Positions 1-64,000 of a stretch of DNA of 64,000 nucleotides are shown here, one piece after another (within the stretch, counting starts at the first letter, position 1; every line of letters starts with the position of its first letter). The position numbers and the translations under genes are program-made. The notes under the pieces were generated by a model. It was not told the origin of the DNA, made no database searches, and saw nothing but the letters and a program-made list of their open reading frames with translations. The stretch is from positions 2,386,001-2,450,000 of the forward strand of contig NZ_CP045200.1 of assembly GCF_018636735.1 (NCBI RefSeq). Direction: 5' to 3'. Origin of the DNA: Erythrobacter sp. 3-20A1M. GTDB lineage: Bacteria; Pseudomonadota; Alphaproteobacteria; Sphingomonadales; Sphingomonadaceae.

Positions 1-645
1 CTGCTCCTCCCATGCCTCGTAGCCGCCGAAACCGACCTCCTTGCGCCGCATGGTGCCGCGGTCCATCCACAGCGTAGCGCGGGTCAGGCGCTTCAGGAAC
101 GTGCGGTCGTGGCTGATGACGACGAACGCGCCCTTGTAGCGGTCCAGCCAGCTTTCCAGCCAGTCGATCGCCGCGAGGTCGAGATGGTTCGTCGGCTCGT
201 CCATCAACAGCAGGTCGGGCTCCTGCGCCAGTGCCTTCGCGATCGCCGCGCGCCGCCGCTCCCCGCCGCTTGCACCGGCTGCCTTGCGGCTCATGTCGAT
301 GCCGAGCTGGCCGGCGATTGCCTCCACCTCGTGCTCGGCCGGGGCATGTTCGCCATCCAGCGCGAAATCCATCAGGGTGTCGAAACGGGCGACGTCCGGG
401 TCCTGCTCCAGCAGCACGATGCGCGTACCTGGCTTCACCTTGCGGATCCCCCGATCGGGCTCGATCCGGTCGTTGATCAGGCGGAACAGCGTGGTCTTCC
501 CCGCTCCGTTGCGCCCGATCAGCGCGAGCCGGTCGCGCGGACCGACATGGAGCGACAACTGCTCCTGGCTCGGCCCGCCGAACAGCCAGCGACCGCCCTG
601 CTGCAGGCCGATTTCTTCGAGCGAGAGAATGGGAGGCTGTGCCAT
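1..645 (-). CDS. ABC-F family ATPase, N-terminal part (runs off window edge)
   Basis: Reading leftwards from the ATG at 645 gives a protein beginning MAQPPILSLEEIGL that stays open to position 1, so the 3' end lies outside the window. The first nucleotide-binding domain is visible: Walker A GRNGAGKT (about residues 48-55), ABC signature SGGERRR, Walker B LLLMDEPTNHLD and the switch histidine in VISHD. EPTNHLD and the absence of any membrane segment are typical of ABC-F proteins (Uup/EttA type), soluble ATPases that act on ribosomes rather than in transport. The visible part ends in the linker after the first ATPase domain. Uup-like is the likeliest subgroup, but the second half is needed to decide. 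Confidence 0.9.
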   Translation of the reverse strand, partial: MAQPPILSLEEIGLQQGGRWLFGGPSQEQLSLHVGPRDRLALIGRNGAGKTTLFRLINDRIEPDRGIRKVKPGTRIVLLEQDPDVARFDTLMDFALDGEHAPAEHEVEAIAGQLGIDMSRKAAGASGGERRRAAIAKALAQEPDLLLMDEPTNHLDLAAIDWLESWLDRYKGAFVVISHDRTFLKRLTRATLWMDRGTMRRKEVGFGGYEAWEEQ

Positions 646-754
646 AGGTGGCGCGAGGTAGGCGCGCTGCCTTCGCGGAACAAGCCGGTTCAGCCGCGCG
701 TAATCGCCGCGCGGCTCTTCTGGTCGCATCAGTTTTCCAAGGAGACGACCCGAT

Positions 755-1480
755 ATGCGCTATGTTCTGCCCCTCGCCGCCGCCGCGATGACGGTTGCCG
801 CCGTCGCTCAACCCGCCGCCGCCGCGGACGTCACCATCCAGACGACGAACCCGGTGATAGAGCTGTCGGTATACGAGCAGGTCGAGGTCGAGCCCGATAT
901 CGTCACCATCGGTGCTGGAGTCTCCACGATGGCTCCGACGGCGGTCGCCGCCCTGCGACAGAATTCGGCGGACATGAAGAAGGTCATCGACCGGATCAAG
1001 GGACTGGGCGTGGCCCAGCGCGACATCCAGACGACCGGCATCAATCTGAATGCGCAATACGATTACGATCAGCAGAACCAGCGGCAGGTGTTTCGCGGCT
1101 ATCAGGCGTCGAACCGCGTCAGTGTGAAGCTGCGCCAAATCCAGCGCGCGGGCGAAGTGCTGGACGCGCTGGTCGCGGCAGGGGCGACCGACCTTTCCGG
1201 ACCCGATTTCTCGGTTGATGACGACACGGCGGCGAAGGCCGCGGCGCGGAAAAGCGCGCTCGAACGGGCGCAGCGCCAGGCGCTCGAATACGCCCGCTTC
1301 GCCGGCTATTCCAACGTCCGCCTGCTGCAGGTGAGCGAATCCATTACCGGCAACGGACCGCAGCCGCCGCGTCCGGTAATGGCGCAGGCCCGGATGGCGA
1401 GCGCGGAAAAAGCTCCTGTTCAGCCCGGCGTCGTCGGTACGGGGGTGAATGTCAGCCTGACCTACGAAATGGTGAAGTGA
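755..1480 (+). CDS. SIMPL domain (DUF541) periplasmic protein
   Basis: A 241-residue protein with a Sec signal peptide (about residues 1-24, ending PAAAADV) followed by one SIMPL/DUF541 domain. Visible family features are the early VYEQVEVEPDIVTIGAGV strand, the central segment on noninteger powers of the argument-like repeats (RDIQTTGINLNAQYDY) and the late RKSALERAQRQALEYARFAGY helix. SIMPL proteins are periplasmic or outer-membrane-associated and of poorly defined function; some are linked to oxidative stress or form oligomeric shells. The start is supported by AAGGAG at 739-744, 10 bases before the ATG. The gene stands alone, followed by a hairpin at 1488-1519. Confidence 0.88.
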   Translation: MRYVLPLAAAAMTVAAVAQPAAAADVTIQTTNPVIELSVYEQVEVEPDIVTIGAGVSTMAPTAVAALRQNSADMKKVIDRIKGLGVAQRDIQTTGINLNAQYDYDQQNQRQVFRGYQASNRVSVKLRQIQRAGEVLDALVAAGATDLSGPDFSVDDDTAAKAAARKSALERAQRQALEYARFAGYSNVRLLQVSESITGNGPQPPRPVMAQARMASAEKAPVQPGVVGTGVNVSLTYEMVK

Positions 1481-1487
1481 GTGGATC

Positions 1488-1519
1488 GGGCGCAAGTGTG
1501 AACGCTACCACTTGCGCCC
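1488..1519. terminator. Perfect 11-bp inverted repeat, terminator-like
   Basis: GGGCGCAAGTG at 1488-1498 is followed by a 10-base loop and its exact complement CACTTGCGCCC at 1509-1519. It begins 7 bases after the SIMPL stop codon. There is no T-tract after it, so it may be a factor-assisted terminator or an mRNA-stabilising hairpin instead of a classical intrinsic terminator. Confidence 0.55.
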
Positions 1520-1562
1520 ATTCACAACGTATTCAATGCGTGTAAGCTAGCGCGGCAGAACG

Positions 1563-1907
1563 ATGAAGATTGTCCTCCCCCTCTCGCTGGTGGCCGCGCT
1601 CGCCCTCACGTCCGTGGCCCCGTCGTTCGGTGCCGAGCCGCCGAGTGCGCAGGACGAGGCGCGCAAGGAAATGCGCGCGGGCAATATCCTGCCACGCCGC
1701 ACGCTCGAAAACGCCGCCTTCGCCGCCATCGGCAAACCGATCTGCCGGCGGCGGGACGAGAGCAAGGCCGACAATTGCGTGGAGTATCTGGCGGGCGATT
1801 ACGATTCCAGCGCCATGGCCTATCGCTTCAAATTCATTCAGGACGGTCATGTCATCTTCGTGGATGTCGACGCGCGCACAGGCCGGGTATTGCGCCGATC
1901 GCGCTGA
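1563..1907 (+). CDS. Small secreted PepSY-like protein
   Basis: A 114-residue protein with a clear signal peptide (MKIVLPLSLVAALALTSVAP..., cleavage near residue 23). The C-terminal part (YRFKFIQDGHVIFVDVDARTGRV) has the strand-turn-strand pattern seen at the end of PepSY domains, which inhibit or bind proteins in the periplasm. It lies 75 bases upstream of a response regulator/sensor kinase pair, an arrangement in which a PepSY protein can be the sensor's partner or target. The family assignment rests on the C-terminal pattern only. Two cysteine-containing segments (ICRRRDESKADNC) could form a disulphide. Confidence 0.7.
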   Translation: MKIVLPLSLVAALALTSVAPSFGAEPPSAQDEARKEMRAGNILPRRTLENAAFAAIGKPICRRRDESKADNCVEYLAGDYDSSAMAYRFKFIQDGHVIFVDVDARTGRVLRRSR

Positions 1908-1982
1908 AACCGGCCCGCGATTGACGCGTTGTCCGAAAAAGCGCCAAAGGGCGCGTCATCGTAACGGGGGACCTATCCGCAT

Positions 1983-2660
1983 ATGCGCATTCTGATCGTC
2001 GAAGACGAACCGACGCTGGGTCAGCAGCTCAAGAGCACGCTGGAGCAGACCGGCTACGCGGTGGACCTGTCCACCGATGGCGAGGATGGGCATTTCCTCG
2101 GCTCGACCGAGGATTACGATGCCGTGATCCTCGATCTCGGCCTGCCGGAGATCGACGGGCTTACCGTGCTGGGCATGTGGCGCAAGGAAGGGCGAACCTT
2201 CCCGGTGCTGGTGCTGACCGCGCGCGACAGCTGGTCCGACAAGGTCGCCGGGCTGGACGCCGGGGCGGACGATTACCTCGCCAAGCCGTTCCAGACCGAG
2301 GAGCTGATCGCGCGACTTCGGGCGCTGATCCGCCGCGCCTCCGGCAACACCTCCAGCGAACTGATCGCAGGCGACGTGCGTCTCGACACGCGGTCGGGCC
2401 GGGTCACGCTGAAGGGCGAACCGGTGAAGCTGACGGCGCAGGAATACAAGCTGCTCAGCTACCTGATGCATCACAAGGGCAAGGTCGTCAGCCGCACCGA
2501 GCTGATCGAGCATATCTACGACCAGGATTTCGATCGCGATTCCAATACGATCGAGGTGTTCGTGACGCGCATCCGCAAGAAGCTGGGTGCGGAGGTGATC
2601 ACGACCATCCGTGGGCTGGGTTACAGCCTCGACGATCCCCAAGACAGTCCGCGCGCCTGA
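1983..2660 (+). CDS. OmpR/PhoP-family response regulator
   Basis: A 225-residue transcriptional response regulator. The N-terminal receiver shows the acidic pocket (VEDE, residues 6-9), the phosphoacceptor Asp51 in VILDLGLPEIDG, the conserved Thr/Ser (LTARD) and Lys in LAKPF. The C-terminal winged-helix domain contains the OmpR-type recognition region (LIEHIYDQDFDRDSNTIEVFVTRIRKKLG) and ends with the wing hairpin (ITTIRGLGYSL). It overlaps or abuts the downstream histidine kinase gene, its presumed cognate sensor. The closest type is PhoP/QseB; the signal cannot be read from sequence. Confidence 0.93.
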   Translation: MRILIVEDEPTLGQQLKSTLEQTGYAVDLSTDGEDGHFLGSTEDYDAVILDLGLPEIDGLTVLGMWRKEGRTFPVLVLTARDSWSDKVAGLDAGADDYLAKPFQTEELIARLRALIRRASGNTSSELIAGDVRLDTRSGRVTLKGEPVKLTAQEYKLLSYLMHHKGKVVSRTELIEHIYDQDFDRDSNTIEVFVTRIRKKLGAEVITTIRGLGYSLDDPQDSPRA

Positions 2661-4071
2661 CCGAGGGTGGTCCCGCGCTTTGGCTGCAGGAGGCGATAAC
2701 GGGACGATAACATCGTCGGGGCCGCGAGACGCGGCTAATACGGGCAGCCTTGCCCGGCGCATGATGCTGATCTCCGCTGCGTGGATCGTGGTCCTGCTGC
2801 TCGGCGGCGGTATCGCGCTGGAGCGCACGCTGACCAGCCAGGTCCAATCCAATTTCGACGAGCAGTTGGAATATGTTCAGACCGCGCTGATCGCCTCGGC
2901 GGAAATCGATCCATACGGCGATGTCCGGTTCTACCGCACGTTGGGCGACCAGACGTTCCTGGAGCCCGATAGCGGGCGGTACTGGCAGATTTCCGGGCCT
3001 GGCAAGGAAAGCTACCCCAGCCGCAGCCTGTGGGATCGCAATCTGGAGGTTCGCGGCGGGCAGCCGGGCGACGATCCGGTCTTCTACAACAGCGATCAGT
3101 TTCCCAACGAACCGCTGCGCGTGGTGGAACGTCAGGTGGTGCTGCCCGACAGCGATACGGTGTGGACCTTCGCGGTCGCTTCGGCGCGCAACGATCTGGA
3201 CGCGCAGATTCGCCGCATCCGTTCGATCCTGGTGTGGAGCTTCGCGGTACTCGGCCTCGGCCTGTTCGTCATGGCCGTGCTGCAGAGCTATTACGGATTG
3301 AGGCCGCTGCGCCGGGTTCGCGCCGCGATCGCCAAGATACGGTCCACCGGCAGCAACCGTGTCACCGAACCGCTGCCGCTGGAGGTGCAGCCCCTGGTCG
3401 ACGAGCTGAACGCGTTGCTCGCCCATTCGGAGCGGCAGGCGGAAGAGGCACGCACCCATGCGGGCAATCTCGCCCATGCGCTGAAGACGCCACTGACCGT
3501 GATCAACAACGCCGCGACCGCGCAGGCACCCGATCTGGCGCAGACCGTCGTGCGCGAATCGCGCACGATGCGCCGCCATGTCGACCATCATCTCGCTCGC
3601 GCGCGCGCCGTCGGTCGGCGGGCGGTGGGGCATGCGCAGACCCCGGTTTGCGAAAGCGCCCAGGCGGTGTGTCGCGCGGTCGAACGGCTATACCCCGATG
3701 TCCGTTTCGATCTGGCCGGGAACAAGACCGCGCGCGTGGCGATCGAGCGGCAGGATCTGGACGAGATCATCGGCAATCTGGTCGAGAACGCGGCCAAGTA
3801 TGGTGGCGGCAGCGTGTTCGTTACTCTCGATGCGGAAGGGCCGGGCGGTCCCTGCGTGGTATGGGTCGAGGACGATGGAACGGGCATCCCGGAAGCCGGG
3901 CGCGAGGGCATCTTCGATCGCGGCGCGCGGCTCGATACTGGGAAGCCGGGCACCGGCCTCGGGCTTGCCATCGTGCGCGACGTGGCCGAAATCTACGGCG
4001 GTTCCGTGGCGCTTGGGGAAAGCGAAGATCTAGGCGGGCTGCTGGTCCGTCTCAGCTTGCCGCGGGCCTGA
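2611..4071 (+). CDS. Sensor histidine kinase, partner of the upstream regulator
   Basis: A membrane sensor kinase with TM1 (MMLISAAWIVVLLLGGGI, from 2761), a periplasmic domain of about 130 residues, TM2 (ILVWSFAVLGLGLFVMAVL, about 3225-3285), a DHp helix with the phospho-His in LAHALKTPLTVI, and an HATPase domain with N-box NLVENAAKYG, G1 EDDGTGIP and G2 GTGLGLAIV. It resembles PhoQ-type kinases. The start is uncertain. The ATG at 2611 would overlap the regulator gene by 50 bases; a TTG at 2680 preceded by GAGGGTGG (2663-2670) is attractive; the ATG at 2761 leaves no residues before TM1. The stop is certain. Confidence 0.9.
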   Translation: MGWVTASTIPKTVRAPDRGWSRALAAGGDNGTITSSGPRDAANTGSLARRMMLISAAWIVVLLLGGGIALERTLTSQVQSNFDEQLEYVQTALIASAEIDPYGDVRFYRTLGDQTFLEPDSGRYWQISGPGKESYPSRSLWDRNLEVRGGQPGDDPVFYNSDQFPNEPLRVVERQVVLPDSDTVWTFAVASARNDLDAQIRRIRSILVWSFAVLGLGLFVMAVLQSYYGLRPLRRVRAAIAKIRSTGSNRVTEPLPLEVQPLVDELNALLAHSERQAEEARTHAGNLAHALKTPLTVINNAATAQAPDLAQTVVRESRTMRRHVDHHLARARAVGRRAVGHAQTPVCESAQAVCRAVERLYPDVRFDLAGNKTARVAIERQDLDEIIGNLVENAAKYGGGSVFVTLDAEGPGGPCVVWVEDDGTGIPEAGREGIFDRGARLDTGKPGTGLGLAIVRDVAEIYGGSVALGESEDLGGLLVRLSLPRA

Positions 4072-4075
4072 ACGC

Positions 4076-4444
4076 TCAGCCCTTATGTTTTGCGCTGGCT
4101 ACGGTCAGCCGGAAGAAGCGGCGGTTGGTACTGGCGCGCGCCTGCGCTGCCGGATCGTCACCCAGGTCTCGGCCGTCCAGGTCCTCCAGGAAGCGCACGG
4201 CAACGGCATCCTCCTCGTGGCGGATCACCTCGACCAGCATGTCCAGAATATCGCATTGCAACAGCGCGTATTCGCCCAGTTCGAGCTCTTTCTGTGGGGT
4301 AAGCAGGGCCCCTTTGGCCGACATGTTGTCGATACGGCACAGGACCGTTCCGGTGCGGGTCACCAACTGCGCGGCATAGTCCAGCGATACCCGGACCGAT
4401 CGGCGCGCCTCGACGGATAGGAGCGTTTCTGAGGAAGAGGTCAT
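4076..4444 (-). CDS. PilZ domain protein (c-di-GMP receptor)
   Basis: A 122-residue single-domain protein. The two c-di-GMP-binding motifs are present in the right order: RxxxR (RRSVR, residues 14-18) and the D/NxSxxG element (DNMSAKG). PilZ proteins bind cyclic di-GMP and pass the signal to motility, exopolysaccharide or cell-cycle machinery. The gene is convergent with the sensor kinase, with 4 bases between the stops. No effector domain is fused. The partial EAL phosphodiesterase gene at the right edge of the window is another c-di-GMP gene but is not linked to it. Confidence 0.85.
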   Translation of the reverse strand: MTSSSETLLSVEARRSVRVSLDYAAQLVTRTGTVLCRIDNMSAKGALLTPQKELELGEYALLQCDILDMLVEVIRHEEDAVAVRFLEDLDGRDLGDDPAAQARASTNRRFFRLTVASAKHKG

Positions 4445-4602
4445 GACAGCTCTGCTGTGGGGAATAAGCCGCTTTCGAATTGTGCCACTCCACCTCCGGG
4501 GGATGTCGGGGGTGGCCGTTAGGGAACGCTCAACTTTGTAAGGTGTTATTTGTTAAAATCTCATTGAAGTCGTGCAAGCGGCCCGGAAGCGAGAAGAAAC
4601 CT

Positions 4603-4998
4603 ATGACCCGTCCGATCATCACGGCTACGCTGGCCGCCGCCGCTGCACTATCGCTGGGCGCCTGTTCGACATACGATCGCTATGGCTATCAGGGCGGATA
4701 CTACTCTGACGGCTATTATGGCCGGGACGGATATGACGACCGTCGGGGCTATGACGATCGTTATGCTAAGACCCCGTATTACGGATACTACAGCGGCTAT
4801 TACTATCCCGGCGCCGGAGATCACGTGTACGACAATCGCGGACGCCGATACCGGTGGAACGATCGCCAGCGGGATTACTGGATGTCCCGCCGCCCTCGTG
4901 GAGACTACCGATATCGGGAGAACTGGAGCGACTATCGCGGGCAGCGGTCCGACCGTGATCGCCGGTACGATCACCGCAACCGTACATATAGCGACTGA
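4603..4998 (+). CDS. Tyr/Asp/Gly/Arg-rich small lipoprotein
   Basis: A 131-residue protein starting at the ATG at 4603. The N-terminus is a lipoprotein signal with lipobox LGAC (Cys21). After it the composition is extremely biased: repeated YGRDGYDDRRGYDDRY-like runs of Tyr, Asp, Gly and Arg continue to the C-terminus. A short segment (VYDNRGRRYRWNDRQRDYW) resembles the RcnB-like low-complexity proteins common in sphingomonads. It is probably an outer-membrane lipoprotein with a disordered tail; no function can be assigned. An in-frame ATG at 4480 would precede the signal sequence and is unlikely to be used. Confidence 0.78.
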   Translation: MTRPIITATLAAAAALSLGACSTYDRYGYQGGYYSDGYYGRDGYDDRRGYDDRYAKTPYYGYYSGYYYPGAGDHVYDNRGRRYRWNDRQRDYWMSRRPRGDYRYRENWSDYRGQRSDRDRRYDHRNRTYSD

Positions 4999-5048
4999 GT
5001 TTCCCGGCAGCGATACCAACGGTCGCAGGGGGGTGCGAAAGCCGCGCT

Positions 5049-5384
5049 TCAGACGTTCCGGTCGCGTGCCCGTTCGTGGTGGCGGATGACTTCCTCGATG
5101 ATGAAACGCAGAAATTTTTCCGAAAATTCCGGATCGAGATGAGACTCTTCGGCCAATCGACGCAAGCGGGCGATCTGATCCCGTTCGCGGCCTGGATCGG
5201 CTGGCGGCAATGCGGCGCCTGCCTTGTACTCCCCGACCGCCTGCGTGATCCGGAAACGTTCGGCGAGCATGTGGATCAGCGCTGCGTCGATATTGTCGAT
5301 CGACCGGCGATACCCCGCCAGGACCGGATCGGGCTCGGCGGCGGGCGCTTGCAGCGCAGCGGTGTCGGTCGGGTTTCTGGCCAT
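5049..5384 (-). CDS. Chorismate mutase (AroQ class)
   Basis: A 111-residue all-helical AroQ-type chorismate mutase, converting chorismate to prephenate in Phe/Tyr synthesis. Visible family residues are the first-helix Arg and Asp (YRRSIDNIDAALIHMLAERF), the Arg/Lys region (RITQAVGEYKAG), ERDQIARLRRLAEE and the last helix FLRFIIEEVIRHH. There is no transit or signal peptide, so it is cytoplasmic and monofunctional. An N-terminal extension of about 20 residues precedes the domain. It is divergent from the polyprenyl synthase gene at 5452. Confidence 0.88.
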   Translation of the reverse strand: MARNPTDTAALQAPAAEPDPVLAGYRRSIDNIDAALIHMLAERFRITQAVGEYKAGAALPPADPGRERDQIARLRRLAEESHLDPEFSEKFLRFIIEEVIRHHERARDRNV

Positions 5385-5451
5385 GTCGCCCCCTTGCTAG
5401 CAGCAATCGCACCTTGCCAAGCGGCCACGCGCAGCCCATTGCCGCGCTGCA

Positions 5452-6474
5452 ATGAGTGCCGAGATAATTCCCCTGCGCCAGCCCGATGGCGAGAGCGCGC
5501 CGACACTCGATCCGATGCTGGCGCTGACCGCGAGCGGCATGAACGCCGTCAACGCCGTCATTCTCGATCGGATGCAGAGCGAAATTCCGCTGATTCCGCG
5601 GCTTGCGGGACATCTGATCGCGGGTGGAGGCAAACGGTTGCGCCCGATGCTGACGCTCGCTGCCGCCGAACTGGTCGGTTATCAGGGGAACCGGCATCAC
5701 AAGCTGGCCGCCGCGGTCGAGTTCATTCACACGGCGACCCTGCTGCACGACGATGTGGTCGACGGCAGCGAGATGCGCCGGGGCAAGGCGGCAGCCAACA
5801 TCATCTTCGGCAATCCCGCCACCGTTCTGGTCGGCGACTTTCTCTTCAGCCGTAGCTTCGAGCTGATGACGGAAGATGGCAGCTTGAAGGTTCTCAAAAT
5901 CCTTTCCGGTGCAAGTGCGGTCATCGCCGAGGGCGAGGTGGCGCAGCTGTCCGCCCAGCGCCGGATCGAGACGAGCGAGGAGCGCTACCTTCACATTATC
6001 GGCGCGAAGACGGCTGCGCTGTTCGCCGCCGCCAGCCGGATCGCTGCCGTAGTCGCGGAATGCGACGATGCGGAGGAGCGGGCGCTGGACGATTACGGGC
6101 GCAATCTGGGCATTGCGTTCCAGCTGGTCGACGACGCGATCGACTACGATTCCGACGCGGCGAAAATGGGCAAGGATCGCGGAGACGATTTCAGGGAGGG
6201 CAAGATGACCCTGCCGGTCATTCTGGCCTATTCGCGCGGCAACGAGGAAGAGCGCGAATTCTGGCGCGGCGCGATTCTGGGTCATCGCAGCTCGGATAGC
6301 GATCTCGACCATGCCGTGTCCTTGATCGCGAAGCACGATTGCCTGATCGACACGCGCGAGCGGGCCCGGCATTTCGCGCAGAGGGCGGCCGATGCGCTGG
6401 CGATTTTCCCCGACGGGCAGGCCCGTCGCGCGATGATCGAGGCGGTCCAGTTCGCGTTCTCGCGGGGCTATTGA
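5452..6474 (+). CDS. Long-chain polyprenyl diphosphate synthase
   Basis: A 340-residue trans-prenyltransferase that elongates farnesyl-PP with isopentenyl-PP to make the quinone side chain. The first aspartate-rich motif (LLHDDVVDGSEMRRG, about residues 98-112) and the second (FQLVDDAIDYDSD, about 224-236) are intact, as is GGGKRLRP for IPP binding. Small residues just upstream of the first Asp-rich motif (HTATLL) are typical of long-chain enzymes (octaprenyl to decaprenyl); sphingomonads make ubiquinone-10, so decaprenyl is the likely product. It stands 28 bases upstream of hrpB. Confidence 0.92.
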   Translation: MSAEIIPLRQPDGESAPTLDPMLALTASGMNAVNAVILDRMQSEIPLIPRLAGHLIAGGGKRLRPMLTLAAAELVGYQGNRHHKLAAAVEFIHTATLLHDDVVDGSEMRRGKAAANIIFGNPATVLVGDFLFSRSFELMTEDGSLKVLKILSGASAVIAEGEVAQLSAQRRIETSEERYLHIIGAKTAALFAAASRIAAVVAECDDAEERALDDYGRNLGIAFQLVDDAIDYDSDAAKMGKDRGDDFREGKMTLPVILAYSRGNEEEREFWRGAILGHRSSDSDLDHAVSLIAKHDCLIDTRERARHFAQRAADALAIFPDGQARRAMIEAVQFAFSRGY

Positions 6475-6502
6475 GGCCGCCTCCCACGCCGGCGATTCGC
6501 GT

Positions 6503-8923
6503 ATGAGCGAACTCCCGATCCACACCGTACTGCCCGAACTGCTCGCTGCCTTGCGCGATGGTCCGAACGCCGTGCTGGTCGCGCCACCGGGGGCGGGCAA
6601 GACCACCGCGGTGGCACCCGCGCTGCTAGGGGAGCCGTGGTGCGATGGCGAAATCCTGCTCCTGAGTCCCCGCCGGGTCGCGGCGCGCGCGGCGGCGGAG
6701 CGGATGGCCGAACTGCTCGGCGAGCGAGCGGGCGAGACGATCGGCTACGCGACCCGGCTCGACACGAAGCGGTCCGCGAAAACGCGCGTGACCGTGATGA
6801 CAGAAGCGATCTTCGTGAACCGGATCGTCGACGACCCCGAACTGCCGGACGTCTCGGCCGTTCTGTTCGACGAGGCGCACGAACGACATCTCGACAGCGA
6901 TCTTGGTCTTGCCCTTGCGCTCGAAAGCCAGGCCGTGCTGCGGCCCGACCTGCGCCTGCTGGTGATGTCCGCCACCATCGACGGCGCACGCTTTGCAAGC
7001 CTGCTCGGCGATGCACCGGTGATCGAGAGCGAGGGGCGTAGCTTTCCCCTGCGGATCGAATGGCTTGGCTCGGGTCCTTCGCAGCGGATCGAGGACGCAA
7101 TGGGGGGTGCGATTGCGCTAGCCTGGCGCGCGGAGGAGGGCGACATTCTCGCATTTCTTCCAGGCGTTCGCGAAATCGAACGGGTGCGCGAGCGAGTGGA
7201 GATGCGGCTGAAGGATGCCCTTGTCCTGCCCCTGCACGGGCAGGTGGAGCCTGCGGCGCAGCGGGCGGCGATTCGGCGCGATCCCGACGGACGGCGGCGG
7301 ATCGTGCTCGCAACCGCCATTGCCGAGACTTCGCTCACGCTCGATGGTGTCTCGGTCGTGGTCGACAGTGGTCTCGCGCGCCGGGCGATGTTTGATCGCG
7401 CGGCGGGAACGACGCATCTGGAAACGGTGCGCGCAAGCCAGGCCGCGGCGGCGCAGCGGGCTGGGCGGGCGGCGCGTCAGGGCCCCGGCATCGCCTACCG
7501 TCTGTGGGAAGAGGCCGGACATGCGGGGCGCCCACGCTTCGACGCGCCGGAAATCGAGATCTCCGACCTGGCGCCGATGCTGCTCGATCTGGCGCGCTGG
7601 GGCTCGGCGGATGCGGCGGCGCTGCAATGGCTCGATCCGCCGCCTCCCGCCGCGCTGGAAGCCGCGCGCAAGCAGCTGGCGGGGCTGGGCGCGCTCGACG
7701 CCGTGGGGCGGATCACGCCGCTGGGCGAACGCATCGCGCAATTGCCGCTCGACCCGCCGATGGCCGCAGCGGTGTTGTATGGTGCCGAGATGGGTTGCGC
7801 CGAGGCTGTCGCGCGGCTCGCTCTGCTGGCTCAGGAACGCGGGCTGGGCGGACGCGGCGAGGACCTGGGCGCCCGGCTGGCTCGCTGGAACGGCGAGCCA
7901 GCCGGGCGGGCGGAGGCGAGCCGCAAGCTGGCGGCGCGCTGGGCGGCGCTGGCGAAGCGGCTGGTCGAACCGTCGCAGGCTGGAACCCCGGCGCTGGCCT
8001 TGGCCCATGGACTGGCGGACAGGGTCGCGAAGCGGCGAGATCCATCCGGCGAACATTGGCTGAGCGCGGGCGGGCGCGGCTACGTGCTCGACCCTGCATC
8101 GCCGCTAGCGCGCGCCGAATGGCTCGTGGTATGCGACGCGCAAGGTCAGGCGAAGGGGGCGCGGATTACCGCAGCGCTCGCGCTGGAACCCGTCGATGTC
8201 GAGCAGGGACTGGCCGATCGGATCGAAACTCGCCGCATCCTGCGCTGGAATGAAAAGGAAGGGCGGATCGAAGCAAGGGTCGAGAGGCGGTTGGGCGCCA
8301 TCGTGATCGCAAGCGGTCCCGACGAGGCGCCCGATCCGCAGGCCATGGTGGATATGCTTGTGGAAAAGGCAGTGGAACGGCTGGGGACGCTGTTGCCTCC
8401 CGATCTGCTCGCCCGCGCGAAGTTTGCCGGTGTGGACGCCTTGTCCGATCAGGCTCTCGCAGAACACGCGGATCTCTGGCTCGCTCCGCTGCTGCATGGT
8501 CGGCGGGAGTTGAAGGTGGGTGCGGGGCGATACGCCGAGGCCGCGCTCGGTCTGCTCGACTGGGATAAGCGCCAAAGGCTCGATCGGCTGGCGCCGCGCG
8601 CGTTTTCGTCCCCCGCCGGGACCAGCCACAGCATCGATTATACCGGCGAAGACGCGCCTTCGGTGGAGGTTCGGGTACAGGCGTTGTTCGGGCTGGAGCG
8701 ACATCCCAAGATCGGCGACACGCCGCTATTGCTCAAGCTGACCAGTCCGGCAGGCCGACCGATTCAGGCGACCCGCGACCTGCCCGGCTTCTGGCGGGGA
8801 AGCTGGGCCGATGTGCGCAAGGACATGAAGGGGCGCTATCCCAAACATCGCTGGCCGGACGAACCCTGGGCCGAGAAGCCGAGCTTGAAAACGAAGAACG
8901 CCTTTTCAAAAACCAGCGAATGA
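6503..8923 (+). CDS. hrpB: ATP-dependent helicase HrpB
   Basis: An 806-residue DExH-box helicase. Visible motifs are Walker A APPGAGKT (residues 27-34), DEAH in LFDEAHERHLDSDL (about 119-132), SAT (motif III, LLVMSATIDG) and motif VI QRAGRAARQGPG. The HA2 domain and the HrpB-specific C-terminal domain follow, ending with GFWRGSWADVRKDMKGRYPKHRWPDEP, a strong HrpB signature. Family length is about 800-850, so it is complete. HrpB is a bacterial relative of the DEAH RNA helicases, and its cellular role is not well defined. It is probably co-transcribed with the upstream polyprenyl synthase gene. Confidence 0.95.
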   Translation: MSELPIHTVLPELLAALRDGPNAVLVAPPGAGKTTAVAPALLGEPWCDGEILLLSPRRVAARAAAERMAELLGERAGETIGYATRLDTKRSAKTRVTVMTEAIFVNRIVDDPELPDVSAVLFDEAHERHLDSDLGLALALESQAVLRPDLRLLVMSATIDGARFASLLGDAPVIESEGRSFPLRIEWLGSGPSQRIEDAMGGAIALAWRAEEGDILAFLPGVREIERVRERVEMRLKDALVLPLHGQVEPAAQRAAIRRDPDGRRRIVLATAIAETSLTLDGVSVVVDSGLARRAMFDRAAGTTHLETVRASQAAAAQRAGRAARQGPGIAYRLWEEAGHAGRPRFDAPEIEISDLAPMLLDLARWGSADAAALQWLDPPPPAALEAARKQLAGLGALDAVGRITPLGERIAQLPLDPPMAAAVLYGAEMGCAEAVARLALLAQERGLGGRGEDLGARLARWNGEPAGRAEASRKLAARWAALAKRLVEPSQAGTPALALAHGLADRVAKRRDPSGEHWLSAGGRGYVLDPASPLARAEWLVVCDAQGQAKGARITAALALEPVDVEQGLADRIETRRILRWNEKEGRIEARVERRLGAIVIASGPDEAPDPQAMVDMLVEKAVERLGTLLPPDLLARAKFAGVDALSDQALAEHADLWLAPLLHGRRELKVGAGRYAEAALGLLDWDKRQRLDRLAPRAFSSPAGTSHSIDYTGEDAPSVEVRVQALFGLERHPKIGDTPLLLKLTSPAGRPIQATRDLPGFWRGSWADVRKDMKGRYPKHRWPDEPWAEKPSLKTKNAFSKTSE

Positions 8924-9040
8924 CTTACCGGAAGACGGGTCACCGCAGGGGACCCGCCAGCGCGACCGCGCGGCGCGGCCACTGCTGCGCAGCCAGTGGG
9001 CCGGATGGCCCGCGCCCGGCGATTGAGGGTCATTAGACGA

Positions 9041-9319
9041 ATGTCAGCACGTATCTTCCAGCGACCGAAAAGCGCGATGCAGTCGGGCAAGGCCCGGATC
9101 AGCGAATGGGTGCTCGAATTCGAGCAGTCGGAGGCGCGGCGCCCCGACCCCCTGATGGGCTGGACCGGCAGCGGCGACACGCAGGCGCAGGTGCAACTGA
9201 CCTTTCCGAGCAAGGAGGAGGCGCAGGCCTACGCCGCGCAATACGGCATCCCCGCGCGCGTGATGGCGACCCCTCCCAAGCGACTGAAGCTGCAGGCTTA
9301 CGCCGATAATTTCAGGTAG
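9041..9319 (+). CDS. ETC complex I accessory subunit (NDUFS4-like)
   Basis: A 92-residue protein homologous to the 18-kDa NDUFS4 subunit, an accessory subunit of respiratory complex I kept in alphaproteobacteria. Visible features are ARIFQRPKSAMQSGKA at the N-terminus, WVLEFE, the core PLMGWTGSGDTQAQVQLTF and the end segment SKEEAQAYAAQYGI. The ATG at 9041 with GAGGG at 9025-9029 is chosen over the ATG at 8996, which adds residues without family similarity. It is not near the nuo operon, as is usual for this gene. Confidence 0.87.
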   Translation: MSARIFQRPKSAMQSGKARISEWVLEFEQSEARRPDPLMGWTGSGDTQAQVQLTFPSKEEAQAYAAQYGIPARVMATPPKRLKLQAYADNFR

Positions 9320-9416
9320 GGTCCAGAGCTCGCCCTCGCTGCCCTAAGCGAAGGAGCGGTAGAGGGGCACCATCCCGGCTTGAAAAGCCTCTCGCGCTCC
9401 GCCATATGCCCGCCCG

Positions 9417-9506
9417 GGAGTCGGGTGGACGTTTGCGTTCACTCACCGGGTCAGGTCCGGAAGGAAGCAGCCCAGGTGGATTGCGGCGGGTCGCTCGGCT
9501 CCTTTT
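9417..9506 (+). ncRNA. ffs: Signal recognition particle RNA (small, 4.5S type)
   Basis: The apical domain is unmistakable: GGGTCAGGTCCGGAAGGAAGCAGCCC (9449-9474) contains the universally conserved GGAA tetraloop and the asymmetric AGCAG internal loop that bind Ffh. The outer helix can be paired by hand: GGAGTCGGGTGG from 9417 pairs with TCGCTCGGCTCC ending at 9502, through G-C, A-T and G-U pairs. A T-run (9503-9507) follows as the terminator. Ends are accurate to a few bases. It precedes dnaX, a common alphaproteobacterial arrangement. Confidence 0.93.
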
Positions 9507-9606
9507 TCATGGCAGTATCGGATGACATGCAGCGCGGAATCGAATTCCGTGGCGAACCGTGCGCCCATGCATGACAAGCGGGCGGGGAGCGCCTAACTCT
9601 TGATGC

Positions 9607-11427
9607 ATGGGTGATTCACCGGACGATACGGGCGCGCCGCCGTGGGAGGCGGACGAAGCGCAGGACGAGGGTCCGAGTGCCGAGGAGCTGGAGGCTGCGG
9701 GGCAGTCCGCCATGTTCGGCGATGCACCGGCCGACGATGTGCCGCCGCCACCGGTCGATCCGAAGCCGGAGGCGCCGGCGGGAACGCCCGCGCAGCCCTA
9801 TCGCGTGCTGGCGCGCAAATATCGCCCGCAGACCTTCAGCCAGCTGATCGGTCAGGATGCAATGGTCCGCACGCTCGCCAACGCGATCGAGCGGGATCGG
9901 CTGGCCCATGCCTTCCTGATGACCGGCGTGCGCGGGGTGGGCAAGACCTCGACCGCACGGCTGATCGCGAAGGCGCTCAATTGCATCGGACCGGACGGGA
10001 ACGGCGGCCCGACGATCGACCCGTGCGGCGTGTGCGAGCCCTGCGTCGCCATCGCGGAGGGGCGCCATATCGACGTGCAGGAGATGGACGCCGCGAGCCA
10101 TACCGGCATCGACGACGTGCGCGAAATTATCGAGGCGGTGCGCTATGCCGCCGTCTCCGCCCGCTACAAGATTTACATCATCGACGAGGTTCACATGCTG
10201 TCGAAGGCGGCCTTCAACGGGCTGCTGAAGACGCTGGAGGAACCGCCGCCGCACGTGAAGTTCCTGTTCGCGACGACCGAGGTCGAGAAGCTGCCCGTGA
10301 CGGTCCTCAGCCGGACCCAGCGTTTCGACCTGCGCCGTATCCCTACGTCAACGTTGCAGGAGCATTTCGGCTGGATCTGCGAGCAGGAAGGGGTCGAGGC
10401 AGAGGACGAGGCGCTGGCCATGGTTGCCGCCGCGGCGGAAGGTTCGGTGCGCGATGGGCTATCCATCCTCGATCAAGCGATCGCCCATGCCGATCTCGAC
10501 GCCGATGGCAAGGTGACGGCGGCACGGGTGCGCGACATGCTGGGCCTGGCCGACAAGGGAGCGCAGCGGCGGCTGCTGGGTACGATCCTGAACGGCGAGC
10601 CGCGCGCGCTGTTGGCGGCGGTGGCCGACCAGTATGCGCTGGGGGTGGAGCCACTCGCGCTGATGCGCGCGCTGATGGAGGTGGTGCATCGCATCACCGT
10701 CGCTCAACTGGGCGAGGATTTGCCCGATGCCACCAGCGAGGAGGAGCGGGCCGATCTGGTCGCTTGGGCGGGGCGTCTTTCCGCCGGTCAGCTCCACCGG
10801 ATGTGGCAGATGCTGCTGAAGGGATACGAAGAGGTACGCCTCGCGCCCGATCCTCTCGTCAGCGCGCAGATGGCGCTGTTGCGCCTGCTTCATGCGCAGG
10901 AGATACCTGATCCGGGCGAGCTGGCGCGCCGGTTGGAGACGATCGCTAGCGGCGCGGCTCAGGCTCGGGCAAATCCCGCTTCGGGTGGGGAAGGAAGTGC
11001 TTCGGCGGAGGCCGTCCCGATCGCGCCCGCCGCGATCGACTTCCCGCAGCTCGTTCGCCAGGTCGAGGACGCGGGCGATCAGCTGGTCGCCAGTTTCATG
11101 CGCCTGCAGTTGCGGGTGATCGAATGCGTGCCCGGCCAGTTGGTCTTTTCGCGCGCGGAACATTTCACCGACGATATCGCCCCGCAATTGCGGGCCGCGC
11201 TCTATGCCGCGACCGGGCAGCGGTGGCAGGTCGAGGAGCGCAGAGGGGTGGACGCTCCACCGAGCATGGTGGAACGCGAGGAAGCCGAGGCTCGTTCTCT
11301 CAAGGACGAGATCGAGCGCAATACCCTGGTGCAGGCGGTCAAATCCGCTTTCCCCGGCGCGGAACTCATTACGGAACAGGATGACGCACCCTCGAACGGG
11401 CGCGCGCAATGGAGTGCAAACGCATGA
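9607..11427 (+). CDS. dnaX: DNA polymerase III subunits gamma/tau
   Basis: The clamp-loader ATPase, 606 residues. The N-terminal 60 residues are acidic and low complexity. The AAA+ domain begins at YRVLARKYRPQTFSQLIGQ and contains Walker A GVRGVGKT (about residues 107-114), the zinc-binding cysteines (NCIG, then DPCGVCEPC), Walker B IIDEVHML and the SRC-like sensor region SRTQRFDLRRI. The C-terminal tau-like extension (from about residue 450) is present. I see no obvious slippery site for a programmed gamma frameshift, so only the full-length form is supported. The stop overlaps the ATG of the ybaB homologue (ATGA at 11424-11427). Confidence 0.96.
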   Translation: MGDSPDDTGAPPWEADEAQDEGPSAEELEAAGQSAMFGDAPADDVPPPPVDPKPEAPAGTPAQPYRVLARKYRPQTFSQLIGQDAMVRTLANAIERDRLAHAFLMTGVRGVGKTSTARLIAKALNCIGPDGNGGPTIDPCGVCEPCVAIAEGRHIDVQEMDAASHTGIDDVREIIEAVRYAAVSARYKIYIIDEVHMLSKAAFNGLLKTLEEPPPHVKFLFATTEVEKLPVTVLSRTQRFDLRRIPTSTLQEHFGWICEQEGVEAEDEALAMVAAAAEGSVRDGLSILDQAIAHADLDADGKVTAARVRDMLGLADKGAQRRLLGTILNGEPRALLAAVADQYALGVEPLALMRALMEVVHRITVAQLGEDLPDATSEEERADLVAWAGRLSAGQLHRMWQMLLKGYEEVRLAPDPLVSAQMALLRLLHAQEIPDPGELARRLETIASGAAQARANPASGGEGSASAEAVPIAPAAIDFPQLVRQVEDAGDQLVASFMRLQLRVIECVPGQLVFSRAEHFTDDIAPQLRAALYAATGQRWQVEERRGVDAPPSMVEREEAEARSLKDEIERNTLVQAVKSAFPGAELITEQDDAPSNGRAQWSANA

Positions 11428-11765
11428 AATCGATGGAAGAAATGATCCAGGCTGCGCAGCAGGCGGCGGAAACGATCCAGAGCCAGATGGGCGAAGCGCA
11501 GGCCAAGCTCGACGCGATCGAGGTGGAAGGCACCGCAGGTGGCGGCCTCGTAAAGATCCGCTGCACCGCGAAGGGCCGTATCCTTGGGGTGAACATCGAC
11601 GACAGCCTGATGAAGCCCGAAGAAAAACAGATGCTGGAAGATTTGGTCACCGCCGCCTTCAACGACGCACGGGGCAAGGCGGACCGGGTCTCGAACGAGG
11701 AAATGCAGAAGATCCAGAGCGGTATCGGTCTGCCGCCGGGATTCAATCTTCCTGGCATGGGGTAA
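11424..11765 (+). CDS. YbaB/EbfC family nucleoid-associated protein
   Basis: A 113-residue YbaB/EbfC protein, a small dimeric DNA-binding nucleoid-associated protein. Visible features are the N-terminal helix MEEMIQAAQQAAETIQSQM, the central VEGTAGGGLVKIRCTAKGRI strands, DSLMKPEEKQMLEDLVTAAFNDA, and the Gly/Pro-rich tail ending LPPGFNLPGMG. The start is the ATG of the ATGA overlap with dnaX, giving translational coupling. The dnaX-ybaB pairing is broadly conserved in bacteria and supports both assignments. Confidence 0.93.
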   Translation: MKSMEEMIQAAQQAAETIQSQMGEAQAKLDAIEVEGTAGGGLVKIRCTAKGRILGVNIDDSLMKPEEKQMLEDLVTAAFNDARGKADRVSNEEMQKIQSGIGLPPGFNLPGMG

Positions 11766-11798
11766 TCTTCGCTTACCGTTCGTCGGAGGAGAGTTTCG

Positions 11799-12182
11799 AT
11801 GGCTGTTCTGGGAATCGGCGGGGTGTTTTTCCGGGCGCATAATCCGGAGGCGCTGTCGGAATGGTATCGCAAACACCTTGGAGTAGGGCCGGGGTGCTCG
11901 GCTGACGCGGAGGCCGCGGCGGACGAGTGGATGTGGCAGGCGCAGGGCGGCCCGGTGGTCTTCGCTCCGTTCGCGGCCGACACGGATTACTTCGCGGCGG
12001 ACAAGCAGGTGATGCTCAATTTTCGTGTCGACGACATCGCCGGAATGATCGCGAGCCTCCAGGATGCTGGCATCGCGGTTGAGACGCGCGCCGAATGGGA
12101 TCAGCTGGAAACCGGGCGCTTCGCCCGCATCCACGATCCCGAAGGCAACCCGATCGAACTGTGGCAGCCGCCGGCAAGCTAG
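11799..12182 (+). CDS. VOC family protein (glyoxalase/dioxygenase fold)
   Basis: A 127-residue two-repeat vicinal-oxygen-chelate domain. The pattern FFRAHNPEALSEWYRKHLGV at the start and RFARIHDPEGNPIELWQP at the end is characteristic, with a putative metal-binding Glu in the final PIELWQ. Family members include glyoxalase I, bleomycin-resistance proteins and ring-cleaving dioxygenases. This small stand-alone member cannot be given a substrate. The start is supported by GGAGGAG just upstream (around 11786). Confidence 0.85.
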   Translation: MAVLGIGGVFFRAHNPEALSEWYRKHLGVGPGCSADAEAAADEWMWQAQGGPVVFAPFAADTDYFAADKQVMLNFRVDDIAGMIASLQDAGIAVETRAEWDQLETGRFARIHDPEGNPIELWQPPAS

Positions 12183-12278
12183 CTCCACAGCTATGCGCCG
12201 GGTAGCTGTTGCGGGCTGCGGCGGCTCTCCCCATATCCTGTGAAAGGCGCCGCCGGAGAGCGGCAGCCATGGACGGAT

Positions 12279-14681
<2,403 letters not shown>

Positions 14682-14683
14682 TG

Positions 14684-14730
14684 GTGCGACGCCCGATGCT
14701 GCATCCGTTCGGGCGTCCGCCGCACTTTTT
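14684..14730 (+). terminator. Rho-independent terminator of lon
   Basis: GTGCGACGCCCGA (14684-14696) pairs with TCGGGCGTCCGCCGCAC (ending 14725) through a slightly imperfect GC-rich stem, and TTTTT follows at 14726-14730. It starts 3 bases after the lon stop codon. Confidence 0.75.
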
Positions 14731-14851
14731 GGCCGTTCCAGCGGGTTTTGCTTTGACAGCGTAGGGCAAAGGGTCTCCAATCCGCGGTCTTCGCGCAAGC
14801 GATTCCCGTGATTCAAAAGATGCACACCATACGAAAGAGGGGGTTTTCCGA

Positions 14852-15124
14852 ATGAACAAGAATGAACTCATCGGCGCCGTCGCCGACTCCAGCGGTCTGT
14901 CCAAGAACGACGCATCCAGCGCTGTCGAGAGCGTGTTCGACACGATCCAGGGTGCCCTGTCGAAGGGTGACGAAGTTCGCCTGGTCGGCTTCGGTACGTT
15001 CTCCGTGGCGAAGCGCAAGGCTTCCACCGGACGCAACCCGCGCACTGGCGAGCCGATGACGATCAAGGCTTCCAACCAGCCGAAGTTCAAGGCCGGCAAG
15101 GGTCTGAAGGACGCGGTCAACTAA
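14852..15124 (+). CDS. HU family DNA-binding protein
   Basis: A 90-residue HU protein, the standard length. It begins MNKNELIGAVADSSGLSKND, and the DNA-binding beta arms carry the family motif GFGTFSVAKRKASTGRNPRTG, followed by the conserved Pro region GEPMTIKAS and the closing helix. HU dimers compact and bend chromosomal DNA. The position directly after lon is conserved in many bacteria. An AAAGAGGGGG ribosome site precedes the ATG, and a terminator follows at 15186. Likely hupB type. Confidence 0.95.
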   Translation: MNKNELIGAVADSSGLSKNDASSAVESVFDTIQGALSKGDEVRLVGFGTFSVAKRKASTGRNPRTGEPMTIKASNQPKFKAGKGLKDAVN

Positions 15125-15185
15125 GACAGCGCGTTCGTATCCGCATGCCGGCAGGTGGGACCGGCCGGATGCGAAAAGGAATTTC

Positions 15186-15225
15186 GGCCTCGTCCGCAGA
15201 TTTGCGGGCGGGGCCTTTTCTTTTT
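15186..15225 (+). terminator. Rho-independent terminator of the HU gene
   Basis: GGCCTCGTCCGCA and TTGCGGGCGGGGCC form a GC-rich hairpin with a three-base loop (15186-15215), followed by TTTTCTTTTT. It lies 62 bases after the HU stop and just before the convergent rlmB stop. Confidence 0.8.
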
Positions 15226-15230
15226 CTGCG

Positions 15231-16031
15231 CTATTCGGTCGGTTGGCGCGCGCTTATGGCGTAAAGAGCGACTGCCGCCGCGTTGGACACGTTCAGGCTT
15301 TCCATCGCTTCGGCGATCGGCAGCCGGGCGAGCGCGTCGCAATGTTCGCCGATATTGTGCCGCATGCCTTCGCCCTCGGCACCCAGCACCAATGCCACAC
15401 GGTTACCGGTGGGAAGCGCCTCCGCCAGCGTCATTTCCGCCTCGCCGGCCAGTCCCACGCGCCAGTATCCTGCGTCCGCCAGTTCGTCGAGCGCGCGTGC
15501 AAGATTGACCACGCGCACCCAGGGGACCAGCTCCAGAGCGCCCGACGCCGACTTTCCGACCACGCCGGATTCCGGTGGCGCGTGCCGGTCCTGCGTTACC
15601 AGCGCCGCTGCGCCGAACGCCGCCGCCGAGCGCAGGATCGCGCCGACATTGTGCGGGTCGGTGACCTGGTCGAGCACCACCACCGGTCCTTCGCGCTCTT
15701 CGAGGGCGTCCGAGAGGTGGAGGTCGGGCAAGGGCTCGCATTCCAGCACCAGACCCTGATGCGGCGCGTCGCGGGCAACCAGACGTGCCAGATCCTGGAC
15801 GTCGGCATGTTCGACCGGGAAATCGGGCGGCAGTTCGCCATCGAGCGATTCGATTCCTTCGCGGGTGGCCCACAGCTTGCGATGGACCCGGTCCGGATTC
15901 TTCAGCGCCGCCTCGACCGCGTGTCGGCCCCATAGCCGGACATTGCCGCCGCCAGCCCGCCCGCTGCCGCGCCCGTTCTGATTGCGCCCCGCGCGTCCGC
16001 GCAGCGCCCGCTTGCGCTCACCTTTGGCCAT
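15231..16031 (-). CDS. rlmB: 23S rRNA 2'-O-methyltransferase RlmB-like (TrmH family)
   Basis: A SPOUT-class RNA ribose methyltransferase, about 266 residues from the Met at 16031 (MAKGERKRALRGRAGRNQ). The basic Gly-rich N-terminal tail is followed by the substrate-binding L30e-like region (GRHAVEAALKNPDRVHRKLW), then SPOUT motifs 1 (LDQVTDPHNVGAILRSAAAFG), 2 (VALVLGAEGEGM) and 3 (ESLNVSNAAAVALYA). RlmB methylates G2251 of 23S rRNA; other TrmH-family targets cannot be excluded. An ATG at 16046 adds 5 residues. It is divergent from tRNA-Tyr. Confidence 0.9.
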   Translation of the reverse strand: MAKGERKRALRGRAGRNQNGRGSGRAGGGNVRLWGRHAVEAALKNPDRVHRKLWATREGIESLDGELPPDFPVEHADVQDLARLVARDAPHQGLVLECEPLPDLHLSDALEEREGPVVVLDQVTDPHNVGAILRSAAAFGAAALVTQDRHAPPESGVVGKSASGALELVPWVRVVNLARALDELADAGYWRVGLAGEAEMTLAEALPTGNRVALVLGAEGEGMRHNIGEHCDALARLPIAEAMESLNVSNAAAVALYAISARQPTE

Positions 16032-16171
16032 GTTCGTGTCCACCATGTCGTATCATGCGGCACGCCCTGCCAGCGCAACCATTGACAGGCAAGCGAGCCT
16101 TCGCCAAAGGGGCGCCTCTCGGCAAGCGGCCGCCCCCGGGCATGCCGCAATTCCCGCGGAAACCGTGCAGT

Positions 16172-16257
16172 GGACAGGTGGCCGAGTGGTTAAAGGCAGC
16201 AGACTGTAAATCTGCCCGCGCAAGCGTACGCTGGTTCGAATCCAGCCCTGTCCACCA
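16172..16257 (+). tRNA. tRNA-Tyr (anticodon GTA)
   Basis: The acceptor stem GGACAGG (16172-16178) pairs with CCTGTCC (16247-16253), followed by discriminator A and encoded CCA (16255-16257). The D-loop contains GGTTAAAGGC, and the anticodon stem-loop is CAGACTGTAAATCTG with GTA at 16206-16208. A long variable arm, as expected for tRNA-Tyr, and the T-loop GGTTCGAATCC follow. It is the insertion site of the mobile element that follows: the T-arm/acceptor end is duplicated at 27795-27823. Confidence 0.95.
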
Positions 16258-16266
16258 CCGGCCTTT
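16233..16266 (+). repeat. attL: tRNA-Tyr 3' end, left copy of attachment repeat
   Basis: The tRNA-Tyr T-arm to CCA end plus a few downstream bases (GGTTCGAATCCAGCCCTGTC followed by CACCACCGGCC) is repeated imperfectly at 27795-27823. Integration of tyrosine-recombinase elements into the 3' end of a tRNA gene produces such direct repeats and keeps the tRNA functional. This is the copy that remains part of the intact tRNA. Confidence 0.85.
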
Positions 16267-16370
16267 CTCAGAACATCCCCGAAAAGCCCTAGAAATCGCA
16301 GAAAACCAAGGGTATTCTGCTTTCCGGTGGCCGCCCCTGTTCGCTGCTATTTGCCTGCAACCGGCAGTGA

Positions 16371-16459
16371 GTGTCGGGAAGGTGTGGGGAAGGTGTGGGG
16401 AAGGAGGTGGGCTTCCCCACACTATGGCTCTCTCAATTGGCCTCCAGAAATGTGGGGAA
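16371..16459. repeat. Cluster of integrase arm-type repeats, left end
   Basis: GTGTGGGGAA occurs at 16382-16391 and 16393-16402. A one-mismatch copy (GTGTCGGGAA) is at 16371-16380, an inverted copy (TTCCCCACAC) at 16413-16422, and a nine-base copy at 16451-16459 just before the integrase ATG. The first three have an 11-bp period, so they lie on one face of the helix. The same motif occurs twice at the right end (27722-27743). This arrangement is what arm-type binding sites of a tyrosine integrase look like. Confidence 0.75.
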
Positions 16460-16464
16460 CAAGA

Positions 16465-17652
16465 ATGGGTAAACTTACAGCAGTGGCGGTCAAGGCTGCC
16501 TTGGCGAATCCGGGCACCTATCAGGACGGCGAGGGTCTTTTTCTGAAAGTCGGAAAAACTGGCGCGGCTTCCTGGCTTTTGCGACTCCAGCGAGATGGCA
16601 AGCGACAAGACATTGGTCTGGGTAGTGCGAAGCTGGTGACATTGGCTGAAGCGCGCGCGAAGGCCGCCGAACTCCGCAAGGCGGTGAAGGTCGAGAAACG
16701 CGACGTGCTGACCGAGCGCAAGGACGAGGAAGCTGCCAAGGTTACCTTCCGTGAAGCTGCCACCCAGTATCATTCCGAGAACGAGGCAGGCTGGAAAAGT
16801 GATGTCTATGGTCGCCAGTGGCTGGCCAGTCTGGAAAACTACGCGTTCCCGAAACTGGGCGATATGACGACCGGTGGGATCACCGCTGCCGACATCATCG
16901 GGGTGCTCACGCCGATCTGGCAGGAAATCCCGGAAACAGCCCGCCAGGTCCGCAACCGGATTTGCGCCGTCCTCGACTACTCCCACGCCAAGGGTTGGCG
17001 CTCTACGGAAGCTCCATCGGGCAACAGCAGCCTGAAAGCGGGGCGAGGGCTGCCCCGGCAGGTCAAGAAACCGGCAAACCGTAAGGCTATGCCATACGTG
17101 GCGGTTCCTTCATTCCTGACCGCACTACGGCGCAAGCCATCCTATTCGCGTCTCGCGCTCGACCTCCTCATTCTGACTGGCGTGCGCTCGCAGGAAGTGC
17201 GGCTCGCGAAATGGAACGAATTCGATCTGGACCAGCGACTGTGGACGATACCCGCAGAGCACATGAAACGCAGCAGGGCGCACATCGTGCCGCTTTCAGA
17301 AGCGGCGATGGCGGTTCTTGTGAAGGCGGACGCAATGCGGCTTGAGGGAGCCGAAGTGGTATTCCCCGGCATGACGGGAAAGGCGATGTCCAACATGACG
17401 CTACTCAAGGTTATGCGGGATATGCAGGAGCCCTTCCACGTCCACGGTTTCCGCTCCAGCTTTACCGACTGGGCGGCGAACGAAGGCTTCCCCAATGCGG
17501 TTGTCGAGGCCGCGCTGGCGCACAAGACACCAGACGCGGTGCAGGCCGCCTATCGCCGCACGACCTATCTCGGCACATCGGACAATCCCGGCGCGCGTGT
17601 GAAACTCATGGAGGCTTGGGGAAACTATTGCGCGGGCAATACCACTCAATAG
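16465..17652 (+). CDS. Tyrosine-type site-specific integrase
   Basis: A 395-residue phage/island integrase of the P4 type. The N-terminal arm-binding domain (DUF4102-like: NPGTYQDGEGLFLKVGKTGAASW) is followed by a core-binding SAM-like domain and the catalytic domain. Catalytic residues are Arg in LTGVRSQEVRLAKWNEFD, Lys in the following turn (HMKRSR), H-x-x-R in HVHGFRSSFTDWAA, His in ALAHKTPDAVQ and Tyr in YRRTTYLG. The ATG at 16465 follows one of the arm-type repeats; the longer reading frame from 16327 runs through the repeats and is rejected. It catalyses integration into and excision from tRNA-Tyr. Confidence 0.93.
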   Translation: MGKLTAVAVKAALANPGTYQDGEGLFLKVGKTGAASWLLRLQRDGKRQDIGLGSAKLVTLAEARAKAAELRKAVKVEKRDVLTERKDEEAAKVTFREAATQYHSENEAGWKSDVYGRQWLASLENYAFPKLGDMTTGGITAADIIGVLTPIWQEIPETARQVRNRICAVLDYSHAKGWRSTEAPSGNSSLKAGRGLPRQVKKPANRKAMPYVAVPSFLTALRRKPSYSRLALDLLILTGVRSQEVRLAKWNEFDLDQRLWTIPAEHMKRSRAHIVPLSEAAMAVLVKADAMRLEGAEVVFPGMTGKAMSNMTLLKVMRDMQEPFHVHGFRSSFTDWAANEGFPNAVVEAALAHKTPDAVQAAYRRTTYLGTSDNPGARVKLMEAWGNYCAGNTTQ

Positions 17653-17709
17653 CTATCTACGGAGCATTCACGTACCGGGAGGTCTGCAAGCGGTACCCGA
17701 TGTGTTGGC

Positions 17710-18936
17710 TTACTGCGAACTCCGTCGTGTTGCGCGCAGAATTCGTTTACCCTCGACGCGGACAAGGAGAAGGTCGTCTTGGGTGACAATGCGAGCATGT
17801 GCATCAGGGATTCTTATCGCTCCAAGCCGCAACAATGACTCTTGGATGTCGCTTTCCCGAGAGAAAATCGTTTGGAAGCCCTGTTTCCAGAGATTCTTTT
17901 TTCGGATGATCCTTACATAATCCGTGAAGTCAGCGAAGTGGATTAGCGGCGCGTCCGACTCTCCATTCGCAAGTGCCTTCTCTCTTTTTGCGACCCACTC
18001 GTCGCGCATGTTGTTGGGAAGCGCAGTCCGCTCCCAATTTTCACCCTCAAGGGCTACGAGCACATCAACGATCAAATTGCGAAGTTCACGCTCGATCCGG
18101 CGAAGGGCGCGGAAGATCTCGACAGCAATCTCCTCTGATTCTTCGCTCTCGTCCACCGGGCAGATATCGGTGACCTCAAGGACTTCCTCGAAGCCCTCCG
18201 CGGGAAAGTCGACTAGCGCGGCGTCGTATCCCGTATCGCGGTAAAAGGTCTGACGGACGATTGGATCAGCGAGTAGTTGCTCATCAGGCAGTGTGAGATC
18301 GCGCCAATCCCCAAATGAAGCCCTAAGCGAAGACGCTAGGCTCTCGTCAAATGGACTGATCTTGTTAAGTGCAGTCCCGATCTCAGCCAGTCTGGCAAGA
18401 GCGGAGGCTGATGCGGACTCGGCTTCAATCCGTATGAGCGGAGATTGTATGCGACTGATAGCAGCTGAGATCGAAGTTGCCTGTTGATGAAGGGAGCCGA
18501 ATGCCTCGTTCATCGCTTTCGAAATCTTGTCTACTTCGGCTCGCTGATAGGCCGCTATTGCGGATAGTGGCTCCGACAAACCGCGCTGCATTCGCTCGCC
18601 ATGTTCGGAGATTGCGCGGAGCGAGTGAGCATAGTCTTGTCCGATTGGCTCCCACGCTTTTTCGAGAGCCATCCTGGCCGAAATGGCTTCCTCTGCCCTT
18701 TGCATGATAGCTGAGGCTCCGCCCGCTTGTTCGACAAGCGATCGAGCGACGTTGCCACGCTCAATTATGGACTCCACACCACCAGCGGCAGAAATGAGGT
18801 TGGCGACTGAGTCGCGGCCCGCAGCCAATTTGGACAACCTGTCACTTGGCCCGAGCGCATCTTTGAATAGCCGATCACGCTCACGTTGTTCGCGAAGAAT
18901 CCGGTCTACAGTGCTCTCAAGAGGGAATCGGGTCAT
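17710..18936 (-). CDS. Hypothetical protein, cargo of the mobile element
   Basis: A 408-residue protein I do not recognise. It starts MTRFPLESTVDRILREQRER and is strongly helical and Ala/Ser/Glu-rich over residues 20-250, with probable coiled coils (ISEHGERMQRGLSEPLSAIAAYQRAE, SKAMNEAFGSLHQQ). The C-terminal 140 residues are more globular (EIAVEIFRALRRIERELRNLIVDVLVALEGENW, WVAKREKALANGES, HFADFTDYVRII), a layout seen in predicted defence or Swt1/HEPN-like proteins. No membrane segment or enzymatic motif is visible. It lies alone between the integrase and the mobilization genes, where accessory cargo is often placed. Confidence 0.7.
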   Translation of the reverse strand: MTRFPLESTVDRILREQRERDRLFKDALGPSDRLSKLAAGRDSVANLISAAGGVESIIERGNVARSLVEQAGGASAIMQRAEEAISARMALEKAWEPIGQDYAHSLRAISEHGERMQRGLSEPLSAIAAYQRAEVDKISKAMNEAFGSLHQQATSISAAISRIQSPLIRIEAESASASALARLAEIGTALNKISPFDESLASSLRASFGDWRDLTLPDEQLLADPIVRQTFYRDTGYDAALVDFPAEGFEEVLEVTDICPVDESEESEEIAVEIFRALRRIERELRNLIVDVLVALEGENWERTALPNNMRDEWVAKREKALANGESDAPLIHFADFTDYVRIIRKKNLWKQGFQTIFSRESDIQESLLRLGAIRIPDAHARIVTQDDLLLVRVEGKRILRATRRSSQ

Positions 18937-19011
18937 GGCTTATTGATAGGGTCCCAGAGGTGCTGTGCAAGAAATCCCGAGGCTATTTCTCGATAAAGCT
19001 TCGGGGATGAA

Positions 19012-19776
19012 TCAAGGAGCAACTCGAATTGAACAGCTGACTGGCTCTTCTGATTTCCGCGCCTGCTCACTGCAACGGTCCAAGGCCTCGCGATTCTCAG
19101 TAAGGATACGCTGCGCTTTCGCCAACTCCTCCCATCCTTCGGGATTCTGCGACCGGATCAATCGGATGCCTGCTTCCACAATGCTCGGTTCGCCAACCGC
19201 TTTGCGAGCCATTCGTTCGGGCCAACGCCAGCTTTCAGGCATGGCGCGCGCGATGGTGCCGGGCAGGATCGACCATAGCAACATACCGGCAGCCAACCCC
19301 ATTGCTGCAAAGCGCCATGTTTGGCGCTTCTGTTCGTGCTCGGCGCGGACACGCCCGACCATAGCGCTGAGCTGCGTGGCGGCGCTGTCAAAGTCCCTGC
19401 GGCCCTGCCGGAACAGGTCGCTGGTATCACGCTGCATGTCGTGAGAGGCGCGCTTGATCTGAACTGCAATGTCTTCCGGGGTCAGTTCGATGGCAGGTTT
19501 GCTTCCGATTGCGGTCAACGTCTTGGAGACCTGCGCCAGCTGCTCGGCCATTTGGCCGAGCGTAGCCGTGTAGTCCGGGATCACGATGTCGGCTCGCTCT
19601 CTGGCCATGTTCTGAACCGTATGGCGCACCATCGCCAGCTCGCCTTCAAGGCGAGAGAAGGCTTCCGTCGCGGGATCGGGCTCTTCCGCTGCGTCCAGTT
19701 CCGGTTTCGGCTGCGGTGCGGGCGGTTCCTCGACTTCGAGGTCCAGTTGCACTTCTTCGATGTGGTTGTCTTCCAT
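19012..19776 (-). CDS. DUF6118-like membrane protein associated with the relaxase
   Basis: A 254-residue protein starting at the ATG at 19776 (MEDNHIEEVQLDLEVEEPPA), with AGGAG just upstream, 11 bases after the relaxase stop codon. The N-terminal 50 residues are acidic and Pro-rich, and the middle is predicted helical/coiled coil (MVRHTVQNMARERADI, LAQVSKTLTAI). One transmembrane segment lies near residues 150-170 (RFAAMGLAAGMLLWSILPG), followed by a C-terminal region ending in a Cys-containing segment. I associate this architecture and position with the DUF6118 family found next to TraA relaxases in sphingomonads. Function unknown. Confidence 0.72.
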   Translation of the reverse strand: MEDNHIEEVQLDLEVEEPPAPQPKPELDAAEEPDPATEAFSRLEGELAMVRHTVQNMARERADIVIPDYTATLGQMAEQLAQVSKTLTAIGSKPAIELTPEDIAVQIKRASHDMQRDTSDLFRQGRRDFDSAATQLSAMVGRVRAEHEQKRQTWRFAAMGLAAGMLLWSILPGTIARAMPESWRWPERMARKAVGEPSIVEAGIRLIRSQNPEGWEELAKAQRILTENREALDRCSEQARKSEEPVSCSIRVAP

Positions 19777-19786
19777 GTCGTTTCTC

Positions 19787-22672
19787 CTAAATGCCCATGT
19801 CGAAAGCACGGGTGCGCTCGCGGGTCAGAGTTGCGGTGAGTTCGTTTGCGATGTTGCGTTCGGGCTTCGGATCGATGCCGAGTTCGCGGGTTTTGCCACG
19901 CAGCAGGCCTTCGACCTGCGGATCGCGTTCAAGCGCCTTCGCCAGCTCGGTCAGTTTTGCCGACACGCGGGCTGCGCCTGCCAGATCGCCTTGCTGCTCA
20001 AGCTGCTTGCGTGCGGCGCTCAGTCCTTGCCAATCGCTGACAAAGCGCTCGGATCGCAGCGCCGGATCGGTGCGCACTGCGGCCTCTTTGCTCATGGCGC
20101 GCATGGCATCCTGGCTGCGCCCACCAGCAGCCTCTGCAATCAGCTCAGGGCTTCGATCCAGCGCCTTGGCAAGATCGGTGGCGGCATGGGGCCGGATCGC
20201 TTCGAGTGCTCTACCTGCCTTCTCAAGCGCGTCCCTCTGGTGCGGGAGCACGGGCAAGCCCCGGGCCTGCATCGTGCCGATATCGCCAAGCGCACGGGCA
20301 TAGCGTTCGACCGTACGGCGCTGGTCGTTCTGCGTGTTTGCCTGTGTTGGAAGCGGTTCAAGCTGGTGGGCCTGCGGACGAAAGTTCCCGAAGATGGATT
20401 TCGCCTTCTCCGGCACCAGCCGAACCAGCTCCACAATCCGCTCGCGGAAGCTGATGCCGCGCAGTTCGGCGAAGGCCTGCTCGGGCTCGTAGTCGCTCGC
20501 CATATCCTTCCCGCGCTCACGGCCGAGAGCGCGGACAAGCTTGGACTGGTCGGCAAAGTCATCGCGTCCATAGTGTAGAGCCAGACCGTCGCGATGGCGC
20601 GACATAGCGACATAGGCCGAATGGCTGTCCATGCCCGGAGTGGCGAGCACATGGGTGCGGTCCACCGTCATGCCCTGCGCCTTGTGTATCGTGGCCGCGT
20701 AGCCATGATCGATGTGGGCATAATCCTTGGTCTCGAACGCGACTTCGCGGCCATCGTCGGTGCGCACCGCCATGCGTTGAGCGCTGGCCATTGCGGCTGT
20801 GCCCAGCGTGCCGTTCTTGACCCCAAGCCCACGCTCGTTGCGCAAGAAGATGATGCGGTCGCGTGACGCAAACTGGCGCACGCCGCGCGCTGCCTTGATC
20901 GTTGCGTCGGCTCCCAGTGCGCCAGCCTCGCGCATCTTCTCGCGCGCCATTGTATTCAGCTCGCGGACCTCGTCATTGGTGTGGGTAAGGATGATCCGGC
21001 TGTCGCCGGGGCTGTCCTGCCGTCCCTGATCCCAGCGTTCGATTAGCTCTGTCCGCGCGCCCTCGCGCGTGTCGGCGGCATGGACCATGCCGCGTTCTTC
21101 GTAAGTGCGGATTGCTTCGCCGGTGCGACCCGTAGCAAGCTGCCTGGTGGTATCCTGCTGCCACGCGGAAAGCTGACGGCGGACCTCGCTGATTTCGACC
21201 CCGCCGTGGCGTTCGTGGATCGCCCGGAAGGCTGCGCCTGCTTCAATGGCCTGAAGCTGCTGCTGGTCGCCAACCAGGACAACTTTCGCACCGGCCTTGG
21301 CGGCATGGGAAAGCACGCGCTCCATCTGGCGCGTGCCGACCATGCCCGCTTCGTCGATGACGAAGACATCCTTGGCAGTGAGCTGCTCGCGCCCCTTGCC
21401 CCATTGATGCTCAAGGCTGGCGATGGTGCGCGATGCAATGCCGGAGCCGTTCTCCAGACCCTCGGCGGCAATGCCGGAAAGGGCTGCGCCGCGCACAGTG
21501 TAGCCTGCGCTTTCCCATGCCTCACGCGCCACGCCCAGCATGGCGCTTTTGCCGGTTCCGGCATAGCCAACGACCACGGCAAGACCGCCTTTCTTCGTCA
21601 CATGCTCGAACGCGGATTTCTGCTCGCCCGAGAGCACCAGACCGCGCTTCGCCGCACTGACGAACGCAGCGTTGCGCTGCACGTCACTGACGCCATGCTT
21701 AGTGCGCGCGGCCATCGAAACTGCGGCGCGATGTAGGCGCTGTTCGGTCTCGATCATTGCGCGCGACGTGAACCGATCCTGCCCGCGTCCGTCCTTACCC
21801 AAGACGATCAAGTCGGGTGATGCGCGCACCGCCTTGTAGGCCGCGTCGAACTGATCCTTGCCGTCGCTGTGCCGATGAACGAAGGCCGCAATGTCGCGCC
21901 TGGTAAATGTCGCTTGCTGGTGCGTGACGGCATCCAAGGCCAACGCGGGATCGGCGATGATCCGTTCGCCATTGCGCTGTGCGATCGCGCGGTGTTCCTC
22001 GATCCGCTCTGCTTCAAGCCCGCGACCGCCAATGCGCGAAGCTGCGGGACCGATCTTGTCCTGCGGTTCCAGCGCAATGCCTTGCGCTTCTAGGCTGCGA
22101 TGATCGATCCGCGCGTCAATGTCGCGTTCCGCTAGCGCGCGATTGACGTGGTTGGCCCAGCGCTCGCGCCATTGTTCGATCAGCGCAGTCTTGTTCCAGT
22201 CACGAACCTTTGCACCAAAACCGTCTTTCGTGACCTCACGCATGGTCAGCATGACATGCGCGTGCGGCTTGGCCTTGCCGTCCTCGCCAATATCCCAATG
22301 GACATTGAGATCGGCGATCATGCCCTTCTCGACGAACTCCGCTTTCACGAACTCGCGTGCCAGCTTGACGTTGTCTTTCTTCGATAGCTCGCGGGGCAAA
22401 GCGAACTCGACCTCGCGGGCGAGCTGGGCGTCCTGGCGCTTCTCGGCGGCCTCGACCGCGTTCCACAGGGTGGCGCGGTCGGCGAAGGCTTCGGGCGCGC
22501 CCTTGGGCAGCATCACTTCGGAATGAAGAACGCCTGCCTTGTTGGTGAAATCGTGGGTTCTGTCGATGCGTCCGTCGTGCAGTCGCTCGCCCGCACGATA
22601 GGCTGCCGCCGCCACGGCACTTCGTCCGCTCGACCTTCCGATGACCTTTGCGCTGAAGTGAAAGATTGCCAT
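19787..22672 (-). CDS. traA: Ti-type conjugative relaxase TraA (MOBQ, with helicase domain)
   Basis: A 961-residue relaxase-helicase. The N-terminal MobA/MobL domain begins MAIFHFSAKVIGRSSGRSAV, with the putative nicking Tyr25 in AAAAYRAGE and the metal-binding histidines in KPHAHVMLTMREV (about residue 115). The second half is a RecD-like helicase with Walker A VGYAGTGKSAML (about 370), Walker B FVIDEAGMV, and motif VI-like YAATIHKAQGMTVDRTHV. The Met at 22672 is chosen because family members begin MAIFHF; the longer ORF start adds 13 unrelated residues. The gene points away from the oriT at 22703-22730, as in Ti plasmids. Confidence 0.93.
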   Translation of the reverse strand: MAIFHFSAKVIGRSSGRSAVAAAAYRAGERLHDGRIDRTHDFTNKAGVLHSEVMLPKGAPEAFADRATLWNAVEAAEKRQDAQLAREVEFALPRELSKKDNVKLAREFVKAEFVEKGMIADLNVHWDIGEDGKAKPHAHVMLTMREVTKDGFGAKVRDWNKTALIEQWRERWANHVNRALAERDIDARIDHRSLEAQGIALEPQDKIGPAASRIGGRGLEAERIEEHRAIAQRNGERIIADPALALDAVTHQQATFTRRDIAAFVHRHSDGKDQFDAAYKAVRASPDLIVLGKDGRGQDRFTSRAMIETEQRLHRAAVSMAARTKHGVSDVQRNAAFVSAAKRGLVLSGEQKSAFEHVTKKGGLAVVVGYAGTGKSAMLGVAREAWESAGYTVRGAALSGIAAEGLENGSGIASRTIASLEHQWGKGREQLTAKDVFVIDEAGMVGTRQMERVLSHAAKAGAKVVLVGDQQQLQAIEAGAAFRAIHERHGGVEISEVRRQLSAWQQDTTRQLATGRTGEAIRTYEERGMVHAADTREGARTELIERWDQGRQDSPGDSRIILTHTNDEVRELNTMAREKMREAGALGADATIKAARGVRQFASRDRIIFLRNERGLGVKNGTLGTAAMASAQRMAVRTDDGREVAFETKDYAHIDHGYAATIHKAQGMTVDRTHVLATPGMDSHSAYVAMSRHRDGLALHYGRDDFADQSKLVRALGRERGKDMASDYEPEQAFAELRGISFRERIVELVRLVPEKAKSIFGNFRPQAHQLEPLPTQANTQNDQRRTVERYARALGDIGTMQARGLPVLPHQRDALEKAGRALEAIRPHAATDLAKALDRSPELIAEAAGGRSQDAMRAMSKEAAVRTDPALRSERFVSDWQGLSAARKQLEQQGDLAGAARVSAKLTELAKALERDPQVEGLLRGKTRELGIDPKPERNIANELTATLTRERTRAFDMGI

Positions 22673-22702
22673 GACGGCAATCCAGTTACACTCCAAACGC
22701 AA

Positions 22703-22730
22703 CGTCGGCACGACGTATAAGCGCGCCCTC
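22703..22730 (+). other. Origin of transfer (oriT), MOBQ type
   Basis: ACGTCG-GCA-CGACGT (22703-22717) is a perfect inverted repeat, immediately followed by ATAAGCGCGCCCT (22718-22730). The latter closely matches the nic region of MOBQ elements such as RSF1010/R1162 and Ti plasmids (TAAGTGCGCCCT type), which is also preceded by an inverted repeat. It sits in the 173-base gap between the divergent traA and traC-like genes, the place of oriT in Ti plasmids. Nicking is expected between G and C of GCGCCC by analogy. Confidence 0.82.
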
Positions 22731-22845
22731 TCATGATAAAATCCTGATCGGGACTAGGCGGTATCACACTGTCCCGGCTACCTTACTGCATTGGATTACA
22801 AGCACGATTATCATGGCTCCATCACACCAACGATGGAGACGACAA

Positions 22846-23151
22846 ATGCGCAAACCTCGCGATTTCGATTCGGAACTCAAGGCACTCGCTGACAAGGCAA
22901 AGCAATTAAAGGAGCGCCGCGTGCGCGACCTCGGTGCGCTGGTCACGGCAACAGGAGCCGATGCGCTCGATGCCGAGACCCTCGCAGGCGCGCTGCTCGA
23001 TGCAGCGGCCAACACCGACAAGGCCATCGGGGAGGGCTGGCGCAAACGCGGTGCGGCCTTCTTTCAAGGCAATTCACGCGACACTTCGAGCGGACCTCGC
23101 CCGCAGCCGGAAGGCACTCTCCCGCTCGACGGCGGCGCGGCATCGGCTTGA
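22846..23151 (+). CDS. Conjugal transfer protein, TraC-like
   Basis: A 101-residue basic protein starting MRKPRDFDSELKALADKAKQ, then KERRVRDLGALVTATGADALDAETLAGALLDAA and GWRKRGAAFFQ. The LGxLVxxTGAD...LAGALLxA pattern is shared by the small TraC/TraD accessory proteins of Ti-type transfer systems, which assist relaxosome assembly at oriT. The ATG at 22846 with GGAGACGACA upstream is chosen over 22813. It is transcribed away from traA and followed by a TraD-like gene. Databases use TraC and TraD inconsistently for these two proteins. Confidence 0.78.
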   Translation: MRKPRDFDSELKALADKAKQLKERRVRDLGALVTATGADALDAETLAGALLDAAANTDKAIGEGWRKRGAAFFQGNSRDTSSGPRPQPEGTLPLDGGAASA

Positions 23152-23173
23152 GGCAGCGAAGGCACGAACCGAC

Positions 23174-23398
23174 ATGCGCGAATGGCAAGTGAAACGCCGG
23201 GAACGAACGCGGCAACTGATCGAGCTCGGCGGCTTAGTCGCCAAGGCCGATCTGGTCGAGTTGACCGACGATGATCGCGCCGCGCTCTACGGCGCATTCC
23301 TCACCGTCGCCGCCAAGCTGCGCGGGCCTGATGGGGCGCAGGCGCTGGTGCTGTTCCGGCGCAAGGGCAAGCGGGCGTTCGAGGCGGAAGCAGACTGA
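23174..23398 (+). CDS. Conjugal transfer protein, TraD-like
   Basis: A 74-residue protein, MREWQVKRRERTRQLIELGGLVAKA..., that matches the TraD pattern (basic N-terminus, then IELGGLVxKAxLVEL, then a GAFLTVAAKL helix). It begins 22 bases after the TraC-like stop. The reading frame is open further upstream and overlaps the previous gene, but the Met at 23174 gives the usual family length. It probably acts with the TraC-like protein and TraA in the relaxosome. Confidence 0.75.
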   Translation: MREWQVKRRERTRQLIELGGLVAKADLVELTDDDRAALYGAFLTVAAKLRGPDGAQALVLFRRKGKRAFEAEAD

Positions 23399-23485
23399 TT
23401 ATTGTTTTCGTAGATTTCACCGGCGATATGCGAGAGTTAGAAATTACGTGGCCGCACCAATTTGCAGGGCATTCAGGGGGATTAG

Positions 23486-24730
23486 ATGGAATTGATGAAC
23501 CAGCCATTCTCGGGTCAGCTTGGCGACCGTCTGATCGAATTCTTGGAATCGGGCGAGTTTCACACACTGAATATCGCCGTCGCCTTCGCCAAAAATAGCG
23601 GTGTGCTTAGGGTGAAGAATGCGCTCGAAAATTTCAGGAAGAGCGGGGGAGTGGTAAATGTCTACGTAGGAGTGGACCTTGGCGGAACGTCCTACGAAGC
23701 TCTAACAGCTTTGCTTCTGTATACAGACACTTTGAATGTCGTGCATTCAGAAAAAGGCCAAACCTTTCATCCGAAAATTTATCATTTTTTGGGAAATTCG
23801 AAGGGGCTGCTAGTTGTAGGTTCGCACAATCTGACAGGCGGTGGTTTATGGACGAATTTCGAAAGCTCGACATTGATCCCTTTGGAAGGATCGAATGCCA
23901 GCGTTGCGCAACTTCAAGGCTCGATGGATGATTTCTTCGCTCGACTGAACTCGCTTGGCGAGTCCATCATGCCCATTGGAGCGCAAAAGGATGTCGAAAG
24001 CCTTCTCCAAAATGGCTACGTGATCAAGGAAGTTGCCGAACAAGTCCGGCAGTCAAAAGCAGCAAAGAAAGCTGGAGTCCAAAAGAGGCTATTTGGCTAT
24101 GGGGTTAACGCCAAACTTCCTCATTTGCCTAAGCCGATAGGCCAGGGGGCCACAACACCTTCTCCGGCCCCTACCCTTACCCCGACCCCTACGACATCGG
24201 CTTTGGTTCCTGATGAAGCCATAGGTAGAACCATCTGGTTCGAAACAAGAAGCATGACCGGCGGCTCAAGGAATATTTTAGATTTGTCGATGAAGTCGCT
24301 TGTGACGCGCGGGGACCCTAGCGGCACTTCATTCGATCTGGGTGATCCGACATTTATGCGCGGCGGTGTCGAGTTTTTTGGTCTTAATCCAGCGAATACC
24401 AATCAGACAAAAGATATTACGCTCAATTTCGATGGCGTTGATTATGTTGGGAATACGATCCTTTTTCCGACAGGTAACAACGCGAATGGCACTTGGCGAC
24501 TTCAGATAAAGGGGGTCAGTCCATCGCAAGTTAAGATCACTGACGCCTTCAGAGCGAAGGGTGAAGACTTCTACTTGGTCAAAAAGATTATCACCTTTAC
24601 CGAGATTGATCCGGGCTATTTTTTCATGTCGGTGTTCCCGGAGGCTGACCTTCCGAATTTCGAGGCCGCGTCGCAAATTTTGGCACGAAATGGAGCGACA
24701 ACAAATGCAAGGCAGCTAGGTATCATCTAG
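23486..24730 (+). CDS. PLD-fold restriction endonuclease (BfiI/NgoFVII-like)
   Basis: A 414-residue protein. The N-terminal 180 residues form a single phospholipase-D-type nuclease domain, with the HxK motif in TFHPKIYHF (about residues 90-98) and the conserved Asn/Glu segment GSHNLTGGGLWTNFE (about 111-125). BfiI and NgoFVII have one HKD motif per chain and dimerise to build the active site. A Pro/Thr-rich linker (about 215-240) leads to a C-terminal domain of about 170 residues (GNTILFPTGNNANGTWRLQIKG), plausibly the B3-like DNA-recognition domain of BfiI. The stop overlaps that of the convergent methyltransferase. Codon use is AT-richer than the host. Confidence 0.82.
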   Translation: MELMNQPFSGQLGDRLIEFLESGEFHTLNIAVAFAKNSGVLRVKNALENFRKSGGVVNVYVGVDLGGTSYEALTALLLYTDTLNVVHSEKGQTFHPKIYHFLGNSKGLLVVGSHNLTGGGLWTNFESSTLIPLEGSNASVAQLQGSMDDFFARLNSLGESIMPIGAQKDVESLLQNGYVIKEVAEQVRQSKAAKKAGVQKRLFGYGVNAKLPHLPKPIGQGATTPSPAPTLTPTPTTSALVPDEAIGRTIWFETRSMTGGSRNILDLSMKSLVTRGDPSGTSFDLGDPTFMRGGVEFFGLNPANTNQTKDITLNFDGVDYVGNTILFPTGNNANGTWRLQIKGVSPSQVKITDAFRAKGEDFYLVKKIITFTEIDPGYFFMSVFPEADLPNFEAASQILARNGATTNARQLGII

Positions 24731-25563
24731 AATCGGTTGATCCATTCCTGATGCTTGCCTTTCCGAATTCCGCTGATGCCTCCTTTCGCTCCGCCGAAAT
24801 TGAGCAAAACTGCATCGCTGTTCAATGGTGCCCCCTCCGAAACAAATAAGGGAGCCTCACTGACCTCGCGGAACTTCCGTATGAATGCGTTAACATCGAA
24901 GCCAAAGGCATAGCCAGTCGTGTCCTGGTATGGCGGATCTACATACACGACTGAGTCATTCGGAATTGGATTGCTGAGTATCGCCATAATATCCATGTTA
25001 AGGCACGCGGCGCCCCTCATGTGCTGTGCTAGGATGCCAACCCGTCGGCGCAATTCAATTGAAGAGGGCTGCATCGGATTGGCAGGACTTCGGCGTATAC
25101 TAGTTGCTGTCGGCTGCCAGAAATCCCTAAAGCAAGCATTTGCCCAGCGGTTACCGTTTCGCCAAATTTGCTTGCCGCCAAATGAGCATGCCTGAAGCAC
25201 CGGATACAGTTCAGCTTCATGCTCGCCTATTGGAAGTGCGGCCAGCTCCAACATGTGAGCCTTGAGTTCGCGCTTATCGCCCGGCAATTCGGACAGAAAC
25301 TGATCGAACACGTCCATGTCGAATGTGCCCGAGCAAATGGCAGTCCAGAAGACACCCCAAGAACTGATATCGAGCATACAAATTCGAGAGGACTCAATAC
25401 CCCTCTTAACAAGTTCGATTGAAACCGCAGCCGACCCACAACATAGATCGTAGAAGCGTGTGTTCGGACCGGGATTGGCTTCAAGAAGAAGGTCCACGAT
25501 CTGAGCTGCGACGCGCTGTTTGCCACCCTGATATGCGCAGGGTACCCGCAACTGGCCAATCAT
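24727..25563 (-). CDS. D12-class DNA adenine methyltransferase (Dam-like)
   Basis: A 278-residue N6-adenine methyltransferase. It has VPCAYQGGKQR at the start (the Dam-type AdoMet-binding X motif, xxYxGGK), motif I in FYDLCCGSAAVSIEL (about residues 36-50) and motif IV DPPY in VYVDPPYQDTTGYAFGF (about 210-226). It overlaps the upstream EcoRI-type methyltransferase by ATGA (25560-25563) and meets the endonuclease gene tail to tail, both stops sharing CTAG at 24727-24730. Two methyltransferases with one nuclease suggest an asymmetric recognition site with each enzyme protecting one strand. Confidence 0.88.
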   Translation of the reverse strand: MIGQLRVPCAYQGGKQRVAAQIVDLLLEANPGPNTRFYDLCCGSAAVSIELVKRGIESSRICMLDISSWGVFWTAICSGTFDMDVFDQFLSELPGDKRELKAHMLELAALPIGEHEAELYPVLQACSFGGKQIWRNGNRWANACFRDFWQPTATSIRRSPANPMQPSSIELRRRVGILAQHMRGAACLNMDIMAILSNPIPNDSVVYVDPPYQDTTGYAFGFDVNAFIRKFREVSEAPLFVSEGAPLNSDAVLLNFGGAKGGISGIRKGKHQEWINRF

Positions 25564-26807
25564 GATGATCTTTTGCGGATCAGGATTCGCGCATAGACCC
25601 TCTTGCCATTAATGATGCCGACGCCCCCTCGGTCTTCAGGGTGCGGCTGATAGCCCACCGCTTCAAGAGTCGCCGACGGCACATTGGTGCGCGCATTGCC
25701 GTTTGCCAGCATGACAATTTCGAATTGGTCCGGACTGTATTTGTCGAGGAATGTGATTGGCACACCCATCAAGCCCTCATAATCCAGAGGTATGTTCTGA
25801 GTGCGCGCAACTTCGATGGCATCATAGTTTTCGTATCGCGGATACTCACTTGGATCGTAGTGGCGAGTAAGCTCTATCGGCTCGTGCCGGCGATTGTTAT
25901 CCAAGTTCGTGAACCAACGGACGCCCTTGACCCTGATGAAGCGTCTGCCCTTTTCGTCAACACCGCAGTTGGCGGCATTTAGCGGGTAGCTGTCGGGCAC
26001 ATAAAATTTCCGGTCGCCAGAGCGAATGGATTCTCCGTACCAGACCCTGTTCTCACTAAAGAGGGGGAATACCTCTCTGCACGTCGCCGCGTTCATGTTT
26101 CCTAAGATTATGAAATCTTTCTCGTGCTGCACCAGTTGCCCAATATACTCGCGGAAGAGACTGAAGGGTGGGTTTGTGGCTACCACGTCAGCTTGCTCAA
26201 GCAATGCCACGCATTCCCGTGAGCGGAAATCTCCATCACCATCAAGGTGCACTAGAGAGTTGCCTGGCAAGGCGAACAGAGCTTCCAAGTCTAGTGAACT
26301 GTCTGGCCGTACGAGGGGTTCGTCAGGCACCTCGGTCACAACCGCCTCATAGGCGCTAGTGTCTTCCTCCAGCGGATATTCTTTACCGGCCAATGGCGAG
26401 CCTGCGTAAGAGGTTGATATAAGCTTGGCCAATCCAATCTTGTTGAAATGAAGCGCGAAATACCGGAAGAATGCGGACTCAAATGGGTCATCGCAGTTAC
26501 AGAGCACGGTCTTGCCCCTTAGCTTATCACCGTGCTTGACGATTTCTTTGGCAACATCTTCGTACTGCGTGTAGAATTCGTCTTTTTTGACAATGAACGC
26601 GTGATTGAGTGTCGCATTCCGGCATTTTTTTTGTGGTGTTGAACGTTCGGTTCTTATCTCGAACGGCATGGTGCCCTCACGAACCACGGCTTTCAGGAAG
26701 GTGTTGATTCCGGCTGACATACTGATGCCGATCTCGTCAAAGACCTCGTTCGCGCGCCTCTTTACTTCTTGGTCAATGCGTATCGTCGTGGTTGGTTTAG
26801 TCGACAT
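25560..26807 (-). CDS. EcoRI-family adenine methyltransferase with N-terminal RelB/DinJ-type RHH domain
   Basis: A 415-residue protein from the Met at 26807, preceded by AGGGGAG. Residues 2-54 (TTTIRIDQEVKRRANEVF, then GISMSAGINTFLKAVVREG, then MPFEI) have the full pattern of RelB/DinJ-family antitoxins, ribbon-helix-helix DNA-binding dimers. From about residue 70 the EcoRI_methylase family starts: FIVKKDEFYTQYEDVAKEI, GKTVLCNCDDPFESAFFRYF and motif IV ATNPPFSLFREYI (about 213-225), running to the end without a break. No toxin partner is visible. The RHH part is an extra to the usual methyltransferase and could repress its own promoter. It forms an operon with the Dam-like gene. Confidence 0.87.
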   Translation of the reverse strand: MSTKPTTTIRIDQEVKRRANEVFDEIGISMSAGINTFLKAVVREGTMPFEIRTERSTPQKKCRNATLNHAFIVKKDEFYTQYEDVAKEIVKHGDKLRGKTVLCNCDDPFESAFFRYFALHFNKIGLAKLISTSYAGSPLAGKEYPLEEDTSAYEAVVTEVPDEPLVRPDSSLDLEALFALPGNSLVHLDGDGDFRSRECVALLEQADVVATNPPFSLFREYIGQLVQHEKDFIILGNMNAATCREVFPLFSENRVWYGESIRSGDRKFYVPDSYPLNAANCGVDEKGRRFIRVKGVRWFTNLDNNRRHEPIELTRHYDPSEYPRYENYDAIEVARTQNIPLDYEGLMGVPITFLDKYSPDQFEIVMLANGNARTNVPSATLEAVGYQPHPEDRGGVGIINGKRVYARILIRKRSS

Positions 26808-27192
26808 GAGCTCCCCTATCGTGGATTGATGTAGCCCAGGCCAATGTGAAATACAATGTAGCACATTGATACGGGGCGCTTCCGATCAAATTTTCCCGCA
26901 ATCGCGCTCGAATCGTGCTCAAATTTTGGCACATCTGGCGCGTATTCCGGCTCTTGGAGGCGCAAATTCGAGCGCGCCCTCTGCAAATCGAGCGGAACGA
27001 AAAAACTTTCAGAAATGAAAGCGGGTCTGCAAAATTGTCCACGTTGGTCTCAAGTAGTCCATAGACGCGTCAAATGGCGCAAATCGGTGATGGTTTCGCC
27101 CGCCAATACCCCACGCTTGCCCTTGAGTTAAGCTCAAAAAGTTCTCATTATGTTCCGTAGAGGGCCTGTCAATGTCAAAGTGAGAACGCCCA
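26808..27192. promoter_or_regulatory. 385-bp intergenic region with two inverted repeats
   Basis: This is a divergent promoter region between the methyltransferase operon and the AlpA gene, with no supported ORF. Two dyads lie near AlpA: TTGAG-TTAAG-CTCAA (27123-27137) and GTTCTCA (27141-27147) matched by TGAGAAC (27181-27187), the latter just before the AlpA ATG at 27193. They are candidate operators for AlpA or the excisionase-like protein. The part next to the methyltransferase (26820-26880) is AT-rich with a TGTAGCACATTG segment, but I cannot define a box there. Confidence 0.5.
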
Positions 27193-27399
27193 ATGTCCAA
27201 TACCGAACGCATTATCCGTCTGAAGACCGTGCTCGACCGCACCGGTCTTTCCCGCTCCACCATCTACCGCAAGATCGCCGAGGGCACATTCCCGTCACAG
27301 GTAAAGATCAGCGTACATGGCGCAGGATGGCATGAATCAGCCATCAACCGCTGGATCGCCGATCCCGCTCACTACCGTGAAGAGGAACCGGCGGAATGA
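27193..27399 (+). CDS. AlpA family DNA-binding regulator
   Basis: A 68-residue AlpA protein: IIRLKTVLDRTGLSRSTIYRKIAEGTFPSQVKI is the MerR-like winged-helix core, followed by GWHESAINRWIADP. AlpA proteins of P4-like elements activate integrase genes or act as excision directionality factors. The gene ends in an ATGA overlap with the following HTH gene. Its place at the right end of the element fits a role in excision control. Confidence 0.88.
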   Translation: MSNTERIIRLKTVLDRTGLSRSTIYRKIAEGTFPSQVKISVHGAGWHESAINRWIADPAHYREEEPAE

Positions 27400-27590
27400 G
27401 CGGCCAACAATCCGTCGAGCCCATCTGCGTCCGGGTCAATGACGCTGCTCGCATGATCGGTGTCGGGCGTACAAAGCTCTATGAATTGATCTCCAGCGGC
27501 GAACTCGAAACGGTCAAGATCGGCAAGGCAACGCGCATTACGACAGCCAGTTTGCATAAGCTGGTTGAGCAGTGTCGGGCGTCGGATTGA
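27396..27590 (+). CDS. Excisionase-family helix-turn-helix protein
   Basis: A 64-residue protein with the excisionase/MerR-like pattern VRVNDAARMIGVGRTKLYELISSGELETVKIGKATRIT followed by a short helix. It is translationally coupled to AlpA (ATGA at 27396-27399). Such proteins bind near attachment sites and bias the integrase toward excision. The two right-end arm-type repeats lie 130-150 bases downstream. Confidence 0.85.
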   Translation: MSGQQSVEPICVRVNDAARMIGVGRTKLYELISSGELETVKIGKATRITTASLHKLVEQCRASD

Positions 27591-27721
27591 CCGGGCCGCT
27601 AACTCGCAATTGGACAGTGTCAGAACGTGCCATTATGTTGCCACTAGTCGCTCCTCGAACCGCCCGTTTATTCAGCTTTTCGACTAAAACGCTGAACCGA
27701 ACCACCGTTAAATGAACGAAA

Positions 27722-27743
27722 GTGTGGGGGAGAGTGTGGGGAA
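27722..27743. repeat. Integrase arm-type repeats, right end
   Basis: GTGTGGGGGA (27722-27731) and GTGTGGGGAA (27734-27743), spaced 12 bp, repeat the motif clustered at the left end of the element (16371-16459). They lie 52-73 bases inside the right attachment copy. Confidence 0.7.
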
Positions 27744-27794
27744 ATGTCTGTCCTTGTTCCAAGAACAGAATTGATATCAAAGCGTTACTTTAAC

Positions 27795-27823
27795 GGTTCG
27801 ATTCAAGCCCTGCCACCACCGGC
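27795..27823 (+). repeat. attR: right copy of tRNA-Tyr attachment repeat
   Basis: GGTTCGATTCAAGCCCTGCC followed by ACCACCGGC matches the left copy at 16233-16264 with two substitutions in the T-arm, and one fewer C plus a T/C difference before ACCACCGGC. It marks the right boundary of the element. No complete tRNA is present here. Confidence 0.8.
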
Positions 27824-28052
27824 TTTCCGCAGCTGTATATCTCTTTCTACTTAAGCCCCCGAAATCGTGGATTAGCGTGATCCGCTGGTGGGTCACGCAA
27901 TGAGCAGCGAGCTTTTTCGCGGTCTTATTGCGCGCCATAATCGGCTTCGCATGCCTGCTGCTATCCACTCGTAGAAGTTGGCGAACCGGCTATGGCGCAC
28001 CTCCCAAGTCGTGCTATTGACATTCATTCGCAGCATCGGCAACAGCGGCAAT
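27824..28052. other. Non-coding gap between attR and the PepSY operon
   Basis: I see no gene here. The stretch contains short frames only. A TTGACA hexamer at 28017-28022 lacks a convincing -10 partner at the right distance. It probably holds the promoter of the operon starting at 28053, but no defined box (for example a Fur box) can be pointed to. Confidence 0.4.
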
Positions 28053-28718
28053 ATGGGATCGGAACCGGACAGGGCGGCCTTCGCGGGCGGGGGAAGCGCG
28101 ACCGCTGGGCGTAAGCGACGCGGCTTCTCCGCCTTCTGGACCCGGCAATTCCACACCTGGCACTGGATGAGCAGCGCTATCTGCCTGGTCGTGATGCTGC
28201 TGTTTGCGATCACGGGCATTACGCTCAACCATGCCGGCGATATCGAAGCCTCTCCGCAGGTCGCATCGCGCGAAGCGACCATGCCGGCTTCTGTGCTCAA
28301 GACCTTGCGGCAGCGTTCGAATGAGAGCGTCCCGCCGGCCGCGATGCAGTGGCTCGACGACGAATTCGATGTGGACCTGGCGGGCCGCGCCCCTGAGTGG
28401 AGCGCGGACGAGCTCTACATCGCCCTGCCGCGACCGGGCGGCGACGGCTGGGTATCGGTCGATCTGGAAACCGGGCTCGTCATCCACGAGGATACCGACC
28501 GCGGCACGATCGCGTGGCTGAACGATCTGCACAAGGGACGGGATACCGGGCCTGCCTGGGCCTGGTTCATCGATATCTTCGCGGTCGCCTGCATTGTGTT
28601 CTGCGCGACCGGATTTTTGTTGTTGCAGCTTCATGCCCGGCGGCGCCCCTCGACCTGGCCGATCGTCGCGGCGGGGGTCGTGATCCCGATTCTGCTGCTC
28701 GTCTTCCTGATGCACTGA
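28053..28718 (+). CDS. PepSY-associated transmembrane protein
   Basis: A 221-residue inner-membrane protein. After a short cytoplasmic lead come FWTRQFHTWHWMSSAICLVVMLLFAITG (TM1 with His residues spaced as in haem- or flavin-linked PepSY_TM proteins), a periplasmic PepSY-like domain (WVSVDLETGLVIHEDTDRGT, LNDLHKGRDTG), TM2 (WAWFIDIFAVACIVFCATGFLLL) and TM3 (IVAAGVVIPILLLVFLM). PepSY_TM proteins with ApbE-flavinylated partners carry electrons across the membrane to periplasmic acceptors such as ferric iron. The ATG at 28053 is preferred to 27978. It is first gene of the operon reaching 31377. Confidence 0.85.
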   Translation: MGSEPDRAAFAGGGSATAGRKRRGFSAFWTRQFHTWHWMSSAICLVVMLLFAITGITLNHAGDIEASPQVASREATMPASVLKTLRQRSNESVPPAAMQWLDDEFDVDLAGRAPEWSADELYIALPRPGGDGWVSVDLETGLVIHEDTDRGTIAWLNDLHKGRDTGPAWAWFIDIFAVACIVFCATGFLLLQLHARRRPSTWPIVAAGVVIPILLLVFLMH

Positions 28719-28736
28719 AAGAAAGAGAACCGGCCG

Positions 28737-29258
28737 ATGCGCAAAATTGTGCTCTTCGCTCTCCCTACCGTTCCGCTGCTTTCCGCCAGCCCCGCACTGG
28801 CGGGGGAGATGGAAATCTCGCTCGAAATACCGCGCCTGCGGGTAGCGGAATATCACAAGCCCTACGTGGCGATCTGGATCGAGAACGACGCGGGCAAGGC
28901 GGTCGCCACGCTCGATGTCTGGTACGATACGGATCAGAAGGGTGAGGACGGTCGCAAGTGGCTTTCCGACATGCGCACCTGGTGGCGCCGCGCAGGCCGC
29001 AGCATGACGATGCCGGCCAACGGTATCAGCGGACCGACGCAGGCACCTGGCCGCTACAATCTGCGCTTCAACGAAGGCACGCGCCCGTTACCGCGTCTGG
29101 CCGCTGGGTCCTACACACTGCGGGTCGAGGCGGCGCGCGAGGTCGGGGGGCGAGAGATGCTGAGCATTCCGTTTCAGTGGCCACCGCGCAACGTGCGTTC
29201 CGGCACCGCGACCGGCTCCCAGGAACTGGGCACGCTGCGCTTCACCATCAAGCCCTGA
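28737..29258 (+). CDS. DUF2271 periplasmic protein
   Basis: A 173-residue protein with a signal peptide (cleavage near PALAG, residue 22) and one DUF2271 domain: ISLEIPRLRVAEYHKPYVAIWIEN, VWYDTDQKGEDGRKWLSDMRTWW and ITMPANG-like GISGPTQAPGRYNL. DUF2271 proteins occur with PepSY_TM and ApbE genes, and the set is thought to form a periplasmic flavin-dependent redox system. It lies 18 bases after the PepSY gene. The biochemical role is unknown. Confidence 0.87.
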   Translation: MRKIVLFALPTVPLLSASPALAGEMEISLEIPRLRVAEYHKPYVAIWIENDAGKAVATLDVWYDTDQKGEDGRKWLSDMRTWWRRAGRSMTMPANGISGPTQAPGRYNLRFNEGTRPLPRLAAGSYTLRVEAAREVGGREMLSIPFQWPPRNVRSGTATGSQELGTLRFTIKP

Positions 29259-29279
29259 TCGATGACCGGAGGAAGACCG

Positions 29280-30146
29280 ATGTTTGCCAGAAAATGTTTG
29301 TTTGCCGCGGCCTGCGCGGTCGGTCTGTCCGCTGTCGCGGCGACCCCCGCGGAGGCGCATCGCCGCTGGCTGCTGCCCTCCGCCACCGTGCTGGCGGGCG
29401 ACGAGGAAACCGTCAGCGTGGATGCCGCCGCATCCAACGGTCTATTCGTTTTCGAGCATCGCCCGATGGGACTGGACGATTTGACGATCGTCGGTCCGGA
29501 CGGCCAGCCGGTCGATCCCGCGATCATCGGCACCGGCGCGTATCGCAGCGTGTTCGATGTGCCGCTGAAGCAGCAGGGCACCTACCGGATCGCGGTCGTC
29601 TTCGACGGTATGATGGGGTTCTACCAGCTCGACGGGGAAAGGCACCGCTGGCGGGGGACCAAGGCCGAGATGGCCACCGGCATCCCTGCCAAAGCAACCG
29701 ATGTCCGGGTGAGCGAGAACTCGGGACGGACCGAAACCTTCGTGACGCTGGGTGCTCCCAACGAAACGGCCCTGGCAACCACCGGCGTCGGGCTGGAGAT
29801 GATACCGGTCACCCATCCCAACGATCTATATGCCGGGGAGCCTGCGCAGATGCAGTTCCTGGCTGATGGCAAACCTGCCGTCGGTCTGGAGCTCGAATTC
29901 GTCGAGGGCGGGACGCGCTATCGCGACGATCCCGGTATCCGGAAGCTGACTACCGACGCGAACGGTATGGTGACGCTGCATGCCGACGAACCCGGGATGT
30001 ATTATCTCGAAGCCGACTTGACCCAGGGGCAGGGCGGCCCAGGCGGCGAGGGGGCTGCTCCCGCCGAAGGGAACGAGCCGCGCGCGGGCGAAGCCGGCAA
30101 TCGGCGGATGTCCTACACCGCGGTGCTGGAGTTCCTGCCGCTCTGA
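29280..30146 (+). CDS. DUF4198 periplasmic protein (nickel/iron-uptake associated)
   Basis: A 288-residue protein with a signal peptide ending TPAEAHRRWLLPS, the hallmark N-terminus of DUF4198 proteins (mature chain begins with a His-containing AHxxW/LLPS segment). The C-terminal half has Ig-like strands (TTDANGMVTLHADEPGMYYLEA), and the end contains a Gly/Glu-rich insert (GQGGPGGEGAAPAEGNEP). Family members lie next to TonB receptors and metal-uptake genes. The start at 29280 follows GGAGGAAG. It is part of the operon with DUF2271 and ApbE genes. Confidence 0.87.
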   Translation: MFARKCLFAAACAVGLSAVAATPAEAHRRWLLPSATVLAGDEETVSVDAAASNGLFVFEHRPMGLDDLTIVGPDGQPVDPAIIGTGAYRSVFDVPLKQQGTYRIAVVFDGMMGFYQLDGERHRWRGTKAEMATGIPAKATDVRVSENSGRTETFVTLGAPNETALATTGVGLEMIPVTHPNDLYAGEPAQMQFLADGKPAVGLELEFVEGGTRYRDDPGIRKLTTDANGMVTLHADEPGMYYLEADLTQGQGGPGGEGAAPAEGNEPRAGEAGNRRMSYTAVLEFLPL

Positions 30147-30151
30147 CCGAT

Positions 30152-31180
30152 ATGAAGGACGGGATGGGCACCGCGCGCGCGGAGGAGGGCGATCTCCTCC
30201 TGCCGCCGGCGCTTCCTCTCGGAACGGCGCGTCCGAGCGGCCCGGCCAGCGACGCGCGGCAGCTGAAACTGTCGGGAGAAACCATGGGGACGGTCTGGTC
30301 GGTCGAGCTGTTCGCCCCGACCAGTATCGAGCCATCGCATGTCCGAGCAACGCTGGAGGGCGCGTTCGAACTGGTCATTTCGCAGATGAGCCAATGGCGA
30401 AGCGACTCCCAGCTCAGCCGGTTCAACACGGGAGCTGCGGGGAGCGCCCACCGGATCGGCGCGCAGTTCCGGCAGGTGCTGGCGGCCGCGCTGGCGATTC
30501 GCGATGCAAGCGAGGGCGCGTTCGACCCCGCGATCGGCACGGCGGCGCGACACTGGGGTTTCGGCGCCGAGACCTTTTCCGGGGTAAGGCCTGGGAACGG
30601 CGAGCCTGGGGATAGTAGCGCGCTTCGGTTACCGGAGGATGGCGAGCCGCTGATCCAGCCGGGCGTAATCGAACTCGATTTCAGCGGCATTGCGAAGGGA
30701 TTCGCGGTGGATCTGGGCATCGCGGCTCTGCGGCGCATGGGCATCGCGCAGGCTCTGCTCGAAATCGGCGGAGAGCTCCGAGGGATCGGTCTCCAGCGTG
30801 GCGCACTGCCATGGTGGGTCGATCTGGAGGTGCCGCCGGGGAGCAAAGCGCCCAAGACACGTATAGGCTTGGTCGATTGGGCAGTTGCCACGTCCGGCCA
30901 TTGGCATCGCCGGCGTTCGGCGGGGGGATCGTCGTGGTCGCACTCGATCGATCCGCGAACCGCGGCTCCGGTCACGGACATGATCTTGTCGGCGACCGTG
31001 CTTCATCCCGGCTGCATGCAAGCGGATGCGCTGGCAACGGCGATAATCGTGCTGGGCGAGGAGGCGGGGGTGGTATTCGCCGACCGGCACCGGGTGCCCG
31101 CCCGCCTCGTTACGTCCGATAGGGTTATCGAAAGCGCGGCGTGGAGGGTATGGCGGGGGGAGGAACCACGGTCAGGATGA
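30152..31180 (+). CDS. apbE: FAD:protein FMN transferase (ApbE)
   Basis: A 342-residue flavin transferase that attaches FMN covalently to Thr/Ser in target proteins. Visible motifs are MGTVWSVELFAP (start of the catalytic domain, about residue 45), SEGAFDPAIGTA, LDFSGIAKGFAVDLGIAAL, GGELRGIGLQRG, ATSGHWHRR, HSIDPRTAAPVTDMILSATV and the metal/substrate region MQADALATAIIVLG. No convincing signal peptide or lipobox is visible, so the mature protein may be cytoplasmic or the start may lie elsewhere. Position after PepSY/DUF2271/DUF4198 suggests it flavinylates an operon partner, but I see no clear D-G-x-T-S-A-T target in them. Confidence 0.9.
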   Translation: MKDGMGTARAEEGDLLLPPALPLGTARPSGPASDARQLKLSGETMGTVWSVELFAPTSIEPSHVRATLEGAFELVISQMSQWRSDSQLSRFNTGAAGSAHRIGAQFRQVLAAALAIRDASEGAFDPAIGTAARHWGFGAETFSGVRPGNGEPGDSSALRLPEDGEPLIQPGVIELDFSGIAKGFAVDLGIAALRRMGIAQALLEIGGELRGIGLQRGALPWWVDLEVPPGSKAPKTRIGLVDWAVATSGHWHRRRSAGGSSWSHSIDPRTAAPVTDMILSATVLHPGCMQADALATAIIVLGEEAGVVFADRHRVPARLVTSDRVIESAAWRVWRGEEPRSG

Positions 31181-31377
31181 TGATGACAAAGGACGATAAC
31201 GACGAAACTGCGTCGCCGTGCCGCAAGGTCTGTCAGATGTCCGAAGACCGGCGGATCTGCATCGGATGCGGTCGAACGTTGCAGGAGATCGCGCAATGGT
31301 CGTCCTTGTCGCCGAACGAACGTCGGCTGGTGAACGATGCGGCGGCCCGCCGTCTTGCGCGGCTCGAAGCCGGATAA
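31177..31377 (+). CDS. DUF1289 small Cys-rich protein
   Basis: A 66-residue protein with the DUF1289 pattern SPCRKVCQMSEDRRICIGCGRTLQEIAQW, giving four Cys (CxxxC...CxxC) that may bind a metal. The ATG at 31177 overlaps the apbE stop (ATGA), so it is translationally coupled to the flavin operon. Alternative in-frame ATGs lie 3 and 6 bases downstream. Function unknown, but DUF1289 genes recur next to redox genes. Confidence 0.85.
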   Translation: MMMTKDDNDETASPCRKVCQMSEDRRICIGCGRTLQEIAQWSSLSPNERRLVNDAAARRLARLEAG

Positions 31378-31495
31378 GTGCTGCGAGCGCTGCCATCGCC
31401 CAACTAAACGAGACTGCTGAACGTCATGCTGGCTGGCTGGCGGATGCATTGAAATATCCCCCTCGTACCCGGGCCTTTAGCACCGAAACAGCGTG

Positions 31496-33682
31496 TCAGC
31501 AGGAAATGCCCCGTTCCGCAAAGGCCCAGAACAGCGCCATTTGTTCGTATTCGGCACCTAGGTCGGCACTGGTTTGATGGCCCGCCTCCAGATCGAGCGA
31601 GAGAACGGCTGGCGCGCCGCTGGTGGTTTGCCGGCGCACCTCGGCGACCAGCTTCCACGGCTCCCAGTACGATACGCGATCGTCCTTCAATCCCGCAGTC
31701 GTCAGCAGCGGCGGATAGGCGGCTTGGGCGACGTTTTCGTAAGGAGAGATCGAGGCGATGTAGTCGTAGGCCTCGGGATCGGCCAGCGGATCGCCCCAAT
31801 CGGGGCGGAACAGCGGCACCAGCGGGTGGTCGGCATCGCTCATCGTGTTGAGCATGTCCACGAACGGCACCTTCGCCACCACCGCGCCCCACAGATCGGG
31901 CATGAGGTTCATCGCCCCGGCCACCAGCAGCCCGCCTGCGGACAGCCCGAAGGCGGCGATGCGGCCAGCCGCGGCGTAGCGCCCCCGAACCAAATGGAGT
32001 GCGCACGCGATGAAATCGGTCATGGAATTGCGCTTGTGGAACCGGCGCCCGTCCAGGAACCAGCCTCGCCCCTTTTCCGACCCGCCACGCACGTGAGCGA
32101 TGGCGTAACGCCCCCCGGCATCGACCCAGGCGGTAGCGGGAACGGAAAAGACCGGGTCGCTCGATACGCCGTAGGCTCCGTAGCCATATAGCAACAGAGG
32201 GGCCGACCCATCGCGCGGCGCATCGCGGCGCGACAGGACGGTGAGCGGGACCATCGCCCCGTCGGATGCGCGGGCCTCCAGCCGCTCCACGAGATAATCG
32301 TCGGGGTCATAGCCCGTGTAGCGCGTTTCACCCGCTAGGGTGCGCGCACCGTCGGCCAGGGCGACATCGAAGAACAGCGGCGGTTGGGCGGGGGTCTCGT
32401 ACACGATGCGCACGCTCTGAGACTCGTAATCCTGACCCTCGGCGATGGTGAGCGCATAGGCGGGGGCGTCGAACGGCACCGCGATCCGCGCGCCGTCCGC
32501 GTGCAGGATCGAGACATGCTGAAGGCCGTCCGCGCGCTCCATCATCACCAGCCCGCCTGCAAAGGGCAGGAGCGTTTCGATCAGGCGACCGGGCACATGC
32601 GGCACCAGCGTGCGATCGGGTTCGAGAGTCTCGAGATCGAGAGCGACCAGCTTGTTGTCCGTCGCTCCGTCCGCATTGGTCAGCGCGACCAGCCCACCGT
32701 CCCACCCGTGGACGGTGTAGCGCAGCCCCTCCTGACGTGGCGCCACTATCCGGGGCGGTTCGGTTTCTGCCCCCGCTGCGATCAGCCGGACTTCGCTGGT
32801 ATCGGGTCCGGAGAGATCGAGCACGACGAAGCGGTCGTCTGCCGTGCGCGAGACCTGCATGAAGATAGCGGGATCGTGTTCCTCGTATACCAGCTCGCTG
32901 GTCCCGCCCGCAGCAGGCACGCGGAGCAGCTGTGTCGGGCGGTTGCGTGCGTCGCGCTTGATCCAGAACAGGTTGCGTGATTGCGCGCCGAAGACGAGGC
33001 CGCCGTACCCATAGGCATCGTCCGGCACCACGATCCGGGTCCGACCGGTCCGGGTGTCAAGGATCGCGATCTGGTGCCGGTCGTTGCCCACGATATCTTC
33101 CGCCCAGGCATAATAGCGATTGTCGGGGCTCGGCTGGAATGCGGTCGCGCGGTAGTAGGCGTGGCCGTCGGCGCGCGCGTTTTCGTCCACCAGCATCTCG
33201 CGCTTGCTCGCGGGCGTGATGCGGTAATGCACCGGGCGTTGCTTTCCGTCGGGCACTTCGCTTTCGTAGCGCCATTCGCGGTGTGGCAGCGGTGGCGGCG
33301 ATCCTTGCGCGCGGCGAGCCATCATCGCGGCAAAGAAATGTTCGCGCCGGTCCGCCAGTGGGGCGAGCACAGCGTCGGCATAGGCCAGCTCCGCCTTCAG
33401 ATTGTCGCGCACGATCGGGGGCACGGTTTCGAGCGTGCGAGTGCCGGTTTCGGGCACAAACTTCATCCACGAATACGGATCGTCGCGAACCCGACCGAGC
33501 TGTTCGATGCGATGCTCGATGCGCGGCGGCGCGGGTGCGGTGATGTCCGGCCAGCATTGCCCGCCGGTGGCGGACGCCTGCGCCAAGGCGGTACGCGCGC
33601 CGCTCGCAACCGCGCTCAGCCCGATGGCGGTAGTACCCATCAGCACGGTGCGCCGCGTCGCCATAGTGGTAGTGATGCTCAT
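31496..33682 (-). CDS. S9 family serine peptidase (oligopeptidase B-like)
   Basis: A 728-residue prolyl-oligopeptidase-family enzyme with a twin-arginine signal (ATRRTVLMGTTAIGLSAVA), so probably exported folded. The seven-bladed propeller region is followed by the alpha/beta hydrolase domain: catalytic Ser in FGLSAGGLLVAGAMN (about residue 565), Asp in the loop before the last strand (LKDDRVSYWEPWKLV) and His in EAGHQTS near the C-terminus. The insertion KVPFVDMLNTMSDADHPLV is typical of oligopeptidase B, which cleaves after Arg/Lys in short peptides. It is divergent from a TonB receptor across 240 bases. Confidence 0.88.
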   Translation of the reverse strand: MSITTTMATRRTVLMGTTAIGLSAVASGARTALAQASATGGQCWPDITAPAPPRIEHRIEQLGRVRDDPYSWMKFVPETGTRTLETVPPIVRDNLKAELAYADAVLAPLADRREHFFAAMMARRAQGSPPPLPHREWRYESEVPDGKQRPVHYRITPASKREMLVDENARADGHAYYRATAFQPSPDNRYYAWAEDIVGNDRHQIAILDTRTGRTRIVVPDDAYGYGGLVFGAQSRNLFWIKRDARNRPTQLLRVPAAGGTSELVYEEHDPAIFMQVSRTADDRFVVLDLSGPDTSEVRLIAAGAETEPPRIVAPRQEGLRYTVHGWDGGLVALTNADGATDNKLVALDLETLEPDRTLVPHVPGRLIETLLPFAGGLVMMERADGLQHVSILHADGARIAVPFDAPAYALTIAEGQDYESQSVRIVYETPAQPPLFFDVALADGARTLAGETRYTGYDPDDYLVERLEARASDGAMVPLTVLSRRDAPRDGSAPLLLYGYGAYGVSSDPVFSVPATAWVDAGGRYAIAHVRGGSEKGRGWFLDGRRFHKRNSMTDFIACALHLVRGRYAAAGRIAAFGLSAGGLLVAGAMNLMPDLWGAVVAKVPFVDMLNTMSDADHPLVPLFRPDWGDPLADPEAYDYIASISPYENVAQAAYPPLLTTAGLKDDRVSYWEPWKLVAEVRRQTTSGAPAVLSLDLEAGHQTSADLGAEYEQMALFWAFAERGISC

Positions 33683-33922
33683 GATCGGTTCCTCGCTTCG
33701 GACCGGAGACTATGCAACGCTTCCCGCTCGGTCCGTCTGATTAGGGCCGGGCATCCATGCGATCGGGCCGGAAGACGCGATCGGATTGCGGCTTGGACGC
33801 AACACTACGCGGATCATGCGCATCGTGGCCCATTCTAGCAAGATAATGACCCGCGCCGTTTCTTCGTGCCGGTCACGCGCTGATAGCTCAGGCTTGAACG
33901 CATATCCCGGAGGAGATCGCTC

Positions 33923-36157
33923 ATGAGTATCCGTCACACAGTCGCCACGCTGGCCCGTACCACCGCCCTGGGCGCGTCACTTTGCGGCATCGTCGGTGCA
34001 GCGCCGGTGCTGGCGCAGGCCGGGGCGGGTCCCGATAGCAACGAGCAGGCGACGAACGTGATCGTCGTCACCGCCACCAAGCGGACCGAGCCGCTCGCCG
34101 ATATCCCCGCCTCCGTCAGCGCTGTGACCAGCGAGGAATTGCAGGACCTCAACGCGCAAAGCCTGTCGGACTATATCACGCGCATTCCTGGGGTGGTCTT
34201 CAACGACTATCAGCCCGGCGTGTCAGAAGTCGTCATCCGCGGGATCGCCTCGACCACCTATCACGAGGCGAACCAGGCGACGACCGGGTACTATCTCAAC
34301 CAGATTCCGCTGGTCGAGCCCGGCTTTCCGATTGCGATCCCCGATGTCGACACCTTCGATCTGTCACAGGTCGAGGTGCTGCGTGGCCCACAGGGTACGT
34401 TGTTCGGCTCGTCCTCGCTCGGCGGCGCGGTCAACTACGTGACCAACGAGGCGAAGGCCGATGCGATCGACGCCGGCTTCGAAGGGTTGATCGGTTCGAC
34501 CCGTCGCGCGGGCGAGGCGAATTACGCGGTGAAGGGCATGGTCAACATACCCGTCGTAAAGGACAAGCTGGCCGTGCGCCTGGTTGCCCTCCAGCGCTTC
34601 GATGCCGGGTATCTCGACAACACCGGCACCGGGGTCGACGGCAGCAACGATCTGCGCGTGCGCGGCGTGCGGGGTTCAATCGTGTTCACGCCGACCGAAA
34701 CCACCAAAATCACCGAACTCAGCATGTTTCAGGAATACAATCTGGACGACCAGACATATGTCGAGTTCGGTGCCGATCCCAATGAGCCGACTTACACGCG
34801 CAACACCAACGTGCCCGAATACCAGGACACGCAGTTCCAGCTGCACAGCCTGCGCCTGGAACAGGAACTGGGCGGTTTCGCCGACCTGACCGCGATCGGC
34901 AGCTATATCCGCAAGGAAAACGATCTCGCCTTCGACGATTCGATTTTCGTCGGCATTGATGCGCGCACCGGCACCCCCCAGCTTTCGGCCTCCGTCGGCA
35001 AATCGGAAACTTATTACGGGGAACTGCGCCTGGCTTCTTCCGGCACCGGGCCTTTCACCTGGCTCATCGGGGCCAACTATACCAAGCTGAACGCCGACTC
35101 GACCGACCGCGTGTTCATCGAGGGGATCGGAGACTATATCGACGCCAATCCGGGGGAGTTCGACAACCAACCCGCGAGCACAATCGCGCCCGGTGATTTC
35201 GTCCAGCGCACGCAGTCGACCAGCGACGTGCGCGAGATCGCGCTGTTCGGCGAGGCGTCCTACACCTTTCTCGACACGCTGACGCTGACGTTGGGGGGCA
35301 GGGCGTTCGAGTACCGGTCCGATCCGCGCTTGCAGTTCCTGCCCAATGCGAACCTAATCCCGGCATTCGATTACCAGCCCGGCGAACAGAAGGAGAGCGG
35401 CTTCATCCCGAAGGCGTCATTGCGCTGGAAACCGAGCGACCGGTTCATGGTATACGGCCTCTACTCGGAGGGTTTCCGGCTCGGCGGAATCAACGTTTAT
35501 TCGGTCGCCTCCGGTGCGCCGCTCAATTTCGACAGTGATTCGACCAGGAATTTCGAGATCGGCACCCGTTTCCGACCCGTGGAGGGCATGTCGTTCGACA
35601 TCACCGCATATCACATCGACTGGGACGACATTCAGGTCCGCCTGTTCGCTCCACCCGATTTCAACGCCTACACCACCAATGGCGGTGGGGCGCATATAGA
35701 CGGCGTCGAGTTCCAGCTCGCTTTCCAACCCGCGCGGTTCATGTCGCTGACGAGCAGCGTCAGCTACAACGACGCACGTCTGTCCGAGCTTCTGCCCGAC
35801 AGCTTCGCCCCCGGGGGCGGCTATGCGGCCGGATCGCGCCTGCCGGGTGCAGCGGAATGGACCATCGCCAACCAGCTCGAATTCAGCCTGCCCGATTCTC
35901 CACGCAATCCGCGGCTGGGCATCGCGCATCGCTATCTCTCCGATGCGCCCGTGGCGTTCGGTGCCGCCCTGCAGAAGGGCGATTACCACATCGTCGATCT
36001 CAATGCCTCGATCGAGGTGGCCGACGGGTTGGAGCTGGGCGTGTTCGTGAAGAACCTGTTCGACGAATACGCTATTCTGAACGCCCCGTTCTCCTTTGCC
36101 GGTTCGGTCACTCGGCCCCGTACGATCGGTGCCACTTTGCGGTTCGACCTGAACTGA
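33923..36157 (+). CDS. TonB-dependent receptor
   Basis: A 744-residue outer-membrane receptor with signal peptide (cleavage near APVLAQA, about residue 32). The TonB-box region (NVIVVTATKR) is followed by a plug domain (PASVSAVTSEELQDLNAQSL, GVVFNDYQPGVSEVVIRGI, VEVLRGPQGTLFGSSSLGGAVNYV) and a beta-barrel ending in RFDLN, the aromatic-flanked end of outer-membrane barrels. It transports a ligand such as an iron chelate or peptide with TonB energy; the substrate is unknown. A GGAGGAG ribosome site precedes the ATG. The divergent exported peptidase might process its ligand. Confidence 0.92.
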   Translation: MSIRHTVATLARTTALGASLCGIVGAAPVLAQAGAGPDSNEQATNVIVVTATKRTEPLADIPASVSAVTSEELQDLNAQSLSDYITRIPGVVFNDYQPGVSEVVIRGIASTTYHEANQATTGYYLNQIPLVEPGFPIAIPDVDTFDLSQVEVLRGPQGTLFGSSSLGGAVNYVTNEAKADAIDAGFEGLIGSTRRAGEANYAVKGMVNIPVVKDKLAVRLVALQRFDAGYLDNTGTGVDGSNDLRVRGVRGSIVFTPTETTKITELSMFQEYNLDDQTYVEFGADPNEPTYTRNTNVPEYQDTQFQLHSLRLEQELGGFADLTAIGSYIRKENDLAFDDSIFVGIDARTGTPQLSASVGKSETYYGELRLASSGTGPFTWLIGANYTKLNADSTDRVFIEGIGDYIDANPGEFDNQPASTIAPGDFVQRTQSTSDVREIALFGEASYTFLDTLTLTLGGRAFEYRSDPRLQFLPNANLIPAFDYQPGEQKESGFIPKASLRWKPSDRFMVYGLYSEGFRLGGINVYSVASGAPLNFDSDSTRNFEIGTRFRPVEGMSFDITAYHIDWDDIQVRLFAPPDFNAYTTNGGGAHIDGVEFQLAFQPARFMSLTSSVSYNDARLSELLPDSFAPGGGYAAGSRLPGAAEWTIANQLEFSLPDSPRNPRLGIAHRYLSDAPVAFGAALQKGDYHIVDLNASIEVADGLELGVFVKNLFDEYAILNAPFSFAGSVTRPRTIGATLRFDLN

Positions 36158-36205
36158 CCGGTCGCCGTGCGCGGGGCGGCGTAGGTCCGCTCCGCGCGTT
36201 ACGGC

Positions 36206-36823
36206 TTAGCCGCCTGCTTCGTGGAAGGCGCGCATCCACTGCGCCAGATCGCGGTTGGGATGGCCGTTCACGATCTCCTCGAACGCATCCGCCTGTTCGC
36301 CCTGGCCCAGTTTGAACGCGGGTACGAAGCGGCGGATATGCGCGCGAAACGCCACGATTGCGCGCAGCATTCCTTGATAGCGCTCCGCGAGCTCGGCGGT
36401 GGTCCATCGGTCTTCGCCCAGCCCCTGCATGTGTTCCAGCAGACGGTTGATAGCTTCTTCCGTCTCGTCCTCGACCAGTTCGATTTCGACTTCGAACCGG
36501 GCGGCGGCGTAGTTCCAGGTGGCACCCCAGTTGCGCTCCGACACCAGATCGTTCGAAACGAAGCCGTCCGGCCCATTGAACAGGATCAGCCCGGCGGGAT
36601 CGGACGCGAAATCCTTCACGAGTGAATTGCGGCGGCTGCAATGGCCGAGGAGGGATACCACCATGCCGTCTTCGTCGCGCTCCGCCAGCAAGGGCAGCGG
36701 GCTGGCGCTGAACGCGCGCGAAATCACCCAGGCCAGCGGATATTCGTCGATCAGCCGGCTCGCGGCCTGCCAGTGGAAGGCCTCAGGCGTCGCGGCCAAC
36801 GTTGGCCCGATCCAACCGTTCAC
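36206..36823 (-). CDS. FMN-binding negative regulator (PaiB family)
   Basis: A 205-residue protein of the FMN-binding split-barrel PaiB/transcriptional-regulator family: LIDEYPLAWVISRAFSASPLPLL, SLLGHCSRRNSLVKDF, FNGPDGFVSNDL, and GATWNYAAARFEVEIELVED all follow the family order. PaiB of Bacillus represses sporulation and protease genes; members elsewhere are of uncertain role and may be flavin- or haem-binding proteins. Its start overlaps the end of the neighbouring hydrolase gene on the same strand (36783-36823), implying an operon. The exact start is uncertain. Confidence 0.83.
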   Translation of the reverse strand: MNGWIGPTLAATPEAFHWQAASRLIDEYPLAWVISRAFSASPLPLLAERDEDGMVVSLLGHCSRRNSLVKDFASDPAGLILFNGPDGFVSNDLVSERNWGATWNYAAARFEVEIELVEDETEEAINRLLEHMQGLGEDRWTTAELAERYQGMLRAIVAFRAHIRRFVPAFKLGQGEQADAFEEIVNGHPNRDLAQWMRAFHEAGG

Positions 36824-37757
36824 GCAACCAGGCCGAGGCCTCGTCCAGCGCAGTGTTCGCGATCGCGGCGATCGACATCGCTTCCAGGAAGCTATGGGTC
36901 GCGCCGCGATAGGTTCGCTCGGTAACCTCGCCTCCGGCCGCCGCCATGCGCGCGGCCAACGCGTAATTGCTGTCCGCCAGGATGTCGCATTCGGCGATGG
37001 CGAAGAAGGCAGGGGGCAGATCGCGAAGATCGGCCAGAGCGGGCGCGACCAGCGGATTGGTCAGATCATCCGCATCGGCCACATAGCCGCGCCAATAGGC
37101 ATCCATTTCCGCAATCTCCAGCGGATAGGGCGGCTCGCCATAGCGCGCGTAGCTTCCCGTCGGTTGTGGATCGTAGGCCCCGTAATTCAGCAGCATTGCG
37201 GCCAGGGGCGCGTTACCCTTCGCGCGACGCAGAAGGCAGGATGATACCGAAAGGTTCGCGCCCGCGCTGTCGCCGCCGATTGCGATGCGGCCAGTATCGA
37301 GGCCCAATGCCTCACCCTCCCGCTCCAGCCAGGCAAGCGCGGTCGCGATCTCCTCCAGTGCCACGGGAAACCGGTGCTCAGGCGCCAGGGAGTAATCGAC
37401 GCCGACCACCGCAATCTGCGCGCGCGCCGCGTATTCGCGCATTAGCCGGTCGTGCGTTTCGATGCTGAACAGCTGCCATCCGCCGCCGTGGATATAGAAC
37501 AGCACCGGCAGGCCCGGCTTGTCGACGGGGCGGTACAGTCGCAGTCGCACCCCGTCGGCGTCGAGCTCGCGCGTTTGGGCCATCTGCGGACCGCCCAGCC
37601 GCCAGCGTTCGCGCACATCCTCCGCAATGGCGCGGCGTTCCACCATGGGCAGGGTATCGCTCGCCCCCCGGGCCGCGTTGTCTTGCGCCATCTGCTCCAA
37701 GAACCGTGCGATATCGGGATCGAGCGGCGCGGCCCGCCGGGTGTCAATCGTTTCCAT
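36783..37757 (-). CDS. Alpha/beta hydrolase (HSL/GDXG family esterase)
   Basis: A 324-residue hormone-sensitive-lipase-type esterase. The oxyanion motif HGGGW (FYIHGGGWQLFS, about residues 80-91), nucleophile motif GDSAGAN (Ser about 158), Asp in AECDILADSN and His in GATHSF are all in place. The Met at 37757 (METIDTRRAAPLD) gives the normal family length; the ORF stays open upstream but without similarity. It hydrolyses a small carboxylic ester or amide of unknown nature. Divergent from the frameshifted AraC regulator, which may have controlled it. Confidence 0.88.
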   Translation of the reverse strand: METIDTRRAAPLDPDIARFLEQMAQDNAARGASDTLPMVERRAIAEDVRERWRLGGPQMAQTRELDADGVRLRLYRPVDKPGLPVLFYIHGGGWQLFSIETHDRLMREYAARAQIAVVGVDYSLAPEHRFPVALEEIATALAWLEREGEALGLDTGRIAIGGDSAGANLSVSSCLLRRAKGNAPLAAMLLNYGAYDPQPTGSYARYGEPPYPLEIAEMDAYWRGYVADADDLTNPLVAPALADLRDLPPAFFAIAECDILADSNYALAARMAAAGGEVTERTYRGATHSFLEAMSIAAIANTALDEASAWLRERLDRANVGRDA

Positions 37758-37927
37758 CGGCCGCTCTCCTTCCGCCGCTAAGTCGTTCAAGCGATGTAGT
37801 GTCTTGTCCGATCCGCCTCCACGAAGAAGAGGCCAATCACCCCCATGATCAGGCCGCGCACTGTCATCGACACGAAATATTTGATAGCGCCACCTGATCC
37901 GGAGGGGCTCGTCCACCATGTGGGAGA

Positions 37928-38694
37928 GTGGGGTTGAAGCATAGTCACGACGTCTTGGCACTTGACCGGCCGGTGGTCGCGCTCGTCGACGAATATCCAG
38001 CCGGGTTCGTCGATCCGATGCATCGCCACAATCACGTGCAGGTTCTTTACGCATCGGCCGGGGTGATGAGCGTGCGCACGCGCGGTTCCAGCTTCGTCGT
38101 GCCGCCACAACGGGCGGTGTGGATCCCCGCGGATGTGGAACACGAGGTTTCGTGCCGCGGCGATGTTCGCTGCGCACGCTGTATCTTACGTCCAAGGATG
38201 CGCTGACGCGCGAGACCGGCGAATGCCGGGTGTTCGAGGTGTCTGAATTCCTGCGTGCACTGATCCTGGAAACGTCGCGTCTGGATCCCGAGTACGATCA
38301 GGAAGGCCGTGAGGGCCGGATCATCGCCCTGCTGCTGGAGGAGATCGGGCGGATGCCGGAAACCCCCTATCGCGTCTCGATGCCGTCCGACCCCCGACTG
38401 CTGCGCGTGTGCGAGGCGCTGCTCGCCGACCCTTCCGATCCACGCGATCTGGACGATTGGGCCCGGCTTGCCGGCATGGGTCGACGCACCCTGACTCGCA
38501 ATTTCAAGGCCGAGACCGGCATGGGGCTGGCGGTCTGGCGTCAGCAGGTGCGGCTGATGGAAGCGATCGCCCTGATGGCCACCGGCATGTCGATCACGCG
38601 CGCAGCTTATGAAATCGGCTACGACAGTCCCAGCGGATTCACGGCGATGTTCCGCCGAGCCTTCGGCTACGCGCCGAGCCACCGTGACTGGTGA
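37928..38694 (+). pseudogene. AraC family regulator, frameshifted
   Basis: Two frames together make one AraC-type regulator. The first (GTG at 37928 to 38206) gives the cupin sensor: HRHNHVQVLYASAGVMSV, PPQRAVWIPADVEHEVSCRGDV. The second carries LRTLYLTSKDAL and the complete two-HTH DNA-binding domain (LDDWARLAGMGRRTLTRNFKAETG, then MSITRAAYEIGYDSPSGFTAMFRRAFGYAPS). The join is near 38160-38172. Restoring a single base (GATGTTTCGCTG instead of GATGTTCGCTG) would fuse them. It could be a true inactivating mutation or an assembly error. It faces the hydrolase gene, its likely target. Confidence 0.82.
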
Positions 38695-38867
38695 GGCATC
38701 GAGCGGCTGATGGGTAACTCTATTCTTAGGGCGCTTGCAAAGAGGATGCGCTTACGGGACTGCCGCAGTGGTAACAAAGCAATGCTCCGGTCCAGCAGGA
38801 AGAGGCTCGATCAAATGATACAGTAGCAGCGGCCGCAAAGCGCATTCTTTAGAAGACAATCCGCATG

Positions 38868-40232
38868 CTAGTCCATAACGAGGATATGGTCGGATCGCAG
38901 CCATAGGGGCGGAAGGCAGAGCGGAGTATCCGACAGGGGCAGCACGGAATCTGCTATCGCTGCACCCAATGTGTCGGTCATGAACTTCCGTCGCGCCGAA
39001 ATGCGTTTCCAGACATCGGGATATTGTTGCGCCAGATCGTCCCGCAAACTGCGATCCGCGAATACTACGCTGTCTTCGCAATTGAGAGCCCAGCCGTCGC
39101 GCATAGGCGCGGGAATGATGTCCACCTGCATATGCATGCCTGAGCGGATACGATCGGAGGACCCAGGACGGATGGGTGTGTGCGACCATTCCTCATGCCC
39201 GGTCAGATGCCCGGGGTTGAGAAGCGAACGAAGCCCACCGTCCGATAGAACGCCCGTAACCTCGTCATGAATGAGGCCCCCTTCCACATCGATATCGGCC
39301 GTGGCGTACCAACGTACCAGTCCAGCGAAGTAAGCGGCGGCGACCTCTACGAATGCATCGTCGTGGTCTTCGACCAATCCGCCCCGGGCTGTCAGACCGC
39401 CCCAGAGACCCACCGCGGTGGAAACGCCGTCTCCCTTGTTGATCCGTCGCCAGCCTGGGCTTTTCAGGCCGATCACCGGTCCACCCGCAGCGTTGCCCGA
39501 AGCCAGCATCGGGTGGGCTGTTACGGGCTCGCCGCGATAGTTCATGCGCAAGGCGGCATCACGCTCCGTGTCGCCGGGCCGTATCCTGCCGATGACGTTC
39601 CAGACCATTTGCGAGGTTCGCGCCGCAGCCCCCTCGAACACAGCGATCTGATCAGCGCTGATGATAGATCGCTGCCCGTCCTGCGGATGTAGCAGGACCT
39701 CGGTGCGATCGACTACGCTGTCTGCGCCGACCGTCCGCTGGAGCGCGGCTAGGTAAGGAGCGGGGAGGAATGGGGGGCGAGGTTCTTCGGGCCATTCAGC
39801 AGCTTCGAGGTACTTCCAGCCGATCACTCCCACGCTGTCGCCTCTCTTCAACCCGATTTCGCTCAAGACGTGATCGAGCCGGGGGGCAGTCGTTCGATCC
39901 TGACCGGGTAGGCTCATCGTCTGCGAAAGAAAGACTTCGAGGCCGGGTAGAGGAGAAACCGAGGTGTACGATACGCACTCGTTCCCGGTAACGATGATCC
40001 GCCTTCCTCCGGAACCCAGCAGGAGCAGGGCTTCTTCGAACCTCGGCTCGAAACCCGAAAGGTACATCACATTGGCGAAGTGCTCCCGGTCGGCATAGAC
40101 GTAGAGCCAGTCGGTGCCTGCCGTCTGTAGCGCGGTGTCGCAGCGTTCGGCGTAACGCTCCGCAGAGATGGGCGCAGGCGCACCGATCGGGCCAAAATCC
40201 GGGATGGCGACATGGCGCAGCGAAATGGACAA
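38868..40232 (-). CDS. M24-family peptidase-like protein (creatinase/prolidase fold)
   Basis: A 454-residue protein with the two-domain creatinase/aminopeptidase P architecture: N-terminal domain (ADREHFANVMYLSGFEPRFEEALLLL) and a C-terminal pita-bread domain with NPGHLTGHEEWSH and NCEDSVVFADRSL. The pair of Asp metal ligands normally found as DxG...D near GDxV is not evident (INKGDGVSTAVGLWGGLTARGG), while His and the last Glu remain, so metal binding may be altered. It is divergent from a penicillin-acylase gene, with a shared operator-like palindrome at 40281-40297 between them. Confidence 0.83.
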   Translation of the reverse strand: MSISLRHVAIPDFGPIGAPAPISAERYAERCDTALQTAGTDWLYVYADREHFANVMYLSGFEPRFEEALLLLGSGGRRIIVTGNECVSYTSVSPLPGLEVFLSQTMSLPGQDRTTAPRLDHVLSEIGLKRGDSVGVIGWKYLEAAEWPEEPRPPFLPAPYLAALQRTVGADSVVDRTEVLLHPQDGQRSIISADQIAVFEGAAARTSQMVWNVIGRIRPGDTERDAALRMNYRGEPVTAHPMLASGNAAGGPVIGLKSPGWRRINKGDGVSTAVGLWGGLTARGGLVEDHDDAFVEVAAAYFAGLVRWYATADIDVEGGLIHDEVTGVLSDGGLRSLLNPGHLTGHEEWSHTPIRPGSSDRIRSGMHMQVDIIPAPMRDGWALNCEDSVVFADRSLRDDLAQQYPDVWKRISARRKFMTDTLGAAIADSVLPLSDTPLCLPPLWLRSDHILVMD

Positions 40233-40280
40233 GGTGATCTCCTGTAATTCAAATCCCGCCGACGGGACTTGGCTTGCTCA

Positions 40281-40297
40281 ATTATATATGATTTATA
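40281..40297. promoter_or_regulatory. Candidate GntR operator, copy A
   Basis: ATTATATATGATTTATA lies between the divergent M24-like and penicillin-acylase genes. It is one of three related AT-rich 17-mers in this locus (others at 44338 and 54607), all in divergent promoter regions and all with an invariant ATATGAT core. Confidence 0.62.
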
Positions 40298-40332
40298 GTG
40301 AGAGCAAGAGCTTGGTGCGGAGGGAAGTGACG

Positions 40333-42594
40333 ATGGGGGGAAAGTGGTTTGCAGGTTTAGCGGTGAGCGTCTTTGCGCTCGGCCTTTCTCCTTCGAGTGC
40401 GAAGGACGCACCGCGGTCGGAGCGGGTCACCATCGTGCGCGACGGTTACGGCATTGCGCATATTCATGGTCGTAGCGACGCGGATGCCGTTTTCGGCATG
40501 ATCTATGCTCAGGCGGAAGACGACTTTCCAAGAATAGAGCGCAATTATCTAACCGCGCTTGGACGGCTCGCCGAAGCGGAAGGTGAAAGTGCGGTGTGGT
40601 CCGACGTGCGCCAGCGCCTGTTTCTCGACCTTGATAAACTGAAGGCGGACTACCGGACCTCTCCCGACTGGCTGCGCGATCTGATGGATGCGTGGGCGTC
40701 GGGCCTGAACTACTATCTTGCCACCCATCCCGACACCCATCCCAAAGTTCTGACCCGGTTCGAACCTTGGATGGCGCTCGCCTTTTCCGAGAGCAGTATC
40801 GGCGGCGACATCGAGCGCGGCGTTGATCTTCGCGCCTTGCAGGCATTCTACGACGGGCCCGATCGCCAGGCGCGCCCCGACCTTGTCGCTCTGTTGACCA
40901 GCGAAGCTGGCGAGATGGTGGAGCCCAAGGGGTCGAACGGTATTGCGATCGGGCCGTCACGCAGCAAAAGCGGCAGTCCACTTCTATGGATCAACCCCCA
41001 CACGAGCTTTTTCTTTCGCGCGGAACAGCAAGTGTCGAGCGATGCGGGCCTCGATGCCTATGGCGCAGCCACGTGGGGCCAGTTTTTCATCTATCAGGGC
41101 TTCAACCGGCATATCGGCTGGATGCATACCTCGAGCGGCGTCGACAACATCGACGAATTCGCGGTAGAAGTCAGGCGTAAGGGCGGTCGCCTGCAATATC
41201 GCTACGGGACTGACTGGCGCCCCTTTCGCAGCCGAACCGTATCGCTCAAAGTTCGCCAGTCGGATGGCACCAGCAAGCTTCGTCGCTTCACCCTGCTTTC
41301 GACCCACCACGGGCCGGTCATCCGGGAAGAGAACGGCCGCTGGATCGCGGTGGCCATGCTGAACAACCCGCGCGCGGCGCTCGAGCAAAGCTACCTCCGG
41401 ACCAAAGCGCATTCACTGGACGGATATCTCGAGGCGTCTAGCAGGATGGCGAACAGTTCCAACAACACGATCTTTGCTGCCGACGACGGCACGATCGCCT
41501 ATCTTCATCCTCAGTTCGTTCCTCGCCGTAACGATCGCTTCGACTATACCCGACCAGTCGATGGAAGCGATCCAGCAACCGATTGGCAAGGCCTCCACGA
41601 TCTCGATCAGCTTCCCCAGGTCATCCGGCCAAAAGGCGGTTGGGCCGTCAATACCAACAATCACCCCTGGAGCGCGGCGGGTGACGACAGCCCCGAGCAA
41701 GTGGATTTTCCGCGTTACATGGACCAGTTCGGTGAAAACCCTCGCGGCCGCCACGCTGTCGCCCTGCTGTCGGGTCAGCACATGTTCGACGCAAAAGACC
41801 TGACGAGCGCCGCCTTCGATAGCTTTCTGCCCCTGTTTGACGATCAGATACCCGGGTTGAAAAGGGGTTTGCTTGCGCTGCCGGATGGCGATCCGAGAAA
41901 GGAGAAGCTCACCGCGCCCGTCGCGATGCTGGACGGGTGGGATCGGCGCTGGAGTGTCACGTCCGTGCCCACGGCGCTCGCTGTTTATTGGGGTGAAGCC
42001 TTATGGTCTGCTGAGGGTCCGAAAGCCTACGCTGCAAATGTGCCCCTTTTCACCTATTTCCGAACGCAGACGACCGACGCGGATCGCCTATCCGCGCTCG
42101 ACACTGCGGTCGACAAGATGGTTCGCGAGCAGGGGGACTGGCGTATCGCCTGGGGTCGCATCAATCGGTTCCAGCGCATCGATGGCGCAATCGAACAGGA
42201 CTTCCAGGACAAAGCGCCGAGTTTCCCCGTTGGCTTCACTTCGGGCAATTTCGGCTCGCTGGCTGCGTTCGGTGTGGTCCGGCAATCAGGCGACCGATGC
42301 TTATATGGCACCAGCGGCAACAGTTTTGTCGCTGTGGTCGAGTTCTCACCGGAGGGCCCACACGCCTGGGCGGTATCGGCGGGTGGAGAGAGTGGCGATC
42401 CGCAATCGCCGCATTTCAATGACCAGATTGTTCGCTACGCTACAGGCGCCCTGCGACCGGTCCCCTTCGCTGACGCGGATTTGCAAGCGCTGACAGGTCC
42501 GCGGTATCATCCAGGCGAGGTACACGCCGAGGTCAAGTCGCCGCAGCCGGTCCCCGGTAGCAGTCCTTGCGGGCAACTGAATCCGGCGGGATAA
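40333..42594 (+). CDS. Penicillin acylase family protein
   Basis: A 753-residue Ntn-hydrolase precursor with signal peptide (MGGKWFAGLAVSVFALGLS, cleavage near SSAKDA). The A-chain region (VTIVRDGYGIAHIHGRSDADAVFGMIYAQAEDDFPRIE) precedes the autoprocessing site, where the B chain should begin at Ser in GSNGIAIGPSRSKSG (about residue 200). B-chain features are LLWINPHTSFF and the catalytic Asn in HMTNPR-like AMLNNPRAALEQ. Substrates of the family include beta-lactams, acyl-homoserine lactones and acylated peptides. The Met at 40333 follows AGGGAAG and is preferred to 40168, which would remove the signal peptide. Confidence 0.9.
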   Translation: MGGKWFAGLAVSVFALGLSPSSAKDAPRSERVTIVRDGYGIAHIHGRSDADAVFGMIYAQAEDDFPRIERNYLTALGRLAEAEGESAVWSDVRQRLFLDLDKLKADYRTSPDWLRDLMDAWASGLNYYLATHPDTHPKVLTRFEPWMALAFSESSIGGDIERGVDLRALQAFYDGPDRQARPDLVALLTSEAGEMVEPKGSNGIAIGPSRSKSGSPLLWINPHTSFFFRAEQQVSSDAGLDAYGAATWGQFFIYQGFNRHIGWMHTSSGVDNIDEFAVEVRRKGGRLQYRYGTDWRPFRSRTVSLKVRQSDGTSKLRRFTLLSTHHGPVIREENGRWIAVAMLNNPRAALEQSYLRTKAHSLDGYLEASSRMANSSNNTIFAADDGTIAYLHPQFVPRRNDRFDYTRPVDGSDPATDWQGLHDLDQLPQVIRPKGGWAVNTNNHPWSAAGDDSPEQVDFPRYMDQFGENPRGRHAVALLSGQHMFDAKDLTSAAFDSFLPLFDDQIPGLKRGLLALPDGDPRKEKLTAPVAMLDGWDRRWSVTSVPTALAVYWGEALWSAEGPKAYAANVPLFTYFRTQTTDADRLSALDTAVDKMVREQGDWRIAWGRINRFQRIDGAIEQDFQDKAPSFPVGFTSGNFGSLAAFGVVRQSGDRCLYGTSGNSFVAVVEFSPEGPHAWAVSAGGESGDPQSPHFNDQIVRYATGALRPVPFADADLQALTGPRYHPGEVHAEVKSPQPVPGSSPCGQLNPAG

Positions 42595-42631
42595 CAAGGG
42601 GCAAAGCGACAGGGAGCGCGTATCCGAACCG

Positions 42632-43405
42632 CTACGGGCGGCCAGGGTGGTTTCCGGCAGTCAGCAAAAGGTCGAGTGCGCCCCGAATGAGCTCGCTCAT
42701 GCGCTCGGAGGCTTGCAAAGCATCACCCTTTATAAGCGCGTCGGCGACGCGCTTGTGATCCTTGGCGCTGGCTCTGGGCACACCTTTATACTCGTTTGTC
42801 CGCCGGATGGAGAACCGCAACGTGGTTTCGGTCAGGCCGGTGAACTGGCGCATGAAACGATTGTTGCTCGCCTCCAGAACTGCAATGTGAAAAGCGATGT
42901 CGGCTTCCAGCGCATCACCCTCGCCGCCGTCGGCTGCGAGCATTCGATCGATCGCATCCATGATCGCGCGGCGCTGAGGACCGGTCGCGGTATGGGCCGC
43001 GAGGCTCGCCGCGCGGGGTTCGATCGACATCCGGATCTCGGTGAAGTCGATGAGCAGATCGATCGAGAATTTGCGTTCGAGCATCCATCGCAGAACATCG
43101 GGATCGAGGAGATTCCAGCTACTCTCGGGCTGGACCACGGTACCTGCGCGCTTGCGTGGCAGCAGGAGACCTTTGGCGGTCAACATTTTCACGGCCTCGC
43201 GAAGCACCGGCCGACTGGCGCCATAGCGTTGCGAGAGTTCCGCTTCGGTCGGAAAGCTGCGGGTCGAACTGTAGTGCTCGGTAACGATTGCGAGCCCCAG
43301 ATCGTCAACGATGCTCTCGGTCAGGTTGCGTCCGTCCTCTGCTCCGCGCGACGTGGCAGAACTGGGAGCCGGTTTGCGGAGTGGTGCAGCGTTTTCGATT
43401 GTCAC
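42632..43405 (-). CDS. GntR family regulator, FadR subfamily
   Basis: A 257-residue regulator from a GTG at 43405 (an ATG at 43546 would add 47 residues without similarity). The N-terminal winged helix is clear (FPTEAELSQRYGASRPVLREAVKMLTAKGLLLPRKRAGTVV) and the C-terminal FCD ligand domain follows (DFTEIRMSIEPRAASLAA, DIAFHIAVLEASNNRFM, DHKRVADALIKGD) with its metal-binding Asp/His pattern. FadR-type members with this layout control sugar-acid pathways, DgoR for galactonate among them. It lies 52 bases after the lactonase gene and is the obvious regulator of the locus. Confidence 0.9.
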   Translation of the reverse strand: MTIENAAPLRKPAPSSATSRGAEDGRNLTESIVDDLGLAIVTEHYSSTRSFPTEAELSQRYGASRPVLREAVKMLTAKGLLLPRKRAGTVVQPESSWNLLDPDVLRWMLERKFSIDLLIDFTEIRMSIEPRAASLAAHTATGPQRRAIMDAIDRMLAADGGEGDALEADIAFHIAVLEASNNRFMRQFTGLTETTLRFSIRRTNEYKGVPRASAKDHKRVADALIKGDALQASERMSELIRGALDLLLTAGNHPGRP

Positions 43406-43457
43406 GATAGGATGTCTATTATCCCCTCGACTGCCATTCGCCAAGCCAGGCAGCAGC

Positions 43458-44318
43458 TTAGCCGGCATAGGCAGGGGTAGGAAGCCCGCGCACTCCTGGC
43501 TCGATTTCGAACAATGCGCCATCGTCGGGTGACCCTGGGGAGCCAAATTCCGCCGACGTCACGAACATCCGATCGAGGTTCGGGCCGGCGAAGGCACAGC
43601 TGGTGATATTGCTGGCGGGGAGCTGCACGCTGCGCATGAGTTTGCCAGCTGGATCGAAACGGCTGACCCGGCCACCTGCCCAGTGCGCGATCCACAGCCC
43701 ACCTTCGCAGTCCACCGTCATCCCGTCGGGGTATCCGTCCTCAGTCGCGAAGCGGATCCATTCCTCGCGCTCGCCTATGCCTTCGTCTTCCAAGCGCTCG
43801 AAGCGGTATACAACGCCGCGACCGCTGTCGTTATGGTAGAGCCAGCGACCGTCAGGGCTGAATGCCGGACCATTGGTGACCTTATATCCATCGTCGACCA
43901 TCGCGACCGACCCGTCTTCCGTCATGCGGTATAGCGCACCGCTCGCCTCCAGATCGCGATCGTCCTTGGAGCCGAACCATAGATTGCCTTCGGCGTCGAC
44001 TTTCGCATCGTTCAGGCGGTTGTGCGGGCGATCCGGTTCGACCGGACAGACCAGCTCGGTCCGGCTTGTTTGTGGATCGAAGCGCGCGATGCTTTTGCGC
44101 AGGCCGACAAGGAGATCGGCATGATCGCGCCGTTCGACCGCCCAGCACACCATGTCGGGCATCGCGTGGCTCCGCACCACGTTCGTGTCCGGCTCGAGCG
44201 CATGTAGATGCGCGCCCAGGATATCGACCCAGTAGAGCAACCCGTCGCGGGCCGACCACATCGGTCCCTCGCCGAGCTGATCAACCCGCGCTCTTGGTAC
44301 TACGCTATAATCGTCCAT
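43458..44318 (-). CDS. SMP-30/gluconolactonase family lactonase
   Basis: A 286-residue six-bladed propeller lactonase. Metal-binding residues visible are Glu in LGEGPMWSARDG (about residue 17), Asn in NRLNDAKVDAEGNLWFGSKDD, and Asp in PDGMTVDCEGGLWIAHW. The family opens sugar lactones to aldonic acids: galactono-, arabinono- or gluconolactone. Beside a galactonate-dehydratase-type enzyme and an SDR dehydrogenase it is the middle step of an oxidative sugar route. It reads divergently from the transporter operon, with a palindrome at 44338 between them, and precedes the GntR gene. Confidence 0.9.
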   Translation of the reverse strand: MDDYSVVPRARVDQLGEGPMWSARDGLLYWVDILGAHLHALEPDTNVVRSHAMPDMVCWAVERRDHADLLVGLRKSIARFDPQTSRTELVCPVEPDRPHNRLNDAKVDAEGNLWFGSKDDRDLEASGALYRMTEDGSVAMVDDGYKVTNGPAFSPDGRWLYHNDSGRGVVYRFERLEDEGIGEREEWIRFATEDGYPDGMTVDCEGGLWIAHWAGGRVSRFDPAGKLMRSVQLPASNITSCAFAGPNLDRMFVTSAEFGSPGSPDDGALFEIEPGVRGLPTPAYAG

Positions 44319-44337
44319 CAACAGGCCTTTCCTTGAA

Positions 44338-44354
44338 TATAAATATGATATATA
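44338..44354. promoter_or_regulatory. Candidate GntR operator, copy B
   Basis: TATAAATATGATATATA, an imperfect 17-bp palindrome (12 of 17 positions symmetric), lies between the lactonase/GntR and AraF-like/transporter operons, 20 bases before the lactonase start. It is related to the copies at 40281 and 54607. Confidence 0.65.
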
Positions 44355-44421
44355 GCACCCGCAACGATTCATCCAGCGCGTTTGATCAGCGAACGCGGCG
44401 GAACAGGGAGGGGCAGAAACG

Positions 44422-45411
44422 ATGGCGCTATCGCGGCGAAGCGTGGTTGGCACTGGCTTGGTGGGCAGTGCCGCTCTGCTTTCGGGCTGTACGCGTGCCC
44501 CCGCGGATATTCGCATCGGGTTCGTTGTCAAAATGCCCCAGGAACAGTGGTTCCAGGACGAATGGCGTTTCGCGAAGGCAGCGGCCCGTGATTTCGGGTT
44601 CACTCTTATAGAAATCGGCGCCGAGGATGGCGACCGGGTCCTGTCGGCCTTGTGGACGCTGTACGCGCGATATGCCCAAGGCTTCATAATCTGTGCGCCC
44701 GACCCCCGGCTCGGTCCGGCGATTGCGGAATATGCCGAACGGACGGGAATGAAAGCTCTCGCCGTGGACGACCGGCTAAGCGCTCCCGACGGCACACCCA
44801 TCGCGCACATGCCCTATGTCGGTATCTCAGCTACCGCGATCGGAAAGCTGGCCGGGGAAGCGGCAGCAACGGAAGCGCGACGGCGCCACTGGGCCCTGGC
44901 GTCTACCGGAGTTCTGCGGCTGGCCTTCGACAGTCTGGAGACTGCGCAAGAACGCACTTCTGGCGCGATCGACGCGCTTGCCAGCGAGGGTTTCTCACAG
45001 GTGTTCGATGCTCCGCAACGCACCAGTGACACGGAGGGAGCTTTTACCGCAGCGGCCCCGGTGATCACTGCAAACCCGGCAATAGACCAGTGGATCATTG
45101 TCGGACTGAACGATGAGAGCGTGATCGGGGGGGTACGCGCGGCCGAGGGGCTGTCGATGACCTCGGGCGATATCATCGGCGTCGGTATCGGCGGATCCGA
45201 GGCTGCTGTGTCGGAACTGGCAAAGCCTACCCCGACCGGCTTCTTCGCAACGGTCCTTCTGAGCGCCCGCCGTCATGGATACGACACCGCCGCGGCGATG
45301 TACCGGTGGATAAAGGATGGTGTTCGTCCACCGGCGGTTACCCTGACCAGCGGCACTCTCATGAACCGGGGCAACTTCAGGCAGATCCTGGCGCGCGAGG
45401 CGATCGCATGA
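44422..45411 (+). CDS. AraF-like sugar-binding lipoprotein of an ABC importer
   Basis: A 329-residue solute-binding protein that follows the L-arabinose-binding protein AraF closely: IRIGFVVKMPQEQWFQDEWRF, FIICAPDPRLGPAI, GMKALAVDDRLSAPDG, TAQERTSGAIDAL, WIIVGLNDESVIGGVRAAEG and GFFATVLLSARRHGY. E. coli AraF also binds D-galactose and D-fucose. Here the leader has RR and a lipobox LLSGC (Cys23), so the protein is probably a membrane-anchored lipoprotein, unlike E. coli AraF. It starts the operon of binding protein, ATPase, permease, dehydratase and dehydrogenase, coupled by ATGA overlaps. Confidence 0.88.
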   Translation: MALSRRSVVGTGLVGSAALLSGCTRAPADIRIGFVVKMPQEQWFQDEWRFAKAAARDFGFTLIEIGAEDGDRVLSALWTLYARYAQGFIICAPDPRLGPAIAEYAERTGMKALAVDDRLSAPDGTPIAHMPYVGISATAIGKLAGEAAATEARRRHWALASTGVLRLAFDSLETAQERTSGAIDALASEGFSQVFDAPQRTSDTEGAFTAAAPVITANPAIDQWIIVGLNDESVIGGVRAAEGLSMTSGDIIGVGIGGSEAAVSELAKPTPTGFFATVLLSARRHGYDTAAAMYRWIKDGVRPPAVTLTSGTLMNRGNFRQILAREAIA

Positions 45412-46940
45412 GCGCGCTTCTGGAATATCGCGGCATCGGCAAGGTATTCCCGGGAGTGGTAGCGCTCGACGGGGTCAGCTTCGCGGTCGAGAGCGGCGAG
45501 GTGCGCGCACTTATCGGGGAGAACGGCGCGGGAAAATCCACCCTCCTGAAAATCCTGTCAGGTCAGTATCAGCCCGATAGCGGAGATTTGCTGGTCGACG
45601 GGCAGCCGCGCCATTTCACGTCGCCGCGCGAGAGCCAGGATGCAGGTATCGCGATCATCCATCAGGAATTGCAGCTTGCGCCGGAACTATCGGTGGCGGA
45701 AAACCTGATGCTCGGCGCGTTCCCGGCGCGGGGTGGGTTCGTCGATCGCCACGAACTGCGGGCCCGCGCGACCGAGGTACTCCTTCGCCTGGGCGAGCAA
45801 ATCGATCCCGATACCAGGCTGGGGGATTTGTCGATCGGCCGACGCCAGATGGTCGAGATCGGGCGTGCGCTTTTGCGCGATGCGCGGATCATAGCCTTCG
45901 ACGAGCCGACCAGTTCGCTCAGCACGCGCGAGGTCGAACGCCTGATGGAGATCATCGGCGATCTGCGTGGGGAGGGGAAGGCAATCCTCTACGTCAGCCA
46001 TCGAATGGAGGAGGTCTACCGACTAGCGGACACTGCGACTGTCCTTCGCGACGGCGCCCATGTTCTGAATGCCGCGCCTGTCGGCCCTGCCGATGCCGAC
46101 CGCCTCGTCGGGGCGATGGCGGGGCGCAAGATTGAAGATATCTATGGCTTCCGCGCGCGTCCTCTGGGCGGTCAATCCATTGCTCTGCGTGGCGTGGAAG
46201 GTCGCGGTTTGCGCCAGCCGGTCGACCTGTCCGCCTCGCGGGGCGAGATCGTCGGTCTTTTCGGCCTGGTCGGTGCCGGACGTTCGGAGCTCTTCCGCCT
46301 GATCTTCGGAGCCGAGCGACGCACGGCAGGTACGGTCGCGATAGAGGGACGCGATCTACCTCCCGAAAATCCGCGCGCCGCTATTGCGGCTGGTCTGGCA
46401 TTTTGCCCGGAAGATCGGAAACGCGAAGGTATCGTTCCGCTAGCGCCTGTCCGGGAGAACCTGGCTTTGGCTTGGCGAAATTTGCGCACCGCAACACCCT
46501 TGCTGCGGCCCTCACGCGAAGCGGCATTGGCGGACGAGCAAATCGACGCGCTGCGAATCAAGACCGCGAGCGCGGAGACGGCGATTGAAACGCTGTCGGG
46601 CGGTAATCAGCAAAAGGCTGTCATAGCGCGCTGGCTGATGGCCGATGCGCGAATCCTGCTTCTCGACGAACCCACGCGCGGCATCGACGTCGGGGCGCGC
46701 AGCGAGATCTACGACCTCATCTACAAGTTCGCGGAAGGAGGTGGGACGGTATTGTTTGCCTCGTCCGACATGCCGGAGGTTTTAGGGGTCGCCGACCGCA
46801 TCGTGGTGATGCGCGAAGGAAGCGTGTCGGGTGTGGTCGCACGTGCCGACGCGACATCAGACCGGTTGCTGCGCCTCGCTCTGCCCGAAGCAAGCCCACC
46901 CATGGCCGACAATGGCGAGAAGGAAACTGTGCCCGCATGA
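45408..46940 (+). CDS. Sugar ABC importer ATP-binding protein (AraG/MglA-like)
   Basis: A 510-residue protein with two fused ABC domains, as in the CUT2 family. The first has Walker A GENGAGKST (about residues 36-44), signature LSIGRRQMVEIGRAL and Walker B RIIAFDEPTSSLS. The second has the usual degenerate Walker A (GLVGAGRSELFRL), signature LSGGNQQKAVIARWL and RILLLDEPTRGIDVG. The start is the ATG within the ATGA overlap with the binding-protein gene (45408-45411). Confidence 0.93.
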   Translation: MSALLEYRGIGKVFPGVVALDGVSFAVESGEVRALIGENGAGKSTLLKILSGQYQPDSGDLLVDGQPRHFTSPRESQDAGIAIIHQELQLAPELSVAENLMLGAFPARGGFVDRHELRARATEVLLRLGEQIDPDTRLGDLSIGRRQMVEIGRALLRDARIIAFDEPTSSLSTREVERLMEIIGDLRGEGKAILYVSHRMEEVYRLADTATVLRDGAHVLNAAPVGPADADRLVGAMAGRKIEDIYGFRARPLGGQSIALRGVEGRGLRQPVDLSASRGEIVGLFGLVGAGRSELFRLIFGAERRTAGTVAIEGRDLPPENPRAAIAAGLAFCPEDRKREGIVPLAPVRENLALAWRNLRTATPLLRPSREAALADEQIDALRIKTASAETAIETLSGGNQQKAVIARWLMADARILLLDEPTRGIDVGARSEIYDLIYKFAEGGGTVLFASSDMPEVLGVADRIVVMREGSVSGVVARADATSDRLLRLALPEASPPMADNGEKETVPA

Positions 46941-47926
46941 CCCGTCTACATCTGATGCGCCAAGCGTGGCCCGTGATCGTCCTGCTGGTCCTGCTTGCAG
47001 TGCTCTCGCTGGCAGTGCCCGACTTCCTCGGCATTCGTAACCTGCGCGGACTTTTGCTTTCCGTGACCCTCGTCGGGACGATCGCTGCTACCATGATGCT
47101 GGTCCTCGCGATGCGCGAGGTCGACCTTTCCGTTGGCTCTATCGTAGCGTTTTCCGGGGTTCTTACCGCCGTCGCGATCAACGCCACAGGCAGCGTGCTG
47201 CTGGGCGTCCTGTCGGGTCTGGCTGGAGGCGCAGCGGTTGGTCTGTTCAATGGCGCGGTGGTCGCCGGCCTGAAAGTCAATTCGCTCATTGTTACTCTAG
47301 CCACGATGGAAGTCGTTCGCGGGCTCGCGTTCCTCGTGTCGGGAGGCGAAAGCGTCGCGATACCGGTGCAGTCCTTCTACGCGCTGGGATCCGGGGGCTT
47401 CCTGGGTATCAATTGGCCGATCTGGGCGATGATCGCGAGCTTCGCAATTTTCGGGCTACTGCTCAGGCGCACCGTATTTGGACGCAACGTATTGGCGATC
47501 GGCGGAAACCCTGAGGCCGCGCGATTGGCCGGGGTGCCGATTACTCGCATTCGTATTACCGTCTTCGCCCTGCAGGGGCTCATTGCCGGACTGGCCGGGA
47601 TTATCCTGGCCGCGCGCATTACCAGCGGGCAGCCCAATACCAGTGCAGGCCTGGAATTGGCTGTGATCTCTGCCTGCGTCCTGGGCGGTGTATCGCTCTC
47701 CGGCGGAGTTGGCACGATGGCCGGAGTGATCATCGGCGTACTCATCATGGGGACAGCGCAGAATGCCCTCAACCTGCTCAATGTCCCGACCTTTTACCAA
47801 TATGTCGTGCGCGGCGGCATCCTACTGCTGGCCGTAATAGCCGATCGTCTGCGTCAGAGCGGGCGTCTCTCCGAACTTCGCCTGTGGCCATTGGCCGCTC
47901 GCACCGCTCTCGATCGGACCCGATGA
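46937..47926 (+). CDS. Sugar ABC importer permease (AraH/RbsC-like)
   Basis: A 329-residue CUT2-family permease with 8-10 membrane segments (WPVIVLLVLLAVLSLAVP, LLSVTLVGTIAATMMLVLAM, LLGVLSGLAGGAAVGLFNGA and others). The conserved EAA-like cytoplasmic loop is seen in GGNPEAARLAGVPITRIRI. It is coupled to the ATPase gene (ATGA at 46937-46940) and to the dehydratase gene (ATGA at 47923-47926). Confidence 0.92.
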   Translation: MTRLHLMRQAWPVIVLLVLLAVLSLAVPDFLGIRNLRGLLLSVTLVGTIAATMMLVLAMREVDLSVGSIVAFSGVLTAVAINATGSVLLGVLSGLAGGAAVGLFNGAVVAGLKVNSLIVTLATMEVVRGLAFLVSGGESVAIPVQSFYALGSGGFLGINWPIWAMIASFAIFGLLLRRTVFGRNVLAIGGNPEAARLAGVPITRIRITVFALQGLIAGLAGIILAARITSGQPNTSAGLELAVISACVLGGVSLSGGVGTMAGVIIGVLIMGTAQNALNLLNVPTFYQYVVRGGILLLAVIADRLRQSGRLSELRLWPLAARTALDRTR

Positions 47927-49071
47927 TGTCTAAAATCGTCTCAATGGAGCATTTTCTTGTTCCGCCACGCTGGCTCTTCGTGCGTATCGAAACAGACGAT
48001 GGAGCCGTCGGGTGGGGTGAGGCCAGTTTGGAAGGGCATGGGGAGGCTGTAGCCGGCGCGCTCGACGCAGCACGTGATCGCTTGATCGGCCACGATGCTG
48101 ATCGGATCGAAGACGCCTGGCAGATGATCTATCGGTTGGGGTTCTATCGCGGCGGGCCTGTTCTGATGTCTGCTCTGTCAGGTATCGATCAGGCGCTATG
48201 GGACCGCAGGGGCCGGGTGCTGAATGCTCCAGTATCCGATCTGTTAGGCGGGCGCGTGCGCGACCGGATCAGGGTTTATGCTTGGATCGGGGGAGACCGA
48301 CCAGGTGACGTTGCCGAAGCTGCGGCTATGCGGCGGGAACAGGGCTTCGACGCAGTAAAGATGAACGGGACGGAGGAAATGGCCTGGCTAGCTGGCCCGT
48401 CAGCGGTCAACGATGCGGTCGAACGGTTGGCTCAGGTTCGCGAGACCGGACTGGACGTCGGGGTCGATCTGCATGGGCGCGTCCATCGTCCGATGGCGCG
48501 GCAAGTGGTTCGCGCGCTAGAGCCGCTCGGACCGCTCTTCATCGAAGAGGTGCTGCTGAGCGAAAATCCCGAGGCGATCGCGCAAGTCGTTGCCCAAACT
48601 GCGGTTCCACTGGCGTTGGGAGAGCGCCTCTTCAGCCGCTGGGATTTCAAGCCGTTCTTCCAGTCAGCTGCGATCGATATTGCCCAACCCGATCTCAGTC
48701 ATGCAGGTGGCATTTCGGAAGGACGCCGAATTGCCGCAATGGCGGAAACCTACGACGTGGCGCTGGCACCTCATTGTCCCCTTGGACCCTTGGCTTTGGC
48801 GTCTTGCCTGCAACTCGCTGCAACGTGTCCCAACTTCGTGATCCAGGAGATGTCGCTGGGAATTCATTACAACCAGGCTGACGCAGACCTTCTTACCTAC
48901 CTCCAAAACCCCGAAGTACTCGACGTGAGCGACGGATCCGTCGCGGTGCTCGAGGGTGCAGGGCTAGGAGTAGAGATCGACGAGGAACGCGTTCGCCACG
49001 CTGCGCGCCAACCTCATCGCTGGCGTAACCCGGTTTGGCGTGGACCTGACGGATCGCTGCGGGAATGGTAA
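47923..49071 (+). CDS. D-galactonate dehydratase-like enolase-superfamily enzyme
   Basis: A 382-residue enzyme, the same length as E. coli DgoD. N-terminal capping domain: LFVRIETDDGAVGWGEASLEGH. Barrel residues: Lys in GFDAVKMNGTEEM, metal ligand Asp and the following His in GVDLHGRVHRPMA, Glu in FIEEVLL and GERLFSRWDF, and the late His in APHCPLGPLALASC. Dehydration of D-galactonate gives 2-keto-3-deoxy-galactonate; a related aldonate such as L-arabinonate or fuconate is possible. It is the fourth gene of the transporter operon; an ATGATG start lies in the ATGA overlap with the permease gene. Confidence 0.9.
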   Translation: MMSKIVSMEHFLVPPRWLFVRIETDDGAVGWGEASLEGHGEAVAGALDAARDRLIGHDADRIEDAWQMIYRLGFYRGGPVLMSALSGIDQALWDRRGRVLNAPVSDLLGGRVRDRIRVYAWIGGDRPGDVAEAAAMRREQGFDAVKMNGTEEMAWLAGPSAVNDAVERLAQVRETGLDVGVDLHGRVHRPMARQVVRALEPLGPLFIEEVLLSENPEAIAQVVAQTAVPLALGERLFSRWDFKPFFQSAAIDIAQPDLSHAGGISEGRRIAAMAETYDVALAPHCPLGPLALASCLQLAATCPNFVIQEMSLGIHYNQADADLLTYLQNPEVLDVSDGSVAVLEGAGLGVEIDEERVRHAARQPHRWRNPVWRGPDGSLREW

Positions 49072-49790
49072 GCGCCGAACTGGAAGGAAAGGTCGCACTG
49101 GTTACGGGCGCGTCCGGCGGGATCGGTCTGGCAACCGCGGCCGTCTTCGCGCGTGCCGGTGCCCATCTCGCGCTCGTCGATAAGGCGCTCGGCTCCGAAA
49201 GGAACGCAGAGCAGGGAACGGTCGAGCGTATCGGCTGTGATCTGAGTGATGGGAAAGCGGTAAGCATGGCGTTCGAGAGAACTCTCGATCGCTTCGGCCG
49301 GGTCGACATCCTGGTGAACATAGCCGGCATCATGATATTCAAGCCGCTGGAGGAACAGTCCGAGCAAGACTGGCACCAGCTTCTGGCGATCAATCTGATC
49401 GCGCCCGCGCTTCTCAGCGGCTTGGTACTTCGGCATGGGGCGCCCGGCAGTTCGATTATCAACATTGCTTCCGTGCATGCCCGGCGCACATCTCCCCTCG
49501 TGGCATCCTACGCCGCGTCGAAGGCTGCGCTGGTCAGCCTCACCAGAAGCACGGCGATCGAAGGGCGTGAACGCGGTATTCGCTGCAATGCCATCCTTCC
49601 CGGGGCGATCGACACACCCCTGCTGCAACAGAGCCCAGCCATCCGTTCCGGTGAGGAGAGCCTCGATCCCGCGGACATTGGCCAGCCCGATGATATTGCG
49701 CAGCTGGCCTTATATTTGGCTTCTCCCCGTGCCTGTTTTATCACCGGCGAGGACATTGTCGCAGATCACGGTCGGATGGGACGGCTCTGA
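49065..49790 (+). CDS. SDR family dehydrogenase (candidate sugar 1-dehydrogenase)
   Basis: A 241-residue short-chain dehydrogenase with TGASGGIG (residues 15-22), NIAG in VDILVNIAGIM, catalytic Ser in IINIASVHA, and YAASK. The end segment FITGEDIVADHGRMG is typical of classical SDRs. It overlaps the dehydratase gene by 7 bases. From context, the likely reaction is NAD(P)-dependent oxidation of galactose or arabinose to the lactone. SDR members of unknown substrate look similar, so specificity is an inference. Confidence 0.88.
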   Translation: MVSAELEGKVALVTGASGGIGLATAAVFARAGAHLALVDKALGSERNAEQGTVERIGCDLSDGKAVSMAFERTLDRFGRVDILVNIAGIMIFKPLEEQSEQDWHQLLAINLIAPALLSGLVLRHGAPGSSIINIASVHARRTSPLVASYAASKAALVSLTRSTAIEGRERGIRCNAILPGAIDTPLLQQSPAIRSGEESLDPADIGQPDDIAQLALYLASPRACFITGEDIVADHGRMGRL

Positions 49791-50554
49791 TCCGGGCTTG
49801 GGATCGCGCTGAAGCCGAGCCGCGTATGGGACCGATAGGTTTCACCGGGCAGCAGCCATGAGGGTGGGAAATGGGCATGGTTGACGCTGTCCGGAAACTG
49901 CTGGGTTTCGAGGCAAAGGCCCTGCCGCCTGCCAAAGTGTCCGGACAGGCCGTTTCCTGAATAGAATTGCAGGGCAGGCTGATCGGTCTCGATTGCGAGC
50001 CGCCGACCAGAGTTCGGGTGGAAGAGCACTGCGGCTGGGCCGACCCTTTCGCGCCGCAGTATGAAAGCATGATTATAGCCGTCGCCCGCTCGTAGCTGGC
50101 TGTCCGGCATGGCGATCGCCTCGCCGATGCGTCGTTCCTCGCGAAAGTCGAAGGGTCCTTGTGCAACGCCACGTATTTCGCCTTGAGGAAGCTGGTCGCC
50201 ATCGATCGGAAGAAACGTATCGGCAGCAATCTTCAGCACGTGGTCGTCGATTGTCTGCGCGCTGGTGCCCGATAGGTTGAAGTAAGGATGCGCAACGAGA
50301 TTGACGGCTGTCGGAGCATCGGTAACGGCGCTGTAATCTATCGACAGCGAACCGGACTTCGCGACTTCGAACTCCGCGCGAGCTCGCAGGGTGCCCGGCC
50401 AACCGCCTTCGCCAGTGGGGCTAATGAGCTCGAGGCGGAGGTACGTCGAGGAAGCGGCTTTGGCCTTCCAGATCCGATGGCTGAAGCCCACCGGCCCCCC
50501 ATGCAGCTGGTGAGGGCCTTCGTTTGCTTCTAACCGCACTAGGGCGTAGACTCA

Positions 50555-50968
50555 TTACGCGTGGCACCAAAGGCGGGCGCAGATGAGTTTGACGGCGGCG
50601 AGGTAGTTTTCGGGGCACTTATCGTAGCGGGTGGCGATGCCTCGGAAGTGCTTGATTCGGTTGAAGAAGCGCTCGACGAGGTTACGCTGCCGGTAGAGCC
50701 AACCCGAGAAGGCAAAGCGCTGCTTGCGGTTGGAGCGCGACGGTATGTTGGCCCAGACATTCTTGCTGGCAGCGGCTTCGCGGATGGCGTTACTGTCGTA
50801 GCCCTTGTCGGCCAGCAGCGTAGCGCCCTCGGGCATGGCATCGAGCAGAGCTTCGGCTTCCTGGCTGTCGTGGACCTGACCACCAGTTAGGCGCAGCGCG
50901 ACGGGACGGCCATCAGCGTCAACGAGGGCATGGATCTTGCTCGTGAGGCCGCCTCGGGAACGTCCCAT
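50555..50968 (-). CDS. IS5-family transposase, C-terminal frame (orfB)
   Basis: 137 residues from the first Met (MGRSRGGLTSKIHALVDADG), containing the second and third catalytic acids: Asp in LLADKGYDSNAIR and Glu in RNLVERFFNRIKHFRG, ending ICARLWCHA. The frame is -1 relative to orfA. The sequence reads through from the orfA slippery run without a stop (NDRGMGRS), so it is most likely made only as an orfA-orfB fusion and is not an independent protein. Confidence 0.85.
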   Translation of the reverse strand: MGRSRGGLTSKIHALVDADGRPVALRLTGGQVHDSQEAEALLDAMPEGATLLADKGYDSNAIREAAASKNVWANIPSRSNRKQRFAFSGWLYRQRNLVERFFNRIKHFRGIATRYDKCPENYLAAVKLICARLWCHA

Positions 50969-51315
50969 GCCGCGATCATTGGATCCCCCTTTTTACCCGT
51001 CGCACCGTGCTGGTGGACGCGGACGCAGGTGGAGTCGATCATCACAATCTCGCCTTCGAAAGCGGCGGAAACCGCAGCAAGCAGCCGGTCCCACACCCCG
51101 GCTTTGCGCCAGCGGACGAACCGGTTGTAGCAGGTCGTAGAGGGGCCGTAGCGCTCAGGCATCTCCGCCCACGGTGAGCCAGTGCGGAACCGCCAGAGGA
51201 TGCCGTTCAGCACCCGCCGATCGTCAACGCGAGGAACGCCGCGCGGCTTGTTCGGCAGCAGCGGCTCGATGATCGACCATTCCTCATCCGTCAGTTCGTA
51301 TCGACGCCGCGCCAT
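50887..51315 (-). CDS. IS5-family transposase, N-terminal frame (orfA)
   Basis: From the Met at 51315 (MARRRYELTDEEWSIIEPLLPNKPRG), with the DUF4096-type N-terminal domain (VLNGILWRFRTGSPWAEMPERYG), and the first catalytic Asp in MIDSTCVRVHQHG. It diverges from the family after GKKG, where minus-strand AAAAAGGGGG (50985-50994) is a good -1 slippery site. Slippage would give the full DDE transposase. Confidence 0.85.
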   Translation of the reverse strand: MARRRYELTDEEWSIIEPLLPNKPRGVPRVDDRRVLNGILWRFRTGSPWAEMPERYGPSTTCYNRFVRWRKAGVWDRLLAAVSAAFEGEIVMIDSTCVRVHQHGATGKKGDPMIAAWDVPEAASRARSMPSLTLMAVPSRCA

Positions 51316-51743
51316 CGAGCCTCCATCGCAATGGAGAGCCTGAATCACGCAAGCCGCCAAACCTCAAGGCGGTTTATGAGTTTACGGCCTAGGACACCGT
51401 CCCTGCGATATTGCGCGTGGCCTACGCGATTGGCGAAACGGCCGCAGGTCGCGCCGAGATAGTGATCGGACCCAGGTGCCCCCGCAGACGGGTAATGTGC
51501 AGGATCGGGATAACCGAGCAAGACATTGGCGATAATGCCGTCGCGATCAGGTGTTTCGATCCCCAAGATGGTCGCGCCGAGATCGGATATGATCACGCGG
51601 AAACTGCCGGCGGCGAGAACGAATTTCCGCGCGATACGGCCATCCGGAAGATGGTGAAGTGTACTGTTGTCCAATGGCCTCGGGGCTTGTTTTGGTGAAG
51701 AACGGGCTGCGATCCCTATTCGGAGACCGCAGCCCTGTCAGTG

Positions 51744-54575
51744 TCAGAAATTTGCGCGCAGGCCGACGGTTATGCGACGGCCCTGGTCGGAAACCGTGAT
51801 CAGTCGCTCCTCGTACCGGGAATAGCTGCGGAAATCCTCGTTCGTCAGGTTCAAGACCTCTGCGAACAGCGACACACGATCGTTGAACTTGATCGAGCCG
51901 CTTAGGTCGATCTGGTCGTAACCGAAGATATTCTCCGGCTGGCTCTGCGGTCCGAACGTCTGACGAAGAAACGGCGCGCGCCAGTTGTATGCGCCCCTGA
52001 TCTGGAAGGTATCATCCTCGTAGAACAGGATCAGGTTGGCGGTATCGGACAGCCCTTCGACATTGAAAGTCTGGTTGCTGAGCGATGGATCGAACCGGAT
52101 GGAGCTTTCGACCTTCGTGTAGTTGGCGGTTACGCCCATATTGTTGAACGGCGCCGGCAGGAAATCGAAGGTCGTCTGAACTGCTGCTTCCAGACCGTAC
52201 ACCTCGCCGTCCTGTGCGTTGTAGGGCCGGTTCGCCGTAAAGGTCAGGCCGAAATAGTTCTCGAACTGCTGTCCAGAGATGATGAAATTCTGCAGTTTCT
52301 TGTAGAAACCGGTCAGGCTCACATAGCTCGTGCGGCTGAGATAATAATCGATTGCCGCATCGGCGTTCCAAGCGAGGAACGGCTTAAGGTTGGGGTTCCC
52401 GCCGCTGACGGTATTGGAGTTCGGCGGACGGAAAACGAAGCTCTGCGACAGTCCAAGCCGGCTGAGCGTAGGACGCGTGAGCGTGCGTGAACCGGCGAGA
52501 CGGAATACCAGGTCGTCGGTCAGGTTCAGGCGAAAATTGAGCGACGGAAGCAGGTAGGTATACTTGTTGTCGGCATCGACCGGGATCGTCGGGCTATAGA
52601 CGGGAACCGCCGCCGTCGGATCGGCCGGGTTCTGGATCACATCGAGCAATGTAACAGAATAGCCGGTCACATGGACATCGGTATGAACCAAGCGGCCGCC
52701 CGCGAGAAGGGTGTAGGGCATTTGGCCCAAATTGCCTTCCGCGGAACCCTGGAGATAAGCCGCGAAGGTGTTTTCGCGCACGGTACCCGACCCGCGGTCG
52801 CGGTCGATCGGGTCGAGGCTGTTATTATTGCCCTGGTAGACTGCGAGAAAACGCTCGCGGGCCGCAATCGCCTCGGGGGAGTTGCCGCCTACTTGATTCA
52901 CCGCCGCGGCGGAGCCGTAAAACTGTACGAGCGCGTCGCGATCGTAGGTCAGCCACGTCAGATCACGTCCCAGCACATTGGCACTGAAATCGCTGAACAG
53001 GTTGGAAGGCGCAACTGCCTGGTACCCGCAGTAGAAGCAACCGAGAGGTTCGGGAGATTCACGCGAGATCGTGGTTTTCTTGCGATTTGTGAACAAAAGC
53101 CCGCCCTGGATCCGGTCGAGAAAGCCGCTGAGATCCCAGGTGGCATCAATAGTCCCTTGATTGATGGTGTCCGAATTTCGCCCGCCGCGTTCCGAGCAGC
53201 AGTGGAGTCGGGGCGCCGATTTGTCGTTCGGGGCAAGCACGTTGGTCATCGTGGGCAACCCATCCGGCCCATCTAGGACGAAGGTTGGCGTAACGCCGAT
53301 TTGGCGCGTCCCCACCACATAGAAAAGCTGGTCCGCCCCGCTTCGGGTGTTTGAATGCGCCGCATCGAATACGATTTCGAGATCGTCGGCCGGATTCCAC
53401 TGCGCGTTGGCCGCAATCTGATAGGTGCGCGCATCCTCCGGATTGGTTGCCAGGATATTGTCAGACGCGAGGCCCGCGGTTGGGGTTGCGGGCAGCACCG
53501 TAAACTGCGTCGCGGTGTTGTTCTGATTGATCGTCGCGCTCGTGATACGTCCCGGATCGACATAGTAGCCGAGCTGATTGGTCACGCTGGACGTCTTTTG
53601 CTGGGTGTAAAGGGCGTCGAGTTCCAGCCGCAGTGTGTCCGAAGGCGCGTAGTCGAGCGCAAACGTCCCGCCGATGCGTTCGCGGTCGTTATGGGTAGAG
53701 GTGAAGTTGAGCGTTCGCGGCAAGGCGACCCCGGTCCCCGGGCCCGAGGCGGTATCGTTCACCCCGTCTCCATCGCTGTCGATGTTCTGATTGATGATCC
53801 AGCCATCGGTGGAGATGTTGGATAGGGTCGAGATGCGTTTGTCGTAGACAAAGCTGGCAAGGATGCCGAACGTCTGGTCGTCGTTGGACTGGCTGATGAA
53901 TCCAGAGGCGAACGGGGTTATCTTGTCTGCCGTGCTGTCATGCTGGCCAGCAATGCTTCCAGCAAAGTGAAATCCTGCACGATCCGTAGGACGAGCGGTT
54001 CGAAGGATGATCGTAGATCCGATTCCGCCTTCCTGGAGGCGTGCTTCGGACGATTTGTAGACCTCTGCGCCTGAGATGAGTTCGGAGGGAAGGATATTGA
54101 ACGAGAACGACCTGCCGCCGCCAGTTGTCGAGAGCAGACGGTTGTTGAGCAGCACGGTGTTGAATTCCGGTCCCAATCCGCGAACCGTTACGCCGCTGCC
54201 TTCGCCGTTTACCCGGTCGACCGCGACCCCGGTTATACGCTGGAGCGACTCCGCGATGTTGGCGTCGGGAAAGTTGCCGATGTCTTCTGCCGAGATCGCG
54301 TCGACGACGCCGATGGTCTCGCGCTTCAGATCAAGCGCATTGCCGAGAGACGCCCGGATGCCTGTTACAACAATGACGTTATCATCCGCCTCGCCAGCGG
54401 GAATTTGCTCTCCGGTCGGCTGCGTCGTGCTTCCGGTTTCTTCGGCATCATCGGTGGTAGTGGTTCCTGCCGGCGGCTGATCATCGGGTGACATCGCGGC
54501 AGCGGATGCCGGAGCCACGATGTTCAGCGCCACGCCTGATAGCAGGCTGGCCAGCAAAAGTTTTCTAGCGTGCAT
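51744..54575 (-). CDS. TonB-dependent receptor, likely oligosaccharide uptake
   Basis: A 943-residue receptor starting at 54575 (MHARKLLLASLLSGVALNIVAP..., signal cleavage near ASAAAM). After an acidic/Thr-rich stretch (GTTTTDDAEETGST) come the TonB-box-like region VIVVTGIRASLGNALDLKRE, plug motifs (GVVDAISAEDIGNFPDANIAESLQRITGV, GSTIILRTARPTDRAGFHF) and a large barrel ending RRITVGLRANF. The early ALDLKRE and DxxNVAESLQR-type wording is that of sphingomonad carbohydrate receptors. It faces the alpha-galactosidase across a promoter with operator copy C, and the broken mutarotase follows it. Confidence 0.92.
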   Translation of the reverse strand: MHARKLLLASLLSGVALNIVAPASAAAMSPDDQPPAGTTTTDDAEETGSTTQPTGEQIPAGEADDNVIVVTGIRASLGNALDLKRETIGVVDAISAEDIGNFPDANIAESLQRITGVAVDRVNGEGSGVTVRGLGPEFNTVLLNNRLLSTTGGGRSFSFNILPSELISGAEVYKSSEARLQEGGIGSTIILRTARPTDRAGFHFAGSIAGQHDSTADKITPFASGFISQSNDDQTFGILASFVYDKRISTLSNISTDGWIINQNIDSDGDGVNDTASGPGTGVALPRTLNFTSTHNDRERIGGTFALDYAPSDTLRLELDALYTQQKTSSVTNQLGYYVDPGRITSATINQNNTATQFTVLPATPTAGLASDNILATNPEDARTYQIAANAQWNPADDLEIVFDAAHSNTRSGADQLFYVVGTRQIGVTPTFVLDGPDGLPTMTNVLAPNDKSAPRLHCCSERGGRNSDTINQGTIDATWDLSGFLDRIQGGLLFTNRKKTTISRESPEPLGCFYCGYQAVAPSNLFSDFSANVLGRDLTWLTYDRDALVQFYGSAAAVNQVGGNSPEAIAARERFLAVYQGNNNSLDPIDRDRGSGTVRENTFAAYLQGSAEGNLGQMPYTLLAGGRLVHTDVHVTGYSVTLLDVIQNPADPTAAVPVYSPTIPVDADNKYTYLLPSLNFRLNLTDDLVFRLAGSRTLTRPTLSRLGLSQSFVFRPPNSNTVSGGNPNLKPFLAWNADAAIDYYLSRTSYVSLTGFYKKLQNFIISGQQFENYFGLTFTANRPYNAQDGEVYGLEAAVQTTFDFLPAPFNNMGVTANYTKVESSIRFDPSLSNQTFNVEGLSDTANLILFYEDDTFQIRGAYNWRAPFLRQTFGPQSQPENIFGYDQIDLSGSIKFNDRVSLFAEVLNLTNEDFRSYSRYEERLITVSDQGRRITVGLRANF

Positions 54576-54606
54576 TGTTATCCTCCCCCATGTGGTTCGA
54601 CACCAA

Positions 54607-54623
54607 ATTAAATATGATATAAT
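54607..54623. promoter_or_regulatory. Candidate GntR operator, copy C
   Basis: ATTAAATATGATATAAT in the 168-base gap between the TonB receptor and the alpha-galactosidase genes, 32 bases before the receptor start. It shares the AAATATGATATA core with copy B at 44338. A further AT-rich dyad, GGATATATAATCC (54667-54679), lies in the same gap and may be another site. Confidence 0.62.
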
Positions 54624-54743
54624 GAAGGGCTTGTCGAGGGCTTTTCTTCGGTCCACAACCGCTGGTGGATATATAATCCGTATGCCCGTCGCCACCCACA
54701 GACGGACCGCACGCCGCAATTGTATGATTTGAGGGAGGGAAGA

Positions 54744-56951
54744 ATGCGTTTCGCGCTGTCCGCAATCGGGTTCGCAATGATTCTCACGCTGCCCGTGGAA
54801 GGGGCCCAGGCCGAGGCGAGCTACGACGCCGAACGGCGTGTATTTCGTCTCGACGGAGGTGACGTAACATACGCCTTCAAAGTGAGTCGGGACGATCTGT
54901 TGCAGAGCGTTTATTGGGGCGAACGGCTCGAGGCGGAAGATCCGATCGACGGCCCCGAAATTGGCGGGCTGTCGGGTTTCGATGTTACTGCCAACGTCGT
55001 TCCGCAGGAATATGCCGGGTGGGGTGGGGGACTCTTCGCCGATCCCGCGCTCAAAGTGGCATGGCCGGACGGCAATCGCGATCTGGTGCTGCATTATCGC
55101 TCGCATAAGATCGAGCGCGATGCAGTCACGGTCGAACTGCAGGATATTCAGCGCCCGCTTACGGTGATCCTTCATTATACGATCGATCCCGATACCGGAG
55201 TGATCGGTCGCTCGGCATCAATCCGCAACGATGGGGACATGAGCGTTCGGATCGATCGCGCCGCCGCTGCCGGATATACGCTTCCAGTCGATGAACGCTA
55301 TCGGCTTCATTATACGACCGGACGATGGGCTGCCGAATGGCAACGGGGCGACGCGCCGGTTTCGGCCGCCGGGACCGTGCTCGAGAGCCGCCGCGGATCG
55401 ACCGGTAGCGAGAACAACCCGTGGTTCATGATAACGGTCGATGGCGAAACAACGGAGCAGTCGGGCCCTGCCTGGATCGGAGCGCTCGCCTGGAGCGGGT
55501 CCTGGCGGATTGGCGTGGCGCGAGACGTCGCTGGGCGTACGCGGATTACAGGTGGCTTCAATCCGTTCGATTTCGCCTACTCGCTTGCGCCGAGGGAAAC
55601 CCTAGAGACCCCGGTTTTCTACGCGGGTTACTCCGATGGGGGGATGGGCGCAGCCTCGCGCGTATTTCATCGCTTCCAACGCCAGTCGATCCTGCCTCGG
55701 CATGAAGGTCGCTTACCGCTCCGCCCGGTCCTCTACAACAGCTGGGAAGCCACCGAATTTGCGGTCGACGAGGCCGGTCAAATGCGCTTGGCCGACCTGG
55801 CGGCGCAAATCGGCGTAGAGCGCTTCGTGATGGACGATGGATGGTTCGGTGAACGCAATAGCGATCATGCCGGGCTGGGCGATTGGCAGGTCAATCCGGA
55901 GAAATTTCCAAATGGACTCAAGCCCCTGATCGATCATGTTCAGGCGCGGGGAATGGAATTCGGATTGTGGGTCGAACCAGAAATGGTCAATCCGGACAGT
56001 GAGCTCTATCGCGCCCATCCTGACTGGGTGATCAACTTCGAAGGCAGGCCGCGCACCGAAGGACGTAATCAGCTCGTTCTAAACCTCGCGAGGCAGGATG
56101 TACGTGATCATCTTCTCGGAGTACTCGACGACCTTTTGTCGAAGAACGACATCCGCTTCCTCAAGTGGGATTATAACCGCAACTGGTCGGAACCCGGTTG
56201 GCCGAGTGTGCCCGTGGATGAGCAGCAGGAGATTTACGTACGCTATGTGCGCAATCTCTATTATATTCTCGACGAGTTGCGGCGACGCCATCCGGGGGTG
56301 GAGATCGAAAGCTGTTCGGGAGGCGGCGGCCGGATCGATCTTGGCATCATGCAGCGAACCGACCAGGTCTGGACGTCGGATAACACCGACCCAGTCGACC
56401 GGCTTCTGATCCAGGACGGATACACTCAGGCCTACGACCCGGGGGTGATGATGGCGTGGGTCACCGACAGTCCGAATTGGGTCAACCGGCGGTCGACCCC
56501 GCTATCCTTTCGCTTTCTATCCGCCATGCAGGGCGGACTTGGAATCGGGAACGATCTGACCGAATGGAAGCAGGAAGACTTCGCTACGGCGAAGCGCTAC
56601 GTCGCCGCTTATAAGCGGATCCGCGCGACGGTGCAGCGAGGAGATCTCTACCGGATCGACCGGCCTGAAGAAGGCGACGTAAGGTCGACCACACTTTATG
56701 TGGCGCCAGATCGAAGTCAGGCCGCACTCTTCGCCCTCGTCCAGGGAACTCACCGGCTTGATCCGCGCCGCTCCATCTATCTTCAAGGCCTGGATGAAGA
56801 TGCCCGATATACAGTGGAGCGCATGGATGGCGAACCTATGGCATCTGCGACACCAACGGAGGCGAGCGGTGCCTACTGGATGCATCACGGAATCGATGTC
56901 CCGCTCCGCGGGGATTTTCAGGGAGTCGGCTTGATCTTTACCCGTCAATAA
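54744..56951 (+). CDS. Alpha-galactosidase, GH36 family
   Basis: A 735-residue glycoside hydrolase with a Sec signal peptide (MRFALSAIGFAMILTLPVEG, cleavage near AQAEA), so probably periplasmic. The N-terminal beta-sandwich is followed by the TIM barrel with GH36 signatures: FVMDDGWFGERNSDHAGLGDW, GLWVEPEMVNPDS, the nucleophile Asp in LKWDYNR (about residue 483) and the acid/base Asp in WTSDNTDP (about 550), with CSGGGGRIDLG between them. It releases galactose from melibiose/raffinose-type alpha-galactosides. The ATG at 54744 follows GAGGGAGGG. Divergent from the TonB receptor. Confidence 0.94.
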   Translation: MRFALSAIGFAMILTLPVEGAQAEASYDAERRVFRLDGGDVTYAFKVSRDDLLQSVYWGERLEAEDPIDGPEIGGLSGFDVTANVVPQEYAGWGGGLFADPALKVAWPDGNRDLVLHYRSHKIERDAVTVELQDIQRPLTVILHYTIDPDTGVIGRSASIRNDGDMSVRIDRAAAAGYTLPVDERYRLHYTTGRWAAEWQRGDAPVSAAGTVLESRRGSTGSENNPWFMITVDGETTEQSGPAWIGALAWSGSWRIGVARDVAGRTRITGGFNPFDFAYSLAPRETLETPVFYAGYSDGGMGAASRVFHRFQRQSILPRHEGRLPLRPVLYNSWEATEFAVDEAGQMRLADLAAQIGVERFVMDDGWFGERNSDHAGLGDWQVNPEKFPNGLKPLIDHVQARGMEFGLWVEPEMVNPDSELYRAHPDWVINFEGRPRTEGRNQLVLNLARQDVRDHLLGVLDDLLSKNDIRFLKWDYNRNWSEPGWPSVPVDEQQEIYVRYVRNLYYILDELRRRHPGVEIESCSGGGGRIDLGIMQRTDQVWTSDNTDPVDRLLIQDGYTQAYDPGVMMAWVTDSPNWVNRRSTPLSFRFLSAMQGGLGIGNDLTEWKQEDFATAKRYVAAYKRIRATVQRGDLYRIDRPEEGDVRSTTLYVAPDRSQAALFALVQGTHRLDPRRSIYLQGLDEDARYTVERMDGEPMASATPTEASGAYWMHHGIDVPLRGDFQGVGLIFTRQ

Positions 56952-57255
56952 TCGGAACCGGATTTTTCTAATCGTCGACGACTGAGGAGCAAAGTCGCAG
57001 GCGCGCATTGGGTTACCGTTTCCGATGTTTCGGGGTTCTCATCCAATGCGGGGCGAACGCTGCATGGGAAGGGGCAAATCGTATACCTACGCCGCCGACA
57101 TGCTGCATCCGGACCGGCGGTCACCCAAAAGGCCGAAGCATACTCCTGGCTTTGCCTCGGTGAGGCGCCGCGATCGATTGATCCTGACCGAAAAGGGTTG
57201 CCTGCCCTTGCGCCGCTTTCGTATGGCGGGACCCCGCCCTTAAGGTTCGAGACCC
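56952..57255. other. 304-bp gap without a recognisable gene
   Basis: A frame of 72 codons (57025-57243) is composed of Arg/Pro/Gly-rich sequence with no similarity I can name and no ribosome site, and I reject it. The gap is likely to contain the promoter of the kinase-CheR-CheB operon, but I see no clear consensus. Confidence 0.5.
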
Positions 57256-60200
57256 TTGCCAGAAACTTTCTTGAAGCGGGAAATCCGCGATGCATCGACC
57301 GGATGGTCCGTCGTCGGCCTCCTGTTAGGAATCGGCTTCTTCGTCATCAGCGCGATCGCCTCGTATTCCAACGTGCTCGACATGCGGGATAACGAGACGC
57401 GGATCCGCAACACGCACGAGGTTCTGACGACGCTAGACGACCTCATGATCGCCATGCTCGACATAGAAACCGGCCAGCGCGGTTATGTTCTGACCGGGCA
57501 CGATCAGTACCTCGAACCCTACCACGCAGGGGTTGCCGCTGCGCGGGAGGAGTTGTCCGCACTCGCGGCTCTCACACGAAACAGCGCCGTCCAACGCGAT
57601 AATCTCGACAGGCTTCGAAACACCGTCGCCACCAAGTTCCGCTTTTCCGAACTTGCCATCCGGACGCGTCGCGAAGGCGGTATCGAGGCGGCGATCGCGC
57701 TGACCGACAGCGACCGTGGCAAAATCGCCATGGATGCCATCCGTCAGCAAATGGCGCAGATGACCCGCGAGGAAACGGGCGAACGAGAACAACGGATTGC
57801 TGAACTCGCCGCTGCCTCGCGCGCCGCGATTCTCAGCGCCGTCATTACCAGCCTGATCGGGATCGGGTTGGTAATCGCGATCTTCATCCTCGTTTTGCGA
57901 AACAACCGCACTCGCGAGCGGCAGGGCTGGCTCCAGACCGCGCGGGTCGATCTGAGCGAGGCGATGCGGGGCGAGAAAACCGTATCGCAATTGGGCGAGG
58001 CAGTGCTGTCTTTCCTCGCCGAACGAACCGGCGCGCAGGCCGGTGCGCTGTTCAAGGGCGAGGGCGGCCACTTCAACCGCGTCGCGATGCTCGGCGTTCC
58101 CGACAGCGCTGCGGTGCCGGAGGCGTTCGCGCTCAACGAAGGGCTGCTTGGCAAGGTCGCGGCGGACTCGCAGGCGACCGTCGTGTCGGACATTCCGGAC
58201 GGATATCTCAAGATCGGCTCCGCGCTGGGCAGCGCCACGCCGCGCCATCTCGTGGTGGCACCGGCCTTCAACGAAGGATCGGTGAATGCCGTGGTCGAAC
58301 TCGGCTATTTCGACGATGTGGACGATCGCGTGCGCGAACTGCTCGATGCGGTGGCCGGATCGGTCGGCGTTGCGCTGCGCTCGGCGCGTTTCCGCGAGCG
58401 GCTGCAGGATGCGCTTGAAGAAACACAGCGGCAGGCCGGGGAACTCCAAGCCCAGAGCGAGGAACTCCGGGTCTCGAACGAGGAACTGGAGGAACAGGGC
58501 AACGCGCTCAAAGAATCGCAGGCCCGGCTGGAACTTCAGCAGGTGGAGCTGGAACAGACCAACACCCAGTTGGAGGAGCAGGCGCAGACGCTGGAAGGGC
58601 AACGCGACGAACTGGCTCGCGCGGCGGCGTCGCTGCAGCTGAAGGCGCGCGAACTGGAACAGGCCAGCCAGTACAAGTCGGACTTCCTCGCCAATATGAG
58701 CCACGAATTGCGCACGCCGCTCAATTCGCTGCTGATCCTGTCCAAGCTGCTGGGCGACAATGCCGATGGGAACCTGACCGCCGATCAGGTCAAGTTCGCG
58801 CGGACCATCGAGTCCTCGGGCAACGACCTGCTGACCCTCATCAACGACATCCTCGACCTGTCGAAGATCGAAGCGGGTCACGTCGAGATCGAGGCCGCCC
58901 CGATGGCGACCGAGCGGCTGGCCGCGGACCTGCGCAAGGTATTCGAGCCGCTGGCGCAGCAGCGCGGCCTGCAGTTCGAGATCGCGCTCCAACCCGATGC
59001 GCCGCGATCGATCGAAACCGACCGCATGCGGCTGGAACAGGTGCTGAAGAACCTGTTGGCGAATGCGATCAAGTTCACGGAGCAGGGCAGCGTGACACTG
59101 TCCATCTCCGCAGGGAAAGCGGGAACGGTCGATTTCGCGGTGGTGGACACCGGCATCGGCATCGCCCCGGCACAGCGCGAGGCCATCTTCGATGCGTTTC
59201 GCCAGGCCGACGGCACCATCAGCCGCAAGTTCGGCGGCACCGGGCTCGGCCTCTCGATCTCGCGCGAGCTGGTGCGTCTGCTGGGCGGCAGCATCCGGCT
59301 GGAGAGCGAGGAAGGGAAGGGGAGCACCTTCGTCGTAACGCTGCCGGCGGTGTACGACCCCGCCACGGTCGCACCGCGCCAGGTTCCGGTGGCTGTCTCG
59401 GAAAACAATGTTCCGTCGCCCGCGCCAACCGCATCGCCATCGTCCACTTCTGCACCACCGGCCCCCGCTTCGGGGAGTTCCGCGCCGATCGACGACGACC
59501 GGGAGGCCCTGTCCGAAGGCAAGCGCCTGCTGCTCGTCATCGAAGACGACCGGACGTTCGCGGGCATAGTGTGCGATCTTTCGCGCGAGATGGGGTTCCA
59601 GTGCATCGTCGCGGGCACGGCGCAGGAGGCGATCGATCTGGCCCGCGAATACCGGCCGAGCGCGATCGTGCTCGACATCGGCCTGCCGGACCAGTCCGGC
59701 CTGACCGTGCTCGACCGGCTGAAGCACGAAGACGGCACGCGGCATATCCCCATCCATGTCATTTCCGGATCGGACCAGGCGCAGACCGCACTGGCGCTCG
59801 GCGCGATCGGTTTCCTGGAAAAGCCCGCGCCGCGCGAACAGCTGGCCGAAGTGCTCGCATCGCTGCAGAACAAGCTGGCGACACGCGTGCGGCGCGTATT
59901 GATCGTGGAGGACGACGAGGTCCAGCGCGAGGCGGTGGGCCGACTGCTGGGAACGCAGGACGTCGAAACCGTCGGCGTCGGAACCGCTACCGAGTGCCTG
60001 GAGGAACTGCGCGACGGGCAGTACGACTGCATGGTGCTCGACCTCGCGCTACCCGATGCCTCCGGCTTTTCTCTGCTGGAGACGCTGAGCGAGGAGGGCG
60101 AGGGACCGCTTCCGCCGGTCATCGTCTATACCGGTCGGGACCTGTCGGCCGACGAAGAGCAGCGCCTGCGCCGCTATTCCAGCTCCATCATCATCAAGGG

Positions 60201-60708
60201 TGCCAAATCGCCCGAGCGGCTGCTGGACGAGGTTTCCCTGTTCCTGCACCAGGTCGTATCCGATCTGCCGCCGGAGCAGCGGCAGATGATCGAGAAGGCG
60301 CGCCACCGCGATGCGGCCCTGGAGGGGCGTCGGATCCTGATCGTGGAAGACGATGTGCGCAACGTCTATTCTCTCACCAGCGTGCTGGAGCCGCGCGGGG
60401 CGCTGACACGGATCGCGCGCAACGGGCAGGAGGCGCTCGATGCGCTGGAAGAGGCGGCCGGCGATCCCGACAAGGCGATCGACCTCGTCCTGATGGATGT
60501 GATGATGCCCGTGATGGACGGATTGACCGCCGCGCGCGCGATCCGCGCCGACAGTCGCTGGAAGAAACTGCCGATCGTCATGCTGACGGCCAAGGCGATG
60601 CCGGACGATCAGCGCAAGTGCATCGATGCAGGTGCGAACGATTACATGGCGAAGCCGATCAACGTCGACAGGCTGCTGTCGCTGGTCAGAGTATGGATGC
60701 CGCGGTGA
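57256..60708 (+). CDS. Hybrid sensor kinase: CHASE3, GAF, HisKA, HATPase, three receivers
   Basis: A 1150-residue hybrid kinase. TM1 (VVGLLLGIGFFVISAIAS, 18-35), periplasmic CHASE3 (about 40-185, LDIETGQRGYVLTGHDQYLEPYH), TM2 (about 190-212), GAF-like domain (about 240-375), long coiled coil (380-475), HisKA with His in NMSHELRTPLNSL (about 483), HATPase (NAIKFTEQG, GTGLGLSISRELV). Then three receivers with Asp near 806 (LDIGLPDQSG), 927 (LDLALPDASG) and 1080 (LMDVMMPVMDG). A TTG start is forced: TAA lies 15 bases upstream and the next Met falls inside CHASE3. It is coupled to cheR. Confidence 0.93.
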   Translation: MPETFLKREIRDASTGWSVVGLLLGIGFFVISAIASYSNVLDMRDNETRIRNTHEVLTTLDDLMIAMLDIETGQRGYVLTGHDQYLEPYHAGVAAAREELSALAALTRNSAVQRDNLDRLRNTVATKFRFSELAIRTRREGGIEAAIALTDSDRGKIAMDAIRQQMAQMTREETGEREQRIAELAAASRAAILSAVITSLIGIGLVIAIFILVLRNNRTRERQGWLQTARVDLSEAMRGEKTVSQLGEAVLSFLAERTGAQAGALFKGEGGHFNRVAMLGVPDSAAVPEAFALNEGLLGKVAADSQATVVSDIPDGYLKIGSALGSATPRHLVVAPAFNEGSVNAVVELGYFDDVDDRVRELLDAVAGSVGVALRSARFRERLQDALEETQRQAGELQAQSEELRVSNEELEEQGNALKESQARLELQQVELEQTNTQLEEQAQTLEGQRDELARAAASLQLKARELEQASQYKSDFLANMSHELRTPLNSLLILSKLLGDNADGNLTADQVKFARTIESSGNDLLTLINDILDLSKIEAGHVEIEAAPMATERLAADLRKVFEPLAQQRGLQFEIALQPDAPRSIETDRMRLEQVLKNLLANAIKFTEQGSVTLSISAGKAGTVDFAVVDTGIGIAPAQREAIFDAFRQADGTISRKFGGTGLGLSISRELVRLLGGSIRLESEEGKGSTFVVTLPAVYDPATVAPRQVPVAVSENNVPSPAPTASPSSTSAPPAPASGSSAPIDDDREALSEGKRLLLVIEDDRTFAGIVCDLSREMGFQCIVAGTAQEAIDLAREYRPSAIVLDIGLPDQSGLTVLDRLKHEDGTRHIPIHVISGSDQAQTALALGAIGFLEKPAPREQLAEVLASLQNKLATRVRRVLIVEDDEVQREAVGRLLGTQDVETVGVGTATECLEELRDGQYDCMVLDLALPDASGFSLLETLSEEGEGPLPPVIVYTGRDLSADEEQRLRRYSSSIIIKGAKSPERLLDEVSLFLHQVVSDLPPEQRQMIEKARHRDAALEGRRILIVEDDVRNVYSLTSVLEPRGALTRIARNGQEALDALEEAAGDPDKAIDLVLMDVMMPVMDGLTAARAIRADSRWKKLPIVMLTAKAMPDDQRKCIDAGANDYMAKPINVDRLLSLVRVWMPR

Positions 60709-61532
60709 CAGGCGAGAGCATCGAGGACATCGAGATCCAGCTGCTGCTCGATGCGGTCTATCGCCACTACCACTACGACTTCCGGCACTACGCCCGGGCA
60801 TCGATCAAGCGGCGGCTGCTACAGGCGCGTAGCCAGTGGGGCTACGACAGCATCTCCGACATCCAGTCGGCGGTCCTGCACGATGAGACCATTCTGCCGA
60901 AGCTGCTGAATTTCCTTACCGTGCAGGTCAGCGAGATGTTCCGCGATCCCTCCTATTTCAGGGCGCTGCGCGAAAAGGTGGTGCCGCATCTGCGCACCTA
61001 TCCTTCGCTGAAGGTATGGATCGCCGGGTGCAGCCACGGCGAGGAGCTTTATTCGCTGGCGATCCTGTTCGCGGAAGAGGGATTGGCGGATCGCACCATC
61101 TTCTACGCCACCGACATAAATCCGGTGGCACTGCGTGCTGCGCAGGCCGGGGTCTATCCGCTCGACCGAATCCGCCTGTTTACGGAGAACCATCGCCTGG
61201 CGGGTGGGCACTCCTCCCTCTCCGACCATTACACCGCTGACTACGACAGGGCCGTCTTCGACAAGTCGTTGCGGGAGAGGGCGGTGTTTTCCGACCATAG
61301 CCTGGTAACGGACGCGGCGTTCGGCGAGATGCACCTGATTTCCTGCCGCAATGTTCTCATCTATTTCGACCGCGAACTGCAGGACCGGGTCGTCGGCCTT
61401 TTCGGTGAATCGCTCGCTCGCGGTGGCTTTCTGGGTCTCGGATCGAAGGAGAGCCTGCGCTTTTCCACCCATTCCGATATGTTTTCCGAATTCGTGCGGA
61501 CGGAGAAAATATACCGGAGGAACGCGCGATGA
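60693..61532 (+). CDS. CheR-type SAM-dependent methyltransferase
   Basis: A 279-residue CheR-like protein-glutamate methyltransferase. The N-terminal helical domain (RHYHYDFRHYARASIKRRL) is followed by the AdoMet fold: WIAGCSHGEELYSLAILFAEE (usually CSTGEE), FYATDINPVALRAAQAG and HLISCRNVLIYFDRELQ. It starts inside the kinase gene at 60693, or with the GTG at 60705 giving a GTGA overlap; I cannot choose. No chemotaxis receptors are near, so it probably works with the adjacent CheB and kinases in a non-chemotactic signalling unit. Confidence 0.9.
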   Translation: MDAAVTGESIEDIEIQLLLDAVYRHYHYDFRHYARASIKRRLLQARSQWGYDSISDIQSAVLHDETILPKLLNFLTVQVSEMFRDPSYFRALREKVVPHLRTYPSLKVWIAGCSHGEELYSLAILFAEEGLADRTIFYATDINPVALRAAQAGVYPLDRIRLFTENHRLAGGHSSLSDHYTADYDRAVFDKSLRERAVFSDHSLVTDAAFGEMHLISCRNVLIYFDRELQDRVVGLFGESLARGGFLGLGSKESLRFSTHSDMFSEFVRTEKIYRRNAR

Positions 61533-62095
61533 GCCTGGAGGCCGTGGTCATCGGCGCGTCCGCAGGGGGCGTTCAGGCGTTGTCGCAAGTGCTGCCTGCA
61601 TTGCCGAAGGACTTTCCCGCCCCCGTTCTCGTCGTCGTCCATATTCCGCCACGGCGTGAAAATGCACTGGTCGATCTGTTTGCAGGAAAGTGCCGGCTCC
61701 GGGTAAAGGAAGCGGAGGACAAGGAGCCGCTCGCGCCCGGCACGATCTATTTCGCGCCGCCGGATTATCACCTGCTCGTCGAAACCGACGGGACCATCGC
61801 CCTTTCGTCCGATGAACCGGTCAACCATTCGCGCCCGGCGATCGACGTGCTGTTCGAAAGCGCGGCCGATGCCTTCGGGGCGGGGCTGGCCGGGATAGTC
61901 ATGACAGGAGCGAACAGCGATGGCGCCCAAGGTCTGCGGGCGGTATGCGCGGCAGCCGGTCTCGGCATCGTTCAGGACCCGGAAACGGCGGAAGTTGCGA
62001 CTATGCCGATGGCTGCCCGTGCCGCGTGCCCAGGCTCGCGAACGATGCTCCTTGAGGACATGGGACCTGTTCTGGAGGCGATGATCGCGCGATGA
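61529..62095 (+). CDS. CheB-type methylesterase domain protein, no receiver
   Basis: A 188-residue stand-alone CheB esterase domain: catalytic Ser in VVIGASAGGVQAL (residues 5-17), His in VVVHIPPRRENAL, and Asp in GIVMTGANSDGAQGL, followed by QDPETAEVATMPMAA. The receiver that normally precedes it is absent, so control by phosphorylation would have to come from partner proteins. It overlaps cheR and the next kinase by ATGA at both ends. Confidence 0.92.
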   Translation: MSLEAVVIGASAGGVQALSQVLPALPKDFPAPVLVVVHIPPRRENALVDLFAGKCRLRVKEAEDKEPLAPGTIYFAPPDYHLLVETDGTIALSSDEPVNHSRPAIDVLFESAADAFGAGLAGIVMTGANSDGAQGLRAVCAAAGLGIVQDPETAEVATMPMAARAACPGSRTMLLEDMGPVLEAMIAR

Positions 62096-63222
62096 CCGAT
62101 CCTGTCAAATTCCTGCTTGTCGACGATCTGGAGGAAAACCTCCTCGCGCTCGACGCCTTGCTCGCGCGCGACGGGCTCGAACTGCACAAGGCCCGCAGCG
62201 GTGAAGATGCGCTCGAACTGATGCTGGCGAACGAATATGCGCTGGCGCTGCTCGACGTGCAGATGCCGGGCATGGACGGGTTCGAGCTGGCGGAATTCAT
62301 GCGCGCGAACGAAAGGTCCCGGCATATCCCGATCATCTTCCTGACGGCGGGTAGCGGGGATGCCACGCGTCGCTTCCGCGGGTACGAGGCGGGAGCGGTC
62401 GATTTCATCCAAAAGCCGATCGAAGCCGACATCCTGCGTTCGAAATCGAGGGTGTTCTACGACCTGTTCGTCCAGCGGCGGCAAATCACGGCCCAGCGCG
62501 ACGAACTGGAGGGGCTTACCGCAGCACTGCAGGCGGCCGATCACCAAAAGAACCGCTTCCTGGCGGTGCTCGCCCACGAACTGCGCAACCCCTTGGCGGT
62601 CCTCACGGCCGGGCTCAACATCCTCGAACGGAAGTCCGACGGCGCTGCTACGGATACCGTGCGGAAATCGATGCGGCAGAACCTCAGTCACATGATCCGG
62701 CTCGTCGACGACCTTCTCGATATCAATCGTATCGAACGCGGCAAAATTTCGTTGCGGCGGGAAAAGGTGCTGGTGAGCGAAATCATGCCGGCGGCGCTGG
62801 AGGTTGCGGGGCCGGCGATCGAGGCGGGACATCACGCGCTCGACGTGGTGCTACCCACGGACCCGATCGAGCTGGACGTCGATCCAGCTCGGTTCATCCA
62901 GATCGTCGGGAACGTCGTCGGCAACGCGGCGAGGTACACACCGAAAGGCGGGCGGATCGAGGTCACGGTCACCGGTAACGCGACTAGCGTGAGCATAGCC
63001 ATATCCGACAATGGGGTTGGCATCCCGGCCGATCAGCAGTCGCGGATCTTCGACATGTTCGAGCAATCGGATGCAGGAATGGGCATCGGGGGCGACGGAC
63101 TTGGGATCGGGCTGGCCCTGGTCAAGCAGCTCGTCGAACTGCATGATGGCACGATCCAACTGCTGAGAAGTGCCCCGGGTGCGGGAAGTACCTTCGAAAT
63201 ACGCCTGCCCATTGCGCGCTGA
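62092..63222 (+). CDS. REC-HisKA-HATPase histidine kinase
   Basis: A 376-residue cytoplasmic kinase with an N-terminal receiver (KFLLVDDLEENLLALDALL, Asp in ALLDVQMPGMDGFEL, Lys in FIQKPIEADIL), a HisKA helix with His in FLAVLAHELRNPLAVLT (about residue 161) and an HATPase domain (NVVGNAARYTPKGGRIE, DNGVGIP, GLGIGLALVKQLVELH). No transmembrane segment. It is the last gene of the signalling operon (62092 is in an ATGA overlap) and probably receives or passes phosphate from the hybrid kinase. Confidence 0.9.
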   Translation: MTDPVKFLLVDDLEENLLALDALLARDGLELHKARSGEDALELMLANEYALALLDVQMPGMDGFELAEFMRANERSRHIPIIFLTAGSGDATRRFRGYEAGAVDFIQKPIEADILRSKSRVFYDLFVQRRQITAQRDELEGLTAALQAADHQKNRFLAVLAHELRNPLAVLTAGLNILERKSDGAATDTVRKSMRQNLSHMIRLVDDLLDINRIERGKISLRREKVLVSEIMPAALEVAGPAIEAGHHALDVVLPTDPIELDVDPARFIQIVGNVVGNAARYTPKGGRIEVTVTGNATSVSIAISDNGVGIPADQQSRIFDMFEQSDAGMGIGGDGLGIGLALVKQLVELHDGTIQLLRSAPGAGSTFEIRLPIAR

Positions 63223-63321
63223 TACACCGGGAAATCTACTCTTGGGGAGAGAGATTTTCAAACGCAAACGAAGCGGTGGGTTCTAGTTCGGCCCACTCAT
63301 CAACGTTCGTATTGTCACCGC

Positions 63322-64000
63322 TTATACGAGTTCGAATAGGCCTCGGGCGACCGGCGACGCGACTTGTTGCGATAGGTAGCTCGTAACCTGTTCGCTGGTT
63401 AACGGTTCGCTATAGAGATAGCCTTGGAGATGGGTGACGCCCAGCTTGCGCAGCAACTTCTGCTGAGCAATAGTCTCCACACCTTCGGCGACAACGTTCA
63501 TCGAAAGCTGCTCGCCCAGGCCGACCACGGCGGTGACGATCGCCTTGGCAGCGCGTGAATCCTCGACTTCCCCGATAAACGACTTATCGATCTTGACCTT
63601 GTCGAAGGGAAACGTCTGAAAATAACTTAGCGAAGAATAGCCGATCCCGAAATCGTCGATCGAAATTTGAATACCGTTCTGCTTAAGTAGTGCGAGCTGC
63701 GAGAAGGCCTCCTCGGCGTTCTGAATGACGAGGTTCTCGGTCACTTCCAGCTGCAGTCGATCAGCCGCCAGGCCCGTGTCCGCCAGCACGGCAAGGACGG
63801 TATCGACCAAGCGTCCCGAGAAGAACTGGCGCGGGGAAAGATTCACCGCGATCTTGATATGTTCGGGCCAGCTTTGCGCTTCGCGACAGGCGCGCCGCAA
63901 TACCTGTTCTCCCAGCATCTCGATAAGGCCGCAGTTTTCCGCCAGCGATATGAACACGTCCGGCGGCACCGGGCCCCGATCGGCTTCGGTCCAGCGCGCG
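63322..64000 (-). CDS. EAL domain protein (c-di-GMP phosphodiesterase), C-terminal part
   Basis: The frame reads in from the right edge, so the N-terminus is missing. Only the C-terminal portion of the EAL domain is visible: ALARW-type remnant (ARWTEADRGPVPPDVFI), VNLSPRQFFSG, LEVTENLVI (catalytic Glu), IDDFGIGYSSLSYF (two Asp), VKIDKSFI (Lys) and VVAEGVETIAQQKLL, ending with LQGYLYSEPL. All these residues are conserved, so the domain should be active. Whether a GGDEF or sensor domain precedes it cannot be seen. Confidence 0.9.
   Translation of the reverse strand, partial: ARWTEADRGPVPPDVFISLAENCGLIEMLGEQVLRRACREAQSWPEHIKIAVNLSPRQFFSGRLVDTVLAVLADTGLAADRLQLEVTENLVIQNAEEAFSQLALLKQNGIQISIDDFGIGYSSLSYFQTFPFDKVKIDKSFIGEVEDSRAAKAIVTAVVGLGEQLSMNVVAEGVETIAQQKLLRKLGVTHLQGYLYSEPLTSEQVTSYLSQQVASPVARGLFELV

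Follow-up and report, generated by a model that had tools for sequence, protein, structure and literature searches.

The locus comprises a gene for a protein with the M24 (pita-bread) fold, a divergently oriented acylase gene separated from it by a 100-bp gap, and a neighboring set of genes for sugar uptake and oxidation. It lies within the window, i.e., the whole stretch of 64,000 nucleotides that was analyzed, and all positions refer to it. The following features were recognized.

38868..40232, minus strand: M24-fold (pita-bread) protein of an uncatalogued family, 454 residues; A273 and L280 at the positions of the Asp pair; H342, D371, and E386 kept
40280..40299, plus strand: operator-like site 1, in the divergent gap between the M24-fold and acylase genes; 30.2 bits
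40333..42594, plus strand: Ntn hydrolase of the penicillin/cephalosporin acylase family (PF01804), 753 residues; signal-peptide-like N terminus (by eye); G200/S201 cleavage site, H223 (beta 23), N440/N442
42632..43471, minus strand: GntR/FCD regulator with an uncertain start codon; probable reader of the sites
43458..44318, minus strand: sugar lactonase of the SMP-30/gluconolactonase family (family match)
44337..44356, plus strand: operator-like site 2, flanked by the genes for the lactonase and the sugar-binding protein; 29.0 bits
44422..45411, plus strand: AraF-like periplasmic sugar-binding protein, near L-arabinose-binding proteins (4kzk, 4.2e-98; 6abp, 1.1e-77; 1abe, 1.5e-77)
45405..46940, plus strand: sugar ABC ATPase; AraG equivalog model, 713 bits versus a cut-off of 689
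46937..47926, plus strand: sugar ABC permease (PF02653)
47923..49071, plus strand: D-galactonate dehydratase (DgoD); NF010624, 563.9 bits versus a cut-off of 311
49065..49790, plus strand: SDR dehydrogenase, possibly a sugar 1-dehydrogenase (family match)
49766..51662, minus strand: aldose 1-epimerase gene, interrupted by an IS4/5-like insert (about 50540-51395)
51744..54575, minus strand: TonB-dependent receptor
54606..54625, plus strand: operator-like site 3, flanked by the starts of the TonB receptor (54575) and alpha-galactosidase (54744) genes; 23.9 bits
54744..56951, plus strand: GH36 alpha-galactosidase (4fnq, 2.9e-126); signal-peptide-like N terminus (by eye)

The M24-fold gene starts with TTG behind a Shine-Dalgarno-like sequence, and no signal peptide was seen in its product (both judged by eye). 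The SDR dehydrogenase had no match to solved structures at 1e-40, and a search of positions 49700-51800 with Rfam at gathering thresholds gave no match. The assignment of the cluster to galactose, predicted from the gene content, is based on GH36, the AraF/AraG-like importer, and DgoD. With its AraF- and AraG-like importer, mutarotase, lactonase, and galactonate dehydratase, the cluster resembles AraFGH import combined with a De Ley-Doudoroff-type galactonate route, but differs in that a TonB receptor, GH36, an acylase, and an M24-fold protein share a common operator-like site. No kinase or aldolase gene was noticed among the genes recognized in the cluster.

This AT-rich site spans 20 bp. The motif ATATGATNTATAG occurs exactly at 40286 and 44343 and with two mismatches at 54612, as found by a search of the window, which altogether contains four matches with at most two mismatches versus 0.77 expected, a number reached in 2 of 100 shuffles. 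The scores given above were obtained with a matrix built from nine sites of five other genomes; in 100 simulated windows the same matrix gave a mean best score of 11.0 and a largest of 21.6, while the third best score never exceeded 13.6. The training sites were the relatives' matches with at most three mismatches to the window's own 13-mer, which makes the test non-blind for the window and these five genomes. When the cluster stretches of ten genomes (330,531 bp) were scanned, all 33 sites scoring at least 15 bits, a threshold set after the scores were known, lay upstream of cluster units, and 14 of the 33 were supplied by genomes outside matrix training (G547, G1328, G1347, and G1275). Site 3 was initially tabulated inside the TonB receptor gene (TonB2) solely through an over-long reading frame, the likely start being that at 54575. 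A site is present in the M24/acylase gap and in the binding-protein gap of all ten genomes and at GH36/TonB in all nine that have GH36; where these two genes are not divergent, a separate site precedes each. In Sphingomonas koreensis, no GH36 gene was found in the stretch covered and no site before the TonB gene there. A strict site pattern, chosen after the sites were known and missing site 3, occurs three times in the 3.1-Mb genome and not at all in the reversed control. Beyond the ten clusters, only two places in the scanned stretches exceeded 15 bits, one in G210 (16.9) and one at a second locus of the window's own genome (16.7).

The genes around these sites are held together across genomes. 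All seven genomes found via the M24 gene possess the acylase, GntR, importer, galactonate dehydratase, SDR, and epimerase genes, and the same set, including M24, is present in six of six genomes retrieved with the binding-protein gene from 111 genomes of a single genus; since three of these six were already among the seven, ten genomes were obtained in total. The M24 gene is missing from nine further genomes of the genus to which the window belongs. The sequence-only reading had held that the divergent pair shares one operator-like site with the galactose cluster. The sharing is borne out by the linkage and by the 33 sites in ten genomes, whereas the number had to be corrected, as the window carries three sites. 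Regulon membership of the acylase and M24-fold genes, as predicted from sequence, is well supported, and the pair appears to be a fixed part of a galactoside-utilization regulon in a small number of sphingomonads. The regulon is probably controlled by the neighboring GntR/FCD regulator (71 to 83% identity in nine relatives) via the operator-like site before each transcription unit. A paralogous GntR (53%), which accompanies the similar 16.7-bit site elsewhere in the same genome, is another candidate reader of the sites.

The M24-fold protein gave no Pfam or NCBIfam match at an E value of 1e-3, and with Pfam at an E limit of 10 a single unrelated match (E = 0.12) but not PF00557; the latter matched 9 of 18 family members at E values up to 10, at best with 3.8e-6. 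A profile of 32 family sequences, in turn, detected the prolidase 1wy2 (E = 2.3e-12). Two short PDB matches of a single-sequence search to uroporphyrinogen-synthase-like chains (0.0095 and 0.021) were taken as chance. The structure predicted from the 32 sequences (pLDDT, 91.2), which replaced an earlier prediction from six close sequences (pLDDT, 46.1), displays the pita-bread fold with an N-terminal creatinase-like domain. It superimposes on 4ege and 1wy2_B with Z scores of 30.3 over 350 and 331 residues, respectively, on creatinase with Z scores of 28.4 to 28.5 and the lowest root mean square deviation in the list (2.4 to 2.5 Å over 350 residues), and on ectoine hydrolase with a Z score of 28.3. 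The two-domain pita-bread fold is shared with prolidase (Z about 30) and aminopeptidase P (Z about 24); the protein is also similar in fold to creatinase and the ectoine hydrolase DoeA/EutD (Z about 28), to which sequence identity is 12 to 17%.

From prolidase and aminopeptidase P the protein differs by the loss of both Asp residues, the change of one Glu to Asp, the lack of a PF00557 match, and, in the profile alignments, an active-site His that is not aligned to a His. Specifically, of the metal ligands Asp-Asp-His-Glu-Glu, with positions mapped by profile alignments, neither the first nor the second Asp occurs in any of the 32 sequences, while His, an Asp replacing one Glu, and the other Glu are each found in 32 of 32. 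The sequence-only reading had suspected the loss of part of the Asp pair; the damage to the metal site stood up in the ligand alignment, but both Asp residues, not one, are absent. In these alignments, no His stands at the place of the active-site His that follows an Ala-Ser-Gly stretch. The protein therefore has neither the five-ligand dimetal site of M24 nor PF00557 above cut-off, and combines a creatinase/ectoine hydrolase-type fold with the lack of a dimetal site. Creatinase is not known to need a metal.

The acylase matches PF01804 with 422.2 bits (cut-off, 21.3), and the residues expected of this family, G200, S201, H223, N440, and N442, are present in 31 of 31 acylase rows. We take G200/S201 to be the cleavage site, the serine to be residue beta-1, the histidine beta-23, and the asparagines to belong to the oxyanion region. 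Among solved structures, those of cephalosporin and glutaryl-7-ACA acylases come closest (1.1e-43); these enzymes are alike in the whole-length match, the Gly/Ser cleavage site, Ser beta-1, His beta-23, and the Asn-x-Asn motif; the window acylase differs from them in being placed in a galactoside regulon. What penicillin and cephalosporin acylases act on in nature has long been asked, and a review finds a role in potentiating beta-lactams difficult to conceive (PMC5474475). Being tied by site and linkage to one sugar diet, the acylase described here leaves a short list of galactosides to consider. In the open-access library searched, no paper was found on a penicillin acylase or M24 protein with a galactonate or GntR sugar regulon in Sphingomonadales.

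Because the galactose switch appears to cover both the acylase and an M24-fold protein without its metal pair, breakdown of sugars joined to amide-linked groups is hinted at, and the earlier idea that the two enzymes act on amide-linked compounds and set free sugars or amino groups would fit the gene set. As a whole, the observations are best explained by the pair serving the use of an amide-bearing galactoside within the galactoside regulon, to which we assign a probability of roughly 0.42. A galactoside with an amide-linked (N-acyl) group would enter via the TonB receptor, the putatively periplasmic Ntn acylase would take off the acyl part, and GH36 would free galactose; the AraFGH-like importer would then take up the sugar for oxidation by mutarotase, dehydrogenase, SMP30 lactonase, and galactonate dehydratase. 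The M24-fold protein, presumably cytoplasmic, would work without a dimetal site, much like creatinase or ectoine hydrolase, rather than as a dimetal peptidase, and would most likely cleave a C-N bond in the amine-bearing part that remains. DoeA/DoeB provide a precedent for an M24-fold C-N hydrolase paired with a deacetylase, the two acting in one pathway (PMC3187862).

The importer looks monosaccharide-type, which is at odds with simple entry of the amide product into the cytoplasm and was counted against the proposal.

Homologues of the M24-fold protein bear on its reaction. Several reside in other sugar clusters and others outside any clear sugar cluster; the acylase was not found by tblastn in ten other M24-homologue stretches, nor in six more. 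The protein might be a sugar enzyme that cleaves no C-N bond, acting, e.g., on a lactone, keto-sugar, or sugar acid in the service of the oxidative route, with a separate role for the acylase. We regard this as a tenable competitor, if one to be held tentatively. It would agree with the acylase-less homologues near sugar genes: that of G581 shares one stretch with SMP30, IlvD/EDD, and MR_MLE dehydratase genes and a TRAP importer, that of G461 adjoins a GMC oxidoreductase and a xylose-isomerase-like TIM barrel, that of Halomontanus lies amid sulfatases, GH97, and SMP30, and that of Rahnella is two genes away from a sorbosone dehydrogenase-family gene. Judging from structure titles, DddP moreover performs lyase chemistry on the pita-bread fold. 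Against it, creatinase and ectoine hydrolase, which are close in fold, cleave C-N bonds, and four of the five homologues closest to the window's clade (54 to 56% identity), three accompanied by sugar importers, the fourth by an ABC importer and a LacI regulator, have M20, M81, or arginine-deiminase-like genes nearby. For the fifth (55%, Rhizobium T136), no C-N hydrolase was seen among the genes searched nearby, a point counted against the use of an amide-bearing galactoside.

That the pair is merely carried along, with a common promoter switch and a role in general scavenging of amides or peptides released with galactosides, is improbable. In its favor, among 397 family genomes there are 59 in which an acylase matches at 1e-100 but no M24 match was obtained (one of them, G303, with a 67% fragment at the end of a contig). 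In 11 stretches around such acylases, besides that of G210, no neighbor was common to more than two and the surroundings offered no hint of the substrate, based on crude gene calls in which an antisense frame displaced the acylase itself in three cases. Yet all ten clusters retain both genes together with the site-bearing gap between them, and in a 31-row comparison the acylases of the clusters group together (97/97), joined only by that of G210, a genome in which the sole site above 15 bits precedes a BCCT transporter gene and not the acylase. These 59 genomes, the M24 homologues without acylase, and the nine same-genus genomes without M24 were also counted against the use of an amide-bearing galactoside by the pair.

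We give a similarly small chance to the M24-fold protein still being a peptidase with a single metal on H342, D371, and E386: these residues align with the His and two Glu ligands in profile alignments and are kept in 32 of 32 rows and in 34 of 34 of an overlapping set, but both Asp residues are missing from all rows of both sets. Least probable is an acylase that degrades N-acyl homoserine lactones (AHL) and shares the sugar switch by chance; it belongs to the same superfamily as PvdQ-type AHL acylases (5ubl, 8.6e-26), has a Ser1/His23 catalytic pair of the PvdQ kind, and a review considers natural AHL degradation by enzymes named penicillin acylases more conceivable than a beta-lactam role (PMC5474475), but it reaches just 121.7 bits against the PvdQ model NF051460 (cut-off, 950), stands nearer to the cephalosporin acylases, and is tied to galactoside genes by the common site in 10 of 10 clusters. 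Signal degradation, also suggested from sequence earlier, is accordingly not supported, and no signaling gene was recognized in the cluster.

We also considered a broader reading, in which the uncatalogued family of M24-fold proteins, found in bacteria and a haloarchaeon, would use a conserved His/Asp/Glu site with one metal or none and an N-terminal Asp-Arg/Lys-Glu-His...Asn plus Pro-Arg-Phe-Glu-Glu signature, would break a bond in sugar-derived amides, and in sphingomonads would be wired with a penicillin acylase for an N-acylated galactoside, e.g., a galactosyl lipid or a lincosamide-like amide. If true, this would give a penicillin-acylase-type enzyme a natural role, but in this full form the reading is rather unlikely. 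Cleavage of the lincomycin amide was not found among the open-access literature matches listed. Homologue L072 gave a weak NCBIfam PepQ match (26.2 bits; cut-off, 630). Members in plasmid records, where annotated, are mostly called M24 family metallopeptidase, Xaa-Pro aminopeptidase, or aminopeptidase P, names that can mislead readers of those genomes, as no examined member has the Asp pair (0/32; 0/34).

The M24-like gene and the acylase gene are separated by a gap of 100 bp, from which they are transcribed divergently:

38868-40232, minus strand: M24-like gene
40333-42594, plus strand: acylase gene

The pair is followed by genes for a GntR/FCD regulator, an SMP30 lactonase, a sugar-binding protein, an ABC ATPase, a permease, and a galactonate dehydratase and, further in the cluster, for an SDR dehydrogenase, an aldose epimerase, a TonB receptor, and a GH36 alpha-galactosidase. 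D-Galactose is also a ligand of L-arabinose-binding proteins, and these are the nearest relatives of the sugar-binding protein (4.2e-98 to 4kzk). The ABC ATPase lies above the cut-off of the AraG model, and the dehydratase above that of the galactonate dehydratase model. Taken together, the binding protein, the AraG-like ATPase, the galactonate dehydratase, and the GH36 enzyme point to galactose derived from alpha-galactosides. The aldose epimerase gene (49766-51662, minus strand) is interrupted by an insert of approximately 0.86 kb (about 50540 to 51395), which carries two overlapping IS4/5-type transposase frames and is present as a single copy in its own genome; a relative carries an uninterrupted epimerase gene (10426-11463 of stretch L008). 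An AraC-type gene lies at 38119-38694, its listed frame extending little beyond the DNA-binding domain, and it may be truncated or start elsewhere. In the block from 24001 to 28000, the G+C content falls to 0.52, compared with 0.59 to 0.66 in the remaining 4-kb blocks of the window.

The sequence-only reading had tied the acylase/M24-like pair to the galactose cluster through a shared operator-like site. This connection is real and better supported than that reading could show, and we put the probability that the pair belongs to the regulon at about 0.93. The 13-mer ATATGATNTATAG occurs in exact copies at positions 40286 and 44343 and with two mismatches at 54612. A 20-bp matrix was built from nine sites in five relatives' genomes, with the sites of the window left out. 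Its top three scores in the window (30.2, 29.0, and 23.9 bits) fall in three gaps, the operator-like sites being located at 40280..40299 (site 1), 44337..44356 (site 2), and 54606..54625 (site 3). Across 100 simulated windows, the highest score had a mean of 11.0 bits and a maximum of 21.6, and the third best did not exceed 13.6. This test is not blind, since it was similarity to the window motif that originally led to the sites in the relatives; the cleaner evidence is the placement of sites in four genomes outside the matrix training. The cluster stretches of the ten genomes studied total 330,531 bases and contain 33 sites of at least 15 bits, every one of them upstream of a cluster unit; 14 of the 33 come from these four genomes. 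Such a site is present in all ten genomes both in the acylase/M24 gap and in the gap before the binding-protein gene, and all nine genomes with GH36 have one or two in the GH36/TonB region; in the four of these nine in which GH36 and TonB are not divergent, a separate site precedes each gene. In S. koreensis, no site was found before the TonB gene, and GH36 is absent from the stretch examined.

In the whole of the window's own genome, a strict pattern, which recognizes sites 1 and 2 and misses site 3, has three matches, and its reversed control has none. The third match, at 512330 (matrix score, 16.7 bits), lies between genes for a Gfo/Idh oxidoreductase and an IlvD/EDD dehydratase, close to a sodium-solute symporter gene and a paralogous GntR gene whose product is 53% identical to the cluster regulator. 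Either the cluster GntR protein or this paralogue may read the sites. This second sugar-acid locus occupies positions 8390-13772 of stretch L101 (503000 to 522000 of the genome).

Of 397 genomes of the family, four (counting that of the window) encode the M24 protein, and a separate search found it in two named species; 296 genomes of the order yielded three close copies, one of them new (in genome G496). In all seven genomes with close copies (62 to 70% identity, plus the window itself), the acylase gene adjoins and galactose genes are present. A reverse search with the binding protein identified 6 of 111 genomes of one genus at 1e-40; all six possess the M24 and acylase genes, and three were new, which brings the total to ten genomes. 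The genes for M24, acylase, GntR, binding protein, ATPase, permease, galactonate dehydratase, SDR, and epimerase are present in all ten, and GH36 in nine. SMP30 is likewise present in nine, with an identity of only 38% in G1275; none was detected in G1347 at 1e-20. None of nine other sampled genomes of the window's genus contains the M24 gene, so the distribution of the cluster is patchy. What is new is the conserved combination; the enzyme folds and the pathway are themselves known.

The PF01804 match spans nearly the whole acylase, whose best matches are cephalosporin/glutaryl-7-ACA acylases (1.1e-43); its score with the PvdQ model is far under the cut-off. All 31 aligned sequences share the Gly-Ser cleavage site, His beta 23, and the Asn-x-Asn motif. 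At an E value of 1e-100, 63 of 397 genomes encode such an acylase, 59 of them without an M24 match. In a midpoint-rooted tree of 31 acylases (the ten cluster copies and 21 others), the cluster copies and that of genome G210 form one group (support, 97/97), separate from the remaining 20. G210 carries this cluster-type acylase without an M24 gene. Its acylase locus (stretch L033, 3773-17685) is another sugar-acid neighborhood, with genes for a TonB receptor, an FCD GntR regulator, an IlvD/EDD dehydratase, a DHDPS-family protein, and a GH32/43/130-like protein, but its sole site above 15 bits (16.9) precedes a BCCT transporter gene. An acylase fragment (67%) lies at a contig end in genome G303 (contig C2, 4-1338), which has no M24 match.

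As a single query, the M24-like protein retrieved neither a Pfam or NCBIfam model at 1e-3 nor an M24 sequence in the PDB. The family profile matched prolidase 1wy2 at 3.5e-6 with 18 members and at 2.3e-12 with 32. A fold model computed from 32 sequences reached a pLDDT of 91.2 and a pTM of 0.90; one from six sequences was of poor quality and was set aside. The best structural matches of the 32-sequence model are PepE and prolidase (Z, 30.3), and it also matches creatinase (Z, 28.4 to 28.5; rmsd, 2.4 to 2.5 over 350 residues) and the ectoine hydrolase DoeA (Z, 28.3). According to the profile alignments, the positions of the metal-binding Asp residues are occupied by A273 and L280, that of the His by H342, and those of the two Glu by D371 and E386. 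Among 32 aligned sequences, none has Asp at either Asp position, and all retain the His and one Glu and have Asp in place of the other Glu. The sequence-only reading, which had proposed aligning the metal ligands, was therefore correct in suspecting a loss but understated it as partial: both Asp residues are gone, which precludes a dimetal site of the usual kind. The same picture emerges from 34 sequences in a second, overlapping set that includes a haloarchaeon, Enterococcus, and Rahnella. Residues D48, E50, H51, N54, R64, E66, E67, E85, K140, R188, R283, E348, S358, and Q369 are among those invariant in both sets. The M24-like protein is a member of an uncatalogued family that is probably misnamed.

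The gene set is read most simply as follows: the Ntn acylase would remove an acyl group in the periplasm and GH36 would release galactose, with import and oxidation following. That the acylase substrate is an amide-bearing galactoside we regard as a little short of an even chance. The M24-fold protein most likely works without a dimetal center, in the manner of creatinase or ectoine hydrolase; its assignment as a C-N hydrolase is more tentative still, and action on a sugar derivative with no C-N bond broken is nearly as likely. A precedent for such a pairing is offered by the M24-fold hydrolase DoeA and the deacetylase DoeB, which act in the same pathway (PMC3187862).

Across the wider M24-like family, neighborhoods are mixed, so that sugar surroundings are common, not universal. 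Of five homologues with 54 to 56% identity, a tree places four as the sister group of the window's clade (support, 1.0) and the Rhizobium homologue T136 just outside. The Agrobacterium, Pantoea, and Microvirga homologues lie beside sugar ABC importers and ROK regulators; M20 genes are close to the first and last of these, an M81 gene to the Pantoea homologue, and a creatininase gene lies 8 kb from that of Microvirga. Near the Shinella homologue are genes for an ABC importer, a LacI regulator, and an arginine-deiminase-like protein, and near T136 those for a LacI regulator, Gfo/Idh oxidoreductases, and, on visual inspection, an amino-acid-type binding protein. The homologue of genome G581 shares one stretch with SMP30, IlvD/EDD, MR_MLE, TRAP, and GntR genes, and that of Halomontanus is surrounded by sulfatases, GH97, and SMP30. 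In one genus of the same order, homologues occur in 11 of 296 genomes; in six stretches from it, the adjoining gene encodes an FAD oxidoreductase (five) or a GMC oxidoreductase (one); genes for PfkB, BtpA, and an amino-acid permease are also present in four of the stretches and an arginine-deiminase-like gene in two. This recurring set of FAD oxidoreductase, PfkB, BtpA, and amino-acid permease genes surrounds the distant homologues of stretches L062, L063, L065, and L066, two with the arginine-deiminase-like gene. In the family taken as Enterobacteriaceae, 14 of 69 genomes have a homologue; inspection by eye of six such stretches (L103 to L108) revealed no common sugar cluster, and in L106 a GH1-like gene adjoins the homologue. 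A search of 72,556 plasmid records gave 64 matches to the family, each below 60% identity. In the annotation of two enterococcal plasmids (L081 and L082), no sugar-use cluster surrounds the homologue; in one of the two, a family 8 glycosyltransferase gene adjoins it.
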